Of a stretch of 64,000 nt of DNA, positions 1 through 64,000 are shown one piece after another. Each line of letters opens with the position of its first letter. Position 1 is the first letter of the stretch. The translations under genes and the position numbers were made by a program. Under the pieces are notes generated by a model. It ran no database searches and had not been told where the DNA came from. It saw only the letters and a list, made by a program, of their open reading frames with translations. Source of the stretch: Leifsonia shinshuensis (GTDB lineage Bacteria; Actinomycetota; Actinomycetes; Actinomycetales; Microbacteriaceae); NCBI RefSeq assembly GCF_014217625.1, contig NZ_CP043641.1, positions 3,038,001 through 3,102,000 on the forward strand. Reading direction: 5' to 3'.

Positions 1-108
1 CCGATCGAGAGCATGTTCGACAACGTCTACAGTGAGCCCCATCCCGTGATGGACGAGCAGCGGCGCTGGCTGCAGGAGTACGAAGCGTCGTTCGGAGGTG
101 ACGCATGA
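1..108 (+). CDS. 2-oxoacid dehydrogenase E1 alpha subunit, C-terminal fragment (cut by window edge)
   Basis: Only the last 35 codons are visible, so the family assignment rests mainly on context. The frame reads in from the left edge and stops at 106-108, with TGA overlapping the ATG of the E1 beta gene. An E1 alpha gene is the standard partner directly upstream of E1 beta. The fragment has the Trp- and acid-rich tail (ending WLQEYEASFGGDA) typical of such subunits. Translational coupling to the next gene would favour equal amounts of the two subunits of the alpha2beta2 decarboxylase. Confidence 0.7.
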   Translation, partial: PIESMFDNVYSEPHPVMDEQRRWLQEYEASFGGDA

Positions 109-1403
109 GCGACCTGAGAGGCGAGACCGGATACGTGGAGGCCGAGCTGATGGAGGACGAGACGCCGGACGCCGCCAGCGCCGGGCACGACGAACCGTTC
201 GACGACACGCAGGCCATCGATGTCGTCGAGATCGTGGAGAGCGAGCCCGGTTCCCTCGTGCTGGAGGAGCACGTGGCCGAGCAGGAGTGGACGCGCGAGT
301 TCGTGGTCGAGAACGAGACGGTTCCGGAGCAGGCCGAGGCGATCGACGCCGAGTCGGAGGTCGGGGAGCCGCAGGCCACAGCTCTCGAGGCTGAGGCGCC
401 CGCGCCTGCCGAGCCCGCCGGCCCGCGCATCCAGTCGATGCCGATGGTGAAGGCGCTCAACGCCGGCCTCCGCCGTGCGCTCGCCGCGGACCCGAAGGTC
501 CTGCTCATGGGCGAGGACATCGGCCCGCTCGGCGGCGTCTTCCGCGTCACCGAGGGCCTGCAGGCCGAGTTCGGCGCGAAGCGCGTGCTCGACACTCCCC
601 TCGCGGAGGCCGGGATCATCGGCTCGGCCATCGGCCTGGCGATGCGCGGCTACCGCCCGGTGGTGGAGATCCAGTTCAACGGCTTCGTCTTCCCCGGCTT
701 CGACCAGATCACGACGCAGCTCGCCAAGCTGACCAACCGGCACGGCGGCGCGTTGTCGATGCCGGTCGTCATTCGCATCCCGCACGGCGGCCACATCGGC
801 GCCGTCGAGCACCACCAGGAGGCGCCGGAGGCGTACTTCGCGCACACCGCCGGCCTGCGGATCGTCGCGCCCTCGACTCCGAACGACGCGTACTGGATGA
901 TCCAGGAGGCCATCGCCTCCGACGACCCGGTGATCTTCTTCGAGCCGATGAGCCGCTACTGGCCGAAGGGCGACGTCGACACCGAGGAGAACCCGGTGCC
1001 GCTGCACGCCAGCCGCGTGGTCTGCACCGGAACGGACGCGACGATCGTGGCGTGGGCGGGCATGGTGCCCGTCGCGCTGCGCGCCGCCGAGGTCGCCGCC
1101 GAGGAGGGCCGCAGCCTCGAGGTCGTCGACCTCCGCTCGCTCGCGCCCATCGACTACGCGCCCGTGCTCCAGTCGGTGCAGAAGACCGGGCGTCTCATCG
1201 TCGCGCAGGAGGCTCCCGGCACCGTGTCCGTCGCTTCCGAGGTCGCCGCGGTGGTCGCCGAGAAGGCGTTCTACTCGCTGGAGTCGCCCGTGCTCCGCGT
1301 CGCCGGCTTCGACACCCCGTTCCCGCCGGCGAAGCTGGAGGGCATCTACCTCCCCGACGCCGACCGCATCCTCGAAGCCGTCGACCGCGCGCTCGCCTAC
1401 TGA
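105..1403 (+). CDS. 2-oxoacid dehydrogenase E1 component, beta subunit, with acidic N-terminal extension
   Basis: Beta subunit of the thiamine-diphosphate-dependent decarboxylase of a pyruvate or branched-chain 2-oxoacid dehydrogenase complex. The transketolase-like pyrimidine-binding domain begins near residue 109 (MGEDIG at 135-140) and the transketolase C-terminal domain fills roughly 310-430. The protein has 432 residues against about 325-350 for the family. The excess is a 108-residue N-terminal segment very rich in Glu, Ala and Val that I cannot assign to a domain. ATG codons at 438 and 444 sit where a normal-length protein would start. The ATG at 105 is preferred because it overlaps the upstream stop and the frame stays open without interruption. 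Whether the complex uses pyruvate or branched-chain substrates cannot be told from this piece. Confidence 0.92.
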   Translation: MSDLRGETGYVEAELMEDETPDAASAGHDEPFDDTQAIDVVEIVESEPGSLVLEEHVAEQEWTREFVVENETVPEQAEAIDAESEVGEPQATALEAEAPAPAEPAGPRIQSMPMVKALNAGLRRALAADPKVLLMGEDIGPLGGVFRVTEGLQAEFGAKRVLDTPLAEAGIIGSAIGLAMRGYRPVVEIQFNGFVFPGFDQITTQLAKLTNRHGGALSMPVVIRIPHGGHIGAVEHHQEAPEAYFAHTAGLRIVAPSTPNDAYWMIQEAIASDDPVIFFEPMSRYWPKGDVDTEENPVPLHASRVVCTGTDATIVAWAGMVPVALRAAEVAAEEGRSLEVVDLRSLAPIDYAPVLQSVQKTGRLIVAQEAPGTVSVASEVAAVVAEKAFYSLESPVLRVAGFDTPFPPAKLEGIYLPDADRILEAVDRALAY

Positions 1404-1430
1404 GCCCGCGCCGAACGAAAGAAGCCGCAC

Positions 1431-2843
1431 ATGAGCGAGTCCCAGTTCCTGCTGCCCGACGTCGGCGAGGGTCTGACCGAGGCCGAGATCGTCTCGTGGA
1501 AGGTCGCGCCCGGTGAGCCGGTCGCGGTCAACCAGGTGATCGTGGAGATCGAGACGGCCAAGTCGCTCGTGGAGCTGCCGTCGCCGTTCGAGGGGACCGT
1601 CGGCGAGCTGCTGGTCTCCGAGGGCCAGACGGTGGAGGTCGGCACCCCGATCATCACCGTCACCGCCGGTGCGTCCGCTCCCGCCGCCCCGGCCGAGCCG
1701 GTCAGCGAGGTGGCGGAGGCCGAGGCCGACGCCGCGCAGAGCGTGTCGCACGAGGCGGACGAGCCGAAGGCGGGCGCCGTGCTCGTCGGGTACGGCGCCG
1801 CGGGTCACGGGACCAGCCGCCGTCGCCGGGTGACGCACCCGGGCACCGCGGCCATCCCGGTGACGTTCACGCCGGCAGCGCCTGCCGCTGCTGCGACTCC
1901 TGCGCCTGCCGCCTCCCCCGCCCCGGCGCCCGCCGTCGCTCCTACCTCGTCCGCCCCGGCCGGCGCCTCCCCCGTCGGCAGCGCCCCGGTGATCGCCAAG
2001 CCCCCGATCCGCAAGCTGGCGAAGGACCTCGGCGTCGACCTCGCGCTCGTCACCCCCACCGGCCCGATCGGCGACATCACCCGGGAGGACGTGCTCCGGG
2101 AGGCCACCCAGGCGAGCGTGTTCCGCAACATCCAGACCCCCGCCTGGCCGGACGACCGCGAGGACCGCATCCCGGTCAAGGGCGTGCGCAAGGCGATCGC
2201 GAACGCGATGACCACCAGCGCGTTCAGCGCCCCGCACGTCAGCCTGTTCGTGGACGTCGACGCCTCGCGCACGATGGAGTTCGTCAAGCGCCTCAAGACC
2301 TCGCCCGACTTCGTCGGAGTCAAGGTGTCGCCCCTGCTCATCGTGGCGAAGGCGATCATCTGGGCCGTGCGCCGCAACCCCACCGTGAACTCCACGTGGA
2401 CCGACGAGGAGATCATCGTCCGGCATTATGTGAACCTCGGCATCGCCGCCGCGACGCCGCGCGGGCTCATCGTCCCGAACGTCAAGGAGGCGCAGGGCAT
2501 GTCTCTGCTCGAGCTCGCCAAGGCGCTCGAGGAGCTGACCCTGGTCGCGCGCGAGGGCAAGACTCCCCCGTCCGACATGGCCGGCGGCACGATCACCATC
2601 ACGAACATCGGCGTGTTCGGGATGGACACCGGCACGCCGATCCTGAACCCGGGCGAGGTCGGCATCGTCGCGCTCGGCACGATCAAGCAGAAGCCGTGGG
2701 TCGTCGACGGCGAGGTGCGCCCGCGCTACGTCACGACCGTGGGCGCCTCGTTCGACCACCGCGTGGTGGACGGGGATGTCGCCTCGCGGTTCCTGGCCGA
2801 TGTGGCCTCCATCATCGAGGAGCCCGCGCTGCTGCTGGACTGA
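1431..2843 (+). CDS. 2-oxoacid dehydrogenase E2 component, dihydrolipoamide acyltransferase
   Basis: Core acyltransferase of the 2-oxoacid dehydrogenase complex. It has one lipoyl domain (about residues 3-78, lipoyl lysine K44 in ETAK), an Ala/Pro-rich linker (about 80-185), a peripheral-subunit-binding domain (about 186-224) and a catalytic domain (about 240-470). The catalytic domain carries the active-site motif DHRVVDG near residue 442. At 470 residues it is a normal single-lipoyl E2. It lies 27 nt after E1 beta in the same direction, so alpha, beta and E2 form one operon. No E3 (dihydrolipoamide dehydrogenase) gene follows, so that subunit must come from elsewhere. The short run to the next gene carries a new Zur-type promoter. 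Confidence 0.95.
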
Positions 2844-2857
2844 TCGTGTAGTTGATT

Positions 2858-2887
2858 TTGACAATCGTTCTCAATTAGGGATACATT
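2858..2887 (+). promoter_or_regulatory. Promoter with overlapping Zur-like operator for the zinc-uptake operon
   Basis: A perfect -35 (TTGACA, 2858-2863) is followed 18 nt later by TACATT (2882-2887). The -35 lies inside an imperfect palindrome, TTGACAATCGTTCTCAA (2858-2874), of the kind bound by Fur/Zur proteins. It sits just upstream of a zinc ABC transporter operon that is followed by a Fur-family gene. Repression by a zinc-loaded regulator blocking the -35 is the natural reading. The box is assigned by eye. Confidence 0.7.
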
Positions 2888-2918
2888 CGTGGGACACCCA
2901 CGAATTAGACAGGTCCCC

Positions 2919-3818
2919 ATGCAGAAGCGTTCCGTCTTCGCCCTCGCCCTGGCCGCCGCGACCGTCGCCGCGCTGACCGGCTGCTCGGCCGGCTCCTCCG
3001 CCGACGACGGCAAGGTCCGCGTCGTCGCCAGCACCAACGTCTACGGCGACATCGCCTCCACCATCGCCGGCAGCGCAGTCGAGGTCACCTCCCTCATGTC
3101 CGACCCCGCCCAGGATCCGCACTCGTTCGAGGCGAGCGCGCAGAGCCAGCTCGCGGTCTCCAAGGCAGACATCCTCATCGAGAACGGCGGTGGATACGAC
3201 GACTTCATGGACACCCTCCGCACGGGTTCGAAGAACACGAAGGCCACTGTGCTGAACGTAGTCGACATCTCGGGCAAGAAGGCCGCGGGCGGCGACCTCA
3301 ACGAACACGTCTGGTACGACTTCCCCACCGTGCAGAAGTTCACGACAGCCCTGACCGACGCGCTGTCGAAGGCCGACCCGGCGCAGAAGGCCACCTTCGC
3401 CAAGAACGCCGCGGCCTTCTCCGGCAAGCTCGCCGCCCTCCAGAACCGGGAGGCCGAGCTGAAGTCGAAGTACGCGGGCGAGGGTGTCGCGATCACGGAG
3501 CCCGTTCCGCTCTACCTGCTGGAGGCCAGCGGGCTGGTCAACAAGACGCCCGCGAAGTTCAGCGCGGCGATCGAGGAGGGCACGGACGTGTCCCCGCTCG
3601 TGCTACAGCAGACGCTCGCGCTGTTCAGCGGTCACCAGGTGAAGCTGCTCGCGTACAACGAGCAGACCAGCGGGCCGGAGACCGCGCGTGTCCAGGCAGC
3701 GGCTGCGGCCGCAGGCATCCCCGTCGTGCCGGTCACCGAGACCCTGCCGAAGGGCAAGGACTACGTTGGCTGGATGAACGCGAACATCGACGCCGTCGGA
3801 GCGGCGCTGGCCAAGTGA
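2919..3818 (+). CDS. Zinc ABC transporter, substrate-binding lipoprotein (ZnuA-like)
   Basis: Extracytoplasmic metal-binding lipoprotein of the ZnuA/cluster A-I family, 299 residues. A signal peptide ends in the lipobox LTGC, and the N-terminal fold motif VRVVASTNVYGDIA follows. Candidate metal ligands are the His in DPHSF and the His in NEHVWYDF, with the usual acidic residue near the C terminus. It lacks the long His-rich loop of some ZnuA proteins. An upstream in-frame GTG at 2889 would add ten charged residues before the signal peptide, so ATG 2919 with AGG at 2911-2913 is preferred. The stop overlaps the ATPase start, and the operator upstream supports zinc rather than manganese. Confidence 0.9.
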   Translation: MQKRSVFALALAAATVAALTGCSAGSSADDGKVRVVASTNVYGDIASTIAGSAVEVTSLMSDPAQDPHSFEASAQSQLAVSKADILIENGGGYDDFMDTLRTGSKNTKATVLNVVDISGKKAAGGDLNEHVWYDFPTVQKFTTALTDALSKADPAQKATFAKNAAAFSGKLAALQNREAELKSKYAGEGVAITEPVPLYLLEASGLVNKTPAKFSAAIEEGTDVSPLVLQQTLALFSGHQVKLLAYNEQTSGPETARVQAAAAAAGIPVVPVTETLPKGKDYVGWMNANIDAVGAALAK

Positions 3819-4675
3819 GCGAGCCGATCGAGCGCGTGGCCGCGCCGGCCGAGCGCGATGTCGTGCTCAGCCTCCGCGACGCCGCCCTCGGGTTCGGCGA
3901 CCGCACGCTGTGGAGCGGACTCGACCTGGATGTCCACGCCGGCGAGTTCGTCGCGGTGCTCGGGCCGAACGGCTCCGGCAAGACCAGCCTCCTGAAGACG
4001 ATCCTCGGCCAGCAGTCGCTGGACTCCGGCAGCATCGTGCTCGACGGCCACGCGGTCCGCCGCGGGGATCGGCGCATCGGGTACATCCCGCAGCAGAAGC
4101 TCATCCCGGCCGGCACACCGATGCGCGCCCGCGACCTCGTCGCGCTCGGCGTCAACGGGCACCGCTGGGGCCTCCCGATCCCGAACCGCGCCGACCGCGC
4201 GCAGGTGGAGCAGCTGATCGACTCCGTCGGCGCCCGCCGCTACGCGGACACCGCGGTCGGCTCGCTGTCCGGCGGCGAGCAGCAGCGACTGCGGGTCGCG
4301 CAGGCGCTCGCCGGCGATCCGACCCTGCTGCTGTGCGACGAGCCGCTGCTGTCGCTCGACCTCCAGCACCAGCGCGGGGTGAGCGAGCTCATCGACCGCC
4401 GCAGGCGCGAGCACGGCAGCGCCGTCGTCTTCGTCACGCACGACGTGAATCCGGTGCTCGGGATGGTCGATCGCGTCCTCTACCTGGCCGGCGGCCGGTT
4501 CCGCACTGGAACACCGGACGAGGTGCTGCGCAGCGACGTGCTCACCGACCTGTACGGGACGCCAGTGGACGTCATCCGGAGCCGCGGGCGCATCGTCGTC
4601 GTCGGCATCCCGGACGCGGAGACCCACTCGCACCACGACCACACCCGCAGCGCGCACCCGGAGCCGGCGGCATGA
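3815..4675 (+). CDS. Zinc ABC transporter, ATP-binding protein (ZnuC-like)
   Basis: Cytoplasmic ATPase that powers metal uptake, 286 residues. It has a Walker A motif (GPNGSGKT, 50-57), an ABC signature (LSGGEQQ, near 150) and a Walker B motif with catalytic Glu (LLLCDEP). The switch His occurs in VTHD. The C terminus ends in a His-rich tail (THSHHDHT) that could bind metal. The GTG start overlaps the stop of the binding protein by 4 nt, and the stop overlaps the permease start, so the three genes are translationally coupled. Confidence 0.93.
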   Translation: MSEPIERVAAPAERDVVLSLRDAALGFGDRTLWSGLDLDVHAGEFVAVLGPNGSGKTSLLKTILGQQSLDSGSIVLDGHAVRRGDRRIGYIPQQKLIPAGTPMRARDLVALGVNGHRWGLPIPNRADRAQVEQLIDSVGARRYADTAVGSLSGGEQQRLRVAQALAGDPTLLLCDEPLLSLDLQHQRGVSELIDRRRREHGSAVVFVTHDVNPVLGMVDRVLYLAGGRFRTGTPDEVLRSDVLTDLYGTPVDVIRSRGRIVVVGIPDAETHSHHDHTRSAHPEPAA

Positions 4676-5529
4676 ACGATCTCTGGTCGCAACTCTTCAA
4701 CTTCACCGACTACGGCGAGCTGCTGGCGCTGGTGCGCAACTCGATCTTCGCGGGCGCGGTGCTGGGCGTCGTGGGCGGTCTGATCGGCGTCTTCGTGATG
4801 CAGCGGGACATGGCGTTCGCGGTGCACGGGATCAGCGAGCTCTCGTTCGCGGGAGCGGCGGTGGCGCTGCTGTTCGGCGTGAACGTGGTCGCCGGGTCGC
4901 TCGTCGGCTCGCTGATCGCGGCCATCCTGATCGGCCTGCTCGGGGCGAAGGCGCGGGACCGCAACTCGATCATCGCGGTGCTGATGCCGTTCGGCTTGGG
5001 TCTCGGGATCCTGGCGCTCGCGCTCTATCCCGGGCGCAGCGCCAACAAATTCGGCCTCCTCACCGGCCAGATCGTCTCGGTCGACGACCCCCAGCTCGGC
5101 TCGCTGCTCGTCATCGGCGCGATCGTGCTGATCGCCCTCCTGCTGATGTGGCGCCCGCTCATGTTCGACAGCCTGGACGCCGACGTGGCGGCCTCCCGCG
5201 GCGTCCCGACCCGCTTCGTCGCGCTCGCCTTCATGGTGCTGCTGGGCCTCGCGGTCGCGGTGTCGGTGCAGATCGTCGGCGCCCTCCTGGTGCTGTCGCT
5301 GCTGGTGACGCCCGCCGCGGCGGCGATGCGCATCTCGTCCTCGCCGCTGGCCGTGCCGCTGCTGAGCGTGGGCTTCGCCCTCCTCTCGGTGGTCGGCGGC
5401 ATCCTCCTGGCGCTCGGCAGCTCCCTGCCGATCAGCCCGTACGTGACGACGATCTCGTTCCTGATCTACGTGGTCTGCCGGCTCGTGGGCGCCCGGGGTT
5501 CCCGGCGACTCGTGAGCCAGAGAGGCTAG
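4672..5529 (+). CDS. Zinc ABC transporter, permease (ZnuB-like)
   Basis: Integral membrane permease of the ABC-3 family, 285 residues with about eight hydrophobic segments. The start is the ATG at 4672 (MNDLWSQLFNF), which overlaps the ATPase stop. A far longer reading frame extends upstream but is antisense-like noise over the ATPase gene. Together with the two preceding genes it forms a complete zinc importer. The regulator gene begins 9 nt after its stop. Confidence 0.92.
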   Translation: MNDLWSQLFNFTDYGELLALVRNSIFAGAVLGVVGGLIGVFVMQRDMAFAVHGISELSFAGAAVALLFGVNVVAGSLVGSLIAAILIGLLGAKARDRNSIIAVLMPFGLGLGILALALYPGRSANKFGLLTGQIVSVDDPQLGSLLVIGAIVLIALLLMWRPLMFDSLDADVAASRGVPTRFVALAFMVLLGLAVAVSVQIVGALLVLSLLVTPAAAAMRISSSPLAVPLLSVGFALLSVVGGILLALGSSLPISPYVTTISFLIYVVCRLVGARGSRRLVSQRG

Positions 5530-5532
5530 CCT
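5527..5532 (+). promoter_or_regulatory. TAGNNT -10 element for leaderless transcription of zur
   Basis: TAGCCT at 5527-5532 ends 6 nt before the GTG start at 5539, so transcription would begin at or next to the start codon. It is one of seven TAGNNT elements in this window with a 5-7 nt spacing to a start codon. It overlaps the permease stop codon, so zur may be expressed independently of the Zur-controlled operon as well as by read-through. Confidence 0.5.
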
Positions 5533-5538
5533 GGAACA

Positions 5539-5937
5539 GTGAAGCGCAACACCTGGCAGCGGGAGGCCGTCCGCGAGGCCCTGTCCTCGACGGAGGGCTT
5601 CATCAGCGCGCAGGGACTCCACCTGACGCTGCACGAGACGGGCTCCCCGATCGGCCTCGCGACGGTCTACCGCGCGCTCGCCGACCTGGCGGCGGAAGGC
5701 GATGCGGACTCCCTGCAGTCGCCGGAGGGCGAGAGCCTCTACCGCGCGTGCACCACCGGCCACCACCACCACCTGATCTGCCGCAAGTGCGGCCTGACGG
5801 TGGAGATCGAGGCGGACGAGGTCGAGCAGTGGGCGCGCGCGGCGGCAGCGTCGCACGGGTTCACGCAGGCGCAGCATGTGGTGGACGTGTTCGGGCTGTG
5901 CGCGGGGTGCACGGCGAAGGCGGCTGCGGAAGCCTGA
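5539..5937 (+). CDS. zur: Fur-family transcriptional regulator, probable zinc uptake regulator Zur
   Basis: Metal-sensing repressor of 132 residues. A winged-helix DNA-binding domain covers about residues 1-75 (ATVYRAL recognition helix region). The dimerisation and metal-binding part has a HHHH run, a CxxC in ICRKC and a second CxxC in LCAGC, which together form the structural zinc site. Its place immediately behind a zinc importer, with a Zur-like box before that importer, argues for Zur over Fur. The GTG start 9 nt after the permease stop has no good ribosome-binding site but an appropriately placed -10 element. Confidence 0.88.
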   Translation: MKRNTWQREAVREALSSTEGFISAQGLHLTLHETGSPIGLATVYRALADLAAEGDADSLQSPEGESLYRACTTGHHHHLICRKCGLTVEIEADEVEQWARAAAASHGFTQAQHVVDVFGLCAGCTAKAAAEA

Positions 5938-5948
5938 AATGTAACCAC

Positions 5949-5954
5949 TAGGAT
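5949..5954 (+). promoter_or_regulatory. TAGNNT -10 element for leaderless transcription of the NYN-domain gene
   Basis: TAGGAT at 5949-5954 ends 6 nt before ATG 5961, and there is no purine-rich ribosome-binding site between them. It shares sequence and spacing with the elements before zur, the CopD-CtaG gene, csrA and the xylanase gene. Confidence 0.45.
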
Positions 5955-5960
5955 CGACAG

Positions 5961-6701
5961 ATGCGTGTCGGTGTCTATGTGGACGGTTTCAATCTGTACT
6001 ACGGCGCGCGGAAGCATTGCGGCCGCGGAACGCCGGGATGGCGGTGGCTCGACCTGCGAAAGCTGGTGGCGCCGCTCGCCAAGTGGAGCGACTCGGAGAT
6101 CTCTCGCATCGTCTACTGCACGGCGAGGGTCGATGCGGCGGACAACGCGACGGGGAGCGTCGATCAGGCGATCTACCTCGAGGCGCTGAGCGAGGCGGGG
6201 AGCGTGGATGTCATCGCGGAGGGGCGGTACGTCTCGTGGGCGAAGCGAGAGCCTTTGGTCAACGAGGTGGTGGGAACGTTCCGGCCGTCGGTCTACGTGC
6301 ACTCGGATGAGACGTGGGACGCGCGACTGCCGTTGCGCACTACTCCGATGTCGCCGGAGCAGGCGTCGAGCGCAGTGATGGCGACGGTTCGGAAGCGCGA
6401 GGAGAAAGGGTCTGACGTCAATGTGGCGTCGCATCTTCTCTTCGACGTCCTGGTCGGGGTGGTCGACGCCGCCATCGTCGTCACCAACGACTCCGATCTG
6501 GAACTGCCGTTGCGCATGGCGCGCAGCCATGTTCCGGTTGGGACGGTGAATCCGTCGACCAATCCGACGGCCGGCGCCCTGAAAGGCCGGCACGACGATG
6601 GGGTCGGGCGGCACTGGTGGCGACGATTGACGGCTGAGGACTACCGCGCGGCGCAGTTCCCGGATGCTATCGGACACCTGAGGAAGCCGGTCGGCTGGTG
6701 A
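5961..6701 (+). CDS. NYN-domain (PIN-like) putative ribonuclease
   Basis: 246-residue protein of the NYN/LabA group within the PIN-like nuclease superfamily. The N terminus has the hallmark VDGFNLYYG with an acidic residue at position 9. A second acidic cluster (TNDSDLELP) lies at about 175-183, followed by VGTVNP. Such Asp residues coordinate metal in the family, so RNA cleavage is the likely activity, but the substrate is unknown. It stands alone between zur and the ribosomal-protein operon, and a strong hairpin follows the stop. No toxin-antitoxin partner is visible next to it. Confidence 0.75.
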   Translation: MRVGVYVDGFNLYYGARKHCGRGTPGWRWLDLRKLVAPLAKWSDSEISRIVYCTARVDAADNATGSVDQAIYLEALSEAGSVDVIAEGRYVSWAKREPLVNEVVGTFRPSVYVHSDETWDARLPLRTTPMSPEQASSAVMATVRKREEKGSDVNVASHLLFDVLVGVVDAAIVVTNDSDLELPLRMARSHVPVGTVNPSTNPTAGALKGRHDDGVGRHWWRRLTAEDYRAAQFPDAIGHLRKPVGW

Positions 6702-6718
6702 GTGCGGGCAAAGAAAAG

Positions 6719-6744
6719 ACCCGCCCTCACGTGGAGGAGCGGGT
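6719..6744 (+). terminator. Hairpin terminator after the NYN-domain gene
   Basis: ACCCGCCCTC pairs with GAGG-A-GCGGGT (one bulged A) around the loop ACGTG, giving a 10-bp stem 18 nt after the stop codon. No run of T follows, as is common in GC-rich actinobacteria. Confidence 0.55.
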
Positions 6745-6795
6745 TGGCATCTAAAGTATACATGGGAATCCGGCCGCGGGAAGCGCCACCGCGAT

Positions 6796-6825
6796 TTGTC
6801 CCCACGCACCCCCGTGCCGTACCAT
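6796..6825 (+). promoter_or_regulatory. Probable promoter of the rpmB-rpmG-rpsN operon
   Basis: TTGTCC (6796-6801) and TACCAT (6820-6825) are separated by 18 nt. Transcription would start near 6832, leaving a leader of roughly 130 nt. I see no convincing Zur box around this promoter although the encoded proteins are the zinc-free type. Confidence 0.45.
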
Positions 6826-6837
6826 AGATCTTTGGCT

Positions 6838-6940
6838 GAGTGGGCTCCTCCCACTCCGTTAGCCGTGTACGAAACCCCACACCTGAAAACGTGGGAAGTC
6901 GTGCGCCGACAAGTGACCTTGGGTGATGCGGACGCATCAC
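6838..6940 (+). promoter_or_regulatory. Structured leader with three hairpins before rpmB
   Basis: Three stems lie between the promoter and the ribosome-binding site. GAGTGGG/CCCACTC (6838-6844 and 6850-6856, 5-nt loop) is first. CCCAC/GTGGG (6876-6880 and 6891-6895) is second. GTGATGC/GCATCAC (6923-6929 and 6934-6940, GGAC loop) is third. The last ends only 6 nt before GGAG at 6947-6950. This resembles autoregulatory leaders of ribosomal-protein operons, but I do not recognise a named family. Confidence 0.45.
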
Positions 6941-6959
6941 GGTATTGGAGAAGAAAGCA

Positions 6960-7196
6960 ATGGCAGCAGTGTGCCAGGTGACAGGAGCCACCCCCGGCTT
7001 CGGTCACAACATCTCGCACTCGCACCGTCGCACGAAGCGCCGGTTCGACCCGAACATCCAGAAGAAGACGTACTACGTTCCGTCTCTTCGTCGTAACGTC
7101 ACCCTGACGCTGAGCGCCAAGGGCATCAAGGTCATCGACGCCCGTGGCATCGAGTCCGTGGTGAAGGACCTCCTGGCCCGTGGGGAGAAGATCTAA
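6960..7196 (+). CDS. rpmB: 50S ribosomal protein L28, zinc-free form
   Basis: 78-residue L28 of the large ribosomal subunit, beginning MAAVCQVTG and containing the family core [15 protein letters not shown]. It has a single Cys and no CxxC pairs, so it is the zinc-independent (C-minus) form. The ATG at 6960 is preceded by GGAG at 6947-6950; an in-frame ATG 15 nt upstream lies inside that site and is rejected. rpmG follows after 2 nt. In mycobacteria, C-minus L28, L33 and S14 form an operon controlled by Zur. Here the set lies about 1 kb from zur. Confidence 0.93.
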
Positions 7197-7198
7197 CA

Positions 7199-7366
7199 AT
7201 GGCGAAGCAGCAGGACATTCGTCCGATCATCAAGCTCCGTTCGACGGCGGGCACCGGTTACACCTACGTGACCAAGAAGAACCGTCGCAACGACCCCGAC
7301 CGTCTCGTGCTCAAGAAGTACGACCCCATCGTGCGCAAGCACGTCGACTTCCGAGAGGAGCGCTAA
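7199..7366 (+). CDS. rpmG: 50S ribosomal protein L33, zinc-free form
   Basis: 55-residue protein starting [20 protein letters not shown] and ending VDFREER, typical of L33. It contains no cysteine, so it lacks the zinc ribbon of the C-plus form. It sits 2 nt after rpmB and 3 nt before rpsN, consistent with one transcript. The start is fixed by ATG 7199 directly after the L28 stop. Confidence 0.93.
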
Positions 7367-7369
7367 ACA

Positions 7370-7675
7370 ATGGCCAAGACGTCCAAGATCGCCAAGAACG
7401 AGCAGCGCAAGGTCATCGTCGAGCGCTACGCCGCAAAGCGCGCCGAGCTGAAGAAGCAGCTCGTCGACCCGAACGGCACCGACGAGTCGCGTGAGGCCGC
7501 CCGCGTCGGCCTGCAGAAGCTCCCCCGCGACGCCTCCCCCATCCGCGTGCGCAACCGCGACGCGGTGGACGGCCGTCCCCGCGGAAACCTCAGCAAGTTC
7601 GGCATCTCGCGTGTCCGCTTCCGCGACATGGCGCACCGAGGCGAGCTGCCCGGCATCACCAAGTCGAGCTGGTAA
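7370..7675 (+). CDS. rpsN: 30S ribosomal protein S14, zinc-free form
   Basis: 101-residue S14, the long form without the CxxC-x-CxxC zinc motif of the short 61-residue type. The conserved C-terminal half contains [24 protein letters not shown] and ends GITKSSW. It closes the rpmB-rpmG-rpsN operon and is followed by a hairpin terminator. Whether zinc-binding paralogues exist elsewhere in the genome cannot be seen here, so this set may be either a zinc-starvation back-up or the only copies. Confidence 0.93.
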
Positions 7676-7720
7676 GACCCAGCGTCGGCTGCTGACACAG
7701 CAGCGCACGACACCCTTTGG

Positions 7721-7750
7721 AGGGGCGTCCGGCATCGGCCGGGCGCCCCT
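7721..7750 (+). terminator. Terminator of the ribosomal-protein operon
   Basis: AGGGGCG (7721-7727) pairs with CGCCCCT (7744-7750). Inside the loop a further CCGG/CCGG pair (7729-7732, 7738-7741) extends the structure. It lies 45 nt after rpsN and is followed by TCGTCG rather than a T tract. Confidence 0.55.
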
Positions 7751-7792
7751 TCGTCGTCCCCGGGCCTGGACACGCCCTGGCAACAGGCGAAA

Positions 7793-7826
7793 AATCCGCG
7801 AGAATCCGCGAGATTCGGGGGGATTC
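7793..7826. repeat. Short tandem and inverted repeats upstream of the HU gene
   Basis: AATCCGCGAG occurs twice in tandem (7793-7802, 7803-7812). The sequence GAATCC (7802-7807) is mirrored by GGATTC (7821-7826). TACATT at 7830-7835 just downstream is a plausible -10, leaving a leader of about 90 nt before HU. The repeats lie where a regulator of HU would bind, but no family is recognised. Confidence 0.4.
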
Positions 7827-7932
7827 TGATACATTCGAGGCGGTCAACCGACCAAACGTTACGGCCCCCTGTGGCCTCAACCGTTCCACAAGACAGCTGA
7901 ACTACCAGCACAAGGTCCGAGGAGGACACTCA

Positions 7933-8217
7933 ATGGCTGACAACCTGAACAAGACCGAGCTCGTTGCTGCCGTCGCCGCGGCGTCGGGTCAGAGCCAGGC
8001 CACCGTCTCGAGCGTCGTCGACGCGTTCTTCGCCACGATCAGCGAGACCGTCAAGGGTGGCGGCAAGGTCACCATCCCGGGCTGGCTCGCCGCCGAGCGC
8101 ACCGAGACCGCCGCTCGCACCGGCCGCAACCCGCAGACCGGCGCGGAGATCTCGATCCCGGCCGGCCACCGCGTCAAGCTGACCGCTGGCTCGAAGCTCA
8201 AGGCTGCCGTCAAGTAA
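7933..8217 (+). CDS. HU-family nucleoid-associated DNA-binding protein
   Basis: 94-residue histone-like protein of the HU/IHF family, without the long Lys/Ala-rich tail seen in mycobacterial HupB. The dimerisation helices cover about 1-45 (NKTELVAAVAAASGQ), followed by the DNA-contacting beta arms with ARTGRNPQTGAEI and the closing segment KLTAGSKLKAAVK. The start is ATG 7933, preceded by the strong site GAGGA at 7920-7924; the frame is open further upstream but without a start near a ribosome-binding site. It has its own upstream region and a strong terminator. Confidence 0.93.
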   Translation: MADNLNKTELVAAVAAASGQSQATVSSVVDAFFATISETVKGGGKVTIPGWLAAERTETAARTGRNPQTGAEISIPAGHRVKLTAGSKLKAAVK

Positions 8218-8236
8218 CAGCCTGCACAGGCTCCAC

Positions 8237-8267
8237 GGGGCGGCGTCGCGAACAGCGGCGCCGCCCC
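8237..8267 (+). terminator. Terminator of the HU gene
   Basis: GGGGCGGCG (8237-8245) pairs perfectly with CGCCGCCCC (8259-8267) 20 nt after the HU stop codon. The following bases are CCGTTCCGTT, a weak pyrimidine run. Confidence 0.65.
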
Positions 8268-8332
8268 CGTTCCGTTATGCCGACAGGGATCGGCGGCCCT
8301 GCGCTGTGGGCAGGCATCCAGCAGCGGAGACG

Positions 8333-8338
8333 TAGGCT
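8333..8338 (+). promoter_or_regulatory. TAGNNT -10 element for leaderless transcription of the CopD-CtaG gene
   Basis: TAGGCT at 8333-8338 ends 6 nt before the GTG start at 8345. It is identical in sequence and spacing to the element before csrA. Confidence 0.5.
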
Positions 8339-8344
8339 TGACGG

Positions 8345-10318
8345 GTGCCCAGACTTCTCCGCGTGATCGGACCCGCCGTGCTCCTGGCGGCCGCTCTCGT
8401 CTCCGTCGTCGCGGCGCTCGCCTTCGGCGGAGGGGCCGCAGCGCCCCTGCTGCTCGACCCCGGGGCGCTGGTGCGCTGGGGCCTCCCGATCTCGACCCTC
8501 GTCGTCAACCTCAGCCTCTCCGGCACCGTGGGCGCCCTGGTCCTCGCCTGCTTCGCCTTCAGGGCGGACAAGGACGAGTACGGCACCGCCCTCGACTTCG
8601 CCGCCGCGTGCGCGGCGATCATGACCGTCGCCTCCGCGATCACCGGCCTGTTCACCTTCGTCAGCGTCGCCAACGTGCCGTGGTCGCTCGACCAGACCTT
8701 CACCAACGGGCTGAGCTCGTTCATCACCAGCGTGTCGCTCGGGCAGGCGTGGCTCGGCATCACGCTGATCGCCGCGGCCGTCACCGTGCTGTGCTTCGCG
8801 GTGCGCAACCAGACGGCGATCGTCTTCGTCACGCTGCTGGCGATGGCCGCTGTCGTGCCCATGGCGCAGCAGGGCCACAGCTCCGAGGCGGCGGGCCACG
8901 ACGCCGCGGTGACCTCCTTCGGCCTGCACGTGCTGTTCGCCGCGATCTGGCTGGGCGGCCTCCTCACCCTCATCGTCATCAAGCGGACCCTCGGCGACGG
9001 CCGGCTGGTGACGGTGCTGGAGCGGTACTCCAGCATCGCGCTGATCTGCTTCATCGTCGTGGCGACGTCGGGCTACGTGAACGCCGAGCTGCGCGTCGGG
9101 ACGCTGGCCGAGCTCGCGACGCCGTACGGCATCCTGGTGCTGGTCAAGGTCGCCGCGCTCGTCGTGCTCGGGCTGTTCGGGCTCATGCAGCGCCGGGTCC
9201 TCATCGACCGGCTGAAGCGGCTCGGCGAAGGCCGGACGTTCTGGTGGATCGTGACCGCCGAGCTGGCCTTCATGGGCGTCGCGTCCGGTGTGGCCGCGGC
9301 GCTCGCCCGCACGGTGACCCCGGTGCCCCAGACCCGGGCCGCGACGCCGACGCCGGCGGAGATACTCACCGGCGAAAAGCTCCCCCCTGAGCTCACCTGG
9401 GGCCGGCTGTTCACGACGTGGAACTTCGACCTCCTCTGGGTGCTCGGCTGCGGCTTCGCGCTGTTCTTCTACCTCGCCGGAGTGTGGAGGCTGCACAAGC
9501 GCGGCGACAAGTGGCCGATCTACCGCACGGTGCTCTGGGTGCTCGGCATCGCCCTGCTCTTCTACATCACCAACGGCGGCGTGAACGTCTACGAGAAGTA
9601 CCTGTTCTCGGCGCACATGTCGGCGCACATGGTCCTGACCATGGCGGTGCCGCTGCTGCTCGTCCCCGGCGCGCCCGTGACGCTCGCCGCCCGGGCGATC
9701 CGCAAACGGCAGGACGGCACCCGCGGCGGACGCGAGTGGATTCTGCTCGCGGTGCACTCCCGGTTCGCCGCGATCATCTCCCACCCGCTCGTCGCCGCAG
9801 GGCTCTTCGCGGGCTCGCTGTGGGCGTTCTACTACACTCCGCTGATCCGCTGGGCGACGACCGACCACATCGGGCACGAGTGGATGGTCGTGCACTTCCT
9901 GATCACCGGCTACCTGTTCGTCCAGTCGCTGATCGGCATCGACCCGGTCAAGTACCGGCTGCCGTACCCGTTCCGGCTCCTGCTGCTGCTCGGCACCATG
10001 GCGTTCCACGCGTTCTTCGGGCTGTCGATCATGCAGATGAACGGCCTCCTGCTCGCCGACTGGTTCGGCGCGATGGGGCGGACGTGGGGCGCGACCCCGC
10101 TGGTCGACCAGCAGACCGGCGGTGGGATCGCGTGGAGCGTCGGCGAGATCCCGACGGTCATCCTGGCGATCGTGGTGGCGATCCAGTGGAGCCGCAGCGA
10201 CGAGCGCGAGACGAAGCGGCAGGACCGCAACGCCGACCGCACGGGCGACGCCGAGCTCAAGGCGTACAACGAGCAGCTCGCGCGGCTCGCTGCGCGCGAC
10301 GGGAGTGCGCAGCACTAG
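8345..10318 (+). CDS. Membrane fusion protein: CopD-like copper resistance domain plus CtaG cytochrome c oxidase assembly domain
   Basis: 657-residue polytopic membrane protein. The N-terminal half (to about residue 330) matches the CopD/YcnJ copper-import fold, with many hydrophobic helices and membrane His residues such as QQGHSSEAAGHD and FGLHVLFAAIW. The C-terminal half (about 350-630) is the caa3-type CtaG domain, with AHMSAHMVLTMAVPLLL and HEWMVVHFL. Both halves handle copper for respiratory oxidases, and this fusion is common in actinobacteria. The GTG start has no ribosome-binding site but a well-placed -10 element. It is monocistronic and convergent with the next gene. Confidence 0.9.
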   Translation: MPRLLRVIGPAVLLAAALVSVVAALAFGGGAAAPLLLDPGALVRWGLPISTLVVNLSLSGTVGALVLACFAFRADKDEYGTALDFAAACAAIMTVASAITGLFTFVSVANVPWSLDQTFTNGLSSFITSVSLGQAWLGITLIAAAVTVLCFAVRNQTAIVFVTLLAMAAVVPMAQQGHSSEAAGHDAAVTSFGLHVLFAAIWLGGLLTLIVIKRTLGDGRLVTVLERYSSIALICFIVVATSGYVNAELRVGTLAELATPYGILVLVKVAALVVLGLFGLMQRRVLIDRLKRLGEGRTFWWIVTAELAFMGVASGVAAALARTVTPVPQTRAATPTPAEILTGEKLPPELTWGRLFTTWNFDLLWVLGCGFALFFYLAGVWRLHKRGDKWPIYRTVLWVLGIALLFYITNGGVNVYEKYLFSAHMSAHMVLTMAVPLLLVPGAPVTLAARAIRKRQDGTRGGREWILLAVHSRFAAIISHPLVAAGLFAGSLWAFYYTPLIRWATTDHIGHEWMVVHFLITGYLFVQSLIGIDPVKYRLPYPFRLLLLLGTMAFHAFFGLSIMQMNGLLLADWFGAMGRTWGATPLVDQQTGGGIAWSVGEIPTVILAIVVAIQWSRSDERETKRQDRNADRTGDAELKAYNEQLARLAARDGSAQH

Positions 10319-10326
10319 CGGCTCGC

Positions 10327-10383
10327 ACATTCGTGACGAATCGCGGTTTTCACGAGGGCGAAGGCACGATTCGTGACGAATGT
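10327..10383. repeat. Double-palindrome inverted repeat between convergent genes
   Basis: ATTCGTGACGAAT, a perfect 13-bp palindrome about a central G, occurs at 10329-10341 and 10369-10381, exactly 40 bp apart. The flanks extend this to 17-bp arms, ACATTCGTGACGAATCG (10327-10343) and its near-complement at 10367-10383, mismatched only at the centre. It fills the 73-bp gap between two converging genes. It may be a bidirectional terminator, a REP-like element or a protein-binding pair. Confidence 0.7.
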
Positions 10384-10391
10384 TGCGGAGG

Positions 10392-11432
10392 CTACTGGCC
10401 GACGACGATGTCGAGTGACCCGTCGGGGCGGATGGTCACGCTGGTGAGCGACACCGCGAACTTCTCGTCGGACTCGCGGTGCTCGACGCTGCCGTCGAAG
10501 ATCGACTGGACCGTGACCGAGAGGTGGGCGATCCCGACCGCCTGCGACATCGTCCAGGAGCTCTCGCCGGGAACGAGGTGCACCTCGGGGTACTGCTTCA
10601 TCGTCCAGGTCGGGACGCCCTGGACCCGGTCGTCGATGACGACGCCGAACGGGCAGCCCGCGGGCTGGAGGACCTGCTGCTTCGCGCACTCGTCCAGGAA
10701 GCCGTTCAGCTCCTTCTTCACGGCCGCGGTGAACGCGTCGTTCGGCTGCGCGTCGACCGTCGCGTCCACGGTGGCGGCCGGCGCGGGCGCGACGTCCACC
10801 GGAGCGGCCCGCGTGTACCGGTCGGAGTGGCCCAGCACGTAGAGCGACGGTGCGGGCACCAGATATCCAGCGCTCACGCTGAAGGCGCTCGCCGGCTGCG
10901 ACGGATCGGCCGCCCGCGGGCTCACGGTGCGGCCGCCGACGGTGAAGGTCTGGGCGTGCGCGACGGTGATGTGCGCGACGCCGACGGGGGTGCGGGCGAA
11001 CTCCCAGGTCGGCAGCAGGCCGAGGATCGCGCCGGTCTGGCGGACCTCGAACGCGGCGGTGAGCGGGTGGCCGTCGGCGACGACCCGCACGGTGACCGTG
11101 CGCCGTCCGCCCGGACCGGAGGTGTCGGAGAGGACGCGGGTGTCGCCGTAGCTCGGCAGGAGGTCGGAGCGCAGCAGCTCGGCGGAGGCGTTCGCGGGGA
11201 GTCCCGCCGCGGCGAGAGCCTGCTTCGTCGGTGCGGCCCCCGGCATGGCCAGCGCACCGGTCAGGTCGTGGGAGGCGAGCGCTCCGACGTACGCGGAGAC
11301 GAAGCCCTCCGGGCTGTAGAACGCGCGCTGGACGGCGCCCAGCGCGGCGAGGAAGGCGGCGACGAGAAGGACGCCGACGCCCGTCCAGAGCAGCAGCGGG
11401 CGCAGCCCGCCGACTCTGCCGTCCCCACCCAT
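10392..11432 (-). CDS. Membrane-anchored protein of unknown function
   Basis: 346 residues. One hydrophobic segment near the N terminus (about 11-35, LLLWTGVGVLLVAAFLAALGAV) is followed by a long extracytoplasmic region with alternating beta-like stretches and two Cys (in DECAKQ and AGCPFG) that could form a disulphide. I do not recognise the family. Starts are possible at 11441 and 11432; the latter is chosen because TAGGAT on the minus strand lies 7 nt before it while it overlaps the former. The gene is convergent with CopD-CtaG and divergent from the helicase gene. Mainly beta topology suggests binding at the cell surface, which is a guess. Confidence 0.7.
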   Translation of the reverse strand: MGGDGRVGGLRPLLLWTGVGVLLVAAFLAALGAVQRAFYSPEGFVSAYVGALASHDLTGALAMPGAAPTKQALAAAGLPANASAELLRSDLLPSYGDTRVLSDTSGPGGRRTVTVRVVADGHPLTAAFEVRQTGAILGLLPTWEFARTPVGVAHITVAHAQTFTVGGRTVSPRAADPSQPASAFSVSAGYLVPAPSLYVLGHSDRYTRAAPVDVAPAPAATVDATVDAQPNDAFTAAVKKELNGFLDECAKQQVLQPAGCPFGVVIDDRVQGVPTWTMKQYPEVHLVPGESSWTMSQAVGIAHLSVTVQSIFDGSVEHRESDEKFAVSLTSVTIRPDGSLDIVVGQ

Positions 11433-11439
11433 AGCTGTC

Positions 11440-11445
11440 ATCCTA
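11440..11445 (-). promoter_or_regulatory. TAGNNT -10 element before the unknown membrane-anchored protein
   Basis: Read on the minus strand, TAGGAT is followed 7 nt later by the ATG ending at 11432. This matches the leaderless pattern seen elsewhere in the window and decides the start. Confidence 0.4.
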
Positions 11446-11451
11446 TGGGCC

Positions 11452-11460
11452 TGTGGATAA
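11452..11460. other. DnaA-box-like nonamer
   Basis: TGTGGATAA is the exact complement of the consensus DnaA box TTATCCACA. It lies in the divergent promoter region between the unknown membrane protein and the helicase gene. A single box is expected by chance at low frequency, so a role for DnaA here is only a possibility. Confidence 0.35.
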
Positions 11461-11524
11461 GCCGCCCTGGCGCTCCGCGCGGGGTTAGAGTAGTCCGGCA
11501 GGTCGCGCGAGGGAAGGGATCCGG

Positions 11525-12829
11525 ATGGGCGGACTCTCGCTCTCGCCCGAGCAGCGGGCGGTGTTCGAGCTGATCGAGCACACGCACGACCACGTGTTCG
11601 TGACGGGCAGGGCCGGCACCGGCAAGTCCACGCTGCTCAACCACCTGTCGTGGAACACCGAGAAGTCGATCGTCATCGCCGCCCCGACCGGCGTCGCCGC
11701 GCTCAACGTCGGCGGTCAGACCATCCACTCGCTGTTCAAGCTGCCGATCGGGGTGATCGCGGACCACGACATCGACCAGACCAGCGAGCTGCGCAAGCTC
11801 CTCAACAGCATCGACACGCTCGTCATCGACGAGGTCTCGATGGTGAACGCCGATCTCATGGACGCGGTCGACCGCAGCCTCCGCCAGGCCAGGCAGCGGC
11901 CGAAGGAGGTGTTCGGCGGCGTCCAGATCGTGCTGTTCGGCGACCCGTACCAGCTCGCGCCCGTGCCGGGCGACCACGAGGAGCGCGCCTACTTCGCCGA
12001 CACCTACCGCTCGATGTGGTTCTTCGACGCGAAGGTGTGGCGGGAGGCCGACCTCCAGATCGTGGAGCTGCTGCAGGTGCACCGGCAGCACGAGTCCGAT
12101 TTCCGGTACATGCTCAACGCCGTCCGGCACGGGCAGGTGACGAAGGAGATCGCAGACCGGCTGAACGAGGTCGGGGCCCGGCCGGCGCCGCGGGACGGGA
12201 CGATCACCCTCGCGACCCGCAACGACACCGTGAACCGCATCAACGCCCAGGCGCTGGAGCGCCTGCCCGGCCGCCCGCTGACAGCCAAAGCCGAGGTGAG
12301 CGGCGACTTCGGCGGCCGCAACTACCCGGCCGAGGAGGTGCTGGAGCTGAAGGTCGGCGCGCAGGTGATGTTCCTGCGCAACGACGTCGGCCAGGGCGAC
12401 GGGCCGCGCTGGGTGAACGGCACGATCGGCACCGTGACGCGCATCGACTCCAACGTCTACGTGGAGGTCGACGGCCAGGTGCACGAGGTCGAGCCGGCGA
12501 TCTGGGAGAAGTACCGCTACAGCTACTCCCCCGAGACCAAGAAGCTGACGAAGGACGTGGTCGCCGAGTTCACGCAGTTCCCGCTGCGGCTGGCGTGGGC
12601 GGTCACCATCCACAAGTCGCAGGGCAAGACCTACGACGCGGCGATCGTGGACCTCGGCACGCGCGCGTTCACGTCCGGGCAGACCTACGTCGCGCTCAGC
12701 AGGATCACCAGCCTGGAGGGCCTCTACCTGACCCGGCCGCTGCGGCCGAGCGACATCACGGTGGACCCGGACGTCGAGCGGTTCATGCGCGACGCCCGGT
12801 CGATGCGGGTCCCGGTCGCGGCCGAGTGA
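11525..12829 (+). CDS. ATP-dependent helicase of the Pif1/RecD-like superfamily 1
   Basis: 434-residue DNA helicase. Walker A is GRAGTGKST (28-36), motif Ia GVAALNVGG, Walker B LVIDEVSMV (about 99-107) and motif III FGDPYQL. The C-terminal UvrD-type motif contains TIHKSQGKTYD and the last motif YVALSRIT. The order and the short length match the compact Pif1-like helicases of actinobacteria, which act on DNA ends or structured DNA. ATG 11525 has a purine-rich GAGGGAAGGGA just upstream. TAGAGT near 11488 could be the -10. No nuclease partner is adjacent. Confidence 0.88.
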   Translation: MGGLSLSPEQRAVFELIEHTHDHVFVTGRAGTGKSTLLNHLSWNTEKSIVIAAPTGVAALNVGGQTIHSLFKLPIGVIADHDIDQTSELRKLLNSIDTLVIDEVSMVNADLMDAVDRSLRQARQRPKEVFGGVQIVLFGDPYQLAPVPGDHEERAYFADTYRSMWFFDAKVWREADLQIVELLQVHRQHESDFRYMLNAVRHGQVTKEIADRLNEVGARPAPRDGTITLATRNDTVNRINAQALERLPGRPLTAKAEVSGDFGGRNYPAEEVLELKVGAQVMFLRNDVGQGDGPRWVNGTIGTVTRIDSNVYVEVDGQVHEVEPAIWEKYRYSYSPETKKLTKDVVAEFTQFPLRLAWAVTIHKSQGKTYDAAIVDLGTRAFTSGQTYVALSRITSLEGLYLTRPLRPSDITVDPDVERFMRDARSMRVPVAAE

Positions 12830-12925
12830 CGCCCGCGGGCTCCTGGCCGATCCCTAGGGGGTGCGGCCCTCGTCATGGCATGCTGGGCGGGGCGCTTTCG
12901 GGTGCGCCGACGAGAGGAGACGCCG

Positions 12926-13282
12926 ATGGCGGTCATGTTCGCCCTGGATCTGAGTGACGGGCAGCACGTCGAGACCTCCGGCAACGGTGTGATCGGGCGC
13001 AACCCGGCCTCCCACACCCCCGGGACGGAGATGGACGACCCCGCGCATGTCCAGCTCGTCACCGTGGCGGACGATGCCAAGTCGGTCTCCCGCGCGCACC
13101 TCGCGTTCGGGCAATACGACGGGATCTTCTGGGTGATGGACCTCGGCTCCGCGAACGGCACCACCATCACCTACCCGGGCGAGGGCACCTTCGCGTGCGA
13201 CCCGAACACGCGGCACGAAGTCGATCCCGGGTCGATCGTGCGGTTCGGGAACGCGTCGTTCGCGCTGAGCCGCCGGAGCTGA
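12926..13282 (+). CDS. FHA-domain protein
   Basis: 118-residue protein that is essentially one forkhead-associated domain, which binds phosphothreonine. Conserved positions are IGRN (about residues 28-31), SVSRAHL (about 60-66) and DLGSANGTT (about 82-90). It may read signals from Ser/Thr kinases, though no kinase lies nearby. The start is ATG 12926 behind GAGAGGAG (12911-12918); the frame is open upstream but without a better site. A series of tandem repeats of its own 3' end follows. Confidence 0.85.
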   Translation: MAVMFALDLSDGQHVETSGNGVIGRNPASHTPGTEMDDPAHVQLVTVADDAKSVSRAHLAFGQYDGIFWVMDLGSANGTTITYPGEGTFACDPNTRHEVDPGSIVRFGNASFALSRRS

Positions 13283-13327
13283 GCCGCCAGGTGAGCCGCC
13301 GGAGCTGAGCCGCCGGAGCTGAGCCGC
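13267..13327 (+). repeat. 14-bp tandem repeats spanning and following the FHA gene stop
   Basis: The unit GAGCCGCCGGAGCT occurs at 13267-13280, 13293-13306 and 13307-13320. A shortened copy lies at 13281-13292 and a partial one at 13321-13327. The first copy contains the last codons of the FHA gene, and each junction recreates the TGA stop. Replication slippage of the gene end is the simplest origin. Confidence 0.8.
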
Positions 13328-13345
13328 TGAGGCCCGGCAGCGCGC

Positions 13346-13864
13346 TCAGTGGTGGTGGTGCACCGTCACCGCGGCCACTCCGGCGTCGGTCGCGCCGAGC
13401 GCCGGGATGGTCACCGCGCAGACGGCGCACGCGCTGAGCGCGAGCACCGTGACGAACCGCAGCGCGCCGCTCCCCGGGCGCGCGGGCCGGCCGCGCCGCA
13501 GCACGACCGCGGCGACCGCCGCGACGGCGACGTCGAGCAGCGATGCCACGCCCATCGGCAGGAAGGGAAGCGTGAGCACCGTGCCCGACGTCGCCGTGGC
13601 GCCGGCCGTGGCGAGCGCGGCCCAGATCCCGAGCGGCGCCAGAGCCAGCGCCGGGATCAGGCCGAACAGGGGAGGCCGCTCGCGGGCCAGCGTGAGCACC
13701 GCCCAGGTCAGCTCGGTGGCGGCGACCGCCACGAGCAGCGCGAGCAGCGCGGGAGGTGCGCTGGGGGCCAGTGCCGCGTGAAGCAGCCCGGCCCCCAGCG
13801 CGGCCACGGCGAGGAATGCCCTGGTCGCCGGGGCGACCGGGGCTGACCCCTTCATCCTGCTCAT
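13346..13864 (-). CDS. Small hydrophobic membrane protein of unknown function
   Basis: 172 residues, dominated by four or five hydrophobic segments rich in Ala, Leu and Val, with a few charged residues between them (RERPP, RRGRPARP). The C terminus ends in four consecutive histidines. I recognise no family. The start is ATG at 13864 (MSRMKGSAPV); the open frame extends far upstream on this strand but crosses other genes. It lies 23 nt downstream of a DUF4383 gene on the same strand, so the two small membrane proteins probably share a transcript. Confidence 0.6.
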   Translation of the reverse strand: MSRMKGSAPVAPATRAFLAVAALGAGLLHAALAPSAPPALLALLVAVAATELTWAVLTLARERPPLFGLIPALALAPLGIWAALATAGATATSGTVLTLPFLPMGVASLLDVAVAAVAAVVLRRGRPARPGSGALRFVTVLALSACAVCAVTIPALGATDAGVAAVTVHHHH

Positions 13865-13887
13865 GGGAAGCGCCGTGGCCCAGCCGG

Positions 13888-14301
13888 TCAGACGGTCGCC
13901 GAAGTGGCGCGCACAGTCCGCTCGGCGCCGAGACCGACACCGAGGAGCACGATCGCGCTCACCAAGTGGAGGAAGTGGTCGGGAGTGTTCAGCGCCAGGA
14001 TGTTGGCGCCGGTGCCCACGAGGAAGAAGCCGACGATGCCGAGGAGCAGGTAGACCGCCCCGACGGTGATGTTGACGGCCTTCGCCGCCGCGAGCCTGGT
14101 GAGGCCGGCGATGAGCAGCGCCGCGCCGATCAGCAGGTGGGCGACGTTGTGCAGCGGGTTGACCTCGAAGATGCCGAGGATCAGACCGCCCTGGGTGGCC
14201 ACGAAGCCGACGCCGCCGGTGAAGGCGAAGCCGAGCAAGCCGACGAGCAGGTAGACCGCGCCGAAGATGGTGGCGACGAGGCGGTTCGGTGATGTGCGCA
14301 T
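13888..14301 (-). CDS. DUF4383-family membrane protein
   Basis: 137-residue protein with four hydrophobic segments. The repeated sequence pattern AVYLLVGLLGF and AVYLLLGIVGF, together with NPLHNVAHLLIGAALL, matches the DUF4383 family found widely in actinobacteria; its function is unknown. The true start is ATG 14301 (MRTSPNRL), which follows the strong site AAGGAGG read on this strand. The longer frame adds 15 basic residues that would cover that site. It precedes the small His-tailed membrane protein in a likely two-gene operon. Confidence 0.85.
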   Translation of the reverse strand: MRTSPNRLVATIFGAVYLLVGLLGFAFTGGVGFVATQGGLILGIFEVNPLHNVAHLLIGAALLIAGLTRLAAAKAVNITVGAVYLLLGIVGFFLVGTGANILALNTPDHFLHLVSAIVLLGVGLGAERTVRATSATV

Positions 14302-14419
14302 GTGTCGTTCCTCCTTGGAAGACGGCGCGCGGCGTGCGCGCCTCATCCAGGGATTCGTGGCGGGCGGCGGATCGGATTGGACACGGATCGGGGGACTCGG
14401 CGCGGACTACCGCGCGGGC

Positions 14420-14425
14420 TACAAT
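14420..14425 (+). promoter_or_regulatory. Candidate -10 for the serine-hydrolase-like lipoprotein gene
   Basis: TACAAT (14420-14425) is a near-consensus -10 in the 193-bp divergent region between the DUF4383 gene and the lipoprotein gene. No clear -35 is seen 17-18 nt upstream. The predicted leader is about 60 nt. Confidence 0.35.
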
Positions 14426-14494
14426 CGCTGCCACAGGGCACCCCGGCGGACACAGCCGCGCGGCGGGGCGGCCAGAGGCGTCGGGGGGGATGCG

Positions 14495-15769
14495 ATGGGA
14501 CGAGCGACCGGTCTCCGCAGGATGGTCTTCGCCGCGTCCGCCGCAGCCGTGGCCCTGACGCTCGCCGCGTGCGGCGGCACCGCGGCGAACCCGGACTTCC
14601 CGCCGCAGGTGCAGGGCGCCCTCCCTCCGGCCACCGTGACGCAGTTGAAGACCGCGGTGACGGACGCGATCGCGCTCTCCGGCGGATCGGCCGCGCTCGT
14701 CGGCGTGTGGGCGCCGTGGGCGGGGAGCTGGACGGCGGCGATCGGGACGACGGAGCGCGGCGGGTCCGTGCCGGTGTCGCCCGCCATGACCTTCCGCGCG
14801 GGACAGCTCACGACCGCGATGACGTGCACCGTGCTCCTGGAGCTGGTCGACGAGCGCGTCGTGGAGCTCGACGATCCGGTCTCCAAGTGGGTGCCGGGGC
14901 TGGTCGGCGTGGGCGGCGTGACGCTGCGTGAGCTGTGCCAGAACACTTCCGGGTTCGGCGACTACGCGTCGGCCCTGCACAGTGAGTTCCTGGCGAACCC
15001 GCAGCGCTACTGGCCGCCGCTGGAGCTGGTGAGCGACGGCGTCGCCATGGCGCGCACGGGCAACCCGGGCGAGAAGTACGGCGCGTCCCAGACGAACGCG
15101 CTGCTGCTCGGGATGGCGCTGCAGAACGCGGCAGGCCGCAACTGGGAGCAGCTCTATCAGAGCTACGTGTTCGGCCGGCTCGGGATGTCGGCGAGCGTGC
15201 TTCCCGACAACAGCGTCCTCACCGTGCCCGGCCCGCATCCCGCCGGCTATGCCGCCCCGCTCGACGCGAACGGGGCGCCGGTGTGCGACAAGCCTCAGGA
15301 CATCACCGCGCTGTCGCCCTCGATGGGCTGGACGGCGGCGGGTGTGGTCTCGAACGTCGCGGATCTCAAGGTGTTCGCGCAGGCGCTCGCGAGCGGGTCG
15401 CTGCTGTCCAGCAGCTCGGCGGACGCGCAGGCGAAGACGGTCGCCGCCGGTTCGTCCTGGCTGGCCTACGGACTCGGCGTGCAGGTCGCCGGGCCGCTCC
15501 GCGGCGGGTCCTCGGCCGTCCCTGGCTACCTCTCGGCGATGTACGCGGACCCGTCCTCCGGGCTCACCATCGTCGTGGCGCTCAACGACTCGACGCCCGG
15601 CGCGGACTTCGCGCGGGCGGTCTCCGAGCGGCTGGCGTCCATCGTGTCGAAGGTGCCGGCGGTGCAGAAGGGCGCGAAGGTCGTCACCCCGTTGCCCTGG
15701 TCGGAGGATCAGGCCGCCGCCGCGATGAAGGCCATGGCGCCGTGTCCGACGAAGCCCGCCGCAGGCTGA
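14495..15769 (+). CDS. Beta-lactamase/DD-peptidase-fold lipoprotein with apparently lost catalytic residues
   Basis: 424-residue exported lipoprotein (lipobox LAAC, Cys26) with the class C beta-lactamase/serine hydrolase fold. Landmarks such as FRAGQLTTAMT, VVELDDPVSKWVP, NTSGFGDY and TNALLLGMAL align with family motifs. However, the SxxK that supplies the nucleophile is Q104-L-T-T107. The YxN motif becomes A197-S-Q199, and the third motif region reads GSSAVPG. All three catalytic motifs therefore look altered. A binding or regulatory role in the cell wall is more likely than hydrolysis. ATG 14495 precedes a proper signal peptide, and the upstream in-frame extension is rejected. Confidence 0.8.
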   Translation: MGRATGLRRMVFAASAAAVALTLAACGGTAANPDFPPQVQGALPPATVTQLKTAVTDAIALSGGSAALVGVWAPWAGSWTAAIGTTERGGSVPVSPAMTFRAGQLTTAMTCTVLLELVDERVVELDDPVSKWVPGLVGVGGVTLRELCQNTSGFGDYASALHSEFLANPQRYWPPLELVSDGVAMARTGNPGEKYGASQTNALLLGMALQNAAGRNWEQLYQSYVFGRLGMSASVLPDNSVLTVPGPHPAGYAAPLDANGAPVCDKPQDITALSPSMGWTAAGVVSNVADLKVFAQALASGSLLSSSSADAQAKTVAAGSSWLAYGLGVQVAGPLRGGSSAVPGYLSAMYADPSSGLTIVVALNDSTPGADFARAVSERLASIVSKVPAVQKGAKVVTPLPWSEDQAAAAMKAMAPCPTKPAAG

Positions 15770-15986
15770 CGGCCGGAGCATAGCGGATTGCTGCGCCGCT
15801 GCAATGCATTTATTTGTCACCCGACTTGGGTCGTTACAGCATGCATGTCGGCCTACTAATTTCAAGAGTGCCGAAGCGTCTACCCCTAATCGGGCGCAGA
15901 GGTGAAGTGCGCACCCGAGCGTGATTTACACCCGCCGACACCCGTCGTGGTCCATGCCCTAGGACCGCGAACGACTGAAGGAACTC
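15770..15986 (+). other. Long AT-richer upstream region of the flagellar sigma factor gene
   Basis: 217 nt without a gene and visibly less GC-rich than its surroundings (for example near 15806-15815 and 15853-15862). It contains CGAC/GTCG around TTGG and repeated ATGCAT. I find no GCCGATAG element here, so the sigma gene probably does not simply drive itself. No confident -35/-10 pair can be named. A regulator of the flagellar cascade could bind here. Confidence 0.4.
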
Positions 15987-16778
15987 GTGAACACACACTC
16001 GCGCGATCAGCTCGTCATCGAACACCTGCCGCTGGTCGGCTACATCGTCTCCGACCTCTGCAACCGCGGCACCCATCTCGACAGGGATGAGCTGGCCTCC
16101 GCAGGGCAGTTCGCCCTGTTCCAGGCCTCCCGATCCTTCGACCCCGACCGCGGCGTGCCGTTCGGCGCCTACGCCCGCGCCCGCATCACAGGCGCCCTGG
16201 CGGACGAGCTCCGCTCGCAGGACTGGGTCTCCCGCGGCACCCGCAAGAAGATCAAGGAGACGCTGTCGATCCGGGACGGCCTCTACCAGACCCTCGGCCG
16301 GACCCCCACCATCGACGAGATGGCCGTCTCCCTGGGCGTGGACCGCGCGACGGTCGTCGCCACCCTTCGCGAGTCCGCGACCGGACCCGTGGCGATCGAG
16401 GAGCGGTCGGACGAGCTGGTCTCTGCGATCCTCGGTCCCGAGGAGTCGGCGGAGACGTCGGAGCGCGAGACCTTCCTGCGCGCGGCCGTCGACGCCCTCC
16501 CGGAGCGGCTGCACCTGATCGTGACCCGGCTCTTCTTCGAGGACCAGCAGGTCAAGGACGTGGCCGCCGAGCTCGGCGTCACCCACGCGGCCGTGTCGCT
16601 GGCGCGGAACGAGGCGATGAAGCTGCTGCACGAGGGCTGGCTCCTGCACTTCGACCGCGACGCGGGCGTGCTCCCGCTGCCGGACCGGAACCCCCGGACG
16701 AAGCGCTCGGCCTATCTCGCGAAGCTCGCGGAGTTCACAGCGCACCCGGCCACGGCCACCCAGCGGGTCACCGCCTGA
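15987..16778 (+). CDS. fliA: RNA polymerase sigma factor of the FliA (sigma-28) type
   Basis: 263-residue sigma-70-family factor. Region 2 covers about residues 5-75 (LPLVGYIVSDLC, FGAYARARITGALADELR), region 3 about 80-135 and region 4 about 170-225 (VKDVAAELGVTHAAVSLARNEA). Size, the IKETLSIRDGLYQ region-3 segment and the position at the head of a flagellar locus support FliA. The GTG start follows GAAGGA (15977-15982). The matching target sequence, GCCGATAG with an upstream CTWAC, is found before four flagellar operons. No anti-sigma factor gene (flgM) lies in the window. The C-terminal 40 residues are an unconserved tail. Confidence 0.85.
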   Translation: MNTHSRDQLVIEHLPLVGYIVSDLCNRGTHLDRDELASAGQFALFQASRSFDPDRGVPFGAYARARITGALADELRSQDWVSRGTRKKIKETLSIRDGLYQTLGRTPTIDEMAVSLGVDRATVVATLRESATGPVAIEERSDELVSAILGPEESAETSERETFLRAAVDALPERLHLIVTRLFFEDQQVKDVAAELGVTHAAVSLARNEAMKLLHEGWLLHFDRDAGVLPLPDRNPRTKRSAYLAKLAEFTAHPATATQRVTA

Positions 16779-16803
16779 TCGAGCGTTCGGGCCCGACCGG
16801 CCG

Positions 16804-17235
16804 TCAGAGGACGGTGTCGATCAGCCGGGCGCTCTGCTCGGTGTGATCGATCTCGCCGTTCGCGCGGTAGGTGGCGCTCGTCTGCGCCCGCACCTCCCGG
16901 ATCTCGGTGATCACCTCGACCATCGCGCGCAGGTGGTCGGTGAAGATCTCGGCCCACATCGCGTTCGGCGCGCCCTCGGCCAGGTCGCGCAGCAGCGCGC
17001 CGGGAGGCAGGCCCCAGGACTCCCCGAGGCTGGAGATGGCGACGGCGGTCGAGAGGCTGGACGTGCCGAGGCGCCCGGTGACGACCTCGATCTCCCGGTT
17101 GGCGTGCGCGAGCCAGCGGGTCATCCCCGCCGTGCGCAGCAGCCGCTCCTCCTCGTACTTGAAGAGCAGCATCTCGAGGAGCTCACGCTGCCGCCAGAGC
17201 TGCGCCGTCAGCTCGTTGGCCTCGTTCGTCGTCAT
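16804..17235 (-). CDS. FlgN-like flagellar chaperone paralogue
   Basis: 143-residue helical protein that shares clear similarity with the FlgN-like protein at 20050-20535. Shared features include NELxxxLWRQRELLExLLxK, the central AHANREIEVV region and the LAxGAPxxxW segment. FlgN proteins hold the hook-filament proteins FlgK and FlgL for export. This copy ends the minus-strand group flgN-flgK-flgL-fliW, after a 117-nt gap, and converges on the sigma factor gene with only 25 nt between them. The start at 17235 is favoured over 17247 by a GGA upstream. Its cargo may differ from that of the first copy; regulation of the sigma factor is an alternative role. Confidence 0.6.
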   Translation of the reverse strand: MTTNEANELTAQLWRQRELLEMLLFKYEEERLLRTAGMTRWLAHANREIEVVTGRLGTSSLSTAVAISSLGESWGLPPGALLRDLAEGAPNAMWAEIFTDHLRAMVEVITEIREVRAQTSATYRANGEIDHTEQSARLIDTVL

Positions 17236-17364
17236 CCGTGGTTCCATTCGTGAAGCGCACTTCGGGTGGGCGGGCCCAGGACAGCCCGTGTTGCGTACAC
17301 CATACTGGCCCTCCCGGGGTGAACCGAGAGTGGCGTGTGGTCTTTCTGGCCTGCCGGGCGGCGG

Positions 17365-17721
17365 TCAGGCCGTCCGCAGCAGCGGCACCTGCACCCGGTC
17401 GATGTCGTCCGTCGCGATCACCTGCTCGCCCGTGCGCGAGACCGGGTCGATGAAGATGGGCGCGAGGAGGTTGGCGGTCACTCCGTCGGCGTGCGGCGTC
17501 ACGACGAGGAAGACGCCGGACTCGCGGCTCGCGGGCCGGTCGAGCTCGCCCACGTAGTCCGGCAGGTAGGCAGCCGCGTCGACCAGGAACAGCCGGATCG
17601 CCGGTTGCGCGCTCGCCCGGAGCGTGTAGGTGTCGCGCGCGCCGTCGAGCGGCGCGAAGTCGTACTCGGTGAACGCGCCGAGACCGGCGAGCGGTTCCTG
17701 GAAGGAGATCTGCACTGTCAT
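17365..17721 (-). CDS. fliW: Flagellar assembly factor FliW
   Basis: 118-residue protein of the FliW family. The conserved core is seen in FxxPLAGLGAFTEYDFAPLDG, near the N terminus, and in NLLAPIFIDPVSRTGEQVI, near the C terminus. In Bacillus, FliW binds flagellin and, when free, sequesters the translational repressor CsrA. A csrA gene lies in this locus at 44602. The start overlaps the flgL stop by 4 nt, so it is coupled to hook-filament junction genes. A noncanonical order (flgN-flgK-flgL-fliW) agrees with other Gram-positive loci. Confidence 0.9.
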   Translation of the reverse strand: MTVQISFQEPLAGLGAFTEYDFAPLDGARDTYTLRASAQPAIRLFLVDAAAYLPDYVGELDRPASRESGVFLVVTPHADGVTANLLAPIFIDPVSRTGEQVIATDDIDRVQVPLLRTA

Positions 17722-18602
17722 CTGAGGTAGTCCATCAAGGTCGGCTGGATGCTTTTCGCGGTGACGGCCAGGGCGGTCTGGTAGGCGACCTGCTGCGTCT
17801 GCATCTCCAGGATGGCATGCGCGGCGTCCACGTTCTGGATGCCGTTCTGCGAGGTCTGCAGCGTCGTGGCCTGCGTGGTGAGCGCCGAGGTCGCCCCGGT
17901 GAGCTGATTCTGCGCGCTGCCGACGGTCGCCTCCGCGCCCCGGATGTTCGCGGCGACGGCGTCGATCGCGGTCAGCTGGCCGCCGACGTTCCCTCCGCTG
18001 CTCACCGCGCTCGCGATCGAGTCGATCAGCGCGAAGACGGAGGACGAGCCGGAGCCGAGCACCGCCGACCCGTCGACGTCGACCCGGACGGTCGTGTCCG
18101 CGCCGACGCGCCGGTTCACGGACGACCCGGCCGTCCCGTTGAACGAGTAGTCGGCGTTGAACGCGGAGCCGGCGTCGGAGGTGCCGGCGAAGACGCTGCG
18201 GCCCTGGTACTGCGTGTTCGCCAGCGTCAGCAGGGTCTGCTTCAGGGACTGCAGCTGGGTGGCGATGGCCGCACGCGAGGTCGGGGTCTGGGTGGCCGTG
18301 TTGGCGGCCTGCACCGTCAGGTCGCGGACCTGGTTGAGGGTGTCGTTCATCGACGTCAGCGCCGTGCCGGCCGTGGCGAGCCAGGCCGTGCCGTCCCCGG
18401 CGTTGCGCTGGTACTGCGCGTTCTGCGCGAGCTGCCGCTGCAGGTCGAGCAGAGTCGCGGCGCCCGCGGGGTCATCGGACGGTTTGCTGATGGCGAGCCC
18501 GCTGGCGACCTGCTCGTCGAGCTGGTTGAGCCTCTGCGCGCTGAGCTGGAGGTTGCGCTGGGCCGACGCGAGCTGCGTCGACTCGGTGACACGGAATGAC
18601 AT
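17718..18602 (-). CDS. flgL: Flagellar hook-associated protein FlgL (HAP3)
   Basis: 294-residue flagellin-like junction protein between hook and filament. The N-terminal helix carries VTESTQLASAQRNLQLSAQR and LAISKPSDDPAGA, and the C-terminal helix ends with AHAILEMQTQQVAYQTALAV, the usual flagellin-like D0/D1 pairing. The middle domain is short. ATG 18602 is 7 nt after the flgK stop, and the stop overlaps fliW. It is part of the minus-strand operon driven by the sigma-28-type promoter at 20602-20629. Confidence 0.93.
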   Translation of the reverse strand: MSFRVTESTQLASAQRNLQLSAQRLNQLDEQVASGLAISKPSDDPAGAATLLDLQRQLAQNAQYQRNAGDGTAWLATAGTALTSMNDTLNQVRDLTVQAANTATQTPTSRAAIATQLQSLKQTLLTLANTQYQGRSVFAGTSDAGSAFNADYSFNGTAGSSVNRRVGADTTVRVDVDGSAVLGSGSSSVFALIDSIASAVSSGGNVGGQLTAIDAVAANIRGAEATVGSAQNQLTGATSALTTQATTLQTSQNGIQNVDAAHAILEMQTQQVAYQTALAVTAKSIQPTLMDYLR

Positions 18603-18609
18603 GTGCGGC

Positions 18610-20040
18610 CTATCCCAATCCGACGAGTCCGGTGTGGTTGATCAGCTGATCGAGGATGGAGTCGAGAGCGGTCATGACGCGCGCCGAGCCCTGGTAGGCG
18701 TGCTGGTACGCGATCAGGTTCATGTTCTCCTCGTCCAGGCTGACCGACTCCTGCGAGGACTGGGCGTTCGCCGCGGCGGCCTGCGCGCTCTGGTCGAGCG
18801 TGGACTGCTGCGTCGCGTTGCTCGTCGCGGTGCCGAGCGCGATGACCCCCGTCGACCAGGCGACGTCGGGTGCGCCGGGGCCGGTGCCGAGCTGGCCGAT
18901 CGCGTCGGCGATGGAGCCGTCCGCCGCGCCCGCGCCCGCCGCGGCGACGGCGACGCCGGAGGGGTCGGTCGCGAGCACGCTCAGACCGAGCGCCGCCGGG
19001 CCGGTCGCCGACATCCCGAAGAACGCCACGTTCGTCGCGCCGTTGGAGGTGGTCCCGGTGACGCTGACGGCGTTCACCTGCTGGGCGAGCGAGGTCGCGA
19101 GGGTGTTGAGCTTCGCCGCGGTCTCCGCGATCGCGCCGCCGTTGCCGTTCGCGGTGGCGGGCGCGAGGAGGGAGAGCACGCCCGCGAGCTTCCCGGAGCT
19201 GAGCGAGACGGGACCGGCGCCGTCGGACCATTCGACAGCGGCCGGGGAGGACGCGGCGCCTTCGAGCGTGGTCGATCCGGTCACGGTCAGCGACCGGGCG
19301 ACCGTGCCCTGCACCAGGTTGGCGCCGCCGATGCTGACGGTCACGGTCTGGTCGGCGTTGTTCACGACAGCCGCGCCGGAGAGCGAGGCGAGCTCGGTCA
19401 GGAGGGTGCTGCGCTGGGTGATGAGCGCGTTGACGTCGCCGCCGGACGCGGCGACCGAGCGGATCTGCCCGTTGAGCTGCGCCACCTTGGCGGCGTCGGA
19501 GTTCACCTGTGCTGCCGTGGTGGTCAGATCCTGCTGGGTCTGCGACCACTGCGACGCGACGGACCGGTAGGCGGTGGCGATCTGGCCGACCAGGGAGCCC
19601 GCCTTGCCGAGGAGGGCGGCGACCGGCGCGGACGCGCCCGGCTGGTTGGAGACGTCCTGCCACGCCGACCAGAACTTCGAGAGCGAGCCGGAGATGGCGT
19701 CGCCGCTCGGCTCGCCGAGGGTCGACTCGAGGGCGCTCAGGGCCGTGGCCTGCACTCCGCTGTAGCCGGCTGCGGCGCCGGCGGACCGGGACTGGGCGTC
19801 CAGCAGGGCCGAGCCGAGCTGGACGACGCCGGCCACGCGCACGCCCTGGCCCGCGGCGGGAGCCTGCGCGAACGGGCCGACCTGGGCGGGGGCGCCGACG
19901 GCCTGGAGGTCGACCTGCTGGCGGACATAGCCGGGAGTGGTCGCGTTGGCGATGTTGTCGCCGGTGACCTCGATGCCGGCCTGGGCGGCGGAGAGGCCGG
20001 AGAAGGCGGTGTTGAGGGAGCCGAGAAGGTTGCCGGACAC
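18610..20040 (-). CDS. flgK: Flagellar hook-associated protein FlgK (HAP1)
   Basis: 476-residue hook-filament junction protein. The N terminus has the rod/hook signature LNTAFSGLSAAQAGIEVTGDNIANATTPGY (positions 8-37), and the C terminus has SVSLDEENMNLIAYQHAYQGSARVMTALDSILDQLIN. It is somewhat shorter than Salmonella FlgK, consistent with a reduced central domain. The ATG at 20040 follows the flgN stop by 9 nt with GGAGA read on this strand. It is exported and probably chaperoned by the adjacent FlgN-like protein. Confidence 0.94.
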   Translation of the reverse strand: MSGNLLGSLNTAFSGLSAAQAGIEVTGDNIANATTPGYVRQQVDLQAVGAPAQVGPFAQAPAAGQGVRVAGVVQLGSALLDAQSRSAGAAAGYSGVQATALSALESTLGEPSGDAISGSLSKFWSAWQDVSNQPGASAPVAALLGKAGSLVGQIATAYRSVASQWSQTQQDLTTTAAQVNSDAAKVAQLNGQIRSVAASGGDVNALITQRSTLLTELASLSGAAVVNNADQTVTVSIGGANLVQGTVARSLTVTGSTTLEGAASSPAAVEWSDGAGPVSLSSGKLAGVLSLLAPATANGNGGAIAETAAKLNTLATSLAQQVNAVSVTGTTSNGATNVAFFGMSATGPAALGLSVLATDPSGVAVAAAGAGAADGSIADAIGQLGTGPGAPDVAWSTGVIALGTATSNATQQSTLDQSAQAAAANAQSSQESVSLDEENMNLIAYQHAYQGSARVMTALDSILDQLINHTGLVGLG

Positions 20041-20049
20041 GGTCGTCTC

Positions 20050-20535
20050 CTACAGGGTCGCGTCGACGAGGCGGGCACGTGCCGAAGGCAGGTCCGTGGT
20101 CCCGTCGGAGGTGTAGACCGACGCGCCGTCCGAGACGGCGTCGAAGGTGTCCTGGGCGGCGCGGAGCGCGTTGCGCAGCAGGCGGTCGTTGCCTGCGCGC
20201 ACGGTCCGGATCTCCCGGGTCAGGGTCACGAGGGCCTCCAGGTGGGCCGCGAAGATGCCCTGCCAGGCACCCTCGGGAGCGCCGGCCGCGAGCTCGCGCA
20301 GCCGGGTGTCGGCGGGCAGGCTCCACTCGATCGCGAGCGCGGACGCCGCGACGCTCATCGAGAGGGTGGCGGTCCGCAGTCGCTCGATCACGACCTCCGC
20401 CTCGCGGGTGGCGTGCGGCACCCAGCGGGCCTTGCCGGAGGCGAGAAGCAACTGCTCGACCTCGAATTTGTAGAGCAGCAGCTCCAGGAGCTCTCTCTGA
20501 CGCCAGAGCTCGTTCGACAGTTCGTTGGCGCCCAC
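20050..20535 (-). CDS. FlgN-like flagellar export chaperone
   Basis: 161-residue, mostly helical protein in the position of FlgN, directly upstream of flgK. It begins NELSNELWRQRELLELLLYKFEVEQ and shares the length and helical pattern of FlgN chaperones. The GTG start at 20535 is about 60 nt downstream of the predicted transcription start. A paralogue at 16804-17235 lies at the other end of the same operon. FlgN proteins diverge quickly, so the family call relies on context as well as pattern. Confidence 0.7.
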   Translation of the reverse strand: MGANELSNELWRQRELLELLLYKFEVEQLLLASGKARWVPHATREAEVVIERLRTATLSMSVAASALAIEWSLPADTRLRELAAGAPEGAWQGIFAAHLEALVTLTREIRTVRAGNDRLLRNALRAAQDTFDAVSDGASVYTSDGTTDLPSARARLVDATL

Positions 20536-20601
20536 CGCGCTCTCACGCTCCCATCAGCCATCCATAGCAAAGGGCACACACGTTGTCTGCCGTACCTTCC
20601 G

Positions 20602-20629
20602 CTATCGGCAGGAACGGGGCGCTTGTAAG
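20602..20629 (-). promoter_or_regulatory. Sigma-28-type promoter for flgN-flgK-flgL-fliW
   Basis: On the minus strand CTTAC begins at 20629 and GCCGATAG begins at 20609, 20 nt downstream. GCCGATAG matches the sigma-28 -10 consensus GCCGATAA at seven of eight positions. It faces away from the fliC promoter 37 nt to the right. Confidence 0.82.
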
Positions 20630-20665
20630 CATTTCGGGGGACACCGAAGTTCTTTCGACCGCGTG

Positions 20666-20693
20666 CTTACATCGGCGGCCGACCTGCCGATAG
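20666..20693 (+). promoter_or_regulatory. Sigma-28-type promoter for fliC
   Basis: CTTAC at 20666-20670 and GCCGATAG at 20686-20693 have the same 20-nt offset as the other three flagellar promoters in the window. Transcription would start near 20700, giving a fliC leader of about 55 nt. Confidence 0.85.
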
Positions 20694-20708
20694 GTCCATT
20701 CGTCGGCC

Positions 20709-20744
20709 CACGGATGGACCGGCTCAGCACACTCTCACGGAGGA
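20709..20744 (+). promoter_or_regulatory. Candidate CsrA-binding sites in the fliC leader
   Basis: CACGGATG (20709-20716) and CACGGAGGA (20736-20744) each contain the GGA core of CsrA targets, and the second overlaps the ribosome-binding site. csrA and fliW are both in this locus. Repression of flagellin translation by CsrA is known in Bacillus; here it is inferred. Confidence 0.45.
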
Positions 20745-20753
20745 TCGAACATC

Positions 20754-21605
20754 ATGGCTATGACCATCAACACCAACCTGAGCGCTCTCTCGGTCACGAA
20801 CTCGCTCAACCTCAACCAGGCCGCTCTGCAGAGCAGCATGAACAAGCTGTCGTCGGGCTCGCAGCTCAACACCGCTGCCGACAACCCGGCCGGCCTCGCG
20901 ATCTCGCAGGGCCTGCAGGCGCAGATCGGCGGCCTCAACCAGGCCGCGCAGAACACCGCCAGCGGCATCAACCTGATCCAGACCGCCTCCGGCGCGCTGT
21001 CCCAGGTGTCCAACATCCTGCAGACGCTCAACAGCCTCGCCGTCCAGGCCGCGAACGACACGAACAACACCGCGTCGCGCACGGACATCCAGACGCAGGT
21101 CACCGCGCTCACCGCCCAGCTCACCTCGATCGGCACGTCCACGAACTTCAACGGGGTCAACCTGCTCGACGGCTCGGCCACCGGCGCCAAGGCGCTGAAC
21201 TTCCAGACCGGCGCCAACGCGACGGACAGCGTCACCCTCGACCTCGGCACCGCCAGCGTGACCGCGCTGACGAAGACCGGCGGCGCACTCGACCCGGCGA
21301 CGCTCAAGTTCGACACCGCGGCCAACGCTCAGGCGTCGATCACCGCCATCCAGGGCGCGATCCAGACCGTGTCGACCGCGCAGGCGACCCTCGGCGCGAC
21401 CCAGAACGTGCTGACGGCGACCGCGCAGAACATCGCGGTCAACTCGCAGAACCTGACCGCCGCCAACTCGCAGATCGCGGACACCGACATGGCGTCCGAG
21501 ATGGCGAAGTACAGCAAGGAGAACGTGCTCATGCAGGCCGGCACCGCGATGCTCTCGCAGGCCAACCAGCAGAGCCAGCTCATCCTCAAGCTGCTCCAGG
21601 GCTGA
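20754..21605 (+). CDS. fliC: Flagellin
   Basis: 283-residue filament protein. The conserved D0/D1 N-terminal helix is TINTNLSALSVTNSLNLNQ, followed by LSSGSQLNTAADNPAGLAIS (positions 32-51). The C-terminal helix ends AMLSQANQQSQLILKLLQG. The variable middle is very short, so the filament surface domain is minimal. ATG 20754 has GGAGGA at 20739-20744. It is followed by a strong hairpin before fliD, consistent with a much higher yield of flagellin than of cap protein. Only one flagellin gene is present here. Confidence 0.96.
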   Translation: MAMTINTNLSALSVTNSLNLNQAALQSSMNKLSSGSQLNTAADNPAGLAISQGLQAQIGGLNQAAQNTASGINLIQTASGALSQVSNILQTLNSLAVQAANDTNNTASRTDIQTQVTALTAQLTSIGTSTNFNGVNLLDGSATGAKALNFQTGANATDSVTLDLGTASVTALTKTGGALDPATLKFDTAANAQASITAIQGAIQTVSTAQATLGATQNVLTATAQNIAVNSQNLTAANSQIADTDMASEMAKYSKENVLMQAGTAMLSQANQQSQLILKLLQG

Positions 21606-21614
21606 CGCCCTCAG

Positions 21615-21651
21615 GCGGGCGGCGACTGATTCGGGTTCAGTCGCCGCCCGC
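21615..21651 (+). terminator. Strong hairpin between fliC and fliD
   Basis: A perfect 15-bp stem, GCGGGCGGCGACTGA (21615-21629) with TCAGTCGCCGCCCGC (21637-21651), has a 7-nt loop. It starts 9 nt after the fliC stop. A short TCCCCT follows instead of a T tract. It is likely a terminator or attenuator that lowers expression of fliD and beyond. Confidence 0.7.
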
Positions 21652-21667
21652 TCCCCTGCAACCTGAA

Positions 21668-21680
21668 CACGGATCGGAGG
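21668..21680 (+). promoter_or_regulatory. Ribosome-binding site of fliD with possible CsrA site
   Basis: CACGGATCGGAGG contains two GGA cores, and the GGAGG part is the ribosome-binding site of fliD. CACGGAT recurs in the fliC and flgB leaders, which suggests a shared post-transcriptional signal. Confidence 0.35.
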
Positions 21681-21686
21681 ATTCGG

Positions 21687-23132
21687 ATGAGCTCAGTAGG
21701 AACGATCTCGCTGCCCTCCCTCACCGTGGGCAGCAATGGTCAGGTCTCGGTCTCGAACCTGGTCAACAACCTCGACCCGACGGCCATCGTCAACGCGCTG
21801 ATGACCGCGGAGGCCATCCCGCAGACCCAGCTCCAGGCGAAGGTCAAGACGGAGCAGACCGCCCTGTCGGCCTTCCAGAATCTGAACGCGACCCTTCAGG
21901 CGCTCCAGACCAGCGCAGCGGGGGCCGCGGCCACGAACGGCCTCAACCTGCTCACCGTCTCGAGCAGCGACTCGTCGGTCACCGCGTCGGCGACCACTTC
22001 GGCGTCGCCGACGTCCTTCTCGCTGCAGGTCGACCAGATCGCGCAGGCGCAGGTGTCCGTCACCGGCGCCATGACGACGTGGCCCGACGCGGGCGGCGCC
22101 ATCACGATCGTGGACTCGACCGGCACGGCGCATGGCATCACGGCCGCGTCCTCCAGCATCTCGGACGTGGTCGCCGCGATCAACGCCGCCGGGGTCGGCG
22201 TCACCGCCGCGCAGGTGGCCTCGGGCACAGACGCCTCGGGCAACCCGCAGTACCGGCTTCAGCTCACCTCCACGCAGACCGGCGCCGCCGCGGCGTTCCA
22301 GGTCTACGCCGGGACCAGCGCCGCCTACACGGCGGGCACCGCCACGAACCTCCTCACCCAGCCCGGAGCGGCCACCGTCACCGCCGCGCAGGACGCGCAG
22401 GTCACCCTCTGGCCGGGCACGGCGGCAGCGCAGACCGTCTCCTCGGCCACCGACACCTTCGCGGATCTCGTCCAGGGCGTCGCCGTGACCGTCACGAAGC
22501 CGACCACCACCCCGGTGACGTTGACCTCGAAGATGGACAGCACGAGCATCGCCTCGACCGCGTCCTCCCTGATCTCGGGCGTGAACACCCTGCTCTCCTA
22601 CATCTCGCAGCAGTCGGCTGTCTCCACGACCCAGAACACCGACGGGTCGAGCACGACGACCACCGGCACGTTCACGGGCAGCCTCCTGATCCAGGAGGTC
22701 TACCGGGGCCTGCAGTCGGCGGTCTCCGCCCCGGTCGGCCCCGGCGGGACGATCTCGCCCGCCACGTACGGGATCGCGATCCAGTCCGACGGCTCGATCA
22801 AGTTCGACAGCGCGAAGTTCCAGGCCGCGCTCGCGAGCGACCCGTCCGGCACCATCGCCGCCGTGCAGACCATCGCCTCGCGCGTGCAGGCGGCCAGCGC
22901 CACGGCCTCCGACCCGGTGACCGGCACGGTGACCGCGTCCATCTCGTCGCAGCAGACCCAGATCTCCAACGACCAGTCTTCGGTGAGCAACTGGACGACG
23001 ATGCTCGCGGCCAAGCGCAAGCTGCTGACGGCGCAGTACACGGCCCTCGTCACGACGCTGGGCCAGCTCCAGAACGAGCAGAACTACTTGACCCAGCAGA
23101 TCAACGCGATGAACCCGTCGTCGAACAACTGA
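21687..23132 (+). CDS. fliD: Flagellar filament cap protein FliD (HAP2)
   Basis: 481-residue cap protein that folds flagellin at the filament tip. The N-terminal part shows VSNLVNNLDPTAIVNALMTAEAIPQTQLQAKVKTEQTALSAFQNLNATLQAL (roughly positions 22-72), the FliD_N pattern. The C-terminal part has the coiled segment with LTAQYTALVTTLGQLQNEQNYLTQQI. ATG 21687 has GGAGG at 21676-21680. fliS begins 34 nt downstream. Confidence 0.93.
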   Translation: MSSVGTISLPSLTVGSNGQVSVSNLVNNLDPTAIVNALMTAEAIPQTQLQAKVKTEQTALSAFQNLNATLQALQTSAAGAAATNGLNLLTVSSSDSSVTASATTSASPTSFSLQVDQIAQAQVSVTGAMTTWPDAGGAITIVDSTGTAHGITAASSSISDVVAAINAAGVGVTAAQVASGTDASGNPQYRLQLTSTQTGAAAAFQVYAGTSAAYTAGTATNLLTQPGAATVTAAQDAQVTLWPGTAAAQTVSSATDTFADLVQGVAVTVTKPTTTPVTLTSKMDSTSIASTASSLISGVNTLLSYISQQSAVSTTQNTDGSSTTTTGTFTGSLLIQEVYRGLQSAVSAPVGPGGTISPATYGIAIQSDGSIKFDSAKFQAALASDPSGTIAAVQTIASRVQAASATASDPVTGTVTASISSQQTQISNDQSSVSNWTTMLAAKRKLLTAQYTALVTTLGQLQNEQNYLTQQINAMNPSSNN

Positions 23133-23166
23133 CGCCGGACTCTCCCCAGAAAGCTCGAGGATCGAC

Positions 23167-23595
23167 ATGCCTACAGCGGCACAGACCTACCGCGACAACG
23201 CCATCCTCTCCGCGTCGCCGTCGCGCCTGCTCACCATGCTGTACGACCGGCTGCTGCTCGACCTGAACACGGCGAAGGACGCGCTCGACGCCGGCGACCT
23301 CGCTGTCGCCGACTACCGGCTCACCCACGCGGTCGACATCCTCAGCGCGCTGGCGGGCTCGCTGCGCCTGGACGTCTGGAACGCGGCCGAGAGCCTTCTC
23401 GGCCTGTACATCTACGTGTCGAACGCGCTGATCCACTGCCGGGTGACCCGGGATGTCACGCTGGTCATCGAGGCCGTGGCGCTGCTGGAACCGCTCCGCC
23501 AGGCCTGGCACCAGGCCGCGGACTCCCTGTCGGCGGGGACCTCGTGGGAGGTCGACGCCGCGGACGACAACAGCGAGGTCGTGGCGATTGCCTGA
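23167..23595 (+). CDS. fliS: Flagellin export chaperone FliS
   Basis: 142-residue helical protein. The N terminus (TYRDNAILSASPSRLLTMLYDRLLLDL) is the diagnostic FliS segment that wraps flagellin C termini before export. The ATG at 23167 has GAGGA at 23157-23161. The last codons overlap a small downstream reading frame that sits where fliT is found in many bacteria. Confidence 0.94.
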   Translation: MPTAAQTYRDNAILSASPSRLLTMLYDRLLLDLNTAKDALDAGDLAVADYRLTHAVDILSALAGSLRLDVWNAAESLLGLYIYVSNALIHCRVTRDVTLVIEAVALLEPLRQAWHQAADSLSAGTSWEVDAADDNSEVVAIA

Positions 23596-23875
23596 CGACG
23601 GCGGGTGGGCGGAGGCGCTCGACGCACTCGAGGCGCGCGCGGCGCAGGCGGCGGGGCCGGAGGCCCTCGAGCCATGGCGCCCGGACGCGCCCCTCCCCGC
23701 ACTGCCGGCGGCGCTCGCCGAGCGTGCGCGCGAGGTGCAGGCCGCGCAGCAGCGCGCGATCGACGGGCTGCGCGATCAGCAGGAGCGGATCCGCGCCGAG
23801 CTGGAGTCGCTCGGCACCGTCCAGACGCCGCGCACGGACGCAGAACCTCCGGTCTACCTCGATCTGATCGGCTAG
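23588..23875 (+). CDS. Small coiled-coil protein in the fliT position
   Basis: 95-residue acidic helical protein. Its C-terminal half (about 45-80) has a heptad-like pattern in ARAEVQAAQQRAIDGLRDQQERIRAEL and it ends PPVYLDLIG. No family is certain, but size, helical character and place directly after fliS match FliT-type chaperones. The TTG start at 23588 overlaps the fliS stop by 8 nt, the only start near the frame opening. The next operon promoter begins at 23880, 5 nt after the stop. Confidence 0.55.
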   Translation: MPDDGGWAEALDALEARAAQAAGPEALEPWRPDAPLPALPAALAERAREVQAAQQRAIDGLRDQQERIRAELESLGTVQTPRTDAEPPVYLDLIG

Positions 23876-23879
23876 GACG

Positions 23880-23907
23880 CTAACGGCCCCGCCGATCCTG
23901 CCGATAG
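23880..23907 (+). promoter_or_regulatory. Sigma-28-type promoter for the flgB-to-flgE operon
   Basis: CTAACGG begins at 23880 and GCCGATAG at 23900, with the 20-nt offset shared by all four sites. It would drive basal-body, export-apparatus and hook genes, which are early genes elsewhere. Confidence 0.82.
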
Positions 23908-23918
23908 GCCACTACGAG

Positions 23919-23948
23919 CACGGATCGCTCGCCGCGGGCCACGGATCG
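23919..23948 (+). repeat. Two CACGGATCG direct repeats in the flgB leader
   Basis: CACGGATCG occurs at 23919-23927 and 23940-23948, 21 bp apart, inside the transcribed leader. Each holds a GGA core and matches the sequence near the fliD start. They may be CsrA-binding sites; a protein binding DNA is an alternative. Confidence 0.4.
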
Positions 23949-23986
23949 GCCTCCTCCTGGGAATACCACGATTCATGAGGTGAGCC

Positions 23987-24337
23987 TTGCTCGATTCCGT
24001 GACGATGAACGCGATGCACTCCGCCCTCGACGGCTATGCCGCGGCGCAGACCGCGATCTCGAACAACATCGCGAACATCAATACGCCCGGCTACCACGCC
24101 CAAGTCGTCGACTTCGCGTCCGCCCTGGAGAAGTCGGTGGCGGCCCACAGCGGCCAGCTGCCCGCCTCCGCCATCGCGGCGACGACGAGCATGGACCCGA
24201 CCCGGCTGAACGGCAACAACGTCTCGCTCGAGCAGGAGACCCTCGCCGAGGTCACCAACGGCCTGAAGTTCCAGGCGGCCTCGCAGGCGATGTCCCAGCA
24301 GTTCAGTGAGCTCCGCGCCGCTGCGACGGTGAACTGA
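23987..24337 (+). CDS. flgB: Flagellar proximal rod protein FlgB
   Basis: 116-residue rod protein. The rod signature NAMHSALDGYAAAQTAISNNIANINTPGY starts at about residue 8, and the C terminus is helical (LKFQAASQAMSQQFSELRAA). The TTG at 23987 lies just after GAGGTGAG (23978-23985); ATG 24005 is a later alternative that would remove residues before the signature helix. First gene of the long operon that runs to flgE. Confidence 0.88.
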   Translation: MLDSVTMNAMHSALDGYAAAQTAISNNIANINTPGYHAQVVDFASALEKSVAAHSGQLPASAIAATTSMDPTRLNGNNVSLEQETLAEVTNGLKFQAASQAMSQQFSELRAAATVN

Positions 24338-24339
24338 CC

Positions 24340-24732
24340 ATGAGCTACGACGCCATCGGCATCTCCGGCACGGGCATGACCCTCAACCAGACGTGGCTGG
24401 ACTCGATCAGCGACAACCTCGCGAACATCAACGACACCACCTCCCCCACCAACCCCGCCTTCCAGGAGCGCTTCGTGCAGGCGCAGGCGAACCCCGGCAT
24501 GAACGGCGTCTCGATCGGCGGCGTGGTCTACGGATCGTCCGCGGGACAGCTCGTCTACTCCCCCGGCGACCCGAACGCGGACTCGCAGGGCTACGTCAAG
24601 AAGACCACCATCGACATGGCCAGCCAGATGACCGACCTGATCGAGGCGCAGCGCGCGTACCAGGCGAACTCGAACGCGGTGAACGCCGCCAAGGACATGT
24701 ACCAGTCGGCCCTCCAGATCGGAGCCAAGTGA
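24340..24732 (+). CDS. flgC: Flagellar proximal rod protein FlgC
   Basis: 130-residue rod protein with the N-terminal signature ISGTGMTLNQTWLDSISDNLANINDT and the C-terminal conserved segment MTDLIEAQRAYQANSNAVNAAKDMYQSALQIG. The central motif in YVKKTTIDMASQM is typical. It starts 2 nt after the flgB stop, and its stop overlaps the fliE ATG. Confidence 0.93.
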   Translation: MSYDAIGISGTGMTLNQTWLDSISDNLANINDTTSPTNPAFQERFVQAQANPGMNGVSIGGVVYGSSAGQLVYSPGDPNADSQGYVKKTTIDMASQMTDLIEAQRAYQANSNAVNAAKDMYQSALQIGAK

Positions 24733-25040
24733 TGAGCATCCCGGCCATCGGAGCACTCTCGCTCGGAAACGTCCAGCAGCCGACTCCCGCCGTCGCTCCC
24801 GCCTCGTCGGGATCCGGCGCAGGCGGCTTCGGCGCCGCGCTGACGGGCGCGGTGAACAACCTCCAGCAGCTGCAGAGCACGTCCGACGCGGCGAACGTCA
24901 AGGCGGTCACCGGCAACCTGAACGACATCCAGGACGCGACCGTCGCCGCGGCCCGCGTGCAGACGACGGTGCAGCTCATGGCGACGCTGCGCAACCAGGC
25001 CGTCGACGCGTTCAACACGATCATGCGGATGGGCGGGTAG
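24732..25040 (+). CDS. fliE: Flagellar hook-basal body protein FliE
   Basis: 102-residue adaptor between the MS ring and the rod. The C-terminal helices show NVKAVTGNLNDIQDATVAAARVQTTVQLMATLRNQAVDAFNTIMRM (positions 55-100), the FliE pattern. The ATG overlaps the flgC stop, and fliF follows without a gap. Confidence 0.9.
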   Translation: MSIPAIGALSLGNVQQPTPAVAPASSGSGAGGFGAALTGAVNNLQQLQSTSDAANVKAVTGNLNDIQDATVAAARVQTTVQLMATLRNQAVDAFNTIMRMGG

Positions 25041-26639
25041 GTGCCGGCCCGGCTCCAGGCGATCCTCAAGCGCGTCGGCGCGACGATCGCCGGCTTCAGC
25101 TTCGCGCAGAAGACCGTCTCGGTCCTCGCGCTCCTCGTGCTCACGCTCGGCGTGACCGGCCTGTCGGTCTGGCTGACCCAGCCGCAGTACGTCCCGCTGT
25201 TCAGCGGGATCTCGGCCTCCGACGCCTCGGCCATCACCACGCAGCTGCACACCGACAACGTGCCGTACCAGTTGACGGACGGCGGGGCGACCATCCTCGT
25301 GCCGCAGGCGCAGGTCTACCAGGAGCGCCTGAAGGCGGCGGCGGCCAACCTCCCGACCAGCAGCAACCAGGGCTACTCCCTGCTCGACAACATGGGCGTC
25401 ACGACCTCCGAGTTCCAGCAGGACGTCACGTACAAGCGCGCGATGGAGGGCGAGCTCGCCAGCACGATCGACGCGATGCAGGGCGTCAAGACCGCCTCGG
25501 TCAAGCTGGCGATCCCGCAGCCGACGGTGTTCACCGACCAGGCGCAGGACCCGACGGCGAGCGTCTTCGTCGACGAGAGCGCCGGCACCACCCTGACGCC
25601 GGCGCAGGTGCAGGCGATCGTGCACCTCGTCTCGTCCTCGACCGTGGGCATGAAGCCCACCGACGTCTCCGTCATCGACGCCGCGGGCAACGTGCTCTCG
25701 GCCATGGGAGGAGCCACCGCAGGCTCGACCGGCGACCAGGCGAAGGCCTACGACAGCGCCGTGCAGGCCAGCGTGCAGTCGATGCTCGACAAGGTGCTCG
25801 GCTCGGGCAACTCGACCGTCGTCGTGAGCGCGCTGATGGACAACTCGACCTCCACGAAGACGACCGACAGCTACAGCATCCCGACCGGCGCGCCGCAGAC
25901 GAGCTCGTCGTCGCAGAAAGAGACCTACACCGGCACCGGAGCTGCGGCCCAGTCCGGCGTGCTCGGCACCAGCTCCACGACGAACGGGGTCTCGAACACC
26001 GCGGCGAACAGCGGAGGCAACGGCAGCTACAGCTCGGAGAACACCACGAGCGACAACGCGCTGGACAAGACCAGCGTCACGCAGCAGATCCCGGCGGGCG
26101 GTGTCCAGCGGCAGACGGTCTCCGTCGCGGTCGACAGCGCGGCGGCGACCAAGGCCGGGGTGAGCTCGAGCCAGCTCCAGCAGATGGTGGCCAACGCCTC
26201 CGGCGTCGACACCTCGCGCGGCGACGCGGTGGGCGTGCAACTGGTCAACTTCTCGCAGGCGAACGCGCAGGCCGCGAAGCAGGCGCTCGCGCAGGCCCAG
26301 GCGCAGACGCAGCAGGCGCAGCTGGACTCGTGGATCCGCACCGGCCTGATCGCCGCGGGCATCGTGGTCGCGATGATCGTCGCGCTCATCGTCTTCCGCC
26401 GCCGCCGCAGGAACGCGGAGGTCGACGGTGGCGACCGTTACGAGGAGCTGGCCGCGCCGACCCTCGCCTTCACGCAGGTCGCCGCGCCGACCGTGCCGCT
26501 GACCACCCCTCCGCCGACGCCGGCCGCCGTCGAGTCGGAGCAGCGCAGGGCCGAGATCGAGCAGCTCGCCGTGGACGACCCGCGTCGTGCCGCGGACTTC
26601 CTGCTCAGCCTGATGGGTGAGAAGGAGCCGACGCCGTGA
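25041..26639 (+). CDS. fliF: Flagellar MS-ring protein FliF
   Basis: 532-residue membrane protein forming the MS ring. A membrane segment at about 25-48 is followed by the ring-building motif domains (YVPLFSGISASDASAITTQL; VPQAQVYQERLKAAAANLP). The central region is Ser/Thr/Gly-rich, and a second membrane segment (about 435-455) is followed by RRRRR. The C-terminal tail, which contacts FliG, holds IEQLAVDDPRRAADFLLSLM. The GTG start is directly after the fliE stop, and the stop overlaps fliG. Confidence 0.94.
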   Translation: MPARLQAILKRVGATIAGFSFAQKTVSVLALLVLTLGVTGLSVWLTQPQYVPLFSGISASDASAITTQLHTDNVPYQLTDGGATILVPQAQVYQERLKAAAANLPTSSNQGYSLLDNMGVTTSEFQQDVTYKRAMEGELASTIDAMQGVKTASVKLAIPQPTVFTDQAQDPTASVFVDESAGTTLTPAQVQAIVHLVSSSTVGMKPTDVSVIDAAGNVLSAMGGATAGSTGDQAKAYDSAVQASVQSMLDKVLGSGNSTVVVSALMDNSTSTKTTDSYSIPTGAPQTSSSSQKETYTGTGAAAQSGVLGTSSTTNGVSNTAANSGGNGSYSSENTTSDNALDKTSVTQQIPAGGVQRQTVSVAVDSAAATKAGVSSSQLQQMVANASGVDTSRGDAVGVQLVNFSQANAQAAKQALAQAQAQTQQAQLDSWIRTGLIAAGIVVAMIVALIVFRRRRRNAEVDGGDRYEELAAPTLAFTQVAAPTVPLTTPPPTPAAVESEQRRAEIEQLAVDDPRRAADFLLSLMGEKEPTP

Positions 26640-27658
26640 CCGACACCAAGACGGCGCCGCTGACGGGTGCGCAGAAGGCCGCCCTGATCCTGATGAACCT
26701 GGATCAGGCGGCGGCGGCGCGCGTCATGCAGCAGTTCAGCGAGGCGGAGTCCGAGGAGATCGCCGCGGAGATCGTCGCGCTCAAGCGCGTGGACCGCCAG
26801 CAGGCCGAAGCGGCGCTCGTGGAGTTCCACGAGCTCGCCGTGCGGCAGCAGGCGCGTGTCAGCGGCGGCCGCAGCGCGGCCATCGGCCTGCTGGAGGCGT
26901 CCTTCGGCACCGAGCGCGCCGCCGGCGTGATGTCCCGCGTGGCGTCCTCCCTCGCCGGGCGCGCCTTCGAGTTCCTGGACACCGCCGACCCCGCGCAGGT
27001 CGCACTCCTGCTCGACGGCGAGCTGTCGCAGACCATGGCGACCGTGCTCGCCCATCTGCGCGCCGACCAGGCATCGCGGGTGCTCGCGGCGCTCAAGCCG
27101 GAGATCCGCACCGACGTGGCGCACTGCATCGCGACCATGGGGAGCGTGAGCCCGGAGGTGGCGCGCACCGTCGCCGACACGCTGCGCAGCCGCGCCGGTT
27201 CGGTCGTCAAGACCAAGGACCAGCAGGACGCCATCGGCGGCGTGCAGCCCCTGGTGGACATCATCAACCGGTCGAGCGTCGCCAACGAGCGCGCGCTCCT
27301 CGACGAACTGGACCAGCGCGATCCCGACCTGGCCGCCGAGGTGCGCTCGCGGATGCTGACGTTCGCGGACATCGTGAAGCTGGAGCCGCGCGACGTGCAG
27401 CAGGTGCTGCGCGGCATCGACGTCTCCATGCTGGCGATCGCCATGAAGGGCTCCCCCGAGGCGACCAGGGACGTCATCCGCGCCAACCTCTCGGAGCGCA
27501 ACCTCGAGGTGCTCGACGAGGAGTCGTCGGTGCTCGGCTCGATCCGGCTCTCCCGGGTCGAGGAGGCCAGGGCCGAGATCGTGCGCGCCATCCGCGACCT
27601 CGAAGCGGAGGGCACGATCACGGTGCACCGCTCGGACGAGGACGAATATGTCGAATAG
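26636..27658 (+). CDS. fliG: Flagellar motor switch protein FliG
   Basis: 340-residue C-ring protein that couples stator torque to the rotor. The N-terminal domain (KAALILMNLDQAAAARVMQQFSEAESEEIAAEI) contacts FliF. The middle domain and the C-terminal domain carry FADIVKLEPRDVQQVLRGID and the charged torque helix around ARAEIVRAIRDLEAEGTI. The GTG start overlaps the fliF stop, and its end overlaps fliH by 11 nt. Confidence 0.95.
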   Translation: MTDTKTAPLTGAQKAALILMNLDQAAAARVMQQFSEAESEEIAAEIVALKRVDRQQAEAALVEFHELAVRQQARVSGGRSAAIGLLEASFGTERAAGVMSRVASSLAGRAFEFLDTADPAQVALLLDGELSQTMATVLAHLRADQASRVLAALKPEIRTDVAHCIATMGSVSPEVARTVADTLRSRAGSVVKTKDQQDAIGGVQPLVDIINRSSVANERALLDELDQRDPDLAAEVRSRMLTFADIVKLEPRDVQQVLRGIDVSMLAIAMKGSPEATRDVIRANLSERNLEVLDEESSVLGSIRLSRVEEARAEIVRAIRDLEAEGTITVHRSDEDEYVE

Positions 27659-28262
27659 TGCGTTCGCCCCGGTGCGGTACCCCGAGCTCGGGTCGACCGG
27701 CACGGCCGTCGCGGCCGGAGCCGGCGGCGCGTCGAGCGCGCGGGCCCGCGGGTTCGCGGCCGGGTACAGCGAGGGCCTGCGGCGCGCCGAAGCCGAGTTC
27801 GCGGAGGCCGAGCGCGTCCGGCTCCAGCACTGGCAGGCGGCGGAGGCGGAGTCCGCTGCGGCGACCCGGCGCGCCCTGGCGGCGCTCGCCGCGGCCGCCG
27901 AGGGCGTGCGCGCTCTCGCCGTCCCCGTCGTCGCCACCGCCGACGACGCCCTGGTGGAGGCGGCGCTCGCGCTCGCCGAGGCCATCCTCCAGCGCGAGGT
28001 CGCCGAGGGCCACGTCGAAGCGGCCGACACGTTGCGCCGGGTCATCGCCGCGACTCCGGCCGGAGAGCTGGTCTCGGTGCGGATGCATCCGGACGACGCC
28101 GCTGCCGTCGCGCAGGAGGTCGGCGCCCTCCCGGAGATCGTGGCCGACCCCTCCATCGCGCCGGGCGACGCTGTCGCCGTCCTGCGCGACGGCTGGCTGG
28201 ACGCCCGGATCGACGCGGGCCTCGAACGGGCGCGCACCGTCCTGACGGGAGACCGCGCATGA
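27648..28262 (+). CDS. fliH: Flagellar export ATPase regulator FliH
   Basis: 204-residue Ala/Glu-rich protein. The first half is a long helix with AxxxG-like spacing (GFAAGYSEGLRRAEAEFAEAE), and the C-terminal domain (about 100-200) resembles FliH/YscL (DDALVEAALALAEAILQREV, VSVRMHPDDAAAV). It links the FliI ATPase to the C-ring. The call relies on both pattern and its place between fliG and fliI. Confidence 0.85.
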   Translation: MSNSAFAPVRYPELGSTGTAVAAGAGGASSARARGFAAGYSEGLRRAEAEFAEAERVRLQHWQAAEAESAAATRRALAALAAAAEGVRALAVPVVATADDALVEAALALAEAILQREVAEGHVEAADTLRRVIAATPAGELVSVRMHPDDAAAVAQEVGALPEIVADPSIAPGDAVAVLRDGWLDARIDAGLERARTVLTGDRA

Positions 28263-29587
28263 CCGGGTACGCGCCGGGAGGCGAGCGGCTGGCGCCGGCG
28301 GTCCGCGCGGCAGCGCCGGAGCGGATCGGTCGCGTCTCCTCCGTCGTCGGCCTCGGCATCGAGGTGGCCGGACTGGAGGGCGCGGTCGGCGACCTCGTCG
28401 CGATCGGCGAGCCGGGAGCGGACACCGCGGCCCAGGTCGTCGCCGTGCGCCCGGGCCTGCTCACCTGCATGGTGCTGTCCGGAACGGCGGCGCACCCCAT
28501 CGGCACGCCCGTGCGCACCGCGCCGGCCGCTCCGGCCGTCCCCGTCGGCGACGCCCTGCTCGGCCGGGTCATCGACGGACTCGGCCGTCCGATCGACGGC
28601 AAGGGACCCCTTCCTCCGCTGCAGCACGTCGCCCTGGCCAAGACCGCGCCCGGTCCGCTGGAGCGCGCCAGGATCACGTCGCCCCTGCAGCTCGGCGTGC
28701 GCGCCCTCGACACCCTGGTGTCCACCGGCCGCGGGCAGCGGCTCGGCCTCTTCGCCGGCTCGGGCGTGGGAAAGTCGTCGCTGCTGTCGATGATCGCCCG
28801 CGGGACCGACGCCGAGGTGTCGGTGATCGCCCTGATCGGCGAGCGCGGCCGCGAGGTGCGCGAGTTCATCGAGGACGACCTCGGCCCCGACGGTCTGGCC
28901 CGATCGATCGTCGTCGTCTCCACCTCGGACGAGCCCGCTCTGATGCGGCTGCGGGCCTCCCTCGTCGCGACCCGGATCGCGGAGTGGCACCGCGACCGCG
29001 GCCAGCACGTCGTGCTGATGATGGACTCGCTGACCCGCGTCGCCATGGCGCAGCGCGAGATCGGCCTCTCGGCCGGAGAGCCCCCGGCCACGCGCGGCTA
29101 CCCGCCGTCGACGTTCTCCACGCTGGCCTCGCTCTTGGAGCGCGCCGGAGCGGCGGCCACCGGATCGATCACCGGGCTCTACACGGTCCTGGTCGACGGC
29201 GACGACCACAACGAGCCCATCGCGGACGCGGCGCGTTCGATCCTCGACGGCCACGTCGTCCTCGACCGCGCGCTCGCGATCACCGGCCACTTCCCCTCCA
29301 TCGACGTGCTGGGCTCGATCTCCCGGCTCGCCTCGAAGATCACTCCCCGGGACCGGCTGGCCGACGCGACGGCGCTGCGCGCGGTGCTCTCCGCACGCCG
29401 GAGCGCCCAGGACCTGCTCGACGTCGGCGCGTACAAGCCGGGTGCGAACGCCCGGGTCGACGCCGCGGTGCAGTTCGAGGCGGCGATCGACGGCTTCCTC
29501 CAGCAGGGCATGGATCAGCAGTCCACGGCGGACGGGGCGTGGGATTCGCTCCGCGAGCTGACCCGGGCGTTCGGAGCGGCCGCATGA
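28259..29587 (+). CDS. fliI: Flagellum-specific export ATPase FliI
   Basis: 442-residue hexameric ATPase homologous to F1 beta. Walker A is GLFAGSGVGKSS (about 163-174). Walker B is VLMMDSLTRVAMAQREIGL, and the GEPPATRGYPPSTF segment is specific for the FliI/YscN group. It energises export of rod, hook and filament subunits. ATG overlaps the fliH stop, and fliJ starts by overlap at its end. Confidence 0.96.
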   Translation: MTGYAPGGERLAPAVRAAAPERIGRVSSVVGLGIEVAGLEGAVGDLVAIGEPGADTAAQVVAVRPGLLTCMVLSGTAAHPIGTPVRTAPAAPAVPVGDALLGRVIDGLGRPIDGKGPLPPLQHVALAKTAPGPLERARITSPLQLGVRALDTLVSTGRGQRLGLFAGSGVGKSSLLSMIARGTDAEVSVIALIGERGREVREFIEDDLGPDGLARSIVVVSTSDEPALMRLRASLVATRIAEWHRDRGQHVVLMMDSLTRVAMAQREIGLSAGEPPATRGYPPSTFSTLASLLERAGAAATGSITGLYTVLVDGDDHNEPIADAARSILDGHVVLDRALAITGHFPSIDVLGSISRLASKITPRDRLADATALRAVLSARRSAQDLLDVGAYKPGANARVDAAVQFEAAIDGFLQQGMDQQSTADGAWDSLRELTRAFGAAA

Positions 29588-30012
29588 AGCGATTCGGACT
29601 GGCGGGGCTCCTGCGCGTGCGCGACCTCGAGGAGCAGCGCGCCGCGGCGGAGCTCGCCGAGGCGAACCGGGCGGTGGACGCCGTCCGCGCCCGGGGATCC
29701 CGGACGCGCGCGTCGCTGGCCGGGGTCCGGTCGGAGGCCGTGGACGCCGCCACCCTCTCGGCCGTGGTCGCCGCACGGGCGAGCGCCCAGGTGCTGCTCG
29801 GCGAGCTGTCGGCCCTGCACGAACTCGCGGCCAGGGAGGCCGGGGAGGCCCGGTCGGCGCACGGCGCCGCGCGCGCGTCCGCCGTCTCGCTGGAGAAGCT
29901 CCGGCGGCGGCACACCGATTCCGAGATCGCCCGCGAGCTGCGCGAGGAGCAGTCCGCCCTCGACGAGGTGGCCATCCAGGGTTGGCGCGAGAGCAGGAAG
30001 GACGCGGTATGA
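29584..30012 (+). CDS. fliJ: Flagellar export protein FliJ
   Basis: 142-residue charged coiled-coil protein starting KRFGLAGLLRVRDLEEQRAAAELAEANRAV, in the FliJ position directly after fliI. FliJ is the stalk of the export ATPase and escorts chaperones. Sequence identity in this family is low, so length, coil and context carry the call. The stop overlaps the next start. Confidence 0.8.
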   Translation: MKRFGLAGLLRVRDLEEQRAAAELAEANRAVDAVRARGSRTRASLAGVRSEAVDAATLSAVVAARASAQVLLGELSALHELAAREAGEARSAHGAARASAVSLEKLRRRHTDSEIARELREEQSALDEVAIQGWRESRKDAV

Positions 30013-30797
30013 GCATCACGGAGGCCGTGGGGCGCATCCAGCAGATCGAGTCCCAGATGGTGCAGCTCGCCGGCGGGCAGCCGGCGCAGACCGCGCAGAC
30101 GACCAGCGCCGCCGCGTCCGCCTTCGCGACGAGCCTGGCCGCGGCGACCGGGACGACCGGCGCCCAGGTCACGCCGGCGGCCGGGCAACAGGCGTCGAAC
30201 GGGACCACCGGCGCGGACATCGTGGCCGACGCCCGCAAGTACCTCGGCGTCCCCTACGTCTTCGGCGGCACGACCAGCGCGGGCCTCGACTGCTCCGGGC
30301 TCGTGCAGCGCGTCTACGGCGATATGGGGATCTCGCTGCCGCGACTGGTCTCCGGCCAGTCGACCATCGGCCAGGCCGTGCCGTCGCTCGCCGACGCGCA
30401 GCCGGGCGACCTCATCGTCTGCAACGGCGGCGAGCACATCGTCATCTACGCGGGCAACGGGAAGATCATCCAGGCGCCCAAGCCGGGCGGCTCGGTCGAA
30501 GAGATGGACAACTGGATCTCGCCGTCGAACGTGGTGACCATCCGCCGGATCGTGCCGACCGCCACGGCGGCCACATCGGCGACCATGTCCGCGTCGTCGG
30601 CCGCGGCGCTCGCGTCGCTGCTCGGCTCCGGCGGCTCCGCGTCGTCGCTCGCGTCGCTGCTCGGGTCGAACGGTGGATCGTCGGTCCTCGGCCTGCTCGG
30701 TTCGAGCGGAGGGTCGGCGCTCTCGGGGCTCCTCGGCTCCGGCGGCGGCAGCGCGCTGGCGGCGCTGCTCGGTCAGAGCTCGGGGGTGAACTCGTGA
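30009..30797 (+). CDS. NlpC/P60 peptidoglycan hydrolase in the flagellar operon
   Basis: 262-residue cysteine peptidase. The NlpC/P60 domain covers about residues 68-182, with catalytic Cys95 (DCSGLV), His143 (EHIVIYAG) and a third polar residue at about Gln155. The N-terminal 45 residues are helical, without a normal signal peptide, so export through the flagellar apparatus is possible. The C terminus (about 200-260) is a low-complexity series of LLGS-x-GGS repeats. It occupies the place between fliJ and fliK and could do the wall-opening job that FlgJ muramidase does elsewhere. ATG 30009 overlaps the fliJ stop. Confidence 0.85.
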   Translation: MSITEAVGRIQQIESQMVQLAGGQPAQTAQTTSAAASAFATSLAAATGTTGAQVTPAAGQQASNGTTGADIVADARKYLGVPYVFGGTTSAGLDCSGLVQRVYGDMGISLPRLVSGQSTIGQAVPSLADAQPGDLIVCNGGEHIVIYAGNGKIIQAPKPGGSVEEMDNWISPSNVVTIRRIVPTATAATSATMSASSAAALASLLGSGGSASSLASLLGSNGGSSVLGLLGSSGGSALSGLLGSGGGSALAALLGQSSGVNS

Positions 30798-32083
30798 GCG
30801 CGGCGGTCTCGGGATTCGGCGCCGCAGGCGCCGCGGGCGCCGCCGGGCTCCTCGCACCGGTCGCCTCGGATGCGGCGTCCGCCGGCGGCATGTCGTTCGG
30901 AACGGCGCTGCTGTCCGCACTGGCCGCCGACCCGGGCACGTCGAATCCGACCACTCCCGCACACCCGTCGCCCTCCGCCGACGCGGGTTCGGCGGAGACT
31001 CCCGCCGAAACCGGCGCCGCGACACCGCCGACGGTTACGCCCGCTCCGGCTCCTGCCGTTCTCCTCGGCCTCGCCACGCCCGCCGCGCCGGCCGTGCAGG
31101 AGGCTGTGACGTCGACGGCCCCGGATGCGGGCTCCCACGGAAAGCAGCCCGCGTCCCCGCGCGCGGCGGGCGCGGAGCTCCGCCATGACGCCGTCTCCCC
31201 CGCCATCGCCGACGCACTCGGCGTCGGGCAGCTCGCGGTCCAGCAGGCGATGAACGTCGCGCAGCTCCCCGTCGCACCGATCCCCGCTGACACGTCGGCG
31301 GCGGCACCGGCGGCGGCTCCGGCCTCGTCCGCGGCTGTCGACGCGGTGGCGGCGACCTCCGCGCCTCCTGCTCCTGCTCCGACCCCCGCTCGTGATGCGA
31401 GCGCGCAGCCGATCGAGCCGGCGACGGTCAGCGCCGGCGCCCAGCCACCCGTGGCGCCCCTGGTGACCGCGCCCGCCCGCCCGACCTCCAAGACGCCGTC
31501 CGGACCGTCGGCCCCGGTCGCCGAGCCCGCGACCGTCTCCACGGCGACCCCCATGCCGGCGCAGGCTCCGGCAGCGCCGACCTTCGCGACAGCGCTCGCC
31601 GCCGCAGCCCCTGCGGCCCCCGCGGCCTCCACCGCTCCGACCCCGGCTCCCCCGCTGCAGCAGCAGCTCGCCCAGCCGGTGATGACGCTCGCGCGCCAGC
31701 CCGACGGCGACCACGTCGTGGTCGTCCGGGTCGCGCCCGACGACCTCGGCCCCGTCACCGTGCACGCGCGGGTCAGCGACACGGGCGTCCACATCGAGCT
31801 GTTCGCGCCGAGCGACGACGGCCGGGAGGCCATCCGCCAGATCCTCACCGACCTGCGCCGCGACCTCAACGCGACGACGGCGAACGCGTCGGTCTCCGTG
31901 TCCGACCAGAACGCGCCAGGCGCCCAGAGCGACGGCGGAGGCCGGTCCCAGTGGGCCTCCGCGGACGAGCGCGGATCGGCGACCACGGCGGACAGCCTCG
32001 ACGAGCAGGCACCCGCCTTGCGCGACATCCCCGTACCGGCCCGCGTCCTCCCGGGCGCCCGAACCCTCGACATCGTCGTCTGA
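30794..32083 (+). CDS. fliK: Flagellar hook-length control protein FliK
   Basis: 429-residue protein with a long Ala/Pro-rich disordered N-terminal part (to about residue 290), which serves as a molecular ruler. The conserved C-terminal hook-length domain contains VVVVRVAPDDLGPVTVHARVSDTGVHIELFAPSDDGREAI. The GTG start overlaps the stop of the NlpC/P60 gene. flgD follows after 20 nt, as in many Gram-positive loci. Confidence 0.88.
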   Translation: MSAAVSGFGAAGAAGAAGLLAPVASDAASAGGMSFGTALLSALAADPGTSNPTTPAHPSPSADAGSAETPAETGAATPPTVTPAPAPAVLLGLATPAAPAVQEAVTSTAPDAGSHGKQPASPRAAGAELRHDAVSPAIADALGVGQLAVQQAMNVAQLPVAPIPADTSAAAPAAAPASSAAVDAVAATSAPPAPAPTPARDASAQPIEPATVSAGAQPPVAPLVTAPARPTSKTPSGPSAPVAEPATVSTATPMPAQAPAAPTFATALAAAAPAAPAASTAPTPAPPLQQQLAQPVMTLARQPDGDHVVVVRVAPDDLGPVTVHARVSDTGVHIELFAPSDDGREAIRQILTDLRRDLNATTANASVSVSDQNAPGAQSDGGGRSQWASADERGSATTADSLDEQAPALRDIPVPARVLPGARTLDIVV

Positions 32084-32103
32084 CCGCGAAGGAGAGCACA
32101 GCC

Positions 32104-32541
32104 ATGGTCAACCCCGTCTCCACCACCGCCACCGACCCCACCGCGACGACCTCGCTCTGGTCGACGCAGCCCACCCGGGCTCCGCACCAGTCGCTGACAG
32201 CTGACGACTTCATGCAGCTGCTGGTGACGCAGCTCAAGAACCAGGACCCCAGCTCGCCGATGGACTCGGCCGCGATGGTCCAGCAGACGACGCAGCTCGG
32301 GATGATGCAGCAGATGACGGCGATCGGCTCCAGCAGCAACACCGCCCTCAACCTGCAGATGCAGACCGCGGCCGCCGACCTGATCGGCAAGACCGTCATC
32401 TACAACGACGCCGCCGGGAAGTCCCAGACGGGCGTCGTCACGGGCGTCTCGTTCTCGGGTGCGACCCCCACCGTGTCCGTCAACGGCGGCACCTTCCCCC
32501 TCTCCGGAATCCTCGGCGTCCAGCAGACTCCGGCCTCCTAG
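32104..32541 (+). CDS. flgD: Flagellar hook cap protein FlgD
   Basis: 145-residue hook scaffold protein. The conserved segment LTADDFMQLLVTQLKNQDPSSPMDSAAMVQQTTQLGMMQQM (about residues 31-71) is diagnostic. It is a short form, with little beyond the N-terminal domain and one small beta domain. ATG 32104 is preceded by AAGGAG at 32089-32094. Confidence 0.93.
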   Translation: MVNPVSTTATDPTATTSLWSTQPTRAPHQSLTADDFMQLLVTQLKNQDPSSPMDSAAMVQQTTQLGMMQQMTAIGSSSNTALNLQMQTAAADLIGKTVIYNDAAGKSQTGVVTGVSFSGATPTVSVNGGTFPLSGILGVQQTPAS

Positions 32542-32567
32542 TCCCCACCACCGAAAGGCACACTCCC

Positions 32568-33746
32568 ATGCTCCGTTCTCTCGACTCCGGCGTCTCGGGC
32601 CTCCAGGCGCAGCAGACCATGCTCGACGTGGTCGGCAACAACATCGCGAACGTCAACACCACCGGCTACAAGTCCTCGTCCGTCGAGTTCGAGGACACCC
32701 TCTCCCAGATGATCGGCACGGCTTCCGGGCCGCAGGGCAACCAGGGCGGCACCTCGCCGGCCCAGGTCGGCCTCGGCGTGCGGGTCGCGGCGACCGCGAC
32801 CAACTTCACCGAAGGCGCCGCGCAGACCACCGGCGTCGGCACCAACCTGATGATCAACGGCGACGGCTTCTTCATCGTCAACAACGGCGGCCAGACCCAG
32901 TACACGCGCTCCGGCGCGTTCACCACGGACGCCTCCGGCAACCTGGTCAGCCCGGACGGCGCGATCGTGCAGGGCTGGTCCGCGACCAACGGCGTCGTCA
33001 ACTCGTCCGCCCCGGTCTCCAACATCACCCTGTCGACGACCGGCCTGTCTGCGGCCCGCGCGACCTCGAACGCCGCGATGACCGGCAACCTGGCCGACGA
33101 CGCGGCCGTCGGCGCCACCGTCAACAGCCAGGTGACCGTCTACGACGCGAACGGCGCGCAGAGCAACCTGACCATGACCTTCACCCGCAACGCCACAGGC
33201 GGCTGGGACGTCTCCGGCGCCGACGCGGCGGGCAACACCGCCACCGGCACGGTCACGTTCACGAACGGCGCGATGACGCCCGCCCAGAGCCTCACGGTCG
33301 GCGGCGTCACCGTCGACGTGTCGAAGATCACCGGCTTCGCGGGCTCGGGCGGCGTCAACTTCGCCTCCCAGAACGGGACCGCCGCCGGATCGCTGCAGTC
33401 GTTCTCGATCGAGAACGACGGCACGATCATGGGCGCGTTCTCCAACGGCGAGAAGCAGGCCGTCGGCCGCGTCGCCCTCGCCAACTTCACCAACCCGGGC
33501 GGGCTTCAGAAGGCCGGCAACTCCAACTTCATCGCCACCCCGAACTCCGGGCTCCCCCAGGTCGGCCAGGCGGGAAGCGGCAGCCTCGGCACGATGACCA
33601 GCGGCGCGATCGAGGGCTCCAACGTCGACCTGGCGCGGGAGTTCACCAACCTCATCGTGGCGCAGCGCGCGTTCCAGGCCTCCGCCCGGGTGATCACGAC
33701 CTCCGACGACGTGCTGCAGGAGCTCCTGCAACTGAAGACGCAGTGA
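32568..33746 (+). CDS. flgE: Flagellar hook protein FlgE
   Basis: 392-residue hook subunit. The N-terminal signature LRSLDSGVSGLQAQQTMLDVVGNNIANVNTTGYK and the C-terminal segment NVDLAREFTNLIVAQRAFQASARVITTSDDVLQELLQL are both present. The central domain of about 200 residues distinguishes it from the rod protein FlgG, of which there is no copy in this window. It closes the operon that began at flgB. Confidence 0.93.
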   Translation: MLRSLDSGVSGLQAQQTMLDVVGNNIANVNTTGYKSSSVEFEDTLSQMIGTASGPQGNQGGTSPAQVGLGVRVAATATNFTEGAAQTTGVGTNLMINGDGFFIVNNGGQTQYTRSGAFTTDASGNLVSPDGAIVQGWSATNGVVNSSAPVSNITLSTTGLSAARATSNAAMTGNLADDAAVGATVNSQVTVYDANGAQSNLTMTFTRNATGGWDVSGADAAGNTATGTVTFTNGAMTPAQSLTVGGVTVDVSKITGFAGSGGVNFASQNGTAAGSLQSFSIENDGTIMGAFSNGEKQAVGRVALANFTNPGGLQKAGNSNFIATPNSGLPQVGQAGSGSLGTMTSGAIEGSNVDLAREFTNLIVAQRAFQASARVITTSDDVLQELLQLKTQ

Positions 33747-33753
33747 TCCTGAG

Positions 33754-33781
33754 CTAACGGATCCGCCCCGGCTGCCGATAG
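33754..33781 (+). promoter_or_regulatory. Sigma-28-type promoter for the flbD-to-flhA operon
   Basis: CTAACGG begins at 33754 and GCCGATAG at 33774, again 20 nt apart. The start would be near 33788. It drives motor and export-gate genes. Confidence 0.83.
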
Positions 33782-33829
33782 GGGAAGGCGAGCACCTCCG
33801 TCAGGGAGGCGACCGATCCCTTCCCCTTT
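33780..33829 (+). terminator. Terminator whose 5' arm overlaps the flbD promoter
   Basis: AGGGGAAGG (33780-33788) pairs with CCTTCCCCT (33819-33827) and is followed by TT. A second stem, CCTCC/GGAGG (33795-33799, 33805-33809), nests inside. The 5' arm coincides with the -10 element of the sigma-28-type promoter, so only transcripts reading through from flgE contain the whole hairpin. Confidence 0.6.
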
Positions 33830-33842
33830 CTGCGGAGTCTTC

Positions 33843-34070
33843 ATGATCACGGTGACCAGGCTGAACCACGTGCCGTTCGCCGTGAACCCGGACCTGATCG
33901 AACGGATCAACGCCGACCCCGACACCACTCTGACGATGGTCGACGGCGTGCGCTACGTGGTGACGGAGACGATGGCCGAGGTCATCGACCGGATCGCCGC
34001 GTTCCGCGCGGAGGTGCTCGATCGCGCATACCGGCTGGGACGGCCGGCCGACACGGGCGAAGGGAGCTGA
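33843..34070 (+). CDS. flbD: Flagellar protein FlbD
   Basis: 75-residue small protein of the FlbD family. The pattern ITVTRLNHVPFAVNPDLIERINADPDTTLTMVDGVRYVVTETMAEVIDRI runs over most of its length (from residue 2). The function is not well defined; it regularly sits between flgE and motA or fliL in Gram-positive flagellar loci. Two nt separate it from motA. Confidence 0.9.
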   Translation: MITVTRLNHVPFAVNPDLIERINADPDTTLTMVDGVRYVVTETMAEVIDRIAAFRAEVLDRAYRLGRPADTGEGS

Positions 34071-34072
34071 GC

Positions 34073-34894
34073 ATGGATCTGGCAATGATCATCGGGATCG
34101 TCGCGGCCTTCGGCTCGCTGTTGACGATGGTGCTGATCGAGGGCGAGAGCCCCGCGGCGCTGCTCCTCATCGGGCCCGTCGTGTTCGTGCTCGGCGCCAC
34201 CGTCTCGGTCGGAATCGCCGGCGCGACGCTGAAGGACGCGATCGACTCGTTCAAGGCCGTCCCCGGGGCGATCAAGGGCAAGAAGCCCGACTTCGCCGGC
34301 ACGGTCGCCACCCTGCTCGACCTGGCCGACGTCGCCCGCCAGCGCGGGCTGCTCTCGCTGGAGTCGTCGGCGGAGGAAGTCAAGGACCCGTTCCTGTCGA
34401 GCGCCCTGCAGGGCGTGGCCGACGGCGCCGACTCCGAGGACCTGCGCATCCTGCTGGAGGACCAGATCGCGACGTGGTCGAAGGCCACCCGCGTCTCCTC
34501 CTCGTTCTTCGCGGCGCTCGGCGGCTACGCGCCGACGATCGGCATCGTCGGGACCGTCGTCTCGCTCACCCACGTGCTCGGCAACCTCTCCACGCCGGAC
34601 AAGCTCGGCCCGATGATCGCCAGCGCGTTCGTAGCCACGCTCTGGGGCCTCCTCTCGGCCAACTTCATCTGGCTGCCGCTCGGCACGCGCATGCGCCGGC
34701 TCGCCGAGCTCGAGGCCGAGCGCCGACAGATCGTCGTGGAGGGCGTGCTCGCCATCCAGTCCGGCACCTCCTCGCGCGCGCTCTCCGAGCGTCTGACCGC
34801 GATGGTCCCCTACAGCCCCAAGCTGAAGCGCGCTAAGGGCAAGAACGACGCGTCCGCCCCGGTCTCCGAGGCGGCGCCCGCGGTCGGGCCGTGA
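34073..34894 (+). CDS. motA: Flagellar motor stator protein MotA
   Basis: 273-residue membrane protein with four hydrophobic segments, a large cytoplasmic loop and the conserved GYAPTIGIVGTVVSLTHVLGNL region near residue 150. It forms the proton-conducting stator with MotB and pushes on FliG. The stop overlaps the motB GTG start. Proton or sodium selectivity cannot be decided with confidence from the sequence. Confidence 0.93.
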   Translation: MDLAMIIGIVAAFGSLLTMVLIEGESPAALLLIGPVVFVLGATVSVGIAGATLKDAIDSFKAVPGAIKGKKPDFAGTVATLLDLADVARQRGLLSLESSAEEVKDPFLSSALQGVADGADSEDLRILLEDQIATWSKATRVSSSFFAALGGYAPTIGIVGTVVSLTHVLGNLSTPDKLGPMIASAFVATLWGLLSANFIWLPLGTRMRRLAELEAERRQIVVEGVLAIQSGTSSRALSERLTAMVPYSPKLKRAKGKNDASAPVSEAAPAVGP

Positions 34895-35721
34895 GCCGCG
34901 GACGTCGCAGGCCGGCCGCGGAGCACGGCGAAGGACACGCGAACGACGAGCGCTGGATGGCCTCCTACATGGACATGGTCACCGTGCTGATGTGCACGTT
35001 CATCGTCCTTTTCTCGATGTCCTCGATCGACGCGCACAAGTTCAACGAGCTGAAGAACTCGCTGCAGACCGGCTTCGGCCAGGTGGTGAGCCAGAAGGTC
35101 GACACGGCCAAAGGCGTGATCGTCTCGGCGAAGGACGCCGATCCCACGCCTGCGCCGTCGTCGGCCTCCACCGCTCCCCCGCTGTCGCCCCTGGAAGCGG
35201 CCAAGCTGGAGGTCGAGGACCTGCGTGCGATCGAGGCGGCGATCAACGCCCGCCTGACCTCCCAGGGCCTGCAGGGGTCGGTGTCGTACACGATCGACGC
35301 CCGCGGCCTGACGATCGGGCTGATCGGCGGGAACGCGTTCTTCGACTCCAACCTCGCGACGCTCACCCCGCTCGCGGTGCGGATCATCGACAATGTCGGG
35401 CCGGTGCTGTACCCGACCTCGTACACGATCTCGGTCGAAGGGCACGCCGACACCCGGCCATCCGGTCCGCCCTACGCCACCAACTGGGACCTCGCCGCCG
35501 CGCGCGCCATCTCGGTGCTGCGCCGGCTCACCGATGTCTCCGGCATCCAGGCGACCCGCATCTACGCGGTCAGCGACGGCTCCGCCACGGCGACGGCCAG
35601 CGGGTCGGACGCGGCGCAACTCGCCCAGGACCGTCGCGTCGACATCGTCGTCCGGTCGTCGAAGCCGCAGGAGGTGCGCGACCTCATCCCGGGGATCGTC
35701 GCGAAGGGAGCAGGCGGATGA
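34891..35721 (+). CDS. motB: Flagellar motor stator protein MotB
   Basis: 276-residue stator anchor. One membrane helix near residues 23-45 includes the ion-binding Asp28 (MASYMDMVTVLM). The periplasmic OmpA-like peptidoglycan-binding domain (about 130-265) shows SVEGHADTRPSG and NWDLAAARAISVLRRL. The GTG start overlaps motA, and the stop overlaps fliM. No fliL follows, which many loci have here. Confidence 0.94.
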   Translation: MSRGRRRPAAEHGEGHANDERWMASYMDMVTVLMCTFIVLFSMSSIDAHKFNELKNSLQTGFGQVVSQKVDTAKGVIVSAKDADPTPAPSSASTAPPLSPLEAAKLEVEDLRAIEAAINARLTSQGLQGSVSYTIDARGLTIGLIGGNAFFDSNLATLTPLAVRIIDNVGPVLYPTSYTISVEGHADTRPSGPPYATNWDLAAARAISVLRRLTDVSGIQATRIYAVSDGSATATASGSDAAQLAQDRRVDIVVRSSKPQEVRDLIPGIVAKGAGG

Positions 35722-36605
35722 GCCAGACGCTGACGCAGCCGGCCGAGCGGGAGGTGCGGCCGTACGACTTCCGCCGGCCGACCACCCTGGCCCGCGAGCA
35801 CTCGCGCGTGCTGGAGCTGGCCTTCGCGACGTTCGCGCGACAGTGGGGGACGCAGCTGACCGCGAAGGTCCGCGTGCTGTCGCAGGTGACCTGCGAGCAG
35901 GTCACCATGCACACCTACGACGAGTATGCGGCTGCGCTGCCGTCGAGCACCGCGATGGTGCTGTGCTCGATCAGCGACGTGGACTCGCGCGGCGTCATCC
36001 AGCTGCCCACCGGAGCCGCGCTGCGCTGGGTGAACGCGATGCTGGGCGGCAACCGCCCGCTCCCCCTGCTCGACCGTACGTTCACCCCGATCGAGCACGC
36101 GCTGGTCGTCGGCCTGATGAACGACGCGCTCGAAGACCTGCAGTACTCGCTCGGCCCGCTGTTCACGAACTCGGTGCGGATCGACGCCATCCAGTACAAC
36201 TCGCAGTTCGCGCAGGCGGCCCCCACCAGCGAGCTGATGATCGTGGCGCGCTTCGCCGCGCGCGTCGGGGAGGACGTCGCGGAGGCGACCATCGCCCTCC
36301 CCGCCCGCATCCTGCTGGAGCGGCTGGTCGAGACGAACCCGACCGTCGAGGTCGACAACGCCAAGCAGCTGCTGCACGCGCAGCTGGCCCAGGTGCCGGT
36401 CGAGGTGAGCGCACGGCTCGCCTCCGCGAACGTCACCCCGGCCTCCGTGCTCGGCATGGCGGTGGGCGATGTCATCCGCCTGCCCCACCCGGTCAGCCGG
36501 CCGATCCAGGTCGCCGCGGGTGGCGAGCCGGTCGGCACCGCCGCGATCGGCGCCGCGGGGTCGCGGCTCGCTGTCGTCGTCACCACCGCTGAGGACAACC
36601 ACTGA
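35718..36605 (+). CDS. fliM: Flagellar motor switch protein FliM
   Basis: 295-residue C-ring protein. The middle domain runs over about 35-220 (LELAFATFARQWGTQL, DRTFTPIEHALVVGLMNDALEDL), and the C-terminal SpoA domain over about 225-290. The N-terminal CheY-binding motif (LSQxEIDxL type) is not recognisable; the protein begins SQTLTQPAEREVRPYDFRRP. This may reflect altered chemotaxis coupling. No chemotaxis genes are present in the window. Confidence 0.92.
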   Translation: MSQTLTQPAEREVRPYDFRRPTTLAREHSRVLELAFATFARQWGTQLTAKVRVLSQVTCEQVTMHTYDEYAAALPSSTAMVLCSISDVDSRGVIQLPTGAALRWVNAMLGGNRPLPLLDRTFTPIEHALVVGLMNDALEDLQYSLGPLFTNSVRIDAIQYNSQFAQAAPTSELMIVARFAARVGEDVAEATIALPARILLERLVETNPTVEVDNAKQLLHAQLAQVPVEVSARLASANVTPASVLGMAVGDVIRLPHPVSRPIQVAAGGEPVGTAAIGAAGSRLAVVVTTAEDNH

Positions 36606-36619
36606 TGGAGAGAACACCG

Positions 36620-37309
36620 ATGCCGCAGAACGCATATTCCGCCGCCGCGCAGACACTGACGCATGCCCCGCTGGGAATAGGCGAATTGACCGTCTCGGCC
36701 GACCCGGCGGCGACCGAGGTTCCGGCGACCGCCGCGACCGCCGTCGTCGCCACCTTCATCGGCTCGCCGTCGGCGGAGCTCGCGCTCGCCGTCCGCGACC
36801 CGGAGGTCGTCCTGTCGGAGACGGGCGGGCAGCTCGGGGTCGGCCTGGCCGACGTGCTCCAGCCGGCTCTCGCGACGGCCGCCGAGCAGCTCGGCTCCGG
36901 CGTGCTCGGCGACTCCCGGATCGAGGACGCCGCGCACCTCTTCGCCGACGCCGCGGCGCACCGCTTCACCGTCACCGACCGGTCGGGCCAGGAGGTCGCC
37001 TGGTTCGCCATCCGCGGCGAGGCCGTGCGCGCGTCGTCCGCGGCCACGTCCGACGTCGCCGGACGGCTCGGCCGCATCTCCAACGTCGAGATGGCGCTCA
37101 CGGTCGAGATCGGCCGCACCCGCATGTCGGTCCGCGACGTGCTCGCCGTCGAGCCGGGCACCGTGATCGAGCTGGACCGCTCCGCCGGCTCGCCCGCCGA
37201 CATCCTGCTCAACGGCCGCCTGATCGCCCACGGCGAGATCGTCGTCGTCGACCAGGACTACGCCGTGCGCGTCACCCAGATCCTCGACACCGCCGACGCC
37301 CTGGTCTGA
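36620..37309 (+). CDS. fliN: Flagellar motor switch protein FliN with N-terminal extra domain
   Basis: 229 residues. The last 80 or so form the SpoA/FliN domain (ISNVEMALTVEIGRTRMSVRDVLAVEPGTVIELDRSAGSPADILLNGRLIAHGEIVVVDQDYAVRV). The first 140 are not a classical FliN; they may correspond to the FliY middle domain but show no CheC phosphatase motif. The start at 36620 follows GGAGAG (36607-36612). An in-frame ATG at 36605 that overlaps the fliM stop is the alternative. Confidence 0.88.
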   Translation: MPQNAYSAAAQTLTHAPLGIGELTVSADPAATEVPATAATAVVATFIGSPSAELALAVRDPEVVLSETGGQLGVGLADVLQPALATAAEQLGSGVLGDSRIEDAAHLFADAAAHRFTVTDRSGQEVAWFAIRGEAVRASSAATSDVAGRLGRISNVEMALTVEIGRTRMSVRDVLAVEPGTVIELDRSAGSPADILLNGRLIAHGEIVVVDQDYAVRVTQILDTADALV

Positions 37310-37312
37310 CCC

Positions 37313-37729
37313 GTGGACACCCTCTTCACCGCGCTCCGCGTCGCCGTCTCCCTCGCGCTCATCATCGGACTGATCTGGTTCGTTCAGCGCCGGAGCGCGA
37401 AGTGGAGCCGGAAGAGGAGCAAGCGGCCGATCACGGTCATCGGACGGCAGTCGCTTGGCGGCAAGTCGCGGGTCGTGATCGTGGAGGCCGACGGCACCCA
37501 CTTCGTGCTCGGCGTGACGGACAGCTCGGTCGTGGTGCTGAAGTCGCGCGAGCTGGACACGTTCGCGGACGCCCTGGCGGAGCTGGAGCTGGAGCAGGCG
37601 GAGCGGGTCGAGCCGACCCCCGGGGTCGAGCCGGCCAGCACGCCCGAGCCGACACCCACCTTCGCGCAGGCGATCACCTCCCCCGACACCTGGCGGAGGG
37701 CGGCCCAGTCCCTCCGAACTCCGCGGTGA
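37313..37729 (+). CDS. fliO: Flagellar export gate assembly protein FliO
   Basis: 138-residue protein with one N-terminal membrane helix (about 6-24, LRVAVSLALIIGLIWFVQ), a basic stretch and the short beta domain ITVIGRQSLGGKSRVVIVEADGTHFVLGVTDSSV typical of FliO. The tail is Pro/Glu-rich. FliO assists assembly of the FliP ring. The GTG start is 3 nt after the fliN stop, and its end overlaps fliP. Confidence 0.87.
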   Translation: MDTLFTALRVAVSLALIIGLIWFVQRRSAKWSRKRSKRPITVIGRQSLGGKSRVVIVEADGTHFVLGVTDSSVVVLKSRELDTFADALAELELEQAERVEPTPGVEPASTPEPTPTFAQAITSPDTWRRAAQSLRTPR

Positions 37730-38565
37730 GCACCGCAGCGCTCGCGGGCACGCGCCGCAGCTACGCGCGCCCGATCGTCCTCGCGCTGCTGGTGCTCGCC
37801 GCGGTGATCGGCATCGTGCTGCTCACCGCGGGCAGTGCGCACGCCGTCCCGACGCCGTCGCCCACGCCGCCGGCCGGGCCGTCCGGTCCCACCGGCGGCT
37901 CCGGCGGCGCGACCATCGCGATCAACGGCATCAACGGCACGCCCGCCGACACCATCGTCACCCTGCTCGGGGTCACCCTCATCTCGGTGGCGCCGGGCCT
38001 GCTCGTCATGGTCTCGTCGTTCACCAAGGTGTTCGTGGTGCTCTCGATGGCTCGCAATGCGCTCGGCCTCCAGTCGGTGCCGCCGAACCAGGTGCTGGCC
38101 GGGCTCGCGCTGTTCCTGAGCCTGTTCATCATGGCTCCGACCCTCACCGACATCAACGTGCACGCCGTGCAGCCCTATCTCGCCGGACACCTCGACTTCG
38201 GGGGCGCGCTCCAGGCCGCCGAGGCGCCGCTGAAAGCCTTTCTGGGCGCCCACACCCGGCAGGAGGACATCGCCCTGATGACGCGCGCCGCAGGCCGCGC
38301 CAATCCGGCGAACCTGCACGCGGTCCCGCTGACCACCCTGGTGCCGGCGTTCGTCATCTCGGAGCTGCGGGCGGCCTTCATCATCGGCTTCGTGATCTAC
38401 GTGCCGTTCCTCGTCATCGACCTCGTGGTCTCCGCGGGCCTGATGTCGCTCGGCATGATGATGCTCCCGCCGGTGATGGTGTCGCTGCCGTTCAAGATCC
38501 TGCTCTTCGTCCTCGTGGACGGCTGGGGCCTGATCATCCAGTCCCTCGTCGCGAGCTACAAGTAG
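37726..38565 (+). CDS. fliP: Flagellar export gate protein FliP
   Basis: 279-residue membrane protein. A hydrophobic N-terminal signal segment precedes a Pro/Gly/Thr linker, then the conserved FliP core with LISVAPGLLVMVSSFTKVFVVLSMARNALGLQ, TRQEDIALM, LVPAFVISELRAAFIIGF and MMMLPPVMVSLPFKILLFVLVDGW. The GTG start at 37726 overlaps the fliO stop. FliP, FliQ and FliR build the export pore. Confidence 0.95.
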   Translation: MSTAALAGTRRSYARPIVLALLVLAAVIGIVLLTAGSAHAVPTPSPTPPAGPSGPTGGSGGATIAINGINGTPADTIVTLLGVTLISVAPGLLVMVSSFTKVFVVLSMARNALGLQSVPPNQVLAGLALFLSLFIMAPTLTDINVHAVQPYLAGHLDFGGALQAAEAPLKAFLGAHTRQEDIALMTRAAGRANPANLHAVPLTTLVPAFVISELRAAFIIGFVIYVPFLVIDLVVSAGLMSLGMMMLPPVMVSLPFKILLFVLVDGWGLIIQSLVASYK

Positions 38566-38575
38566 GGGGCTGACC

Positions 38576-38848
38576 GTGAACTCCGCCGCCGTCCTCAAGA
38601 TCGCCACGCAGGCCCTGTTGCTCATGGCCCAGCTCGCCGCGCCGATGGTGCTGACCGCCCTCGCCATCGGCTTCGCCGTGTCGCTCATCCAGTCGATCAC
38701 GCAGATCCAGGAGGTCACCCTCTCGTTCGTGCCGAAGGCGATCGGCGTCTCCATCGCGCTGATCGTGTGCGGCAACTGGATGATCGAGCAGCTGGTGACC
38801 TTCACGCAGTACCTGTTCCAGCAGATCCCGACGCTGCTGGGAGGCTGA
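38576..38848 (+). CDS. fliQ: Flagellar export gate protein FliQ
   Basis: 90-residue protein with two membrane helices and the conserved VSLIQSITQIQEVTLSFVPK segment. The GTG start is at 38576, 10 nt after fliP. fliR starts 2 nt after its stop. Confidence 0.94.
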   Translation: MNSAAVLKIATQALLLMAQLAAPMVLTALAIGFAVSLIQSITQIQEVTLSFVPKAIGVSIALIVCGNWMIEQLVTFTQYLFQQIPTLLGG

Positions 38849-38850
38849 CG

Positions 38851-39606
38851 ATGAACATCCCCGTCGACCTGAGCGCGATCGAGGCCACAGCGCTGGTCTC
38901 GGTGCGCATCCTGCTGTTCGTGCTGATCGCGCCGCCGTTCTCGTACCAGGCCTTCCCGCTGCAGATCAAAGGAATGCTCGCCGTCCTGCTCGGGCTCGTC
39001 GTCGCGCCGCAAGCGGCCCAGCTCTACTCCCCCGGCTCGACCGGTCAGTTCCTGCTCGACTTCGTCGGCGAGGCGGCGACGGGCGCCGTGCTCGGCTTCC
39101 TCGTCTACCTCGTGTTCTCCGCCGTGGAGTCCGCCGGCTCGCTGCTCGACTTCTCCAGCGGGCTCCAGGCCGCGCAGCAGTACGACCCGGCCGCGGACAT
39201 CAACGCGGCCCAGTTCTCCCGGCTGTTCCAGATGACGGCGCTGGCGCTGCTGTTCGTCAGCGACGGGTACCAGCTCGTGCTCGGCGGCCTGGTGCGCTCC
39301 TTCACGGCGGTCCCGCTGACGATGTCCGTCGACTGGCGGTCGGTGACGCAGACGCTGAGCGGGTCCGTCACCCAGATGCTGCTCGCCGCGCTGCAGATCG
39401 CCGGCCCGATCATGGCGGTGCTCTTCGTCGCGAATGCCGCGCTGGGCCTGCTCTCCCGGGTGGCGCCGGCGCTCAACGCGTACTCGCTCGGGCCCCCGGC
39501 GCTCATCCTCCTCGCCGTGGTCCTGTGCGCGATCGGCATCGTCGCCCTCCCGCTGATCGTCCAGGCGCTCGCCGGGCAGGCCGTGCACGCGATCGGGGGT
39601 CCCTGA
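38851..39606 (+). CDS. fliR: Flagellar export gate protein FliR
   Basis: 251-residue membrane protein with about six hydrophobic segments. Conserved regions are VRILLFVLIAPPFSYQAFPLQIK near the N terminus and the FSSGLQAAQQYDPAADINAAQFSRLFQM motif in the middle. ATG 38851 is the first start after fliQ, preceded by GGGAGG. The stop overlaps flhB. Confidence 0.93.
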   Translation: MNIPVDLSAIEATALVSVRILLFVLIAPPFSYQAFPLQIKGMLAVLLGLVVAPQAAQLYSPGSTGQFLLDFVGEAATGAVLGFLVYLVFSAVESAGSLLDFSSGLQAAQQYDPAADINAAQFSRLFQMTALALLFVSDGYQLVLGGLVRSFTAVPLTMSVDWRSVTQTLSGSVTQMLLAALQIAGPIMAVLFVANAALGLLSRVAPALNAYSLGPPALILLAVVLCAIGIVALPLIVQALAGQAVHAIGGP

Positions 39607-40727
39607 TGTCCGCTCAGGAGCGTACCGAGCAGGCCACCGAGAAGCACCTCAAGTCGGTGCGGTCGAAGGGCCGGCTGCAGAAGGCCCGCGACCTCCCCGC
39701 CTGGCTCTCCATCGGCGTCGCGGTGGCGCTCATCCCGATGATCATCGGCAGCGCGCAGCAGGCGGCCGAGTCGCAGATCTTCGGGTTCCGCGACATCATC
39801 CGCGATCCGACGCCCGCGGGCGCGCTCGCCGCCCTGGGCACGGGACTGCTGTCAGTCGCCGGCACGGTGTGGCCGCTGCTCGTCGTCGTCGCCCTGACGA
39901 TCATCGCAGCGACGGCGGCGCAGGGCGGCATCCACATCAAGAAGCTGCGGGCGCACTTCGAGCAGTTCGATCTGCTCAAGGGCGTCCGCAACATGTTCGG
40001 CGCGCGCAGCGCGTGGGAGCTGGCCAAGACCCTCGGGAAGGCCGCTTTGGTCGGGATCGGGCTGTACGTGGTCGTGCAGGGGCTGATCCCGCTCGTGCTC
40101 CAGACCGGCGCGCTCTCCGTGCCCGGACTCGTGGCCGCCGCGCAGAGCTCGATGGGCTCGCTCCTCCAGCTCGCGATCGGCGGCGGCCTGCTCTTCGCGG
40201 CCATCGACCTGGTCGTGGTGCTGCGCCGCAACCGCACGGCGAGCCGGATGACCAAGCGCGAGGTCAAGGACGAGCACAAGAGCGCAGAGGGCGATCCCAT
40301 GATCCGGGCGCAGCGGCGCAGCAGGCAGCTCGCGATGAGCCGCAACCGCATGATCGCCGCCGTCGCCGACGCGAGCGTCGTGCTGGTCAACCCGACCCAC
40401 GTCGCCGTCGCGCTGAAGTACGAGCCGGGCGCTTCGGCGCCCAAAGTGGTCGCCAAGGGCGCGGACCTGATCGCGGCCCGCATCCGCGAGGAGGCCCTGG
40501 CGAAGGGCGTCCCGATGGTCTCCGACGTGCCCCTGGCCCGGGCGCTGCACGCCGCCTGCGACCTCGGCCAGGAGATCCCGGCCGAGTTCTTCACCCCGGT
40601 CGCCCACGTGCTCGCGTTCGTCATGGCCCTCAAGCGGCGCGGCGGATCGCTCACCGACATCCACACCCTGCCCGCCGCGCAGCGGGCGCGGACTCCGATC
40701 GACACCAGGAGGCTGGTCAACTCGTGA
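39606..40727 (+). CDS. flhB: Flagellar export switch protein FlhB
   Basis: 373-residue protein with four membrane segments and a cytoplasmic domain. The autocleavage motif NPTH lies at about 262-265 (VVLVNPTHVAVALKY), cleavage after Asn switching export from hook to filament subunits. The N terminus begins SAQERTEQATEKHLKSVRSKG, as in the family. ATG overlaps the fliR stop, and its stop overlaps the flhA GTG. Confidence 0.96.
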   Translation: MSAQERTEQATEKHLKSVRSKGRLQKARDLPAWLSIGVAVALIPMIIGSAQQAAESQIFGFRDIIRDPTPAGALAALGTGLLSVAGTVWPLLVVVALTIIAATAAQGGIHIKKLRAHFEQFDLLKGVRNMFGARSAWELAKTLGKAALVGIGLYVVVQGLIPLVLQTGALSVPGLVAAAQSSMGSLLQLAIGGGLLFAAIDLVVVLRRNRTASRMTKREVKDEHKSAEGDPMIRAQRRSRQLAMSRNRMIAAVADASVVLVNPTHVAVALKYEPGASAPKVVAKGADLIAARIREEALAKGVPMVSDVPLARALHAACDLGQEIPAEFFTPVAHVLAFVMALKRRGGSLTDIHTLPAAQRARTPIDTRRLVNS

Positions 40728-42769
40728 AGAACAAGAACCTGTCGCTCCTCGCCGTGCCGATCGGCGTCGTCGGCATCGTGCTCCTGCTGGTCGTCTCGAT
40801 CCCCGCCTGGCTGCTCGACACGCTCATCGTGGTCAACATCGCCTTCGCCCTCGTCGTGCTGCTGACGACGATGTTCGCCCGCAAGCCGCTCGACTTCTCG
40901 GTCTTCCCGTCGCTGCTGCTGATCGCGACGCTGTTCCGGCTGGGGCTCAACGTCGCCTCCACCCGCCTCGTGCTCGGCCAGGGCTACGCCGGCCAGGTCA
41001 TCGAGACGTTCGGCAACGTCGCGGTCGGCGGCAACATCATCATCGGCGCCGTCGTGTTCCTCATCCTCGTGGTCATCCAGTTCGTGGTCATCACGAAGGG
41101 CGCCGAGCGCGTGGCGGAGGTCGGCGCGCGGTTCACGCTCGACGCGATGCCCGGCAAGCAGATGGCGATCGACGCGGACCTCAACGCCGGACTGATCACC
41201 AACACCCAGGCCAGGGAGCGCCGGGCCGAGGTCGCCGCCGAGTCGGACTTCTACGGCGCGATGGACGGCGCCTCCAAGTTCGTCAAGGGTGACGCGATCG
41301 CCGGCATCCTCATCATCGTGATCAACGTCATCGGCGGCATCGGGATCGGGATGCTGCAGAACGGCATGCAGATCACCGACGCGCTGAACAAGTACACCCT
41401 GCTCACCATCGGCGACGGCCTCACCGCGCAGATCCCCGCGCTCCTCATGGCGGTCTCCACCGGCATGATCGTCACGCGGTCCGGCGCCGACTCCGACATG
41501 GGGTCGACGGCCGGCAAGCAGCTCGCCCAGTCGCGGGTCGCGTTGGCGATCTCCGCCGCGGCCGCGATCGCCCTCTCGCTCATCCCCGGCATGCCGATGA
41601 TCCCGTTCCTCGCGGTCGGCGGCATCCTGATCTGGGCGGCTCAGCGGATCAAGGCGCGCGCGGCGAAGGCGGCGGCGGCGGAACGCGAAAAGGCGGTCGC
41701 GGAGAAGACCACGGGTGCGAGCGACACCACCGACGACCTCCTGGAGCACATGCGCGTGCACCCGCTGGAGATCCAGCTCGCCACGGACCTGATCGACATC
41801 GTCTCCGGCGGCTCGGACGACCTGCTCGGCCGGGTGCGCGCGCTGCGGCGCAAGCTGGCGATCGAGCTCGGCATCGTCGTCCCGCCTGTGCGGACGCGCG
41901 ACAACGGCGAGCTGCCCTCCTCCACCTACGCCATCACCGTGGCCGGCGTGGAGGTCGGCCGCGGCCAGGCGCCGCGCGGCAAGGTGCTCGCGCTCGGCGA
42001 CGACCTCAGCGCGCTCGCCGGCGTGGACACGATCGAGCCGGTGTTCGGCCTCCCCGCCAAGTGGATCGCCGCCGAGCTGCGCTACACGGCCGAGCTGTCC
42101 GGCGCCACGGTCATCGACCGGGTCTCCGTCGTCGTCACCCACCTCTCGTCGGCGGTCACGGCCAACGCCGCGCGGCTGCTGTCCCGCGAGGACGTGCGCG
42201 TGCTGACCGAGGGCGTGAAGCGGGTGAACCCGTCCGCGGTCGAGGAGCTCGTCCCCGCGCTGCTCAGCCTCGCGGAGGTGCAGCGCGTGCTGCAGGGACT
42301 CCTCGCCGAGCGGGTGCCCATCAACGACCTCGCTCGCATCTACGAGGCGCTCACGCTCCGCGCGAAGGTGTCGCTCGAACCGGAGGGACTGGTCGAGGCG
42401 GCCAGGCTGGCGCTCGGCGCCGCGCTCTCCAACCCGTACGTGGACGACGGCACCCTCCACGTGATCACCCTCGAGCCGATGCTGGAGCAGGCGATGCTGG
42501 AGGGCCAGCGCCAGACCGAGTACGGCTCCCAGCTCGTGCTCGATCCCCCGGTGCTCGAGCAGGTCCTGACGGAGGTCCGCTCCGCGGCCGCCGAGCACGA
42601 GGGCGCCGTGCTGGTCTGCGCGCCGCAACTGCGTCCGGCGGTGCGCCGGCTCATCGCCGCGCAGGCGCCCGCCCTCCCCGTCCTGTCCTACAACGAGGCC
42701 ACCACCTCCCCCGCGCCCATCGAAACGATCGGAGTAATTCGAATTGTCACCCCGACTCTGGCCTCATAA
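40724..42769 (+). CDS. flhA: Flagellar export gate protein FlhA
   Basis: 681-residue protein. The N-terminal half has about eight membrane segments and the FHIPEP signature region (RFTLDAMPGKQMAIDADLNAGLI, about residues 134-156). The C-terminal half is the cytoplasmic ring domain that docks chaperone-substrate complexes. The start is GTG 40724, overlapping the flhB stop with GGAGG nearby. The last 26 nt overlap the next gene. Confidence 0.96.
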   Translation: MKNKNLSLLAVPIGVVGIVLLLVVSIPAWLLDTLIVVNIAFALVVLLTTMFARKPLDFSVFPSLLLIATLFRLGLNVASTRLVLGQGYAGQVIETFGNVAVGGNIIIGAVVFLILVVIQFVVITKGAERVAEVGARFTLDAMPGKQMAIDADLNAGLITNTQARERRAEVAAESDFYGAMDGASKFVKGDAIAGILIIVINVIGGIGIGMLQNGMQITDALNKYTLLTIGDGLTAQIPALLMAVSTGMIVTRSGADSDMGSTAGKQLAQSRVALAISAAAAIALSLIPGMPMIPFLAVGGILIWAAQRIKARAAKAAAAEREKAVAEKTTGASDTTDDLLEHMRVHPLEIQLATDLIDIVSGGSDDLLGRVRALRRKLAIELGIVVPPVRTRDNGELPSSTYAITVAGVEVGRGQAPRGKVLALGDDLSALAGVDTIEPVFGLPAKWIAAELRYTAELSGATVIDRVSVVVTHLSSAVTANAARLLSREDVRVLTEGVKRVNPSAVEELVPALLSLAEVQRVLQGLLAERVPINDLARIYEALTLRAKVSLEPEGLVEAARLALGAALSNPYVDDGTLHVITLEPMLEQAMLEGQRQTEYGSQLVLDPPVLEQVLTEVRSAAAEHEGAVLVCAPQLRPAVRRLIAAQAPALPVLSYNEATTSPAPIETIGVIRIVTPTLAS

Positions 42770-43535
42770 CGCGTGGCGTCCGAAGAAGGACCTCCACGAG
42801 CTCGCACCCTCCGACGTTATCGCCGGCCTGCTGGCCGATGCCGATGAGCAGGAGGTCCGCTTTCAGCACGCGAGCGGTGCCTCCCAGTTCGCCCCCTCGC
42901 AGTTCGAACAGGTGATGGAGGAGATCATCGCCGAGACCGATCCCGAGGCGCTCGTCCCGGACCGGTACCTCCCCGTCCCGGTGGAGCCGACGACCATCGT
43001 CATCGACCCGGTTCCCGTCCCCTCCCCCGCCCGGCAGCCCGAGCGCTTCGAGGAGCCGACCCGTCCGGCGCCGCGGCTCGCGACGAACCCCGGCGATCTG
43101 GTCTTCGTCTTCGGCCTCCGCGAGGACGCGCTGACCGTCGCGCGGGCGATGGCGCTCGCCACCCCCGTGATCGAGGTCGCCGTGGCCGGCACCGTCGGGC
43201 GCACCGGCTCGCGTCACGTCGGCGGCCGCCGGGAGGCCCTGCAGGCGCGGGCGGACGGCGTCCGGCGCAACGGGTCGACCATCGTCGCGATCGGCGTCGG
43301 CGAGGCGCCGGCCGACGCGTCGCGCTACGCCGGCATCCTGCACGACGTGGTCCCCGACCAGGTCTGGATCGCCGTCGACGTCACCCGCAAACCCGAGGAC
43401 ACCCGGGTCTGGGCGAACCTCGTCGCCGAGGCCGGCGACGGCGTCGATGCGATCGCCGCGATCGGCGTCGCGCACACGACCACGCCGGACTCGACCTCCC
43501 TTCTGGGGGTACCTGTCGGGTGGTCCGACCGCTAA
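42744..43535 (+). CDS. FlhF-like protein lacking a P-loop (tentative)
   Basis: 263-residue protein in the usual flhF position after flhA. The first 110 residues are Pro/Glu-rich. Residues about 115-263 resemble the SRP-GTPase fold: GDLVFVFGLREDALTVARAMA stands where GxxGxGKT would be, HDVVPDQVWIAVDVTRK resembles the FlhF region after the DxxG motif, and LLGVPVGWSDR the last G element. Nucleotide-binding residues are absent. The TTG start at 42744 has GGAG at 42731-42734 and overlaps flhA by 26 nt. The family link is weak and could be wrong; otherwise it is of unknown function. Confidence 0.5.
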   Translation: MSPRLWPHNAWRPKKDLHELAPSDVIAGLLADADEQEVRFQHASGASQFAPSQFEQVMEEIIAETDPEALVPDRYLPVPVEPTTIVIDPVPVPSPARQPERFEEPTRPAPRLATNPGDLVFVFGLREDALTVARAMALATPVIEVAVAGTVGRTGSRHVGGRREALQARADGVRRNGSTIVAIGVGEAPADASRYAGILHDVVPDQVWIAVDVTRKPEDTRVWANLVAEAGDGVDAIAAIGVAHTTTPDSTSLLGVPVGWSDR

Positions 43536-43550
43536 GCGTCGTGCACGAAC

Positions 43551-43567
43551 TATCCACCTGTGGATAA
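43551..43567. other. Paired DnaA-box-like palindrome
   Basis: TATCCAC (43551-43557) and GTGGATA (43560-43566) are mirror images, and TGTGGATAA (43559-43567) is a perfect DnaA box on the minus strand. A near-match, TGTGGATGA, lies at 43747-43755. They are in the AT-richer gap after the flagellar operon. Confidence 0.45.
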
Positions 43568-43653
43568 CTCTGTTGAAAAGCGGTGGAACAACCGTGCTCA
43601 GGTGTGGAGGACACGCCCGAGATTAAAGGTCTCTCATGTTCGCATTCAGGATG

Positions 43654-43677
43654 AAATGCCGCATGATCAGCATTTTT
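43654..43677 (+). terminator. Probable terminator of the flbD-to-flhA operon
   Basis: AAATGC (43654-43659) pairs with GCATTT (43670-43675), followed by TT and GCTT. The stem is short but has the only real T run in the region, about 120 nt after the last flagellar stop. Confidence 0.45.
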
Positions 43678-43694
43678 GCTTCCATTCTCGGAGA

Positions 43695-43712
43695 TTCGAA
43701 GACAGCTTCGAA
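43695..43712. repeat. Perfect hairpin with tetraloop
   Basis: TTCGAAG (43695-43701) and CTTCGAA (43706-43712) are separated by ACAG. It lies between the terminator and the UPF0014 gene; TTCGAA itself is palindromic, so both arms also repeat directly. Role unknown. Confidence 0.5.
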
Positions 43713-43778
43713 ATTACACAGCCGTAATTCACACCCTGTGAAGGCCTGTGGATGATCATGTGCGAAACACCCCCGGAA

Positions 43779-43784
43779 TAGGGT
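43779..43784 (+). promoter_or_regulatory. TAGNNT -10 element before the UPF0014 permease gene
   Basis: TAGGGT at 43779-43784 ends 5 nt before GTG 43790. This spacing supports the later start of this gene, in line with other leaderless starts in the window. Confidence 0.35.
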
Positions 43785-43789
43785 GGATC

Positions 43790-44539
43790 GTGCCCATTCT
43801 CACCGAGCTCGTCCCCACTGTCCTGGGCGTCGCGCTGCTCGCGCTGCTGGCCACGGCGGTGCTCGCCGCGTACCGCGTGCCGCACCGCTGGGCCCCCGCG
43901 CTCGCCATCCTCCGCGGCGCCGCGCAGCTCGCCGTCATCAGCCTCGTGCTCGCCGGCGTCATCACCGAGCCGGTCTGGGTCGCGCTGGCCCTCCTGGTCA
44001 TGTTCGGCGTCGCGGCGTCGACCGCGACGCACCGCATCGGCTGGTCGCGCGAGCACGCGCTGATGATGAGCACGGCGATGTTCACCGGCGTGGTGATCTC
44101 CTTCTCCGTGGTCTTCGTCACCGGCGCGATCGAGTTCTCGTCCCGGTACGCGCTCGCCATCGGCGGGATCGTGATCGGCAACTCGATGAGCATCGCGACG
44201 CTCGCCGGCCGGCGCTTCACGGAGGCGGTCGACGACCGCTGGGACGAGGTGGAGGGCTGGCTCGCTCTCGGCGCGACACCGCGCCAGTCGACCCTCGAGC
44301 AGGCCAGGGGAGCGGTGTACTCGGCACTCATACCGTCGGTCGACCAGACCAAGACGACGGGACTCGTGACGCTCCCTGGCGCGTTCGTCGGCGCGATCTT
44401 CGGCGGGGTCTCGCCCCTGGAGGCGGGCCGGTTCCAGGTGGTGGTGCTCGCGGCGATCATGGCGGCCGGGTCGATCACCGCAGTGATGGTCGCGGCCTGG
44501 CTCGCACCGGTGCGCGTCCGCCCGGCCCGGCTGCGCTGA
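43790..44539 (+). CDS. UPF0014 (FetB-like) ABC transporter permease
   Basis: 249-residue membrane protein with six or seven hydrophobic helices. The family core includes LRGAAQLAVISLVLAGVI, IGGIVIGNSMSIATLAGRRF and SLEQAR-like LEQARGAVYSALIPSVDQTKTTGLVTLPGAFVGAIFGGVSP. E. coli FetB of this family takes part in iron export with FetA, but no ATPase gene is adjacent here. The start at GTG 43790 is preferred; GTG 43748 in the same frame would add 14 residues. The gene separates the main flagellar operon from csrA. Confidence 0.85.
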   Translation: MPILTELVPTVLGVALLALLATAVLAAYRVPHRWAPALAILRGAAQLAVISLVLAGVITEPVWVALALLVMFGVAASTATHRIGWSREHALMMSTAMFTGVVISFSVVFVTGAIEFSSRYALAIGGIVIGNSMSIATLAGRRFTEAVDDRWDEVEGWLALGATPRQSTLEQARGAVYSALIPSVDQTKTTGLVTLPGAFVGAIFGGVSPLEAGRFQVVVLAAIMAAGSITAVMVAAWLAPVRVRPARLR

Positions 44540-44589
44540 CGGGGATCGGACGGGCCGACGGGGGAGTGGGCGACGCGTCGGTCGCCCGA

Positions 44590-44595
44590 TAGGCT
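44590..44595 (+). promoter_or_regulatory. TAGNNT -10 element for leaderless transcription of csrA
   Basis: TAGGCT at 44590-44595 ends 6 nt before ATG 44602. The overlapping CCCGATAG (44585-44592) looks like the sigma-28 -10 but has no CTWAC 20 nt upstream, so a housekeeping leaderless promoter is preferred. Confidence 0.5.
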
Positions 44596-44601
44596 GGATC
44601 A

Positions 44602-44838
44602 ATGCTGGTATTGACCCGGAAGGTCGGCGAGCGCGTGCTCATCGGTGACGACATCGTCGTCACGATCCTCGACGTCCGCGGCGATGGCGTGCGGGTCGGC
44701 ATCGACGCTCCGCGTGGGATCCGCATCCAGCGCGACGAGGTCGTCAAAGCGGTCGGCGAGGCGAACCTGGAGGCGACCGCCCCGGCCGTCGGTCCGGATG
44801 ACGCCGAGACACTGATCAAGCGTTCGCTCGGGCTCTAG
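44602..44838 (+). CDS. csrA: Carbon storage regulator CsrA (translational repressor)
   Basis: 78-residue RNA-binding protein starting MLVLTRKVGERVLIGDDIVV with the conserved GVRVGIDAPRGIRIQRDEV. CsrA binds GGA motifs near ribosome-binding sites. In flagellated Gram-positives it represses flagellin translation and is relieved by FliW, whose gene is at 17365-17721. The C-terminal tail of about 20 residues is longer than in E. coli CsrA, as in FliW-dependent CsrA proteins. The gene stands apart from the flagellar operons, behind the permease gene. Confidence 0.95.
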   Translation: MLVLTRKVGERVLIGDDIVVTILDVRGDGVRVGIDAPRGIRIQRDEVVKAVGEANLEATAPAVGPDDAETLIKRSLGL

Positions 44839-45154
44839 CGACGCCGCGCGGACCGGCGGGTGCCGGGCAGGCATGACGGCGTCCGAGCTCCCGCGCCGGG
44901 CGACGCCCCGCGTGCCCCTGGCTACCCGCGCGACGCGTTCCGGGTGAAAACTCGCGGCTGACGACCCCGCCCGCGAATGCCAGCGGGTCCACGAACCCTC
45001 CCGTGCCGCGCGCCAGGCTGCGCCACTCCCCGCCCTCCACCGCGGTTCCGCGCGCCGTCCGCCCACCCAGCGCCCACCCGGATGTCTGAACACCGGATGT
45101 AATGTCACTCGCCAGTGTGAGATTGAAATACATCGATGGTGGGGTGGACTAATC
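44839..45154. other. 316-bp intergenic region between csrA and a glycosyltransferase gene
   Basis: The first 240 nt are very GC-rich with no reading frame I trust. Near the right end, TCACTCGCCAGTGTGA (45103-45118) is an imperfect inverted repeat that could bind a regulator. TTGAAATACATC just after it may belong to the promoter of the glycosyltransferase gene. The spacing does not fit a standard pair, and I cannot name the exact start. Confidence 0.4.
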
Positions 45155-46480
45155 GTGAAGCTGGTTTCCGCGGCGATCTTCGTCGTCGTCAGTGCGGCGT
45201 TCGGGTGGCTCTGGTGGAGCGCAGGCGGTCCGAGCTGGTACGGGATCGCCGTCACCGCGCTCCTGGCGACCAAGCTCCTGCTCTCGTGGCTGCACCGCCC
45301 CAAGAGCGTGGAGACCGCGGAGGACCGCCGGCGGGTCGACGCGCTCGCCGTGGGCGTCGCCATCCCGATGTACAACGAGGACCCGCAGATGCTGCGGGCC
45401 TGCCTCTCGTCGTTGCTGGCTCAGACCAGACCCGTCCGGACGGTGGTGGTCGTGGATGACGGATCGCGCACCGGTTCCGCCGTCGAGGAGGCGCGCAGCT
45501 GGATCCCGTCGTTCGCGGAGCGCGGGATCGCGCTGCAGGTGGTGGTGTTCGACGTCAACCGCGGCAAGCGCCAGGGCCTGATGGAGTGCCTCGACCGGCA
45601 GCCGGAGGCCGAGCTCCTGCTCTGCGTCGACTCCGACACCGTGCTGGACGAGCGCGCGGTGGAGAACGCGATCATCCCGTTCACGAGCGAACGGGTGAAG
45701 GTCGTGACGGGTCTCGTGCTCGCCATCAACTACCGCAGGAACCTGCTGACCCGGCTCACCGACCTGCGCTACGCGAACGCGTTCCTCTTCGAGCGCGGGG
45801 CGTACTCGACCCTGCGCTCGGTGCTCTGCGCCTGCGGTTCGCTCGCCGTCTACCGCACCGAGGTGATGCGCGCACACCGGGAGGACTTCCTCACGCAGAC
45901 GTTCCTCGGGGTCCCCGCGGTCGTCGGCGACGATCGCCGCCTGACCAACTACGGCCTGCTGGAGGGCGACGCGCTGCTGCAGCCGGACGCGATCGCCTAC
46001 ACCGCGGTGCCGGAGCGGTTCGGTCACTACCTGCGTCAGCAGATCCGCTGGAACAAGTCGTTCTTCCGGGAGTCCGTCTGGGTGCTGCGCTCGCTGTCGC
46101 CGCGGAAGGCGGCGTTCTGGCTCACGTTCGTGGAACTGCTCACGTGGGTGGTGTTCTCTCTCGCCATCATGCACGCGGTCCTCCTCGCCCCCGTCGTCAA
46201 CGGCAGCGCCCCGTTCGTCGGCTATCTGCTGTGCGTCGCCCTGCTCGCCTACGCGCGCTCCATCCGGTACCTCGACCTGCCCGGCGCCGCGCGCAGCCTC
46301 GGCGATCGGGTGAGCGGCTTCCTGCTGGCGCCGCTCTACGGGCTGCTGCACGTGTTCGTCCTGATCTGGCTGCGGCTGTACGCGCTCCTGACGCTGAGGA
46401 GCAACCGCTGGGGGACGCGGCGCGGGATCGAGGTGGCGCTGCCTGCGGAGCACCGGGTGGACGGCGTCGACGTGCGCTGA
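45155..46480 (+). CDS. Membrane glycosyltransferase, family 2 (hyaluronan/cellulose-synthase-like)
   Basis: 441-residue processive-type glycosyltransferase. Two N-terminal hydrophobic segments (about 1-45) precede the GT-A domain with VAIPMYNED, VVVDDGS, a DxD motif in CVDSDTVLD and the acceptor/processivity motif QQIRW. Three or four C-terminal membrane helices follow (about 310-420). This order matches hyaluronan-synthase-like and chitin-oligosaccharide synthases, which make and export beta-linked polysaccharide. No partner export or nucleotide-sugar genes are adjacent, so the product is unknown. The GTG start has only a weak GGTGG upstream. Confidence 0.85.
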   Translation: MKLVSAAIFVVVSAAFGWLWWSAGGPSWYGIAVTALLATKLLLSWLHRPKSVETAEDRRRVDALAVGVAIPMYNEDPQMLRACLSSLLAQTRPVRTVVVVDDGSRTGSAVEEARSWIPSFAERGIALQVVVFDVNRGKRQGLMECLDRQPEAELLLCVDSDTVLDERAVENAIIPFTSERVKVVTGLVLAINYRRNLLTRLTDLRYANAFLFERGAYSTLRSVLCACGSLAVYRTEVMRAHREDFLTQTFLGVPAVVGDDRRLTNYGLLEGDALLQPDAIAYTAVPERFGHYLRQQIRWNKSFFRESVWVLRSLSPRKAAFWLTFVELLTWVVFSLAIMHAVLLAPVVNGSAPFVGYLLCVALLAYARSIRYLDLPGAARSLGDRVSGFLLAPLYGLLHVFVLIWLRLYALLTLRSNRWGTRRGIEVALPAEHRVDGVDVR

Positions 46481-46501
46481 CCGCGATCGGCTGGAACAGC
46501 G

Positions 46502-47260
46502 TCAGCGCCGCGGCGTCCAGCCGGGCGGATGCGGGAACTCCAGCGCCGCCCGCTCGCGGTCGGCCTCCGCCGACCAGCCCTGAGCGGCGCCCTCGGCGTC
46601 GAACCCGCCGCGTGCGACGCGGAAGCCCAGGTCCTCGTGCTGCGTCCGCGGCGAGCCGCCGCGGCGGACCGAGGCGCGCACGCTCCAGGCGTCGTCGGCG
46701 AAGCCGCCGCCGCGGAACACCCGGTAGTCGTCGTAGCGGGCCGGGTCGAGGTAGTCCCAGCACCACTCCCAGACGTTCCCGAGCGTGTCGAACAGGCCGT
46801 TCAGGTTGGGGAGCCGGCCGCCCACGTCGTGCGGCGCGCCGAGACCGTCGGCGCTGGTCCAGGCGACCTCCGCCAGCGGGCCGTAGTGCGGACCGGTGGA
46901 GCCCGCGCGGCAGGCGTGCTCCCACTCCGCCTCGGTCGGGAGGCGGTAGCCGTCGGAGTCGACGTGCCAGGTGACCTCCTCGCCGTCGAACGAGTAGGCC
47001 GGGTCCAGGCCCTCCCACTCCGACGCGGCGTTGCAGAACCGGATGGCGCGCAGCCAGCTGATCCCGGTCGCGGGGCGGCGGGGATGTGCGGCCGGCTCGC
47101 CGATCAGCTCGGCCACCTGCTCCTCGGTCACCGGGAAGACGCCGATCTCGAACGACTCCAGCTCGACGGTCCAGCGGCGCTTCTGCCGGGCATCGTGGAG
47201 CTGCACCGCTCCGGGCGGGATGTACGCCAGGTCGATGTCCGCGCCTTCCACGGTGCCCAC
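46502..47260 (-). CDS. SUMF1/FGE-sulfatase-fold protein
   Basis: 252-residue protein with the formylglycine-generating-enzyme fold. Recognisable stretches are EIGVFPVTEEQVAEL, SWLRAIRFCNAASEWEGL, YRLPTEAEWEHACRAG, GLFDTLGNVWEWCWD and VFRGGGFAD. The Cys pair that binds copper in true formylglycine-generating enzymes is not evident in the C-terminal region, so it is unlikely to modify sulfatases. It may have an ergothioneine- or iron-linked oxidase role, or only the fold. The start is GTG 47260; a later GTG at 47251 is possible. It lies on the minus strand, 70 nt upstream-facing the SDR gene end but not obviously co-transcribed. Confidence 0.75.
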   Translation of the reverse strand: MGTVEGADIDLAYIPPGAVQLHDARQKRRWTVELESFEIGVFPVTEEQVAELIGEPAAHPRRPATGISWLRAIRFCNAASEWEGLDPAYSFDGEEVTWHVDSDGYRLPTEAEWEHACRAGSTGPHYGPLAEVAWTSADGLGAPHDVGGRLPNLNGLFDTLGNVWEWCWDYLDPARYDDYRVFRGGGFADDAWSVRASVRRGGSPRTQHEDLGFRVARGGFDAEGAAQGWSAEADRERAALEFPHPPGWTPRR

Positions 47261-47330
47261 CCTGCCACAAACACGAACGCCTCCGGGCCGTCTGTACGGG
47301 ACAGGCCGGTCCGGAGGCGTCGGTGGGGAG

Positions 47331-48089
47331 TTACGCGATGCCGCCGCCGTCGGCGACCAGCGCCGTACCGGTCACGTACGACGACTCGTCGCTCGCCAGC
47401 CAGACGACCGCCGCAGCGATCTCCGACGGCTCGCCCATGCGGCGCAACGGGCGGTCGGCGGCCTCCGCGAGGAAGGAGCCGGCCTCCTGACCGAGCTGGC
47501 GGGCCTCGTCGCGGAGCATCCCGGTGTTCACGTCGCCCGGGTTGATCGAGTTCACGCGGATGCCCTGCGGGCCGTGGTCGATCGCCAGGGCGCGGGTCAT
47601 GTTCACGACGGCGCCCTTGGAGGCGCAGTAGGAGATGGCCTGGCCGCCGCCCTTGAGTCCCCAGCCGCTGCCGGTGTTGATGATCGAGCCCGCGCCCGCC
47701 GCGGCCATGATCGGGACGACGTGCTTGCACATCAGGAAGACGCCGCGGACGTTCACGCCGAAGACGCGGTCCCACTCCTCGACGGTCGTCTCGACGGCGG
47801 TGGTGCGGCGGATGATGCCCGCGTTGTTGAACGACACGTCGACGCCGCCGAAGGCCTCCACCACGGCGGCGACCACGCGCTCCACGTCGGGCTCGGAGGA
47901 CACGTCGGCGCCGAGCGCGATCGCCTCGCCTCCGGCCGCGCGGATCTCGGCGGCCACGGCCTCCGCGGCCTCCAGCTGCAGGTCGACGACGGCGACGCGC
48001 GCGCCCTCCGTCGCGAAGGCGAGGGAGGTGGCGCGGCCGATGCCGCCGGCCCCTCCGGTGACGATGGCGGACTTGCCGGCTAGACGCAT
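47331..48089 (-). CDS. Short-chain dehydrogenase/reductase
   Basis: 252-residue NAD(P)-dependent oxidoreductase of the classical SDR type. The cofactor motif TGGAGGIG lies at 11-18, NNAG at 88-91 and the catalytic residues are Asn113, Ser141, Tyr154 and Lys158. Asp36 after the second strand (VVDLQ) suggests NAD preference. The ATG overlaps the end of the AcoX-like gene by 10 nt, making it the last gene of the operon that starts with the beta-galactosidase. The substrate is unknown; an alcohol or 3-oxo sugar derivative would fit. Confidence 0.9.
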   Translation of the reverse strand: MRLAGKSAIVTGGAGGIGRATSLAFATEGARVAVVDLQLEAAEAVAAEIRAAGGEAIALGADVSSEPDVERVVAAVVEAFGGVDVSFNNAGIIRRTTAVETTVEEWDRVFGVNVRGVFLMCKHVVPIMAAAGAGSIINTGSGWGLKGGGQAISYCASKGAVVNMTRALAIDHGPQGIRVNSINPGDVNTGMLRDEARQLGQEAGSFLAEAADRPLRRMGEPSEIAAAVVWLASDESSYVTGTALVADGGGIA

Positions 48090-49234
48090 TCGGGTTCTCC
48101 TTCGATGGGGGCCGCTGACGCGGCACTGACAGGGTAGAGGCTCGCGGTGGCGGGCCCGGTGGTCACGCTGACGTGACCGGCCAGCCGCCGGTCGAGAGCC
48201 GGGTCGCCGGTGTCGACCAGGAGCGGCCGGCCGGCGAGGTCGATGAGCTTCTGCTCGGTGGCGACCACGAGCAGGGGATCGGCGCCGAGCGCGGCGATCA
48301 CGCGCGCGGAGAGCTGCTGGTTGCCGCGGCCGAGCAGGAAGCCCTGTCCGCCGATCACGGTCACGACCGCCCGCGCGGCGTGGGCGCGGACGGCGTCGAA
48401 GGCCTGCTGCTCGGTGACGTCGCGGGCGAGAATGAGGCCGTCCTGGACGATGTCGACGCCGAGCGGGGAGGTGTCCAGCCCGAGTGCGCGGCCGAGCTCG
48501 ACCGTGGTGCCGCCGGGGCCGAGCAGGTAGCGCACGCCCGGGAGCATGCGGTCGGCGGCGCCCGCTGCGGCGCGGCGGACGGCCTCCCGGGCGCTCGTGG
48601 GCGTGGCGGCCTTGCGGGCCTGCGTGCGGCCGGCGGCGACGGGCACGGGGACGAGCGCGAACAGGCGCGGGTCGGGGCGGCCGCTGCGCAGGAGGTCCTC
48701 GTCGAGGTCGAGCACCTCGGCCTCGGCGGTGGGCAGCGGCGCGCGCATCCAGTCGGCGGCGAGGGCGCCCGCCGCGGCGGGGCCGACGGCGAAGCAGCCG
48801 GAGTACATCTTGACGCCGGCGGGGATGCCGAGGACGGCAGTGCCGGAGGAGTGCGGCAGGCCGCGGGCGACGTCCCGGGCGGTGCCGTCGCCGCCGGCGA
48901 ACAGGACCAGGGAGGCTCCGGCGGCGCGGAGTGCGGCGGCGGCGCGGGCGGTGTCGTCGGGGGTGGTAGCCGACGATGCCGGAGCATATGCCACCTGCGG
49001 CATAAGCCCGGCCTCCCGCACGACATCCTCCCCCAGTGCACCCGCCGCCGTCAGAACCGTGGCGCCTGGCCGGGCGGCAGCGAGCACGCGCAGCGCCTGT
49101 GCCGCCCGGTCTCCGGCGCGGCGACGGCCGCCGCGGCGCAGCGCCTCACGCTGCACCGCGACGCCGTCGCTGCCGGCGAGGCCCGCCGGCCCGCCGACGC
49201 CCGCGACCGGGTTCACGATCAGGCCGATCGTCAC
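48080..49234 (-). CDS. AcoX/ATP-NAD-kinase-like protein
   Basis: 384-residue protein of the NAD-kinase superfamily, closest to AcoX of acetoin-catabolism clusters. It begins TIGLIVNPVAGVGGPAGLAG and carries the phosphate-binding motif AGGDGTARD (113-121). The C-terminal part contains VTVIGGQGFLLGRGNQQLS and VATEQKLIDLAG. The GTG start at 49234 overlaps the gcvPB stop. AcoX function is unresolved. Phosphorylating NAD, or a related small substrate needed by the neighbouring SDR, is a plausible role. Confidence 0.82.
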   Translation of the reverse strand: MTIGLIVNPVAGVGGPAGLAGSDGVAVQREALRRGGRRRAGDRAAQALRVLAAARPGATVLTAAGALGEDVVREAGLMPQVAYAPASSATTPDDTARAAAALRAAGASLVLFAGGDGTARDVARGLPHSSGTAVLGIPAGVKMYSGCFAVGPAAAGALAADWMRAPLPTAEAEVLDLDEDLLRSGRPDPRLFALVPVPVAAGRTQARKAATPTSAREAVRRAAAGAADRMLPGVRYLLGPGGTTVELGRALGLDTSPLGVDIVQDGLILARDVTEQQAFDAVRAHAARAVVTVIGGQGFLLGRGNQQLSARVIAALGADPLLVVATEQKLIDLAGRPLLVDTGDPALDRRLAGHVSVTTGPATASLYPVSAASAAPIEGEPECV

Positions 49235-50841
49235 ACGACCGCTTCTTCCAGCACAGCGGCTGCGGGTGCGGATACGCCCTCCCCGAAGTGCTTCCGCCGG
49301 TACGCGCGCCACGTGACGGCCCAGCGCTCCGGGTCGTCCAGGTCGTCGTGGTGCGTGTGGTGGACGGTCTGGTTGTGCGGAGCCGTCCGGACGACCTCCG
49401 GGGTCTCCCGCGCCTCGCGCGCGACCTCGGCGAGCACGCGCGCGTACTCCTCCAGCTCGGCCTTCGAGTACGACTCGGTCGGCTCCAGGGTGAACGGCTG
49501 CGGAACCACATACGGGTGGTGGCTGGTCCAGTAGTGCATACCGAAGTCGCTCGCCCGGATGCCGATCTCCTCCGAGCTGATGCCGGTCTCCTCGAACAAC
49601 TCCTGCCACGAGTAGCGCACCTGCTCGATGCGCCGGCGGCCGGTCGCGTACGGAGCGCTGGCGCCGGGGATGTCGAGGACGAGCTTCATCAGGTAGTTGT
49701 TGTTCAGCACCGCCGTCTCGGCCACGGCGCGGAGGCCGGGGGCGCCGAGCGCGCGGATCCACGCGTAGGTGCGGACGATGTTCGGGATGACGCCGTAGAA
49801 GGGTGCGACCGAGCCGATCGACTGCGGCCGATCCGCGTCGAGCACGTACTGGTCGCCGACCTTCTCCACCACGGGGCCCGGCAGGAACGGGGCCAGGGCC
49901 TCCGACACCGCGTTGGCGCCGGAGCCGGGGCCGCCGCAGCCGTGCGGGGTGCCGAACGTCTTGTGCAGGTTGAAGTGGCACACGTCGAACCCGGCGTCGC
50001 GGGCGCGGGTGATGCCGAGGATGCCGTTCGCGTTCGCCTGGTCGTACGAGGCCAGCGCCCCGACCGAGTGCGCCAGCTCCACCCACTCGCGGATGCGCGG
50101 GTTGTAGATGCCGGTGTCCTCCGGGTTGGTGACCATGATCGCGGCCGTGCGCTCGGAGAGGGCCGCACGCAGCGCCTCCACGTCGGGGTAGCCGTCGGCG
50201 TCCGGGAAGATCGTGATCACCTTGTACCCGGCCATCTTCGCGGCGGCGGCGTTCGACGGGTGCGAGAAGATCGTGGTGATGACTTCGTCGCGCTGCTCGG
50301 CCTCGCCGCGGGAGGCGTGGTAGGCGCGGATCATCGAGATGTTCGCCCAGATCGCCTCCGAGCCGCCGCTGGTCTGCAGCGAGACCCGGCTCATGCCGGA
50401 GATCTCGGCGAGCATCCGCTCGGTGCGCCAGACGATCTCCAGGACGCCCTGCGCCGACTCAGGGTCCTGCAGGGGGTGGAGGTCGGTGAGGTCGGGTGTG
50501 CGGATGATCGTCTCGTTGACCTTCGGCGCGTACTTCATCGTGCAGGTGCCCTGGCCCACGTCGACGTTGAGGTCGGCGCCGAGGTTCTCCTGGCTGAGCC
50601 GGAGGTAGTGCTTGAGCACGCGCATCTGGCCGAGCTCGGGGAGCGCGGGCGCGGAGGCGCGGCGCAGGGAGGCCGGAAGCTCGGCGACCACGTCGCCGAC
50701 GGCGGCGCGCACGCCGTCCTCGGTGCGCGATGGGATGACGCCGCGCTCGCCTGGAGCGTGCAGCTCGAAGACGATCGGCTCGTCCCAGCGCGCCTGGTGG
50801 AACCGGCGCAGCGGGGGCTTGGGGGCGATGGGGAGAGTCAT
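49231..50841 (-). CDS. gcvPB: Glycine dehydrogenase (decarboxylating), subunit 2 (P protein)
   Basis: 536-residue PLP-dependent subunit of the split glycine decarboxylase. The PLP lysine is K294 in NLHKTFGTPHG, and the glycine-rich loop GCGGPGSG follows. With GcvPA it removes CO2 from glycine and passes the aminomethyl group to a lipoylated H protein. No gcvH or gcvT is in the window. The start is ATG 50841 (MTLPIAPKPPLRRF), overlapping the gcvPA stop; upstream in-frame sequence is antisense noise. The coupling to a beta-galactosidase gene is unusual. Confidence 0.93.
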   Translation of the reverse strand: MTLPIAPKPPLRRFHQARWDEPIVFELHAPGERGVIPSRTEDGVRAAVGDVVAELPASLRRASAPALPELGQMRVLKHYLRLSQENLGADLNVDVGQGTCTMKYAPKVNETIIRTPDLTDLHPLQDPESAQGVLEIVWRTERMLAEISGMSRVSLQTSGGSEAIWANISMIRAYHASRGEAEQRDEVITTIFSHPSNAAAAKMAGYKVITIFPDADGYPDVEALRAALSERTAAIMVTNPEDTGIYNPRIREWVELAHSVGALASYDQANANGILGITRARDAGFDVCHFNLHKTFGTPHGCGGPGSGANAVSEALAPFLPGPVVEKVGDQYVLDADRPQSIGSVAPFYGVIPNIVRTYAWIRALGAPGLRAVAETAVLNNNYLMKLVLDIPGASAPYATGRRRIEQVRYSWQELFEETGISSEEIGIRASDFGMHYWTSHHPYVVPQPFTLEPTESYSKAELEEYARVLAEVAREARETPEVVRTAPHNQTVHHTHHDDLDDPERWAVTWRAYRRKHFGEGVSAPAAAVLEEAVV

Positions 50842-52214
50842 CGTGCGTTCTCCTTCAGGGCGGCGCCGAACGCGGCGGCCAGGTCGTCGATGTCGGTCTG
50901 GGTGTTCTGCTCGGTGACGCATACCAGGAGACGCATGTCATCCAGGGCGAGGCCGGGCTCGAAGCCGCGGGCGCGCAGGGCGGCCACGATCTCGGGGGCG
51001 GTGAGCGCGGCGTCGCGGAGGTCGAGGACGAACTCGCGGAAGTGGATGGCGCCGTCGGCGGCCTCCACCCCGGGCAGCGCGGTGAGCGCCTGGCGGGCAT
51101 ATGTCGTTCTCGACATGAGCGTGTCGCCGAGCTCGGCCATCCCCTGCGGGCCCATCAGCGAGAGGTACACGCCGGCGGCGATGCCCCACAGGGCGGCGGC
51201 CGTGCCGACCCACTCCTTACCCTCCTCGCGGACGGCGAAGGAGGTGCGGTCGTAGGCGACATCGCCGAAGCCGTACTCGCCGGGGACGTCGGTGGACTCC
51301 AGCCCGAACAGCCGCGACGGCATCTCCATCACGAACCGGGTGTCGTCACGCACGGCGATGAAGCCGCCGTGCGCGCCGCCGAACCAGGGGTGGAGGCCGA
51401 GCGACTGGATGTCGCCGTGGACGATGTCCGCGCCGAGGTCGGACGGAGAGGCGAGCACGCCGAGGCCGATCGGGTCGGTGCCGGCGACGAGGAGCGCGCC
51501 CATCTCGTGCGCGGCGGCAGCGAGCTCGGCGACCGCTGTCTCGAGCGCGCCGTGGAAACTGGGCGTCTCGACCCAGACGGCCGCCGTGTCCGCGCCGATG
51601 AGGGCGGAGGCGGCGGCCACGTCGGCGACGCCGTCGACGGTCGGGACGACGGTGAGGTCCGCGACCGGCAGCAGGTAGTCGCGCACCTTGGACAGCTTGT
51701 CCGGGTGCGCGTCGCTGACCAGCAGGATGCCGCGGCGCCCGGTGATGCGGGTGGCCATGGCCAGCGCGGTCGCGGCGGCCTGGTAACCGTCATAGGTGGG
51801 TACGTTCACCACGTCGAGGTTCAGCAGCTCGCCCATCAGCGACTGGTACTGGAACAGCGCCTGGAAGCGGCCGTGGTCCTCGTACGGCTCGCCCGCGTAC
51901 GCGGTGAGGAACTCGCTCCGGTTGATGACCTCGTCCACGACGGCGGGCACCGCGTGGTTGTACGTGCCGGCCCCGAGGAAGAGCCGGCCGGGTTCCATCG
52001 CGCGGTTGCGGCGCAGCAGCCCGCCGACGTGGCGGACCAGGTCCTGCTCGGCGATCAGCGGCTCCGGCAGGTCGAGGTCGCGTCCGAGCCGCAGGTCGGC
52101 GGGGACGTCGGCGTAGAACTCCTCGACGGAGGATGCGCCGACCGCGTCGAGCATGGCCTGCCGCGACTCGGGCGCCGTGTTCGGCACGTAGGGATGGACG
52201 AAGGGGTGGGTCAT
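50838..52214 (-). CDS. gcvPA: Glycine dehydrogenase (decarboxylating), subunit 1 (P protein)
   Basis: 458-residue N-terminal half of the split P protein. The opening THPFVHPYVPNTAPESRQAML and the segment FLGAGTYNHAVPAVVDEVI are characteristic, as are YQAAATALAMA and HGDIQSLGLHPWFGGAHGGFIAV. It pairs with GcvPB as alpha2beta2. ATG 52214 overlaps the stop of the beta-galactosidase gene by 4 nt, and its own stop overlaps gcvPB, so translation of all three is coupled. Confidence 0.94.
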   Translation of the reverse strand: MTHPFVHPYVPNTAPESRQAMLDAVGASSVEEFYADVPADLRLGRDLDLPEPLIAEQDLVRHVGGLLRRNRAMEPGRLFLGAGTYNHAVPAVVDEVINRSEFLTAYAGEPYEDHGRFQALFQYQSLMGELLNLDVVNVPTYDGYQAAATALAMATRITGRRGILLVSDAHPDKLSKVRDYLLPVADLTVVPTVDGVADVAAASALIGADTAAVWVETPSFHGALETAVAELAAAAHEMGALLVAGTDPIGLGVLASPSDLGADIVHGDIQSLGLHPWFGGAHGGFIAVRDDTRFVMEMPSRLFGLESTDVPGEYGFGDVAYDRTSFAVREEGKEWVGTAAALWGIAAGVYLSLMGPQGMAELGDTLMSRTTYARQALTALPGVEAADGAIHFREFVLDLRDAALTAPEIVAALRARGFEPGLALDDMRLLVCVTEQNTQTDIDDLAAAFGAALKENAR

Positions 52215-54253
52215 GCTTGCCTCTCGCTGTCGGTACGGGTCGGGTGCTGGATCACGGCGACGCCGAACGCGTCGAGCGGCAGTCCGTCGCCGGCGGCCGC
52301 GCCGGTGAGCAGGTCGGTTCCGCCCGGGATGCGCGGCGCGGTCCGCGCCTCCCGGCCGTGGTTGAGCACGAAGGTGAAGTCGGTGGTGCCGTCGGTGCGG
52401 GTGACGACCTCCAGCGCGGTGTCGGGCTCGCGGGCCGCGACGCCGGCGGCGGCGAACACCTCGGCGAGCACGGCGCGCATCCCTGCCTCGTCCAGGCCGG
52501 CGGCCAGGTACCAGGCGGCGCCGTCGCCGTGCGCGCGGCGGGTGAGGGCCGGGAGGCCGGCGAGGTCGCCGTCCGCGAAGCGCGCGAGCGTGTCGGTGCC
52601 CGCAGCGGCCTTGACCCACTCGCCCCAGACCCGGGTGGAGTGGACGACGCCGCCGAGCTCGACGGTCCGGTGGCCTCCATCGGGCAGCGGCCACCACTCG
52701 TCCACCTCGACGCCGAGGAGGTCGCGCAGCGGTCCGGGGGCGCCGCCCGGGTGCACCTGCTCGCGGTGGTCGACCACGCCGGAGAACGGGCCGACGACGA
52801 CATGGCCGCCCGCGGCGGCGAACGCGGTCAGCGCCGCCGCCTGCTCGGCGGTCGTCGCGTACAGGTTGGGGACGAGCACCACCCGGTGCGAGCCGAACGG
52901 CCCGGCCGCGCGGGCGACGTCGACGGGCTGGCCCAGTGCGTACGCCGCGGCGTGCCAGGCGCGCGCCTCGGTCAACCAGTCCAGCCGCTGCGACGGCATC
53001 GACTCGGTCTGCGTCACACCCCACCACGCGTCCCAGTCGGCGACCAGCGCGACCGAGGCGCGCACCCGGGTGCCGCGCACGGCCTCCAGCTTCTTCAGCT
53101 CCGCGCCGAGCGCCTTCGACTCCTGGTAGCTGCGGCTGCGCTCACCGCGGTGGCCGAGCATCGCCGAGTGGAACTTCTCCGGCCCGAACTTCGCCTGCCG
53201 CCACTGGAAGAACATCACGCCGTCCGAACCGTGCGCGACCGCCTGGAGGCTGCCGAGCCGCAGCTGGCCGGGAGCCTTGGGCACGTTGACGTCGCGCCAG
53301 CTCACCGCGCTCGGCGCCTGCTCCAGCAGCAGCCAGGGCCGGCCGTCCTTGAGACTGCGCATCAGCCCGTAGTTGAGTGCGGCGCCGACGTGTGCGTGCG
53401 GGTCGGCGGGGTCGGGATAGGCGTCGTCGGTGACCAGGTCCTCGGCGTCGGCGAAGTCCCAGTAGTCGAGCTCGCGGAACAGGCTCATGAAGTTGGTGGT
53501 CACCGCGACCTCGGGTGTGACCTCCCGCAGCACGTCGACCTCGGACTGGAAGAGCTCCAGGAGGGCGTCGGAGGAGAACCGCTCGAAGTCCACGACCTGC
53601 GCCGGGTTGATCGGCCCGGTCGCGGTGCGCGGCGGCTCGATCTGGTCGAAGCCGAGGTAGTGCTGGCCCCAGCAGCTCGTTCCCCAGGCCTCGTTGAGGC
53701 CGTCGATGTCGACGTAGCGGGCCTCCAGCCAGCGGCGGAAGTGCCGGGCGGACTCCGGGCACCAGCAGCGGGCGACGTGGTCGCCGTACTCGTTGGAGAC
53801 GTGCCAGAGCGCGAGCGCCGGGTGCTCGCCGTAGCGTTCGGCGAGAGCGCGGGTGAGCCGGAGGGCGGCCTCCCGGAACAGCGGAGAACTGGGGCAGTAC
53901 GACTGCCGTGACCCGAACTCCAGACGCACGCCGTCGGCGTTCCAGGGCAGGACCTCGGGATGCTCGCGCACGAGCCAGGCCGGGGGAGTCGCCGTCGCGG
54001 TGGCCAGGTCGACCTTGATCCCGTTCGCCCAGAGGAGGTCGATGATCCGGTCGAGACCGTCGAAGTCCCAGCGCCCGGGCTCCGGCTCGAGCAGGGGCCA
54101 GGAGAACACCGGCAGCGTGACGATGTTGACGCCCGCCTCCACCATCAGGCGCACGTCCTCGGCCCAGACGTCTTCCGTCCACTGGTCGGGGTTGTAGTCG
54201 CCGCCGTAGGCGAGTGCGTCGAGCCGGATGCTCCGGGGCGCGGGGATCGTCAT
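52211..54253 (-). CDS. Beta-galactosidase, glycoside hydrolase family 42
   Basis: 680-residue enzyme. The TIM-barrel domain begins YGGDYNPDQW. The acid/base is Glu155 (HVSNEYGDH), and the nucleophile is Glu311 (LLLEQAPS). A trimerisation-type domain (about 395-600) and a small C-terminal beta domain follow, the usual GH42 plan. There is no signal peptide, so it acts on imported galacto-oligosaccharides. First gene of the operon continuing into gcvPA, behind the palindromic operator at 54305-54323. Confidence 0.94.
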   Translation of the reverse strand: MTIPAPRSIRLDALAYGGDYNPDQWTEDVWAEDVRLMVEAGVNIVTLPVFSWPLLEPEPGRWDFDGLDRIIDLLWANGIKVDLATATATPPAWLVREHPEVLPWNADGVRLEFGSRQSYCPSSPLFREAALRLTRALAERYGEHPALALWHVSNEYGDHVARCWCPESARHFRRWLEARYVDIDGLNEAWGTSCWGQHYLGFDQIEPPRTATGPINPAQVVDFERFSSDALLELFQSEVDVLREVTPEVAVTTNFMSLFRELDYWDFADAEDLVTDDAYPDPADPHAHVGAALNYGLMRSLKDGRPWLLLEQAPSAVSWRDVNVPKAPGQLRLGSLQAVAHGSDGVMFFQWRQAKFGPEKFHSAMLGHRGERSRSYQESKALGAELKKLEAVRGTRVRASVALVADWDAWWGVTQTESMPSQRLDWLTEARAWHAAAYALGQPVDVARAAGPFGSHRVVLVPNLYATTAEQAAALTAFAAAGGHVVVGPFSGVVDHREQVHPGGAPGPLRDLLGVEVDEWWPLPDGGHRTVELGGVVHSTRVWGEWVKAAAGTDTLARFADGDLAGLPALTRRAHGDGAAWYLAAGLDEAGMRAVLAEVFAAAGVAAREPDTALEVVTRTDGTTDFTFVLNHGREARTAPRIPGGTDLLTGAAAGDGLPLDAFGVAVIQHPTRTDSERQA

Positions 54254-54304
54254 CGGTCTCCTCGTACGTGTCTGTGGTCAACTTCTTGTGTCGAGAACGT
54301 GTCG

Positions 54305-54323
54305 ACTGTATTCTGTATACAGT
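54305..54323. promoter_or_regulatory. Palindromic operator between beta-galactosidase and GntR genes
   Basis: ACTGTAT (54305-54311) and ATACAGT (54317-54323) form a perfect inverted repeat. Overlapping it, CTGTATACAG (54313-54322) is a second perfect palindrome of the GT-N-AC type bound by GntR/FCD regulators. It lies in the 140-bp divergent region. It is closer to the expected beta-galactosidase promoter than to that of the regulator gene. Confidence 0.65.
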
Positions 54324-54393
54324 AACGCTAAAGGGATCGAAGCGACGGGTCAACCCCTAAGCTGGCGACCACGAGTCCGGCCGGGAGGGTCAC

Positions 54394-55053
54394 ATGGCTA
54401 TCGAGCGCAAGAACCTGCGTTCACAGGTGCGCGAGGAGCTTCTCGCCCGGATGCGCGCCGGCGAGGTCCGCCCGGGGGAGAGCATCAACGAGGTCCAGCT
54501 CGCCGCCGAGCTCGGCGTCTCGCGCACGCCGCTGCGGGAAGCCCTCATCGCCCTGGAGAGCGAAGGCCAGATCGAGAGCGAGAACGGCAAGGGCTTCCGG
54601 TTCGTGCCGCTGAGCGCACAGGAGTTCGAGGACCTCTGCCCGATCATCGTCACCCTGGAGGGCCTGGCGCTCGACTTGTCCCCGGTGGACGAGCTCGCCG
54701 CCCTGGGTCAGCGCCTGGCCGCCCTCGCCGCTGCCTTCTCGGACGACGTCGCCCAGCACGCCGTCGTCAACCGCAAGGACGACGAGTGGCACAACCTCAT
54801 GCTGAGCGCCTGCCCGAACCGCAAGCTCCTGGAGCAGATCGCCCAGGTCCGCAGCGCCATCCACCGCTACGAGAGCCTCCTCGTCGGCGACGACGTGCTG
54901 GTGGAGCGCTCGGCCGAGGAGCACGCGGAGATCGCGCGCCACCTGGTCGAGCGCGACGTGCCGGCCGCGAAGGCCGCGCTGGCGGAGAACTGGACGAACG
55001 GGATGCGGCGGCTGCTCGCCGACGCCGGCATCAAGTGGGAGCGGCTGAGCTGA
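54394..55053 (+). CDS. GntR-family transcriptional regulator, FCD (FadR) subgroup
   Basis: 219-residue regulator. The winged-helix DNA-binding domain is at about 8-72 (VREELLARMRAGEVRPGESINEVQLAAELGVSRTPLREALIALESEGQ), and the helical FCD effector domain at about 80-210 with metal/ligand residues such as the His in DEWHNLML. ATG 54394 follows GGGAGGG. TAAGCT at 54358-54363 is a candidate -10. It diverges from the beta-galactosidase operon and is co-directional with the xylanase gene, so it most likely controls the operon by binding the operator between them. Confidence 0.88.
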   Translation: MAIERKNLRSQVREELLARMRAGEVRPGESINEVQLAAELGVSRTPLREALIALESEGQIESENGKGFRFVPLSAQEFEDLCPIIVTLEGLALDLSPVDELAALGQRLAALAAAFSDDVAQHAVVNRKDDEWHNLMLSACPNRKLLEQIAQVRSAIHRYESLLVGDDVLVERSAEEHAEIARHLVERDVPAAKAALAENWTNGMRRLLADAGIKWERLS

Positions 55054-55058
55054 CGCGC

Positions 55059-55095
55059 CACCGGTAGCGTCGCCGGGTCACCGGTAGCGTTGCCG
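55059..55095 (+). repeat. 17-bp direct repeat upstream of the xylanase gene
   Basis: CACCGGTAGCGTCGCCG (55059-55075) is repeated at 55079-55095 with one mismatch and a 20-bp period. Each copy contains TAGCGT; the second is correctly placed as a leaderless -10, so the promoter element itself seems duplicated. Confidence 0.7.
55085..55090 (+). promoter_or_regulatory. TAGNNT -10 element for leaderless transcription of the xylanase gene
   Basis: TAGCGT (55085-55090) ends 6 nt before ATG 55097, and there is no ribosome-binding site. An identical TAGCGT lies 20 bp upstream (55065-55070). Confidence 0.45.
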
Positions 55096-55096
55096 C

Positions 55097-56323
55097 ATGC
55101 AGGTCGCCACCGGTCCCACGTCAGCTCCCGCCCACCGCACCGGAAGCACGGTCGTCACCCTCGTCGGCCCCGACGGTTCGCCGCTCGCCGACACGGAGGT
55201 GACGGTCGAGCAGCGCTCGCACGCGTTCGGCTTCGGCAACATCGGTTTCGACTTCGTCGAGCACGGCACCGCGGACGCCGAGCCGTGGCTGCGGCTGTTC
55301 AACCAGGCGACCCTGCCGTTCTACTGGGGCACGTTCGAGCCGCAGCAGGGCAGGACACGAGCCGCACGCCTGCACGAGACCGCCGCCTGGCTGGTCGAGC
55401 AGGGGGTGCGGGTAAAGGGCCACCCGCTCGTCTGGCACACGGTCCAGCCCGACTGGCTGATGGAGGTCGGCGGCGACGACGAGGTCGAGCGCCTGCTCCG
55501 GGAGCACGTCCGAGACGTGGTCGCGGGCTTCGCCGACGTCATCCGGCTCTGGGACGCGATCAACGAGACCGTCATCATGCCGGTCTTCGACAACGGCGCC
55601 AACGCGATCACCCCGCTCGCCGCCGCCCGCGGCCGGCAGCACCTGATCCGGCTCGCCTTCGAGGAGGCGCGCGCCGCGAACCCGGACGCGACCCTCGTCA
55701 TCAACGACTTCGACCTCTCGCCGGACTACGAGAAGGTGATCGAGGAGGCGGTGGCCGGGGGAGTGCGCATCGATGCGATCGGCCTCCAGACCCACATGCA
55801 CCAGGGCTACCGCGGCGAGGAGGAGATCCTGTCGATCGTCGACCGTTTCGCCCGGTTCGGCCTCCCGCTGCAGCTGACCGAGACGACGTTCGTCTCCGGG
55901 CACCTGATGCCGGCCAAGATCGACGACCTGAACGACTATCAGGTCGCGTCGTGGCCGTCCACGCCCGAAGGCGAGGCCAGGCAGGCCGACGATTTGGAGC
56001 GTCACTACCGCTCACTGTTCGGGCATCCCGCGGTCGAGTCGATCACCTACTGGGGCTTCTCGGACGCCGGAGCCTGGCTCGGCGCGCCGTCCGGTCTCGT
56101 GCGCGCCGACGGCTCGCCGAAGCCGGGTTACGACGTGCTCGACCGGCTGATCCGGGACGAGTGGTGGACCGCACCGGCCCGCGTCCGCACGGACCACGCC
56201 GGGCGCGTCCGGGTGGAGGGCGTGGCCGGCGGCTACGCGGTCACGGCCGATGCCGCGACGGCGGCCTTCGAGGTGCGCCGCGGCGACGAGTCCGCGGTCC
56301 GCGTCACCCCGGCGACGCCCTGA
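55097..56323 (+). CDS. Endo-1,4-beta-xylanase, glycoside hydrolase family 10
   Basis: 408-residue enzyme. The acid/base Glu157 (LWDAINETV) and nucleophile Glu262 (QLTETTF) are in place, as are substrate-binding motifs KGHPLVWHT and QTHMHQGY. No signal peptide is present, so it acts inside the cell on imported xylo-oligosaccharides. An N-terminal beta strand region of about 45 residues and a C-terminal extension of about 60 residues flank the barrel. It is convergent with the sugar permease gene, with only 3 nt between stops. Confidence 0.9.
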   Translation: MQVATGPTSAPAHRTGSTVVTLVGPDGSPLADTEVTVEQRSHAFGFGNIGFDFVEHGTADAEPWLRLFNQATLPFYWGTFEPQQGRTRAARLHETAAWLVEQGVRVKGHPLVWHTVQPDWLMEVGGDDEVERLLREHVRDVVAGFADVIRLWDAINETVIMPVFDNGANAITPLAAARGRQHLIRLAFEEARAANPDATLVINDFDLSPDYEKVIEEAVAGGVRIDAIGLQTHMHQGYRGEEEILSIVDRFARFGLPLQLTETTFVSGHLMPAKIDDLNDYQVASWPSTPEGEARQADDLERHYRSLFGHPAVESITYWGFSDAGAWLGAPSGLVRADGSPKPGYDVLDRLIRDEWWTAPARVRTDHAGRVRVEGVAGGYAVTADAATAAFEVRRGDESAVRVTPATP

Positions 56324-56326
56324 CCC

Positions 56327-57148
56327 TCAGCCCTTCACGGCCCCGCCGAGCAGTCCCGACACGAACTGCCGCTGGAACAGCAGGAAGATCACCAGCAGCG
56401 GGAGCGTGGCCAGCAGCGAGCCCAGCATGAGCCCCGAGTAGTCGACGCGCGACAGCCCGATCATCGTGTTCAGGGCGACCGGGATCGTGTACTTGTCCTC
56501 CGTGTTGAGCATCAGCAGCGGCCAGATGAACGCGTTCCACTGGCTGACGAAGGTGTAGATGACGAGCGCCGCCAGCTGCGGCCGGGCGATGGGGAGGACT
56601 ACCCGGTAGAACGTGCGCAGCTCTCCGGCGCCGTCGATGCGGGCGGCCTCGACGATGGTGTCGGGGAAGTCGAGGAACGCCTGGCGCATCAGGAAGATCC
56701 CGAACGCGTTCGCCAGGAACGGCAGGATCACCGCCTGGTAGGTGTCGATCCAGCCGAGGCTCGCCATCATCTGGAACAGCGGGACGAGCAGCACCTGCAT
56801 CGGGATCATCATCGTCCCGAGCACGACGGCCAGGAGGAAGCCGCGGCCCCGGAACCGGAACTTCGCCAGCCCGTAGCCGGCGAGCACGCTCACGGCCGAG
56901 CTGAACACGGTGTAGATCACCGCGATCAGGAGGCTGTTCAGCATCACCTGCCCGAACCCGGTCTGCTCCTGCAGCCGGGCGAGGTTGGCCCAGAGCTGCC
57001 CGCCGGGAAGGATCGGCAGCGGCCGCGCGAACAGGTCGGCCGTGGTGTGCGTGGAGGCCGTCAGCATCCACAGGAACGGCACGACGCTCAGGATGGCGCC
57101 GCCGGCCAGCAGGACGTAGACGGGGACGTGGCGCAGGGCGCGGATCAC
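56327..57148 (-). CDS. Sugar ABC transporter permease (MalG-like)
   Basis: 273-residue permease with six membrane segments and the inner-loop motif EAARIDGAGELRTFYRVVLPIARP, which contacts the ATPase. The GTG start at 57148 overlaps the stop of the companion permease. It is the last gene of a binding protein-MalF-MalG operon; no ATPase is encoded, so a shared MsmK-type ATPase is expected. Confidence 0.9.
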   Translation of the reverse strand: MIRALRHVPVYVLLAGGAILSVVPFLWMLTASTHTTADLFARPLPILPGGQLWANLARLQEQTGFGQVMLNSLLIAVIYTVFSSAVSVLAGYGLAKFRFRGRGFLLAVVLGTMMIPMQVLLVPLFQMMASLGWIDTYQAVILPFLANAFGIFLMRQAFLDFPDTIVEAARIDGAGELRTFYRVVLPIARPQLAALVIYTFVSQWNAFIWPLLMLNTEDKYTIPVALNTMIGLSRVDYSGLMLGSLLATLPLLVIFLLFQRQFVSGLLGGAVKG

Positions 57149-58065
57149 TTCTTCTCCCTCAGCAGGCGGAACTGGATGACCGAGATGACCCCGGTGATGA
57201 GGACGAGCAGCCAGGCGATGGCCGACGCGTAGCCGGGGTCGAACTGCTGGAAGCCGACCTTGTACAGATAGAGGACGGGCGTGAGCGTGGCGTTGTTCGG
57301 TCCTCCGCCGGTGAGGATGACGTTCTCGTCGAACAGCTGGAGGGCGCCGATCGTCGAGGTCACCGTGGTGAAGACGATCGCCGGTCGCAGCTGAGGCACG
57401 ACGACCCGGGCGAAGGTCGTCCAGCGGCCGGCGCCGTCCACGCGCGCCGCCTCGTACTGCTCGGCAGGGATGCTCTGCAGGCCGGCGAGCAGGATGACCA
57501 TGTTGTAGCCGGTCCAGCGCCACGTGATGGAGGCGATGAGGGCGACGCGCGCCCAGAGCTCGCTGTCCAGCCAGTCCACGGGCGCGACGCCGAACACCCC
57601 GAGCAGCTGGTTGACCGCGCCGCCGTCCGTCGTCAGCAGCACGCGGAAGACGACCGAGTAGGCGACGAGCGTGGTCACGGCCGGCAGGAAGTACACCAGC
57701 CGGAACCCGGAGCGGAACCGCAGCCAGGTCTGGTTGAGCACGTATGCGAGGCCGAGCGCGATGCCGATCATGAGCGGCACCTGCACGAGCAGGATGAGGA
57801 ACGCGTTCCCGAGGCTCGTGGCGACGAGCGGGTCGCGGAACAGCCGGACGTACTGGTCGAGCCCGACCCAGCGCAGCTCGCCACCCTGCGTGCTGAAGAA
57901 GCTCTGCCACAGCGAGATCACGAGCGGGTAGGCGAAGAAGACGGCGAACAGGATCGCGGCCGGCAGGGCGAACCAGGCGCCCGGTCGCTGGAGTCTGCGC
58001 CCCAGCGACCGGGATCCGGCGGACCGTGCCGTGCGACTCCTGGTGACCGTGTCGACGGCGACCAT
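57145..58065 (-). CDS. Sugar ABC transporter permease (MalF-like)
   Basis: 306-residue permease with six membrane segments and the coupling motif YEAARVDGAGRWTTFARVVVPQLRP. The start is ATG 58065 (MVAVDTVTRSRTARS), two nt after the stop of the binding-protein gene. The much longer frame upstream on this strand is a shadow. It forms the transport pore with the MalG-like protein. Confidence 0.9.
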   Translation of the reverse strand: MVAVDTVTRSRTARSAGSRSLGRRLQRPGAWFALPAAILFAVFFAYPLVISLWQSFFSTQGGELRWVGLDQYVRLFRDPLVATSLGNAFLILLVQVPLMIGIALGLAYVLNQTWLRFRSGFRLVYFLPAVTTLVAYSVVFRVLLTTDGGAVNQLLGVFGVAPVDWLDSELWARVALIASITWRWTGYNMVILLAGLQSIPAEQYEAARVDGAGRWTTFARVVVPQLRPAIVFTTVTSTIGALQLFDENVILTGGGPNNATLTPVLYLYKVGFQQFDPGYASAIAWLLVLITGVISVIQFRLLREKK

Positions 58066-58067
58066 GC

Positions 58068-59375
58068 TCAGCCCGCGATCGTGCGGCCGGTGGCCGTGGC
58101 GATCTGCTGCGCGGCATCCTTCAGCGCGGCGGACGGGTCCTTGCCGCCGAGCACGGAGGCGGCCACCGCGGCTCCCACGATGTCGGTCGCCTTGGCGTTG
58201 TCGGACGTGTAGGCGATCGGCGGGATCTTCGCCGTCTGCTCGGCGAACAGCGCGTAGACCTTCTGGCCGCCGAAGTATGGGTCGGGCTGCGAGAAGAAGC
58301 CGTCCTTCAGGGCCGGGAGGTAGGCCGGGAACAGGCCGTCCTTCTTCATCATCGACACCTGGTTGGCGCTGTCTGCCAGGGCGAAGGAGACGAAGGAGGC
58401 GGCGAGCTGCGGGTTCTTGGCCTGGGCGGGGACGGCCAGGCTGGAGCCGCCGTTGTTGGAGGTGCGCGCGCCTCCCGCCGTGAACGCGGGGAGCTCGGTC
58501 ACGCCGTACTTGCCGCTCAACTCGGGCGCCTCGCCGGTGAGCGTCGCCGTCCACCAGACAGCCTCCGGTGTGACCGCGGAGTCGCCGTTCTTGGCGCTCG
58601 TCACGCGGGCGTCCCAGCCCTTGACGTTCTTCAGGAGGCCCTTGTCGTTGAGCTCCTTCTCCACGCTGAGCGCGGCGACCGCCTTCGGGCCGGACACGGT
58701 GATCCGCCCCTTCGCGTCGAACAGGCCGACGCCCTGCTGCTGCAGCAGCATCTGGAACAGGCCGCCGGTCGCGACGTCCGCCGTCACGAGGGTGTGGCCG
58801 GTGGAGGCCTTGATCTTCTCGCCCGCGGCGACCAGGTCGTCCCAGGTGGCGAGCGACGCCGGGTCGACGCCGGCCTGCTCCAGGTAGTCCGAGCGGTAGA
58901 AGAGGCCGACCGTGCCGGAGTCCCACGGCGCGGCCTTGATCGCGCCGGAGGCGTCGGTGGCCGCGGCCCACTTGGACGGGTCGAAGTCGGCCTTCTTGTC
59001 GCCGATCACCGGGGTGAGGTCGACGAAGCCCTTCGGGAACTGGCTGAGGTAGCCGGGCGTGTGGTCGGTCTCCATCGTCACGACGTCCGGGAGGCCGGTG
59101 CCGGCCTGGAGCCCGACCGAGAGCTTGTCGTAGGCGTTGTCGTAGCCGACGTCGACCACCTTCACGGTCGTGCCGGGGTGCTTCTGTTGATACTCGCCGG
59201 CGAGGCGCTTGAGCGCGGTCGCGGCAGCGTCCCACGACCAGACCGTGATGCTGCCGGACGGCTTCGCGTCGGGGTCGAGCTTCGCGGGCCCGGAGGCGGG
59301 CGAGCCGGCCATCGCGCAGCCGGTGAGGGCGAGCACGGCGGCGGCGAGCGGGACGAGGGTGCGCAGGCGTTTCAT
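58068..59375 (-). CDS. Sugar ABC transporter substrate-binding lipoprotein
   Basis: 435-residue extracellular solute-binding protein, family 1. The signal peptide ends in the lipobox LTGC (Cys20). Family features include ITVWSWDAAATALKRLAGEYQQKHPGTTVKVV and PWDSGTVGLFYRSDYLEQAGV. ATG 59375 follows AAAGGAG on this strand. It lies 99 nt downstream of the glycosidase gene, probably with its own promoter or by read-through. Confidence 0.92.
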   Translation of the reverse strand: MKRLRTLVPLAAAVLALTGCAMAGSPASGPAKLDPDAKPSGSITVWSWDAAATALKRLAGEYQQKHPGTTVKVVDVGYDNAYDKLSVGLQAGTGLPDVVTMETDHTPGYLSQFPKGFVDLTPVIGDKKADFDPSKWAAATDASGAIKAAPWDSGTVGLFYRSDYLEQAGVDPASLATWDDLVAAGEKIKASTGHTLVTADVATGGLFQMLLQQQGVGLFDAKGRITVSGPKAVAALSVEKELNDKGLLKNVKGWDARVTSAKNGDSAVTPEAVWWTATLTGEAPELSGKYGVTELPAFTAGGARTSNNGGSSLAVPAQAKNPQLAASFVSFALADSANQVSMMKKDGLFPAYLPALKDGFFSQPDPYFGGQKVYALFAEQTAKIPPIAYTSDNAKATDIVGAAVAASVLGGKDPSAALKDAAQQIATATGRTIAG

Positions 59376-59474
59376 GGGACTCCTTTGTCGTTGGAACGTG
59401 TCGTCGGAACGAGAAATGGAACGGATGGAACGGAAGGACCGGCGCCGCGGACCGCCGCGGACGCCTGGCGGCGC

Positions 59475-61106
59475 TCAGGCGCTGACCTGCACCGCCAGGT
59501 CCACGAACAGCGCCGCCGACCAGCCGAAGGCGGTCGTCGCGCGCGGCGCCTTGGCGCCGGTCGACGGGTTGAAGTACTCGTGTGGGCCACCGCCGTGCAT
59601 GACGAGACGCAGGGTCTCCTCGACCAGTGCGCGCGACCGGTCGGCATGACCGGAGACCGCGAGGCCCTCGGCCAGCAGTGCGTTGACGTTGACCCACACC
59701 GGACCGCGCCACATCCGCTCGTCGGAGTACGACGGCTCGTGGCGCGCCACGGTCGGCACGCTCCAGGTCGTCGCGAAGCGGTCAGGATCGTCCAGGGCGG
59801 CGAGGATGCCGGCCACGTAGCGGCCCGGCAGCCGTCCGGTGAGCAGCGGCAGCAGCGAGACGGCCGTCTCCGCGTCGACGGGGGAGCCGTCGCCGGACGA
59901 GCGGAAGTAGCCGGCCTCCTCGTCCCACATCGCCTCCAGTAGCGCGAGCGTGCGGGAGGCGCGCGACGTGTGCCGGGCGGCCGCGGCCGTGTCCCCGACC
60001 GCGTGTGCCCGCGCGGCCAGCAAGTCGTCCTGCAGGATGAGGTACGCCGCGAGGTCGGGGGACGCGACCGGCAGCTCCGCGTCGAAGACCGGGCTGTCGT
60101 CGAGGCCGGACGAGTAGGGGTGGCCGTACTCGGGCATCCCGTCGCCGTCGAGGTCGGAGCGCTCGAACCACCAGTCCTGGCTGCGGGCGACGGCCTCCCA
60201 CGCGCTGTCGAAGAACGCCGGGTCGTCCACGTAGCCTTCCAGCCGGCGCAGCGCCCAGGCGGCGAGCGGCGGCTTGGTCAGCGGGATGGGCGCGGTCGGG
60301 TCCGCGATGGCCGAGCCCGCGCGGCGCAGGTTCTCGCGGTCGCCGGGCGGCAGGTCGTCGCTCGACGCGAGGATGCCCTCGTCGTGGACGACGTCCGGCA
60401 GCTGCCCATCGGCGCCCGGGAAACCGAAGGCCAGCTCCAGCTGCTCGCGCGCCAGGTCGGGGTCGCCGTGCCGGAGGCCGGACGCGATGAAATAGGCGTC
60501 CCACTGCCAGAGCCCGACGTAGCCGATCTTGGACGGCACGACCGCACGCGCGCCGCGGCCGGGCAGCGAGACGATGTTCGCCCCGAGCACCCACCAGCAG
60601 AAGGCGGTCATGTCGGCGAGGTCGGCGCGGACGGCGGGGGTGCGGGCGAACCAGTCGTCCCAGATCCGGGCGGTCGCCGCGAGGGCGTCGTCGTGGGCGC
60701 CGCCGCCGGAGACTCCATCGGCGGCGATCCGCACGGCGCCGTCCACCGACGAGAGCCGGAGCACGTCGCCGGACGGGAGGTCGGCCTCCAGCGTCCACGG
60801 GCCGACGCCGCCGACGCTCAGCGCGGACGGCCCGTCGAACGTCAGCGTCACGTCGCCGAACTCGATGCGGTCGGGGCGGACCGACGACACCGGCAGCGCG
60901 CGTCCCTCGCCGTCGAGCACGCGCAGTGTCCGTACGAGCACGCAGTCGTCCAGATCCCGCTCGTACTCGGCGAGCCGCACGGTCAGCGCGTCCGGCGCCT
61001 CACGGTCCCGGAACACCAGGATGCGCGACCCCGGCAAAGTGAACGGCGCCGACACCAGATCGAGGAACGGAGAGACCCACTCGCCGGCGGACAGCACCTC
61101 GCTCAT
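59475..61106 (-). CDS. (alpha/alpha)6-barrel glycoside hydrolase, MGH1/GH63-like
   Basis: 543-residue enzyme. The N-terminal 150 residues form a beta domain, and the rest a helical barrel like GH37/GH63 hydrolases. Characteristic runs are SKIGYVGLWQWDAYFIASGLRHGDPDLAREQLELAFGF, WWFERSDLDGDGMPEYGHP and MWRGPVWVNVNALLAEGL, with acidic residues in the active-site positions. No signal peptide is seen, so it works on imported oligosaccharides. The exact bond cleaved is uncertain. ATG 61106 overlaps the permease stop, placing it in the second transporter operon. Confidence 0.82.
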   Translation of the reverse strand: MSEVLSAGEWVSPFLDLVSAPFTLPGSRILVFRDREAPDALTVRLAEYERDLDDCVLVRTLRVLDGEGRALPVSSVRPDRIEFGDVTLTFDGPSALSVGGVGPWTLEADLPSGDVLRLSSVDGAVRIAADGVSGGGAHDDALAATARIWDDWFARTPAVRADLADMTAFCWWVLGANIVSLPGRGARAVVPSKIGYVGLWQWDAYFIASGLRHGDPDLAREQLELAFGFPGADGQLPDVVHDEGILASSDDLPPGDRENLRRAGSAIADPTAPIPLTKPPLAAWALRRLEGYVDDPAFFDSAWEAVARSQDWWFERSDLDGDGMPEYGHPYSSGLDDSPVFDAELPVASPDLAAYLILQDDLLAARAHAVGDTAAAARHTSRASRTLALLEAMWDEEAGYFRSSGDGSPVDAETAVSLLPLLTGRLPGRYVAGILAALDDPDRFATTWSVPTVARHEPSYSDERMWRGPVWVNVNALLAEGLAVSGHADRSRALVEETLRLVMHGGGPHEYFNPSTGAKAPRATTAFGWSAALFVDLAVQVSA

Positions 61107-62005
61107 CGGCCGCCCAGCCCGGATGCCGCCATGCTGTTCAGGATGCGCCGCTGCCCGATCACGAACGCGATCAGCATCGGGATGGTCGCGATGGCCGACG
61201 CCGCCATGATGAGCCCGTAGTTGACCGACCCGAACTGGCCGCGGAAGCTCTGCAGCAGCAGCGGCACCGTGAAGAGGTCCTGCGTGTTGAGGATGACCAA
61301 CGGCAGCAGGAAGTTGTTCCAGGTGCTGAGCGCCACGATGATCGCGAGCGCGCCGAGCCCTGGCTTCAGGTTGGGGAGGATGATGCTCCAGAAGATCCGC
61401 CAGCGGCCGGCGCCGTCGACGATCGCGGCCTCCTCCAGCTCCTTCGGCAGTGACAGCACGAACTGGCGCATCAGGAACACCGCGAACGGGTTGGCGAGCG
61501 CGGCGGGCACGATGAGCGCGAGGTGCGAGTCGACCCAGCCGAGCTTCGCCATCAGGAAGTAGAACGGGATGAGCGTGACCTGCATCGGGATCATCTGCGT
61601 CGCCAGGAAGACGACGAACAGCACCCGGCTGCCGCGGAACGGGATGCGCGCGAAGGCGTACCCGGCCATCGCGGCGGTGACGAGCGTGCCGGCGACGACG
61701 AGCACGGCGATGTAGATCGTGTTCCAGTACGCGGTGCCGAACGGCACGTCGTTCCAGGCGTCCACATAGTTCTGCAGCGTGAAGGGCTGCGGCCAGAAGC
61801 TCAGCGGGTCGTTCAGCAGCTGCGGCAGCGACTTGAACGACGTGATCAGCGTCCAGACGAACGGGAACACCATCGCGATCCCGCCGGCGAGCAGCACGAG
61901 GTGGAGGACCGCCTTGCGGGTGCGAGCGGCGCCACGGCCGCTGCGCGGGGCGCGCGACTCGGGGGCCGCCGTCGGGGTGGGCGTCCGGAGCTCTGCGGTG
62001 GTCAT
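61103..62005 (-). CDS. Sugar ABC transporter permease (MalG-like), second system
   Basis: 300-residue permease with six membrane segments and the loop EEAAIVDGAGRWRIFWSIILPNLKP. The N-terminal 30 residues are a charged cytoplasmic extension. The ATG at 62005 overlaps the stop of the MalF-like partner, and the stop overlaps the glycosidase gene. Confidence 0.9.
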   Translation of the reverse strand: MTTAELRTPTPTAAPESRAPRSGRGAARTRKAVLHLVLLAGGIAMVFPFVWTLITSFKSLPQLLNDPLSFWPQPFTLQNYVDAWNDVPFGTAYWNTIYIAVLVVAGTLVTAAMAGYAFARIPFRGSRVLFVVFLATQMIPMQVTLIPFYFLMAKLGWVDSHLALIVPAALANPFAVFLMRQFVLSLPKELEEAAIVDGAGRWRIFWSIILPNLKPGLGALAIIVALSTWNNFLLPLVILNTQDLFTVPLLLQSFRGQFGSVNYGLIMAASAIATIPMLIAFVIGQRRILNSMAASGLGGR

Positions 62006-62982
62006 GCTGCACCATCCTCGTAGTGGACGAACTTCTTCTGCGCGGTGAACTGGATGCCCGTGATGATCAGCGTGATGATCAGCAGGATGATGGAGGCCGC
62101 GCTCGCGGGACCGAACTGGAACTTCCCGAAGCCCAGGTCGTAGATGTGGTAGACGATCGTCCGGGTCGCGTTGTCCGGACCGGCGTTCGCCGTGAGGATG
62201 AAGACGGTGTCGAAGGTCTGCAGCGAGCTGATGAACGCGATGACCGTCGAGAAGAAGATGATCGGCGACAGCAGCGGCAGCCGCACCCGGAAGAACAGGG
62301 TGAGCGCTCCGGCGCCGTCGAGCCGTGCGGCCTCGATGACCGCGGGCGAGATGTTCTGGAGGCCGGCCAGGAAGATGATCACGTTGAGGCCCACCGACGA
62401 CCAGATGGTCACGATGCAGACCGCGAGCAGGGCCAGGTGCGGGTCGCCGAGCCAGTCCGGCGGCGCGATGTGGAAGACGGAGGCGATGAAGCCGCTGATC
62501 ACGCCGTCCTTGCGGAACAGCTGCTGCCAGATCATGGCGACCGCGACGGAGGAGGTGACGACCGGCGCGAAGAAGAGGATGAGGTAGAGCGTCCGGGTCT
62601 TCAGACGCTCCAGCGCGACGGCGAGCACCACCGCGAGGCCGAGACCGATCGGCACCGTGATGATCGCGATCAGCAGGGTGTTGAGGATGGCCCTCCCGAA
62701 CAGCGGGTCGGACAGCTCCGTCTTGAAATTGTCGAAGCCGACCCAGCTCAGGTCGTTGAGGCCGTCCCAGTGCGCGAAGGCGAGCACCATGCTCGCCACG
62801 AACGGGACGACCACGAAGAGCGCCATCCCGAGCAGCTGCGGCCCCACGAAGACGTAGCCCCAGCGCCGGTCGCGACGCCGCCAGGCGGACTCCTTGCGGA
62901 GCCCGCCCGGCGTCGTGGGAGGGACGTCGGCCTCGGTGACGACTGCTGTTTCGGCGACGGCCTGCTGACCCACTGCGCTCAC
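62002..62982 (-). CDS. Sugar ABC transporter permease (MalF-like), second system
   Basis: 326-residue permease. A 40-residue cytoplasmic N terminus precedes six membrane segments; the coupling loop reads IEAARLDGAGALTLFFRVRLPLLSP. The start at 62982 lies 10 nt after the binding-protein stop. It is clearly a different system from the one at 56327-59375, with limited similarity between the two MalF proteins. Confidence 0.9.
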   Translation of the reverse strand: MSAVGQQAVAETAVVTEADVPPTTPGGLRKESAWRRRDRRWGYVFVGPQLLGMALFVVVPFVASMVLAFAHWDGLNDLSWVGFDNFKTELSDPLFGRAILNTLLIAIITVPIGLGLAVVLAVALERLKTRTLYLILFFAPVVTSSVAVAMIWQQLFRKDGVISGFIASVFHIAPPDWLGDPHLALLAVCIVTIWSSVGLNVIIFLAGLQNISPAVIEAARLDGAGALTLFFRVRLPLLSPIIFFSTVIAFISSLQTFDTVFILTANAGPDNATRTIVYHIYDLGFGKFQFGPASAASIILLIITLIITGIQFTAQKKFVHYEDGAA

Positions 62983-62992
62983 GTTCGTCGCC

Positions 62993-64000
62993 TCACTTGC
63001 CGCCGGTCTTGTCGGCGATCATCTTCGCGACGTCGTCGAGCGTGGCCTGCGTGGACTCCTTGCCCTGATACAGCGCCAGCATCTTGTCGCTGATGTCGCT
63101 GGAGAGGCCGGGGACGGACGCCTCGGTGGTCGGGTCCTCGAAGCCGATGTCGCGCATGTCGAGCAGCGTCTGCGCGTGGGCCGGGTAGCCGTCGAGGACG
63201 ACCGAGTCGGCGCCCTTGATGGACGGGACCGCGTTGCCGCCGCCCTTCAGGCGGAAGGTCTGGCCCTCGGCGGAGAGGAAGTTCGTCCAGAAGGTGAACG
63301 CCGCGTCCTGGTTCTTCGTCTTGGCGTTGATCGCGAGGTAGCTGACCGCGACGCCGGTCGGGGCGGCCTTGCCGGAGGGCGTCGGCCACGGCGCGACGTC
63401 GTAGTTCTCCGGGTCGCCCGCCGCCTTCACGGTGCCGATGGTGTAGCGGCCCTGCACGAAGAAGCCGGCCTTGTGGGTGACGAAGACGCTGTCGGCGCCC
63501 GCGCCCTCCGGGAGGGTGTCAGCGACGACGAACGTGCCGTTCTGGAAGTTCTTGGCCAGCACGTCCATCGCCTTGACGCTGGTCGGGTCGGTGTTCGCGA
63601 CGAACTTCCCGCTCTCGTCGAAGGCCTTCCCGCCCTGCGACGAGATCCAGCCGTAGTGGGTGGACCAGTAGTTCCAGAACATCGAGCCGGTCAGCCCGGC
63701 CTTGTGCAGCTTCTGGTTCATGTCGAGGAAGGCCGCGGTCGTCCACTTGCCTTCGGAGGCGAGCTTCGCCGGGTCCTCGGTGACGCCGGCCTTCTTGAGG
63801 GCGGCCTGGTCGTACCAGAGGGCGTCGGGGTTGGAGTCGTTGGGCGCCGCGTAGAGCTCGTCGCCCTTCTTCGTCGCGCCGAACAGGCCCTGTGCGAAGT
63901 CGGCGGGCTTAGTCTTGCTGGCCGAGGAGTTCATCAGGGAGTTCAGCGGAAGCAGCGCCTTGGAGTTGACGAACTGGCCGATCTTGTCGTCCCCGATGTA
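62993..64000 (-). CDS. Sugar ABC transporter substrate-binding protein (N terminus beyond window)
   Basis: The last 335 codons of an extracellular solute-binding protein, family 1; the frame runs unbroken to the right edge. Conserved features include DELYAAPNDSNPDALWYDQAALKKAGV and AFTFWTNFLSAEGQTFRLKGGGNAVPS, with a GKSAPTG-like region. It is the first visible gene of the second sugar-transport operon; signal peptide and start lie outside. The ligand cannot be read from sequence. Confidence 0.88.
   Translation of the reverse strand, partial: YIGDDKIGQFVNSKALLPLNSLMNSSASKTKPADFAQGLFGATKKGDELYAAPNDSNPDALWYDQAALKKAGVTEDPAKLASEGKWTTAAFLDMNQKLHKAGLTGSMFWNYWSTHYGWISSQGGKAFDESGKFVANTDPTSVKAMDVLAKNFQNGTFVVADTLPEGAGADSVFVTHKAGFFVQGRYTIGTVKAAGDPENYDVAPWPTPSGKAAPTGVAVSYLAINAKTKNQDAAFTFWTNFLSAEGQTFRLKGGGNAVPSIKGADSVVLDGYPAHAQTLLDMRDIGFEDPTTEASVPGLSSDISDKMLALYQGKESTQATLDDVAKMIADKTGGK

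Follow-up and report, generated by a model that had tools for sequence, protein, structure and literature searches.

How flagellated actinobacteria that have neither FlgM nor a known master regulator put their flagellar genes in order is posed as an open question in the available parts of PMC2587704 and PMC4255298 (Chandra and Chater). The locus studied here, a 64-kb stretch of the Leifsonia shinshuensis genome (the window), raises it again. We posit that a single FliA/WhiG-like sigma factor serves early and late units alike, that its gene fliA is started separately, and that CsrA and FliW order the program by acting with opposite signs on the flgB and fliC leaders; we give this joint reading a probability of roughly 0.62. 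The analysis contributes defined promoters for a one-sigma regulon, an early leader whose conserved twin hairpins make it an apparent CsrA target, and a candidate fliA operator. Should the CsrA part hold, mRNA leaders and not promoters would encode the order of assembly.

The first-pass annotation of this DNA had reported four promoters of identical geometry upstream of flgN, fliC, flgB and flbD. All four were recovered at the same positions, each with a start-to-start distance of 20 nt.

20602 to 20629, minus strand: sigma-28-type promoter (CTTAC-N15-GCCGATAG) of the flgN-flgK-flgL-fliW unit; family 76/77
20666 to 20693, plus strand: sigma-28-type promoter of the fliC-fliD-fliS unit; family 92/93
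23880 to 23907, plus strand: sigma-28-type promoter of the early flgB-flgC-fliE-fliF-fliG-fliH-fliI-...-flgE unit; family 92/99
33754 to 33781, plus strand: sigma-28-type promoter of the flbD-motA-motB-fliM...flhA unit; family 52/53
20050 to 20535, minus strand: flgN (Pfam, 52.6 bits)
20754 to 21605, plus strand: fliC, flagellin (Pfam)
23987 to 24337, plus strand: flgB, TTG start, MLDS... (Pfam Flg_bb_rod)
33843 to 34070, plus strand: flbD/swrD (Pfam, 86.8 bits)

The pattern CTWAC-N15-GCCGATAG thus has four copies in the window, each at the head of a flagellar unit, against 0.00 expected in the shuffled window, and none of 100 shuffles reached four. Across the whole genome (4,608,984 bases, three contigs) the exact pattern returned those four only and the reversed-pattern control none. 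With up to three mismatches, 271 + 278 matches were found genome-wide versus 583 + 593 for the reversed control; as they are fewer than in the control, no wider regulon is visible by the CTWAC-N15-GCCGATAG pattern, and a wider sigma-28 regulon was rejected. The -35 element is TAAC (three of four letters) or TTAC (two of four) compared with the consensus TAAA, reads CTCA[AGT] outside the family when counted by eye, and keeps the N15 spacing that is usual in sigma-28 promoters. At all four sites the -10 element GCCGATAG shares seven of eight letters, all but the last, with the sigma-28 consensus GCCGATAA given in PMC8325347, in line with the annotation. Pfam confirmed the content of the units, with FlgN behind the minus-strand site, flagellin, FliD and FliS in the fliC unit, FlgB to FlgE in the flgB unit, and FlbD, MotA, MotB, FliM, FliN, FliO, FliQ, FliR, FlhB and FlhA in the flbD unit. 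Judging from gene spacing, the flbD unit perhaps extends to csrA.

The family set comprised 398 genomes, 118 of them FliF-positive, and loci were taken from the genome itself and 99 others. Eighteen FliF-positive genomes were omitted owing to short contigs, fragments or closeness to a contig end (G044, G054, G114, G124, G168, G176, G177, G209, G254, G264, G292, G299, G317, G324, G338, G342, G357 and G388). The family counts listed above refer to sites scoring at least 11 of 13; such per-gene counts leave out loci in which the gene was not found or had less than 150 nt upstream, the window itself, and two rows (fliC of L116, fliA of L148) that had been misplaced at the edge of a locus. Spacing is exactly 15 in 83 of the 92 flgB sites. 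Internal genes rarely carry a site (fliF, fliG and flgC 0/99 each, flgE 0/94, fliI 1/99, fliD 2/97), and the 12 found among 47 motA genes are without exception the flbD site. Exact sites numbered 152 in 77 of 99 loci, and 145 of them precede fliC, flgB, flgN, flbD or flgL. Since sites stand at the unit heads throughout the family, sigma-28 control of the early genes, as the annotation had proposed, is well supported, with dependence read from site conservation. The motif search that it had suggested, in the genome and in Microbacteriaceae relatives, thus gave four genomic matches and a family-wide pattern. The arrangement is accordingly no peculiarity of this genome, and sigma-28 control of early genes is not wholly new, as Actinoplanes is described similarly in PMC8325347.

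The annotation had further concluded that the hierarchy is collapsed into a single tier. This was not borne out as worded. The hierarchy is probably not single-tier, a second, post-transcriptional tier being indicated by the CsrA-type hairpins that both the flgB and the fliC leader carry, by the co-occurrence of csrA and fliW, and by the lack of FlgM.

44602 to 44838, plus strand: csrA, 78 aa (Pfam CsrA, 77.4 bits, cut-off 27)
17365 to 17721, minus strand: fliW, CsrA antagonist family (Pfam, 51.2 bits)
23916 to 23930, plus strand: flgB leader hairpin 1, GAGC-[ACGGATC]-GCTC, CsrA-type (model R1)
23937 to 23951, plus strand: flgB leader hairpin 2, GGCC-[ACGGATC]-GGCC, CsrA-type
20702 to 20723, plus strand: fliC leader hairpin with ACGGAT, one stem mismatch in the window
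20737 to 20743, plus strand: second ANGGA of the fliC leader (ACGGAGG), overlapping the Shine-Dalgarno; family 92/94

The csrA gene was found in 115 of the 118 FliF-positive family genomes and in none of the 280 others. L4 and R44, which are important in CsrA, are present in the window protein when inspected by eye. FliW occurred in 79 of the 80 FliF-positive genomes searched (80 of 118), and FlgM in none of the 398 family genomes, with control matches in three of 14 named genomes.

Both flgB hairpins lie at the start of the leader and carry A-N-GGA, the CsrA signature, in their loops. In 62 of 92 flgB leaders, hairpin 1 begins 8 nt past the -10. At least two ANGGA hairpins were counted in 91 of 93 flgB leaders (control mean 0.10); this count includes the window and only loci with a site score of at least 11. 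In the loops, A and GGA are nearly fixed and N is free, and the stems show double changes in 10 cells versus 0.5 after shuffling. Alignment A1 comprised 28 of the 93 flgB leaders. Sliding the structure by +2 and +3 gave covariation scores at least as high, with far fewer paired cells. Covariance model R1 scored 52.1 bits at 23912 to 23955, the window being part of its training set, and the next best match in the same genome reached 21.5 bits. It matched 99/99 family loci (27 in the training set, 72 outside) and, in two sets of non-family Actinomycetes loci, 15/20 and 15/17; alignment A3, with 98 sources (61 of the 99 family loci and 37 others), holds 88 matches. At genome scale, only 18 of 37 FliF-positive genomes of the class had the element at flgB, 14 of them at 32 bits or more and four weaker and accepted by position, with chance matches reaching 31.2 bits. 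The twin hairpins thus occur in many, not all, other Actinomycetes.

Thermodynamic stability was rejected as evidence for the leader hairpins, being negative for both flgB and fliC: the window leaders were no more stable than shuffles (z 0.11) and not unusually stable (z 0.63), respectively. In the minimum-energy fold of the window flgB leader, hairpin 1 is broken and pairs with the start region instead. This pairing showed no covariation, and a switch in which the 5' arm pairs with the flgB start codon was discarded, there being no excess over permuted pairs. Rfam gave no match over the gathering score in the window. As paired, the flgB loops have 7 nt, and extra loop letters can reduce affinity in a CsrA homologue (PMC7652899).

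The fliC leader has an architecture known from hag-type CsrA repression, with a second site at the Shine-Dalgarno and FliW present. In 92 of 94 fliC leaders an ANGGA is found no more than 22 nt from the start. The helix of the first hairpin shows double changes in 31 cells versus 8.9 (alignment A2, 30 of the 94 leaders), and the window copy is not counted by the strict hairpin script because of its stem mismatch. A CsrA site on flagellin had already been predicted in PMC2587704.

From the sites, the hairpins, their conservation and the gene co-occurrence we infer sigma dependence, CsrA binding, the signs of CsrA action and the timing as follows. One FliA/WhiG-like sigma would transcribe the units headed by flgN, fliC, flgB and flbD, while its own gene would lie outside this regulon and use a sigma-A-type promoter; in many relatives, fliA is probably turned on by an activator on a CCCC-N5/6-GGGG dyad that is degenerate in this lineage. 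Without FlgM, early and late order would be set after transcription. CsrA may bind the early flgB mRNA through the two ANGGA hairpins at its extreme 5' end, and the fliC mRNA through its ANGGA hairpin and Shine-Dalgarno. The signs that we prefer are opposite: binding at the 5' end would stabilise flgB mRNA, and binding at the Shine-Dalgarno would block flagellin translation. Flagellin export would then free FliW, CsrA would be removed, and both effects would flip. The sign at flgB is a guess by analogy. A broader version, in which an RNA checkpoint replaces the sigma/anti-sigma one across flagellated Actinomycetes, a single sigma transcribes all units, CsrA acts with opposite signs on an early module of promoter and twin 5' hairpins, duplicable onto new operons, and on the late flagellin leader, and FliW reads hook completion, is put forward tentatively and appears to us somewhat doubtful.

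The same ANGGA elements on both leaders could also mean that CsrA represses flgB and fliC alike, repression being the commoner CsrA mode (PMC7652899). The system would then control flagellar number and not order: a flagellin backlog would hold FliW, and free CsrA would stop flagellin synthesis as well as new basal bodies. The position of the flgB hairpins, however, makes simple Shine-Dalgarno blocking of flgB unlikely. In 91 of 92 flgB leaders, hairpin 2 ends at least 23 nt away from the start as estimated (by the rule of the script), and just 17 of 93 have an ANGGA 22 nt or less from the start. We consider repression of both leaders unlikely, though worth keeping in mind.

The flgB unit might also be read from a sigma-A promoter in or upstream of the preceding gene, its sigma-28-type site being auxiliary; B. 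subtilis, with a weak SigD promoter at the fla/che operon, offers a precedent. In C. difficile, the flgB promoter is SigA-like and the early genes are only slightly dependent on SigD, while B. subtilis has both kinds of promoter (PMC3865298). In the window, the upstream ORF stops a few nt before the flgB site begins, so that other flgB promoters would fall in coding sequence. Against an auxiliary role, the site is kept in 92 of 99 family loci, and in loci with a divided flgB operon the fliH side starts with a second hairpin copy preceded by a sigma-28-like site, site and hairpins recurring together at the split-off early operon. This alternative seems rather improbable.

It remains to ask what starts the sigma factor itself.

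15987 to 16778, plus strand: FliA/WhiG-like sigma factor gene (TIGR02479, 122.3 bits; 6pfv, 87.1 bits)
15770 to 15986, plus strand: region upstream of fliA; lacks a sigma-28 site, contains TAATTT and two degenerate CCC-N5-GGG dyads
15820 to 15830 and 15883 to 15894, plus strand: the degenerate CCC-N5-GGG dyads, strong in relatives
15857 to 15862, plus strand: TAATTT

The annotation had called this gene FliA-type. FliA/WhiG models are indeed its best matches and it lies within the flagellar cluster by synteny, but its TIGR02479 score, the best of 56 families, is under the NCBIfam cut-off of 189.6, and we therefore name it FliA/WhiG-like. Its closest solved structures are 6pfv, which we take to be WhiG, and 6pfj, followed by FliA 6pmi and 1rp3. 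A sigma-28-type site precedes fliA in only 8 of 85 family loci, so that something else must start its expression, as had been proposed. Upstream of fliA, 57 of 84 sequences have a CCCC-N5/6-GGGG dyad, whose centre lies 40-42 nt from TANNNT in 33 of 75 pairs; in relatives, this conserved dyad upstream of a sigma-A-type -10 is a candidate operator. The window has degenerate dyads whose spacing departs from the family rule. CACCCGA and ACCCGAA, considered as TcrA-like direct repeats, are enriched in the fliA leader (27 of 84 sequences each versus 4.0 and 2.3 expected), but by eye their spacing did not fit the TcrA box.

Similar CCCC-N5/6-GGGG strings before flgB (30 loci) resemble terminators of the upstream unit and were not counted as fliA-type operators, since their middle letters differ and their position suits terminators. 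By extension the fliA dyad might be a terminator or RNA hairpin, yet in 75 of 100 loci (by eye) fliA is flanked by flgN and fliC and flgN is divergent, leaving no gene for the dyad to terminate. Moreover, 14 of 86 have two copies of the dyad 21-23 bp apart, its centre keeps its distance to TANNNT, and six of the seven strict-dyad matches in three congeneric genomes lie at fliA. We judge the terminator reading quite unlikely and retain the candidate operator. One extra strict dyad, in G385, adjoins a gene that looks CsoR-like by eye. A CsoR-type operator was set aside for the fliA dyad, which stands ahead of the -35 zone, where an activator would be placed. Among the scanned cluster ORFs (all but the ORF at the fliP position) none encodes a transcription factor as fliA regulator; a Fur-family and a GntR-family gene are present elsewhere in the window.

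A purely transcriptional single tier, with all units firing together, order from export specificity and chaperones and with hairpins as CsrA-free mRNA stability elements, would suit the shared promoter type and the lack of FlgM but is very improbable given the A-N-GGA signature with its free N, the confinement of csrA to FliF-positive genomes, the near-constant FliW and the fliC leader with its known CsrA architecture.

FliA-family control in Actinoplanes missouriensis is reportedly covered by primary papers of Jang (2016) and Hashiguchi (2020). According to PMC8325347, flagellar genes of this actinomycete are likewise transcribed by WhiG-like flagellar sigmas, but under developmental control and with three FliA-family sigmas; its available text mentions no flgB-leader hairpins and, as to WhiG gated by RsiG and c-di-GMP, names neither Microbacteriaceae nor Micrococcales nor Leifsonia. 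The fliC leader resembles the Hag-FliW-CsrA system of B. subtilis, with two sites, one on the Shine-Dalgarno, and FliW as antagonist (PMC7652899). B. subtilis differs in having FlgM (a control in our FlgM search), and its switch is described for hag, whereas here the early operon also bears CsrA-type hairpins. The two candidate sites near the predicted 5' end of the flgB mRNA (placed relative to the -10) recall the E. coli flhDC leader, which CsrA protects through two sites near the mRNA 5' end (PMC7652899); flhDC, however, is a master-regulator mRNA, while the putative protection here concerns a structural rod, MS-ring and export operon.

In Campylobacter, CsrA binds several flagellar leaders and FliW antagonises it, but the hierarchy has three sigmas and flgB was not a notable target (1.6-fold; PMC4894983). 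There, deletion of csrA changed FlaA but not FlaG, FlaB or FlgI substantially, and deletion of fliW lowered FlaG, FlaB and FlgI (PMC4894983). The available parts of PMC4894983, PMC2587704 and PMC10746217 contain no description of CsrA with a flgB leader of Actinobacteria. Another related layout is the Kineococcus radiotolerans flagellar island, where PMC2587704 describes a FliA homologue and csrA among the flagellar genes, a predicted CsrA site on the flagellin Shine-Dalgarno and no known master regulator, but, in its available part, neither a flgB leader element nor the promoter pattern. The linkage of csrA to flagellar genes was noted there in L. xyli as well.

The flagellar cluster of this 4.6 Mb genome, of which the window covers positions 3038001-3102000 of contig 1, runs from the sigma gene (15987) through csrA (44838), and Pfam matches and near-matches within it are as follows:

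flgN, flgK, flgL and fliW, plus a weak second FlgN-like gene, on the minus strand
fliC, fliD and fliS
flgB, flgC, fliE, fliF, fliG, fliH, fliI, an NlpC/P60 gene, fliK, flgD and flgE
29587-29982, a FliJ-like stretch with a score below its cut-off
flbD, motA, motB, fliM, fliN, fliO, fliQ, fliR, flhB, flhA and two other genes, then csrA

The second FlgN-like gene (16804-17247; 24.3 bits, below cut-off) is convergent with fliA. The NlpC/P60 peptidase gene at 29982-30797 sits within the flgB unit and possibly encodes a rod peptidoglycan enzyme. The protein encoded after flhA (42744-43535) matched nothing in Pfam or NCBIfam and, judged by eye, is perhaps a degenerate FlhF. A whole-genome search for CheW, the sole chemotaxis family looked for, found none, and the flagella are perhaps without a CheW-based chemotaxis system.

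The first-pass annotation had described four sigma-28-type sites of identical geometry, heading flgN, fliC, flgB and flbD. All four are exact, with none in 100 shuffles and no further copy in the genome. Their -10 elements match 7 of 8 letters of the flagellar consensus, given as TAAA / GCCGATAA (PMC8325347), and their -35 elements are altered, with 3 or 2 of 4 letters kept. FliF is present in 118 of 398 Microbacteriaceae genomes (35 of 85 genera), and 99 of these 118 were examined over loci of at most 20 kb. On a 13-point promoter score (CTWAV-N13..17-GCCGATAD, 350 nt upstream, counted at 11 or more), sites precede flgN in 76/77 loci, fliC in 92/93, flbD in 52/53 and flgB in 92/99, the flgB spacing being exactly 15 in 83. 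Among internal genes the same score was reached by fliF, fliG and flgC in 0/99 each, flgE in 0/94, fliI in 1/99 and fliD in 2/97, and the 12 of 47 loci with a motA site all owe it to the flbD site itself. Sites were counted upstream of fliA in 8/85 family loci; by eye, L112 and L115 show the divergent flgN site read on its complementary strand, and the sites of L097, L142 and L150 overlap it. Exact sites number 152, with at least one in 77 of 99 loci, and 145 of them precede fliC (50), flgB (42), flgN (29), flbD (16) or flgL (8). The remaining seven lie before a second twin-hairpin copy (L077), before a second flagellin-like leader (L144), and, in L085, L102, L112, L131 and L133, before an ORF starting GTGACGGTCCAGGAACA, which is perhaps fliM as its own unit.

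In non-family loci the -35 is often CTCA[AGT], with the rest of the site geometry unchanged. Under a laxer score, counted by eye with one edge row left out and with fliA as control instead of shuffles, sites of at least 11 were found at flgB in 26/37, fliC in 21/25, flgN in 20/25 and fliA in 2/22. The CTAAC form stands at both fliC and flgB in Sinomonas and Glutamicibacter loci, and at fliC only in a Zafaria locus. Since the sites are conserved in family and non-family loci alike, control of early genes by the flagellar sigma is predicted to be a property of the family, not of this genome alone, and probably extends across much of the class. In Actinoplanes, flagellar genes are described as transcribed by WhiG-like sigmas (PMC8325347). 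The predicted sigma-28 dependence of all units, early ones included, is well supported by this comparison, while the collapsed single-tier hierarchy proposed with it is probably incomplete.

Of greatest interest among the results is the twin hairpin in the leader of the early flgB operon, which is widely conserved. At least two hairpins (at least 4 bp, ANGGA in the loop) occur in 91 of 93 flgB leaders, window included, against 0.10 of 93 after shuffling. The first begins 8 nt past the -10 in 62/92 leaders and, if initiation is as usual, lies at the 5' end of the mRNA; under the rule used in the script, the second ends at least 23 nt before the estimated start in 91/92. A covariance model built from 28 flgB leaders (hits taken at E <= 0.01) matches all 99 family loci, of which 72 had not been used to train it; the lowest score is 23.3 bits (L154). 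In the genome under study the flgB element scores 52.1 bits and the next-best match 21.5. Beyond the family, the model matches 15/20 class loci at E <= 0.01 (all except L177, L180, L182, L183 and L190) and 15/17 named non-family loci, including Sinomonas, Glutamicibacter, Cellulosimicrobium, Sanguibacter, Oerskovia, Isoptericola and Flavimobilis, the exceptions being L254 and L256. When 296 class genomes were searched with stricter filters, 14 scored at least 32 bits, all FliF-positive and with the match about 1.1-1.2 kb upstream of fliF, and four further FliF-positive genomes had a weaker match at the flgB position. Chance matches elsewhere in 17 other class genomes reached 31.2 bits, and scores below 32 bits therefore count by position only. 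With these filters 19 of 37 FliF-positive class genomes had no listed match at flgB; at this sensitivity, the element is conserved in part outside the family.

In the alignment of 83 distinct sequences, itself fitted to the model, pairing holds in 99.8% of pair cells and double changes number 10, compared with 0.5 in shuffles; two slid controls gave similar or higher covariation scores with far fewer pairs. Both loops read A-N-GGA (A in 79/83 and 83/83, GGA near-invariant, N any base), a signature that, as sequence, corresponds to the CsrA/RsmE recognition rule ANGGAN (PMC7652899); the 7-nt length of the loops counts against a CsrA reading. A further point against it is that the flgB leader of the window has no special folding energy; in the minimum-energy fold of 23914-24010 the 5' arm is paired to the sequence around the start codon, a pairing that lacks covariation support.

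Nine of the 99 loci carry a second twin-hairpin copy, 4.0-5.7 kb beyond the first. In Frigoribacterium sp. PhB116 (L211) it stands behind CTTAC...GCCGAGAG and before an ORF that is fliH by position, adjoining fliI; the ORFs preceding this copy look non-flagellar by eye. The copy of Microbacterium sp. ASV49 (L226) likewise precedes a fliH-position ORF, behind an imperfect site, and that of L077 follows its exact site. It seems, then, that promoter and twin hairpin travel together to the head of a new early operon.

The gene for CsrA itself is present in 115 of 398 family genomes, every one FliF-positive, and in 0 of the 280 that lack FliF. Of the three FliF-positive genomes without csrA, one has a FliF fragment only (G264) and two are 63% and 68% complete. 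FliW was found in 79 of 80 FliF-positive genomes searched, FlgM in 0 of 398 family genomes; FlgM absence in later actinobacterial classes has already been published (PMC10746217; PMC4255298).

The fliC leader has the hag architecture. In 92/94 fliC leaders an ANGGA is found no more than 22 nt from the start (CACGGAGG in 61), and in 76/94 a further ANGGA stands 16 nt past the -10. A strict ANGGA hairpin is present in 65/94 (control 6.4), the window's own being left uncounted for a mismatch. Among 30 chosen leaders this helix covaries, with 31 double-change cells against 8.9, 0/500 shuffles and 5/7 pairs. For Kineococcus, CsrA had already been predicted to bind at the flagellin Shine-Dalgarno (PMC2587704). 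Hairpin excess is weaker in flbD leaders (14/53, control 3.2) and absent from flgN leaders (3/77, control 3.6).

Upstream of fliA, a CCCC-N5/6-GGGG dyad occurs in 57/84 loci (N5 alone 57/86, 3.3 expected) and is doubled, 21-23 bp apart, in 14/86. Dyad and TANNNT lie within 80 nt of each other in 75 pairs, and in 33 of these the dyad centre falls 40-42 nt before TANNNT. Among congeneric genomes, G226 and G304 have the strict form CCCCNTANTGGGG at fliA only (2/2 each) and G385 has 2/3 there; three copies lie elsewhere in G134, one in G240, and G071 has none. The dyad resembles an operator at which an activator binds upstream of a sigma-A promoter. The fliA gene of the window is preceded by degenerate dyads only, with spacing off. 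By eye, fliA lies between flgN and fliC in 75/100 loci, and beyond the flgN-fliW unit in 2/100, the window (15987-16778) and L060; in the window it has moved past the flgN unit. At L164 (G134:C4:141394) the strict dyad stands before a small gene whose product is STAS-like by eye. ACCCGAA and CACCCGA are also enriched upstream of fliA (L060-L158), in 27/84 each.
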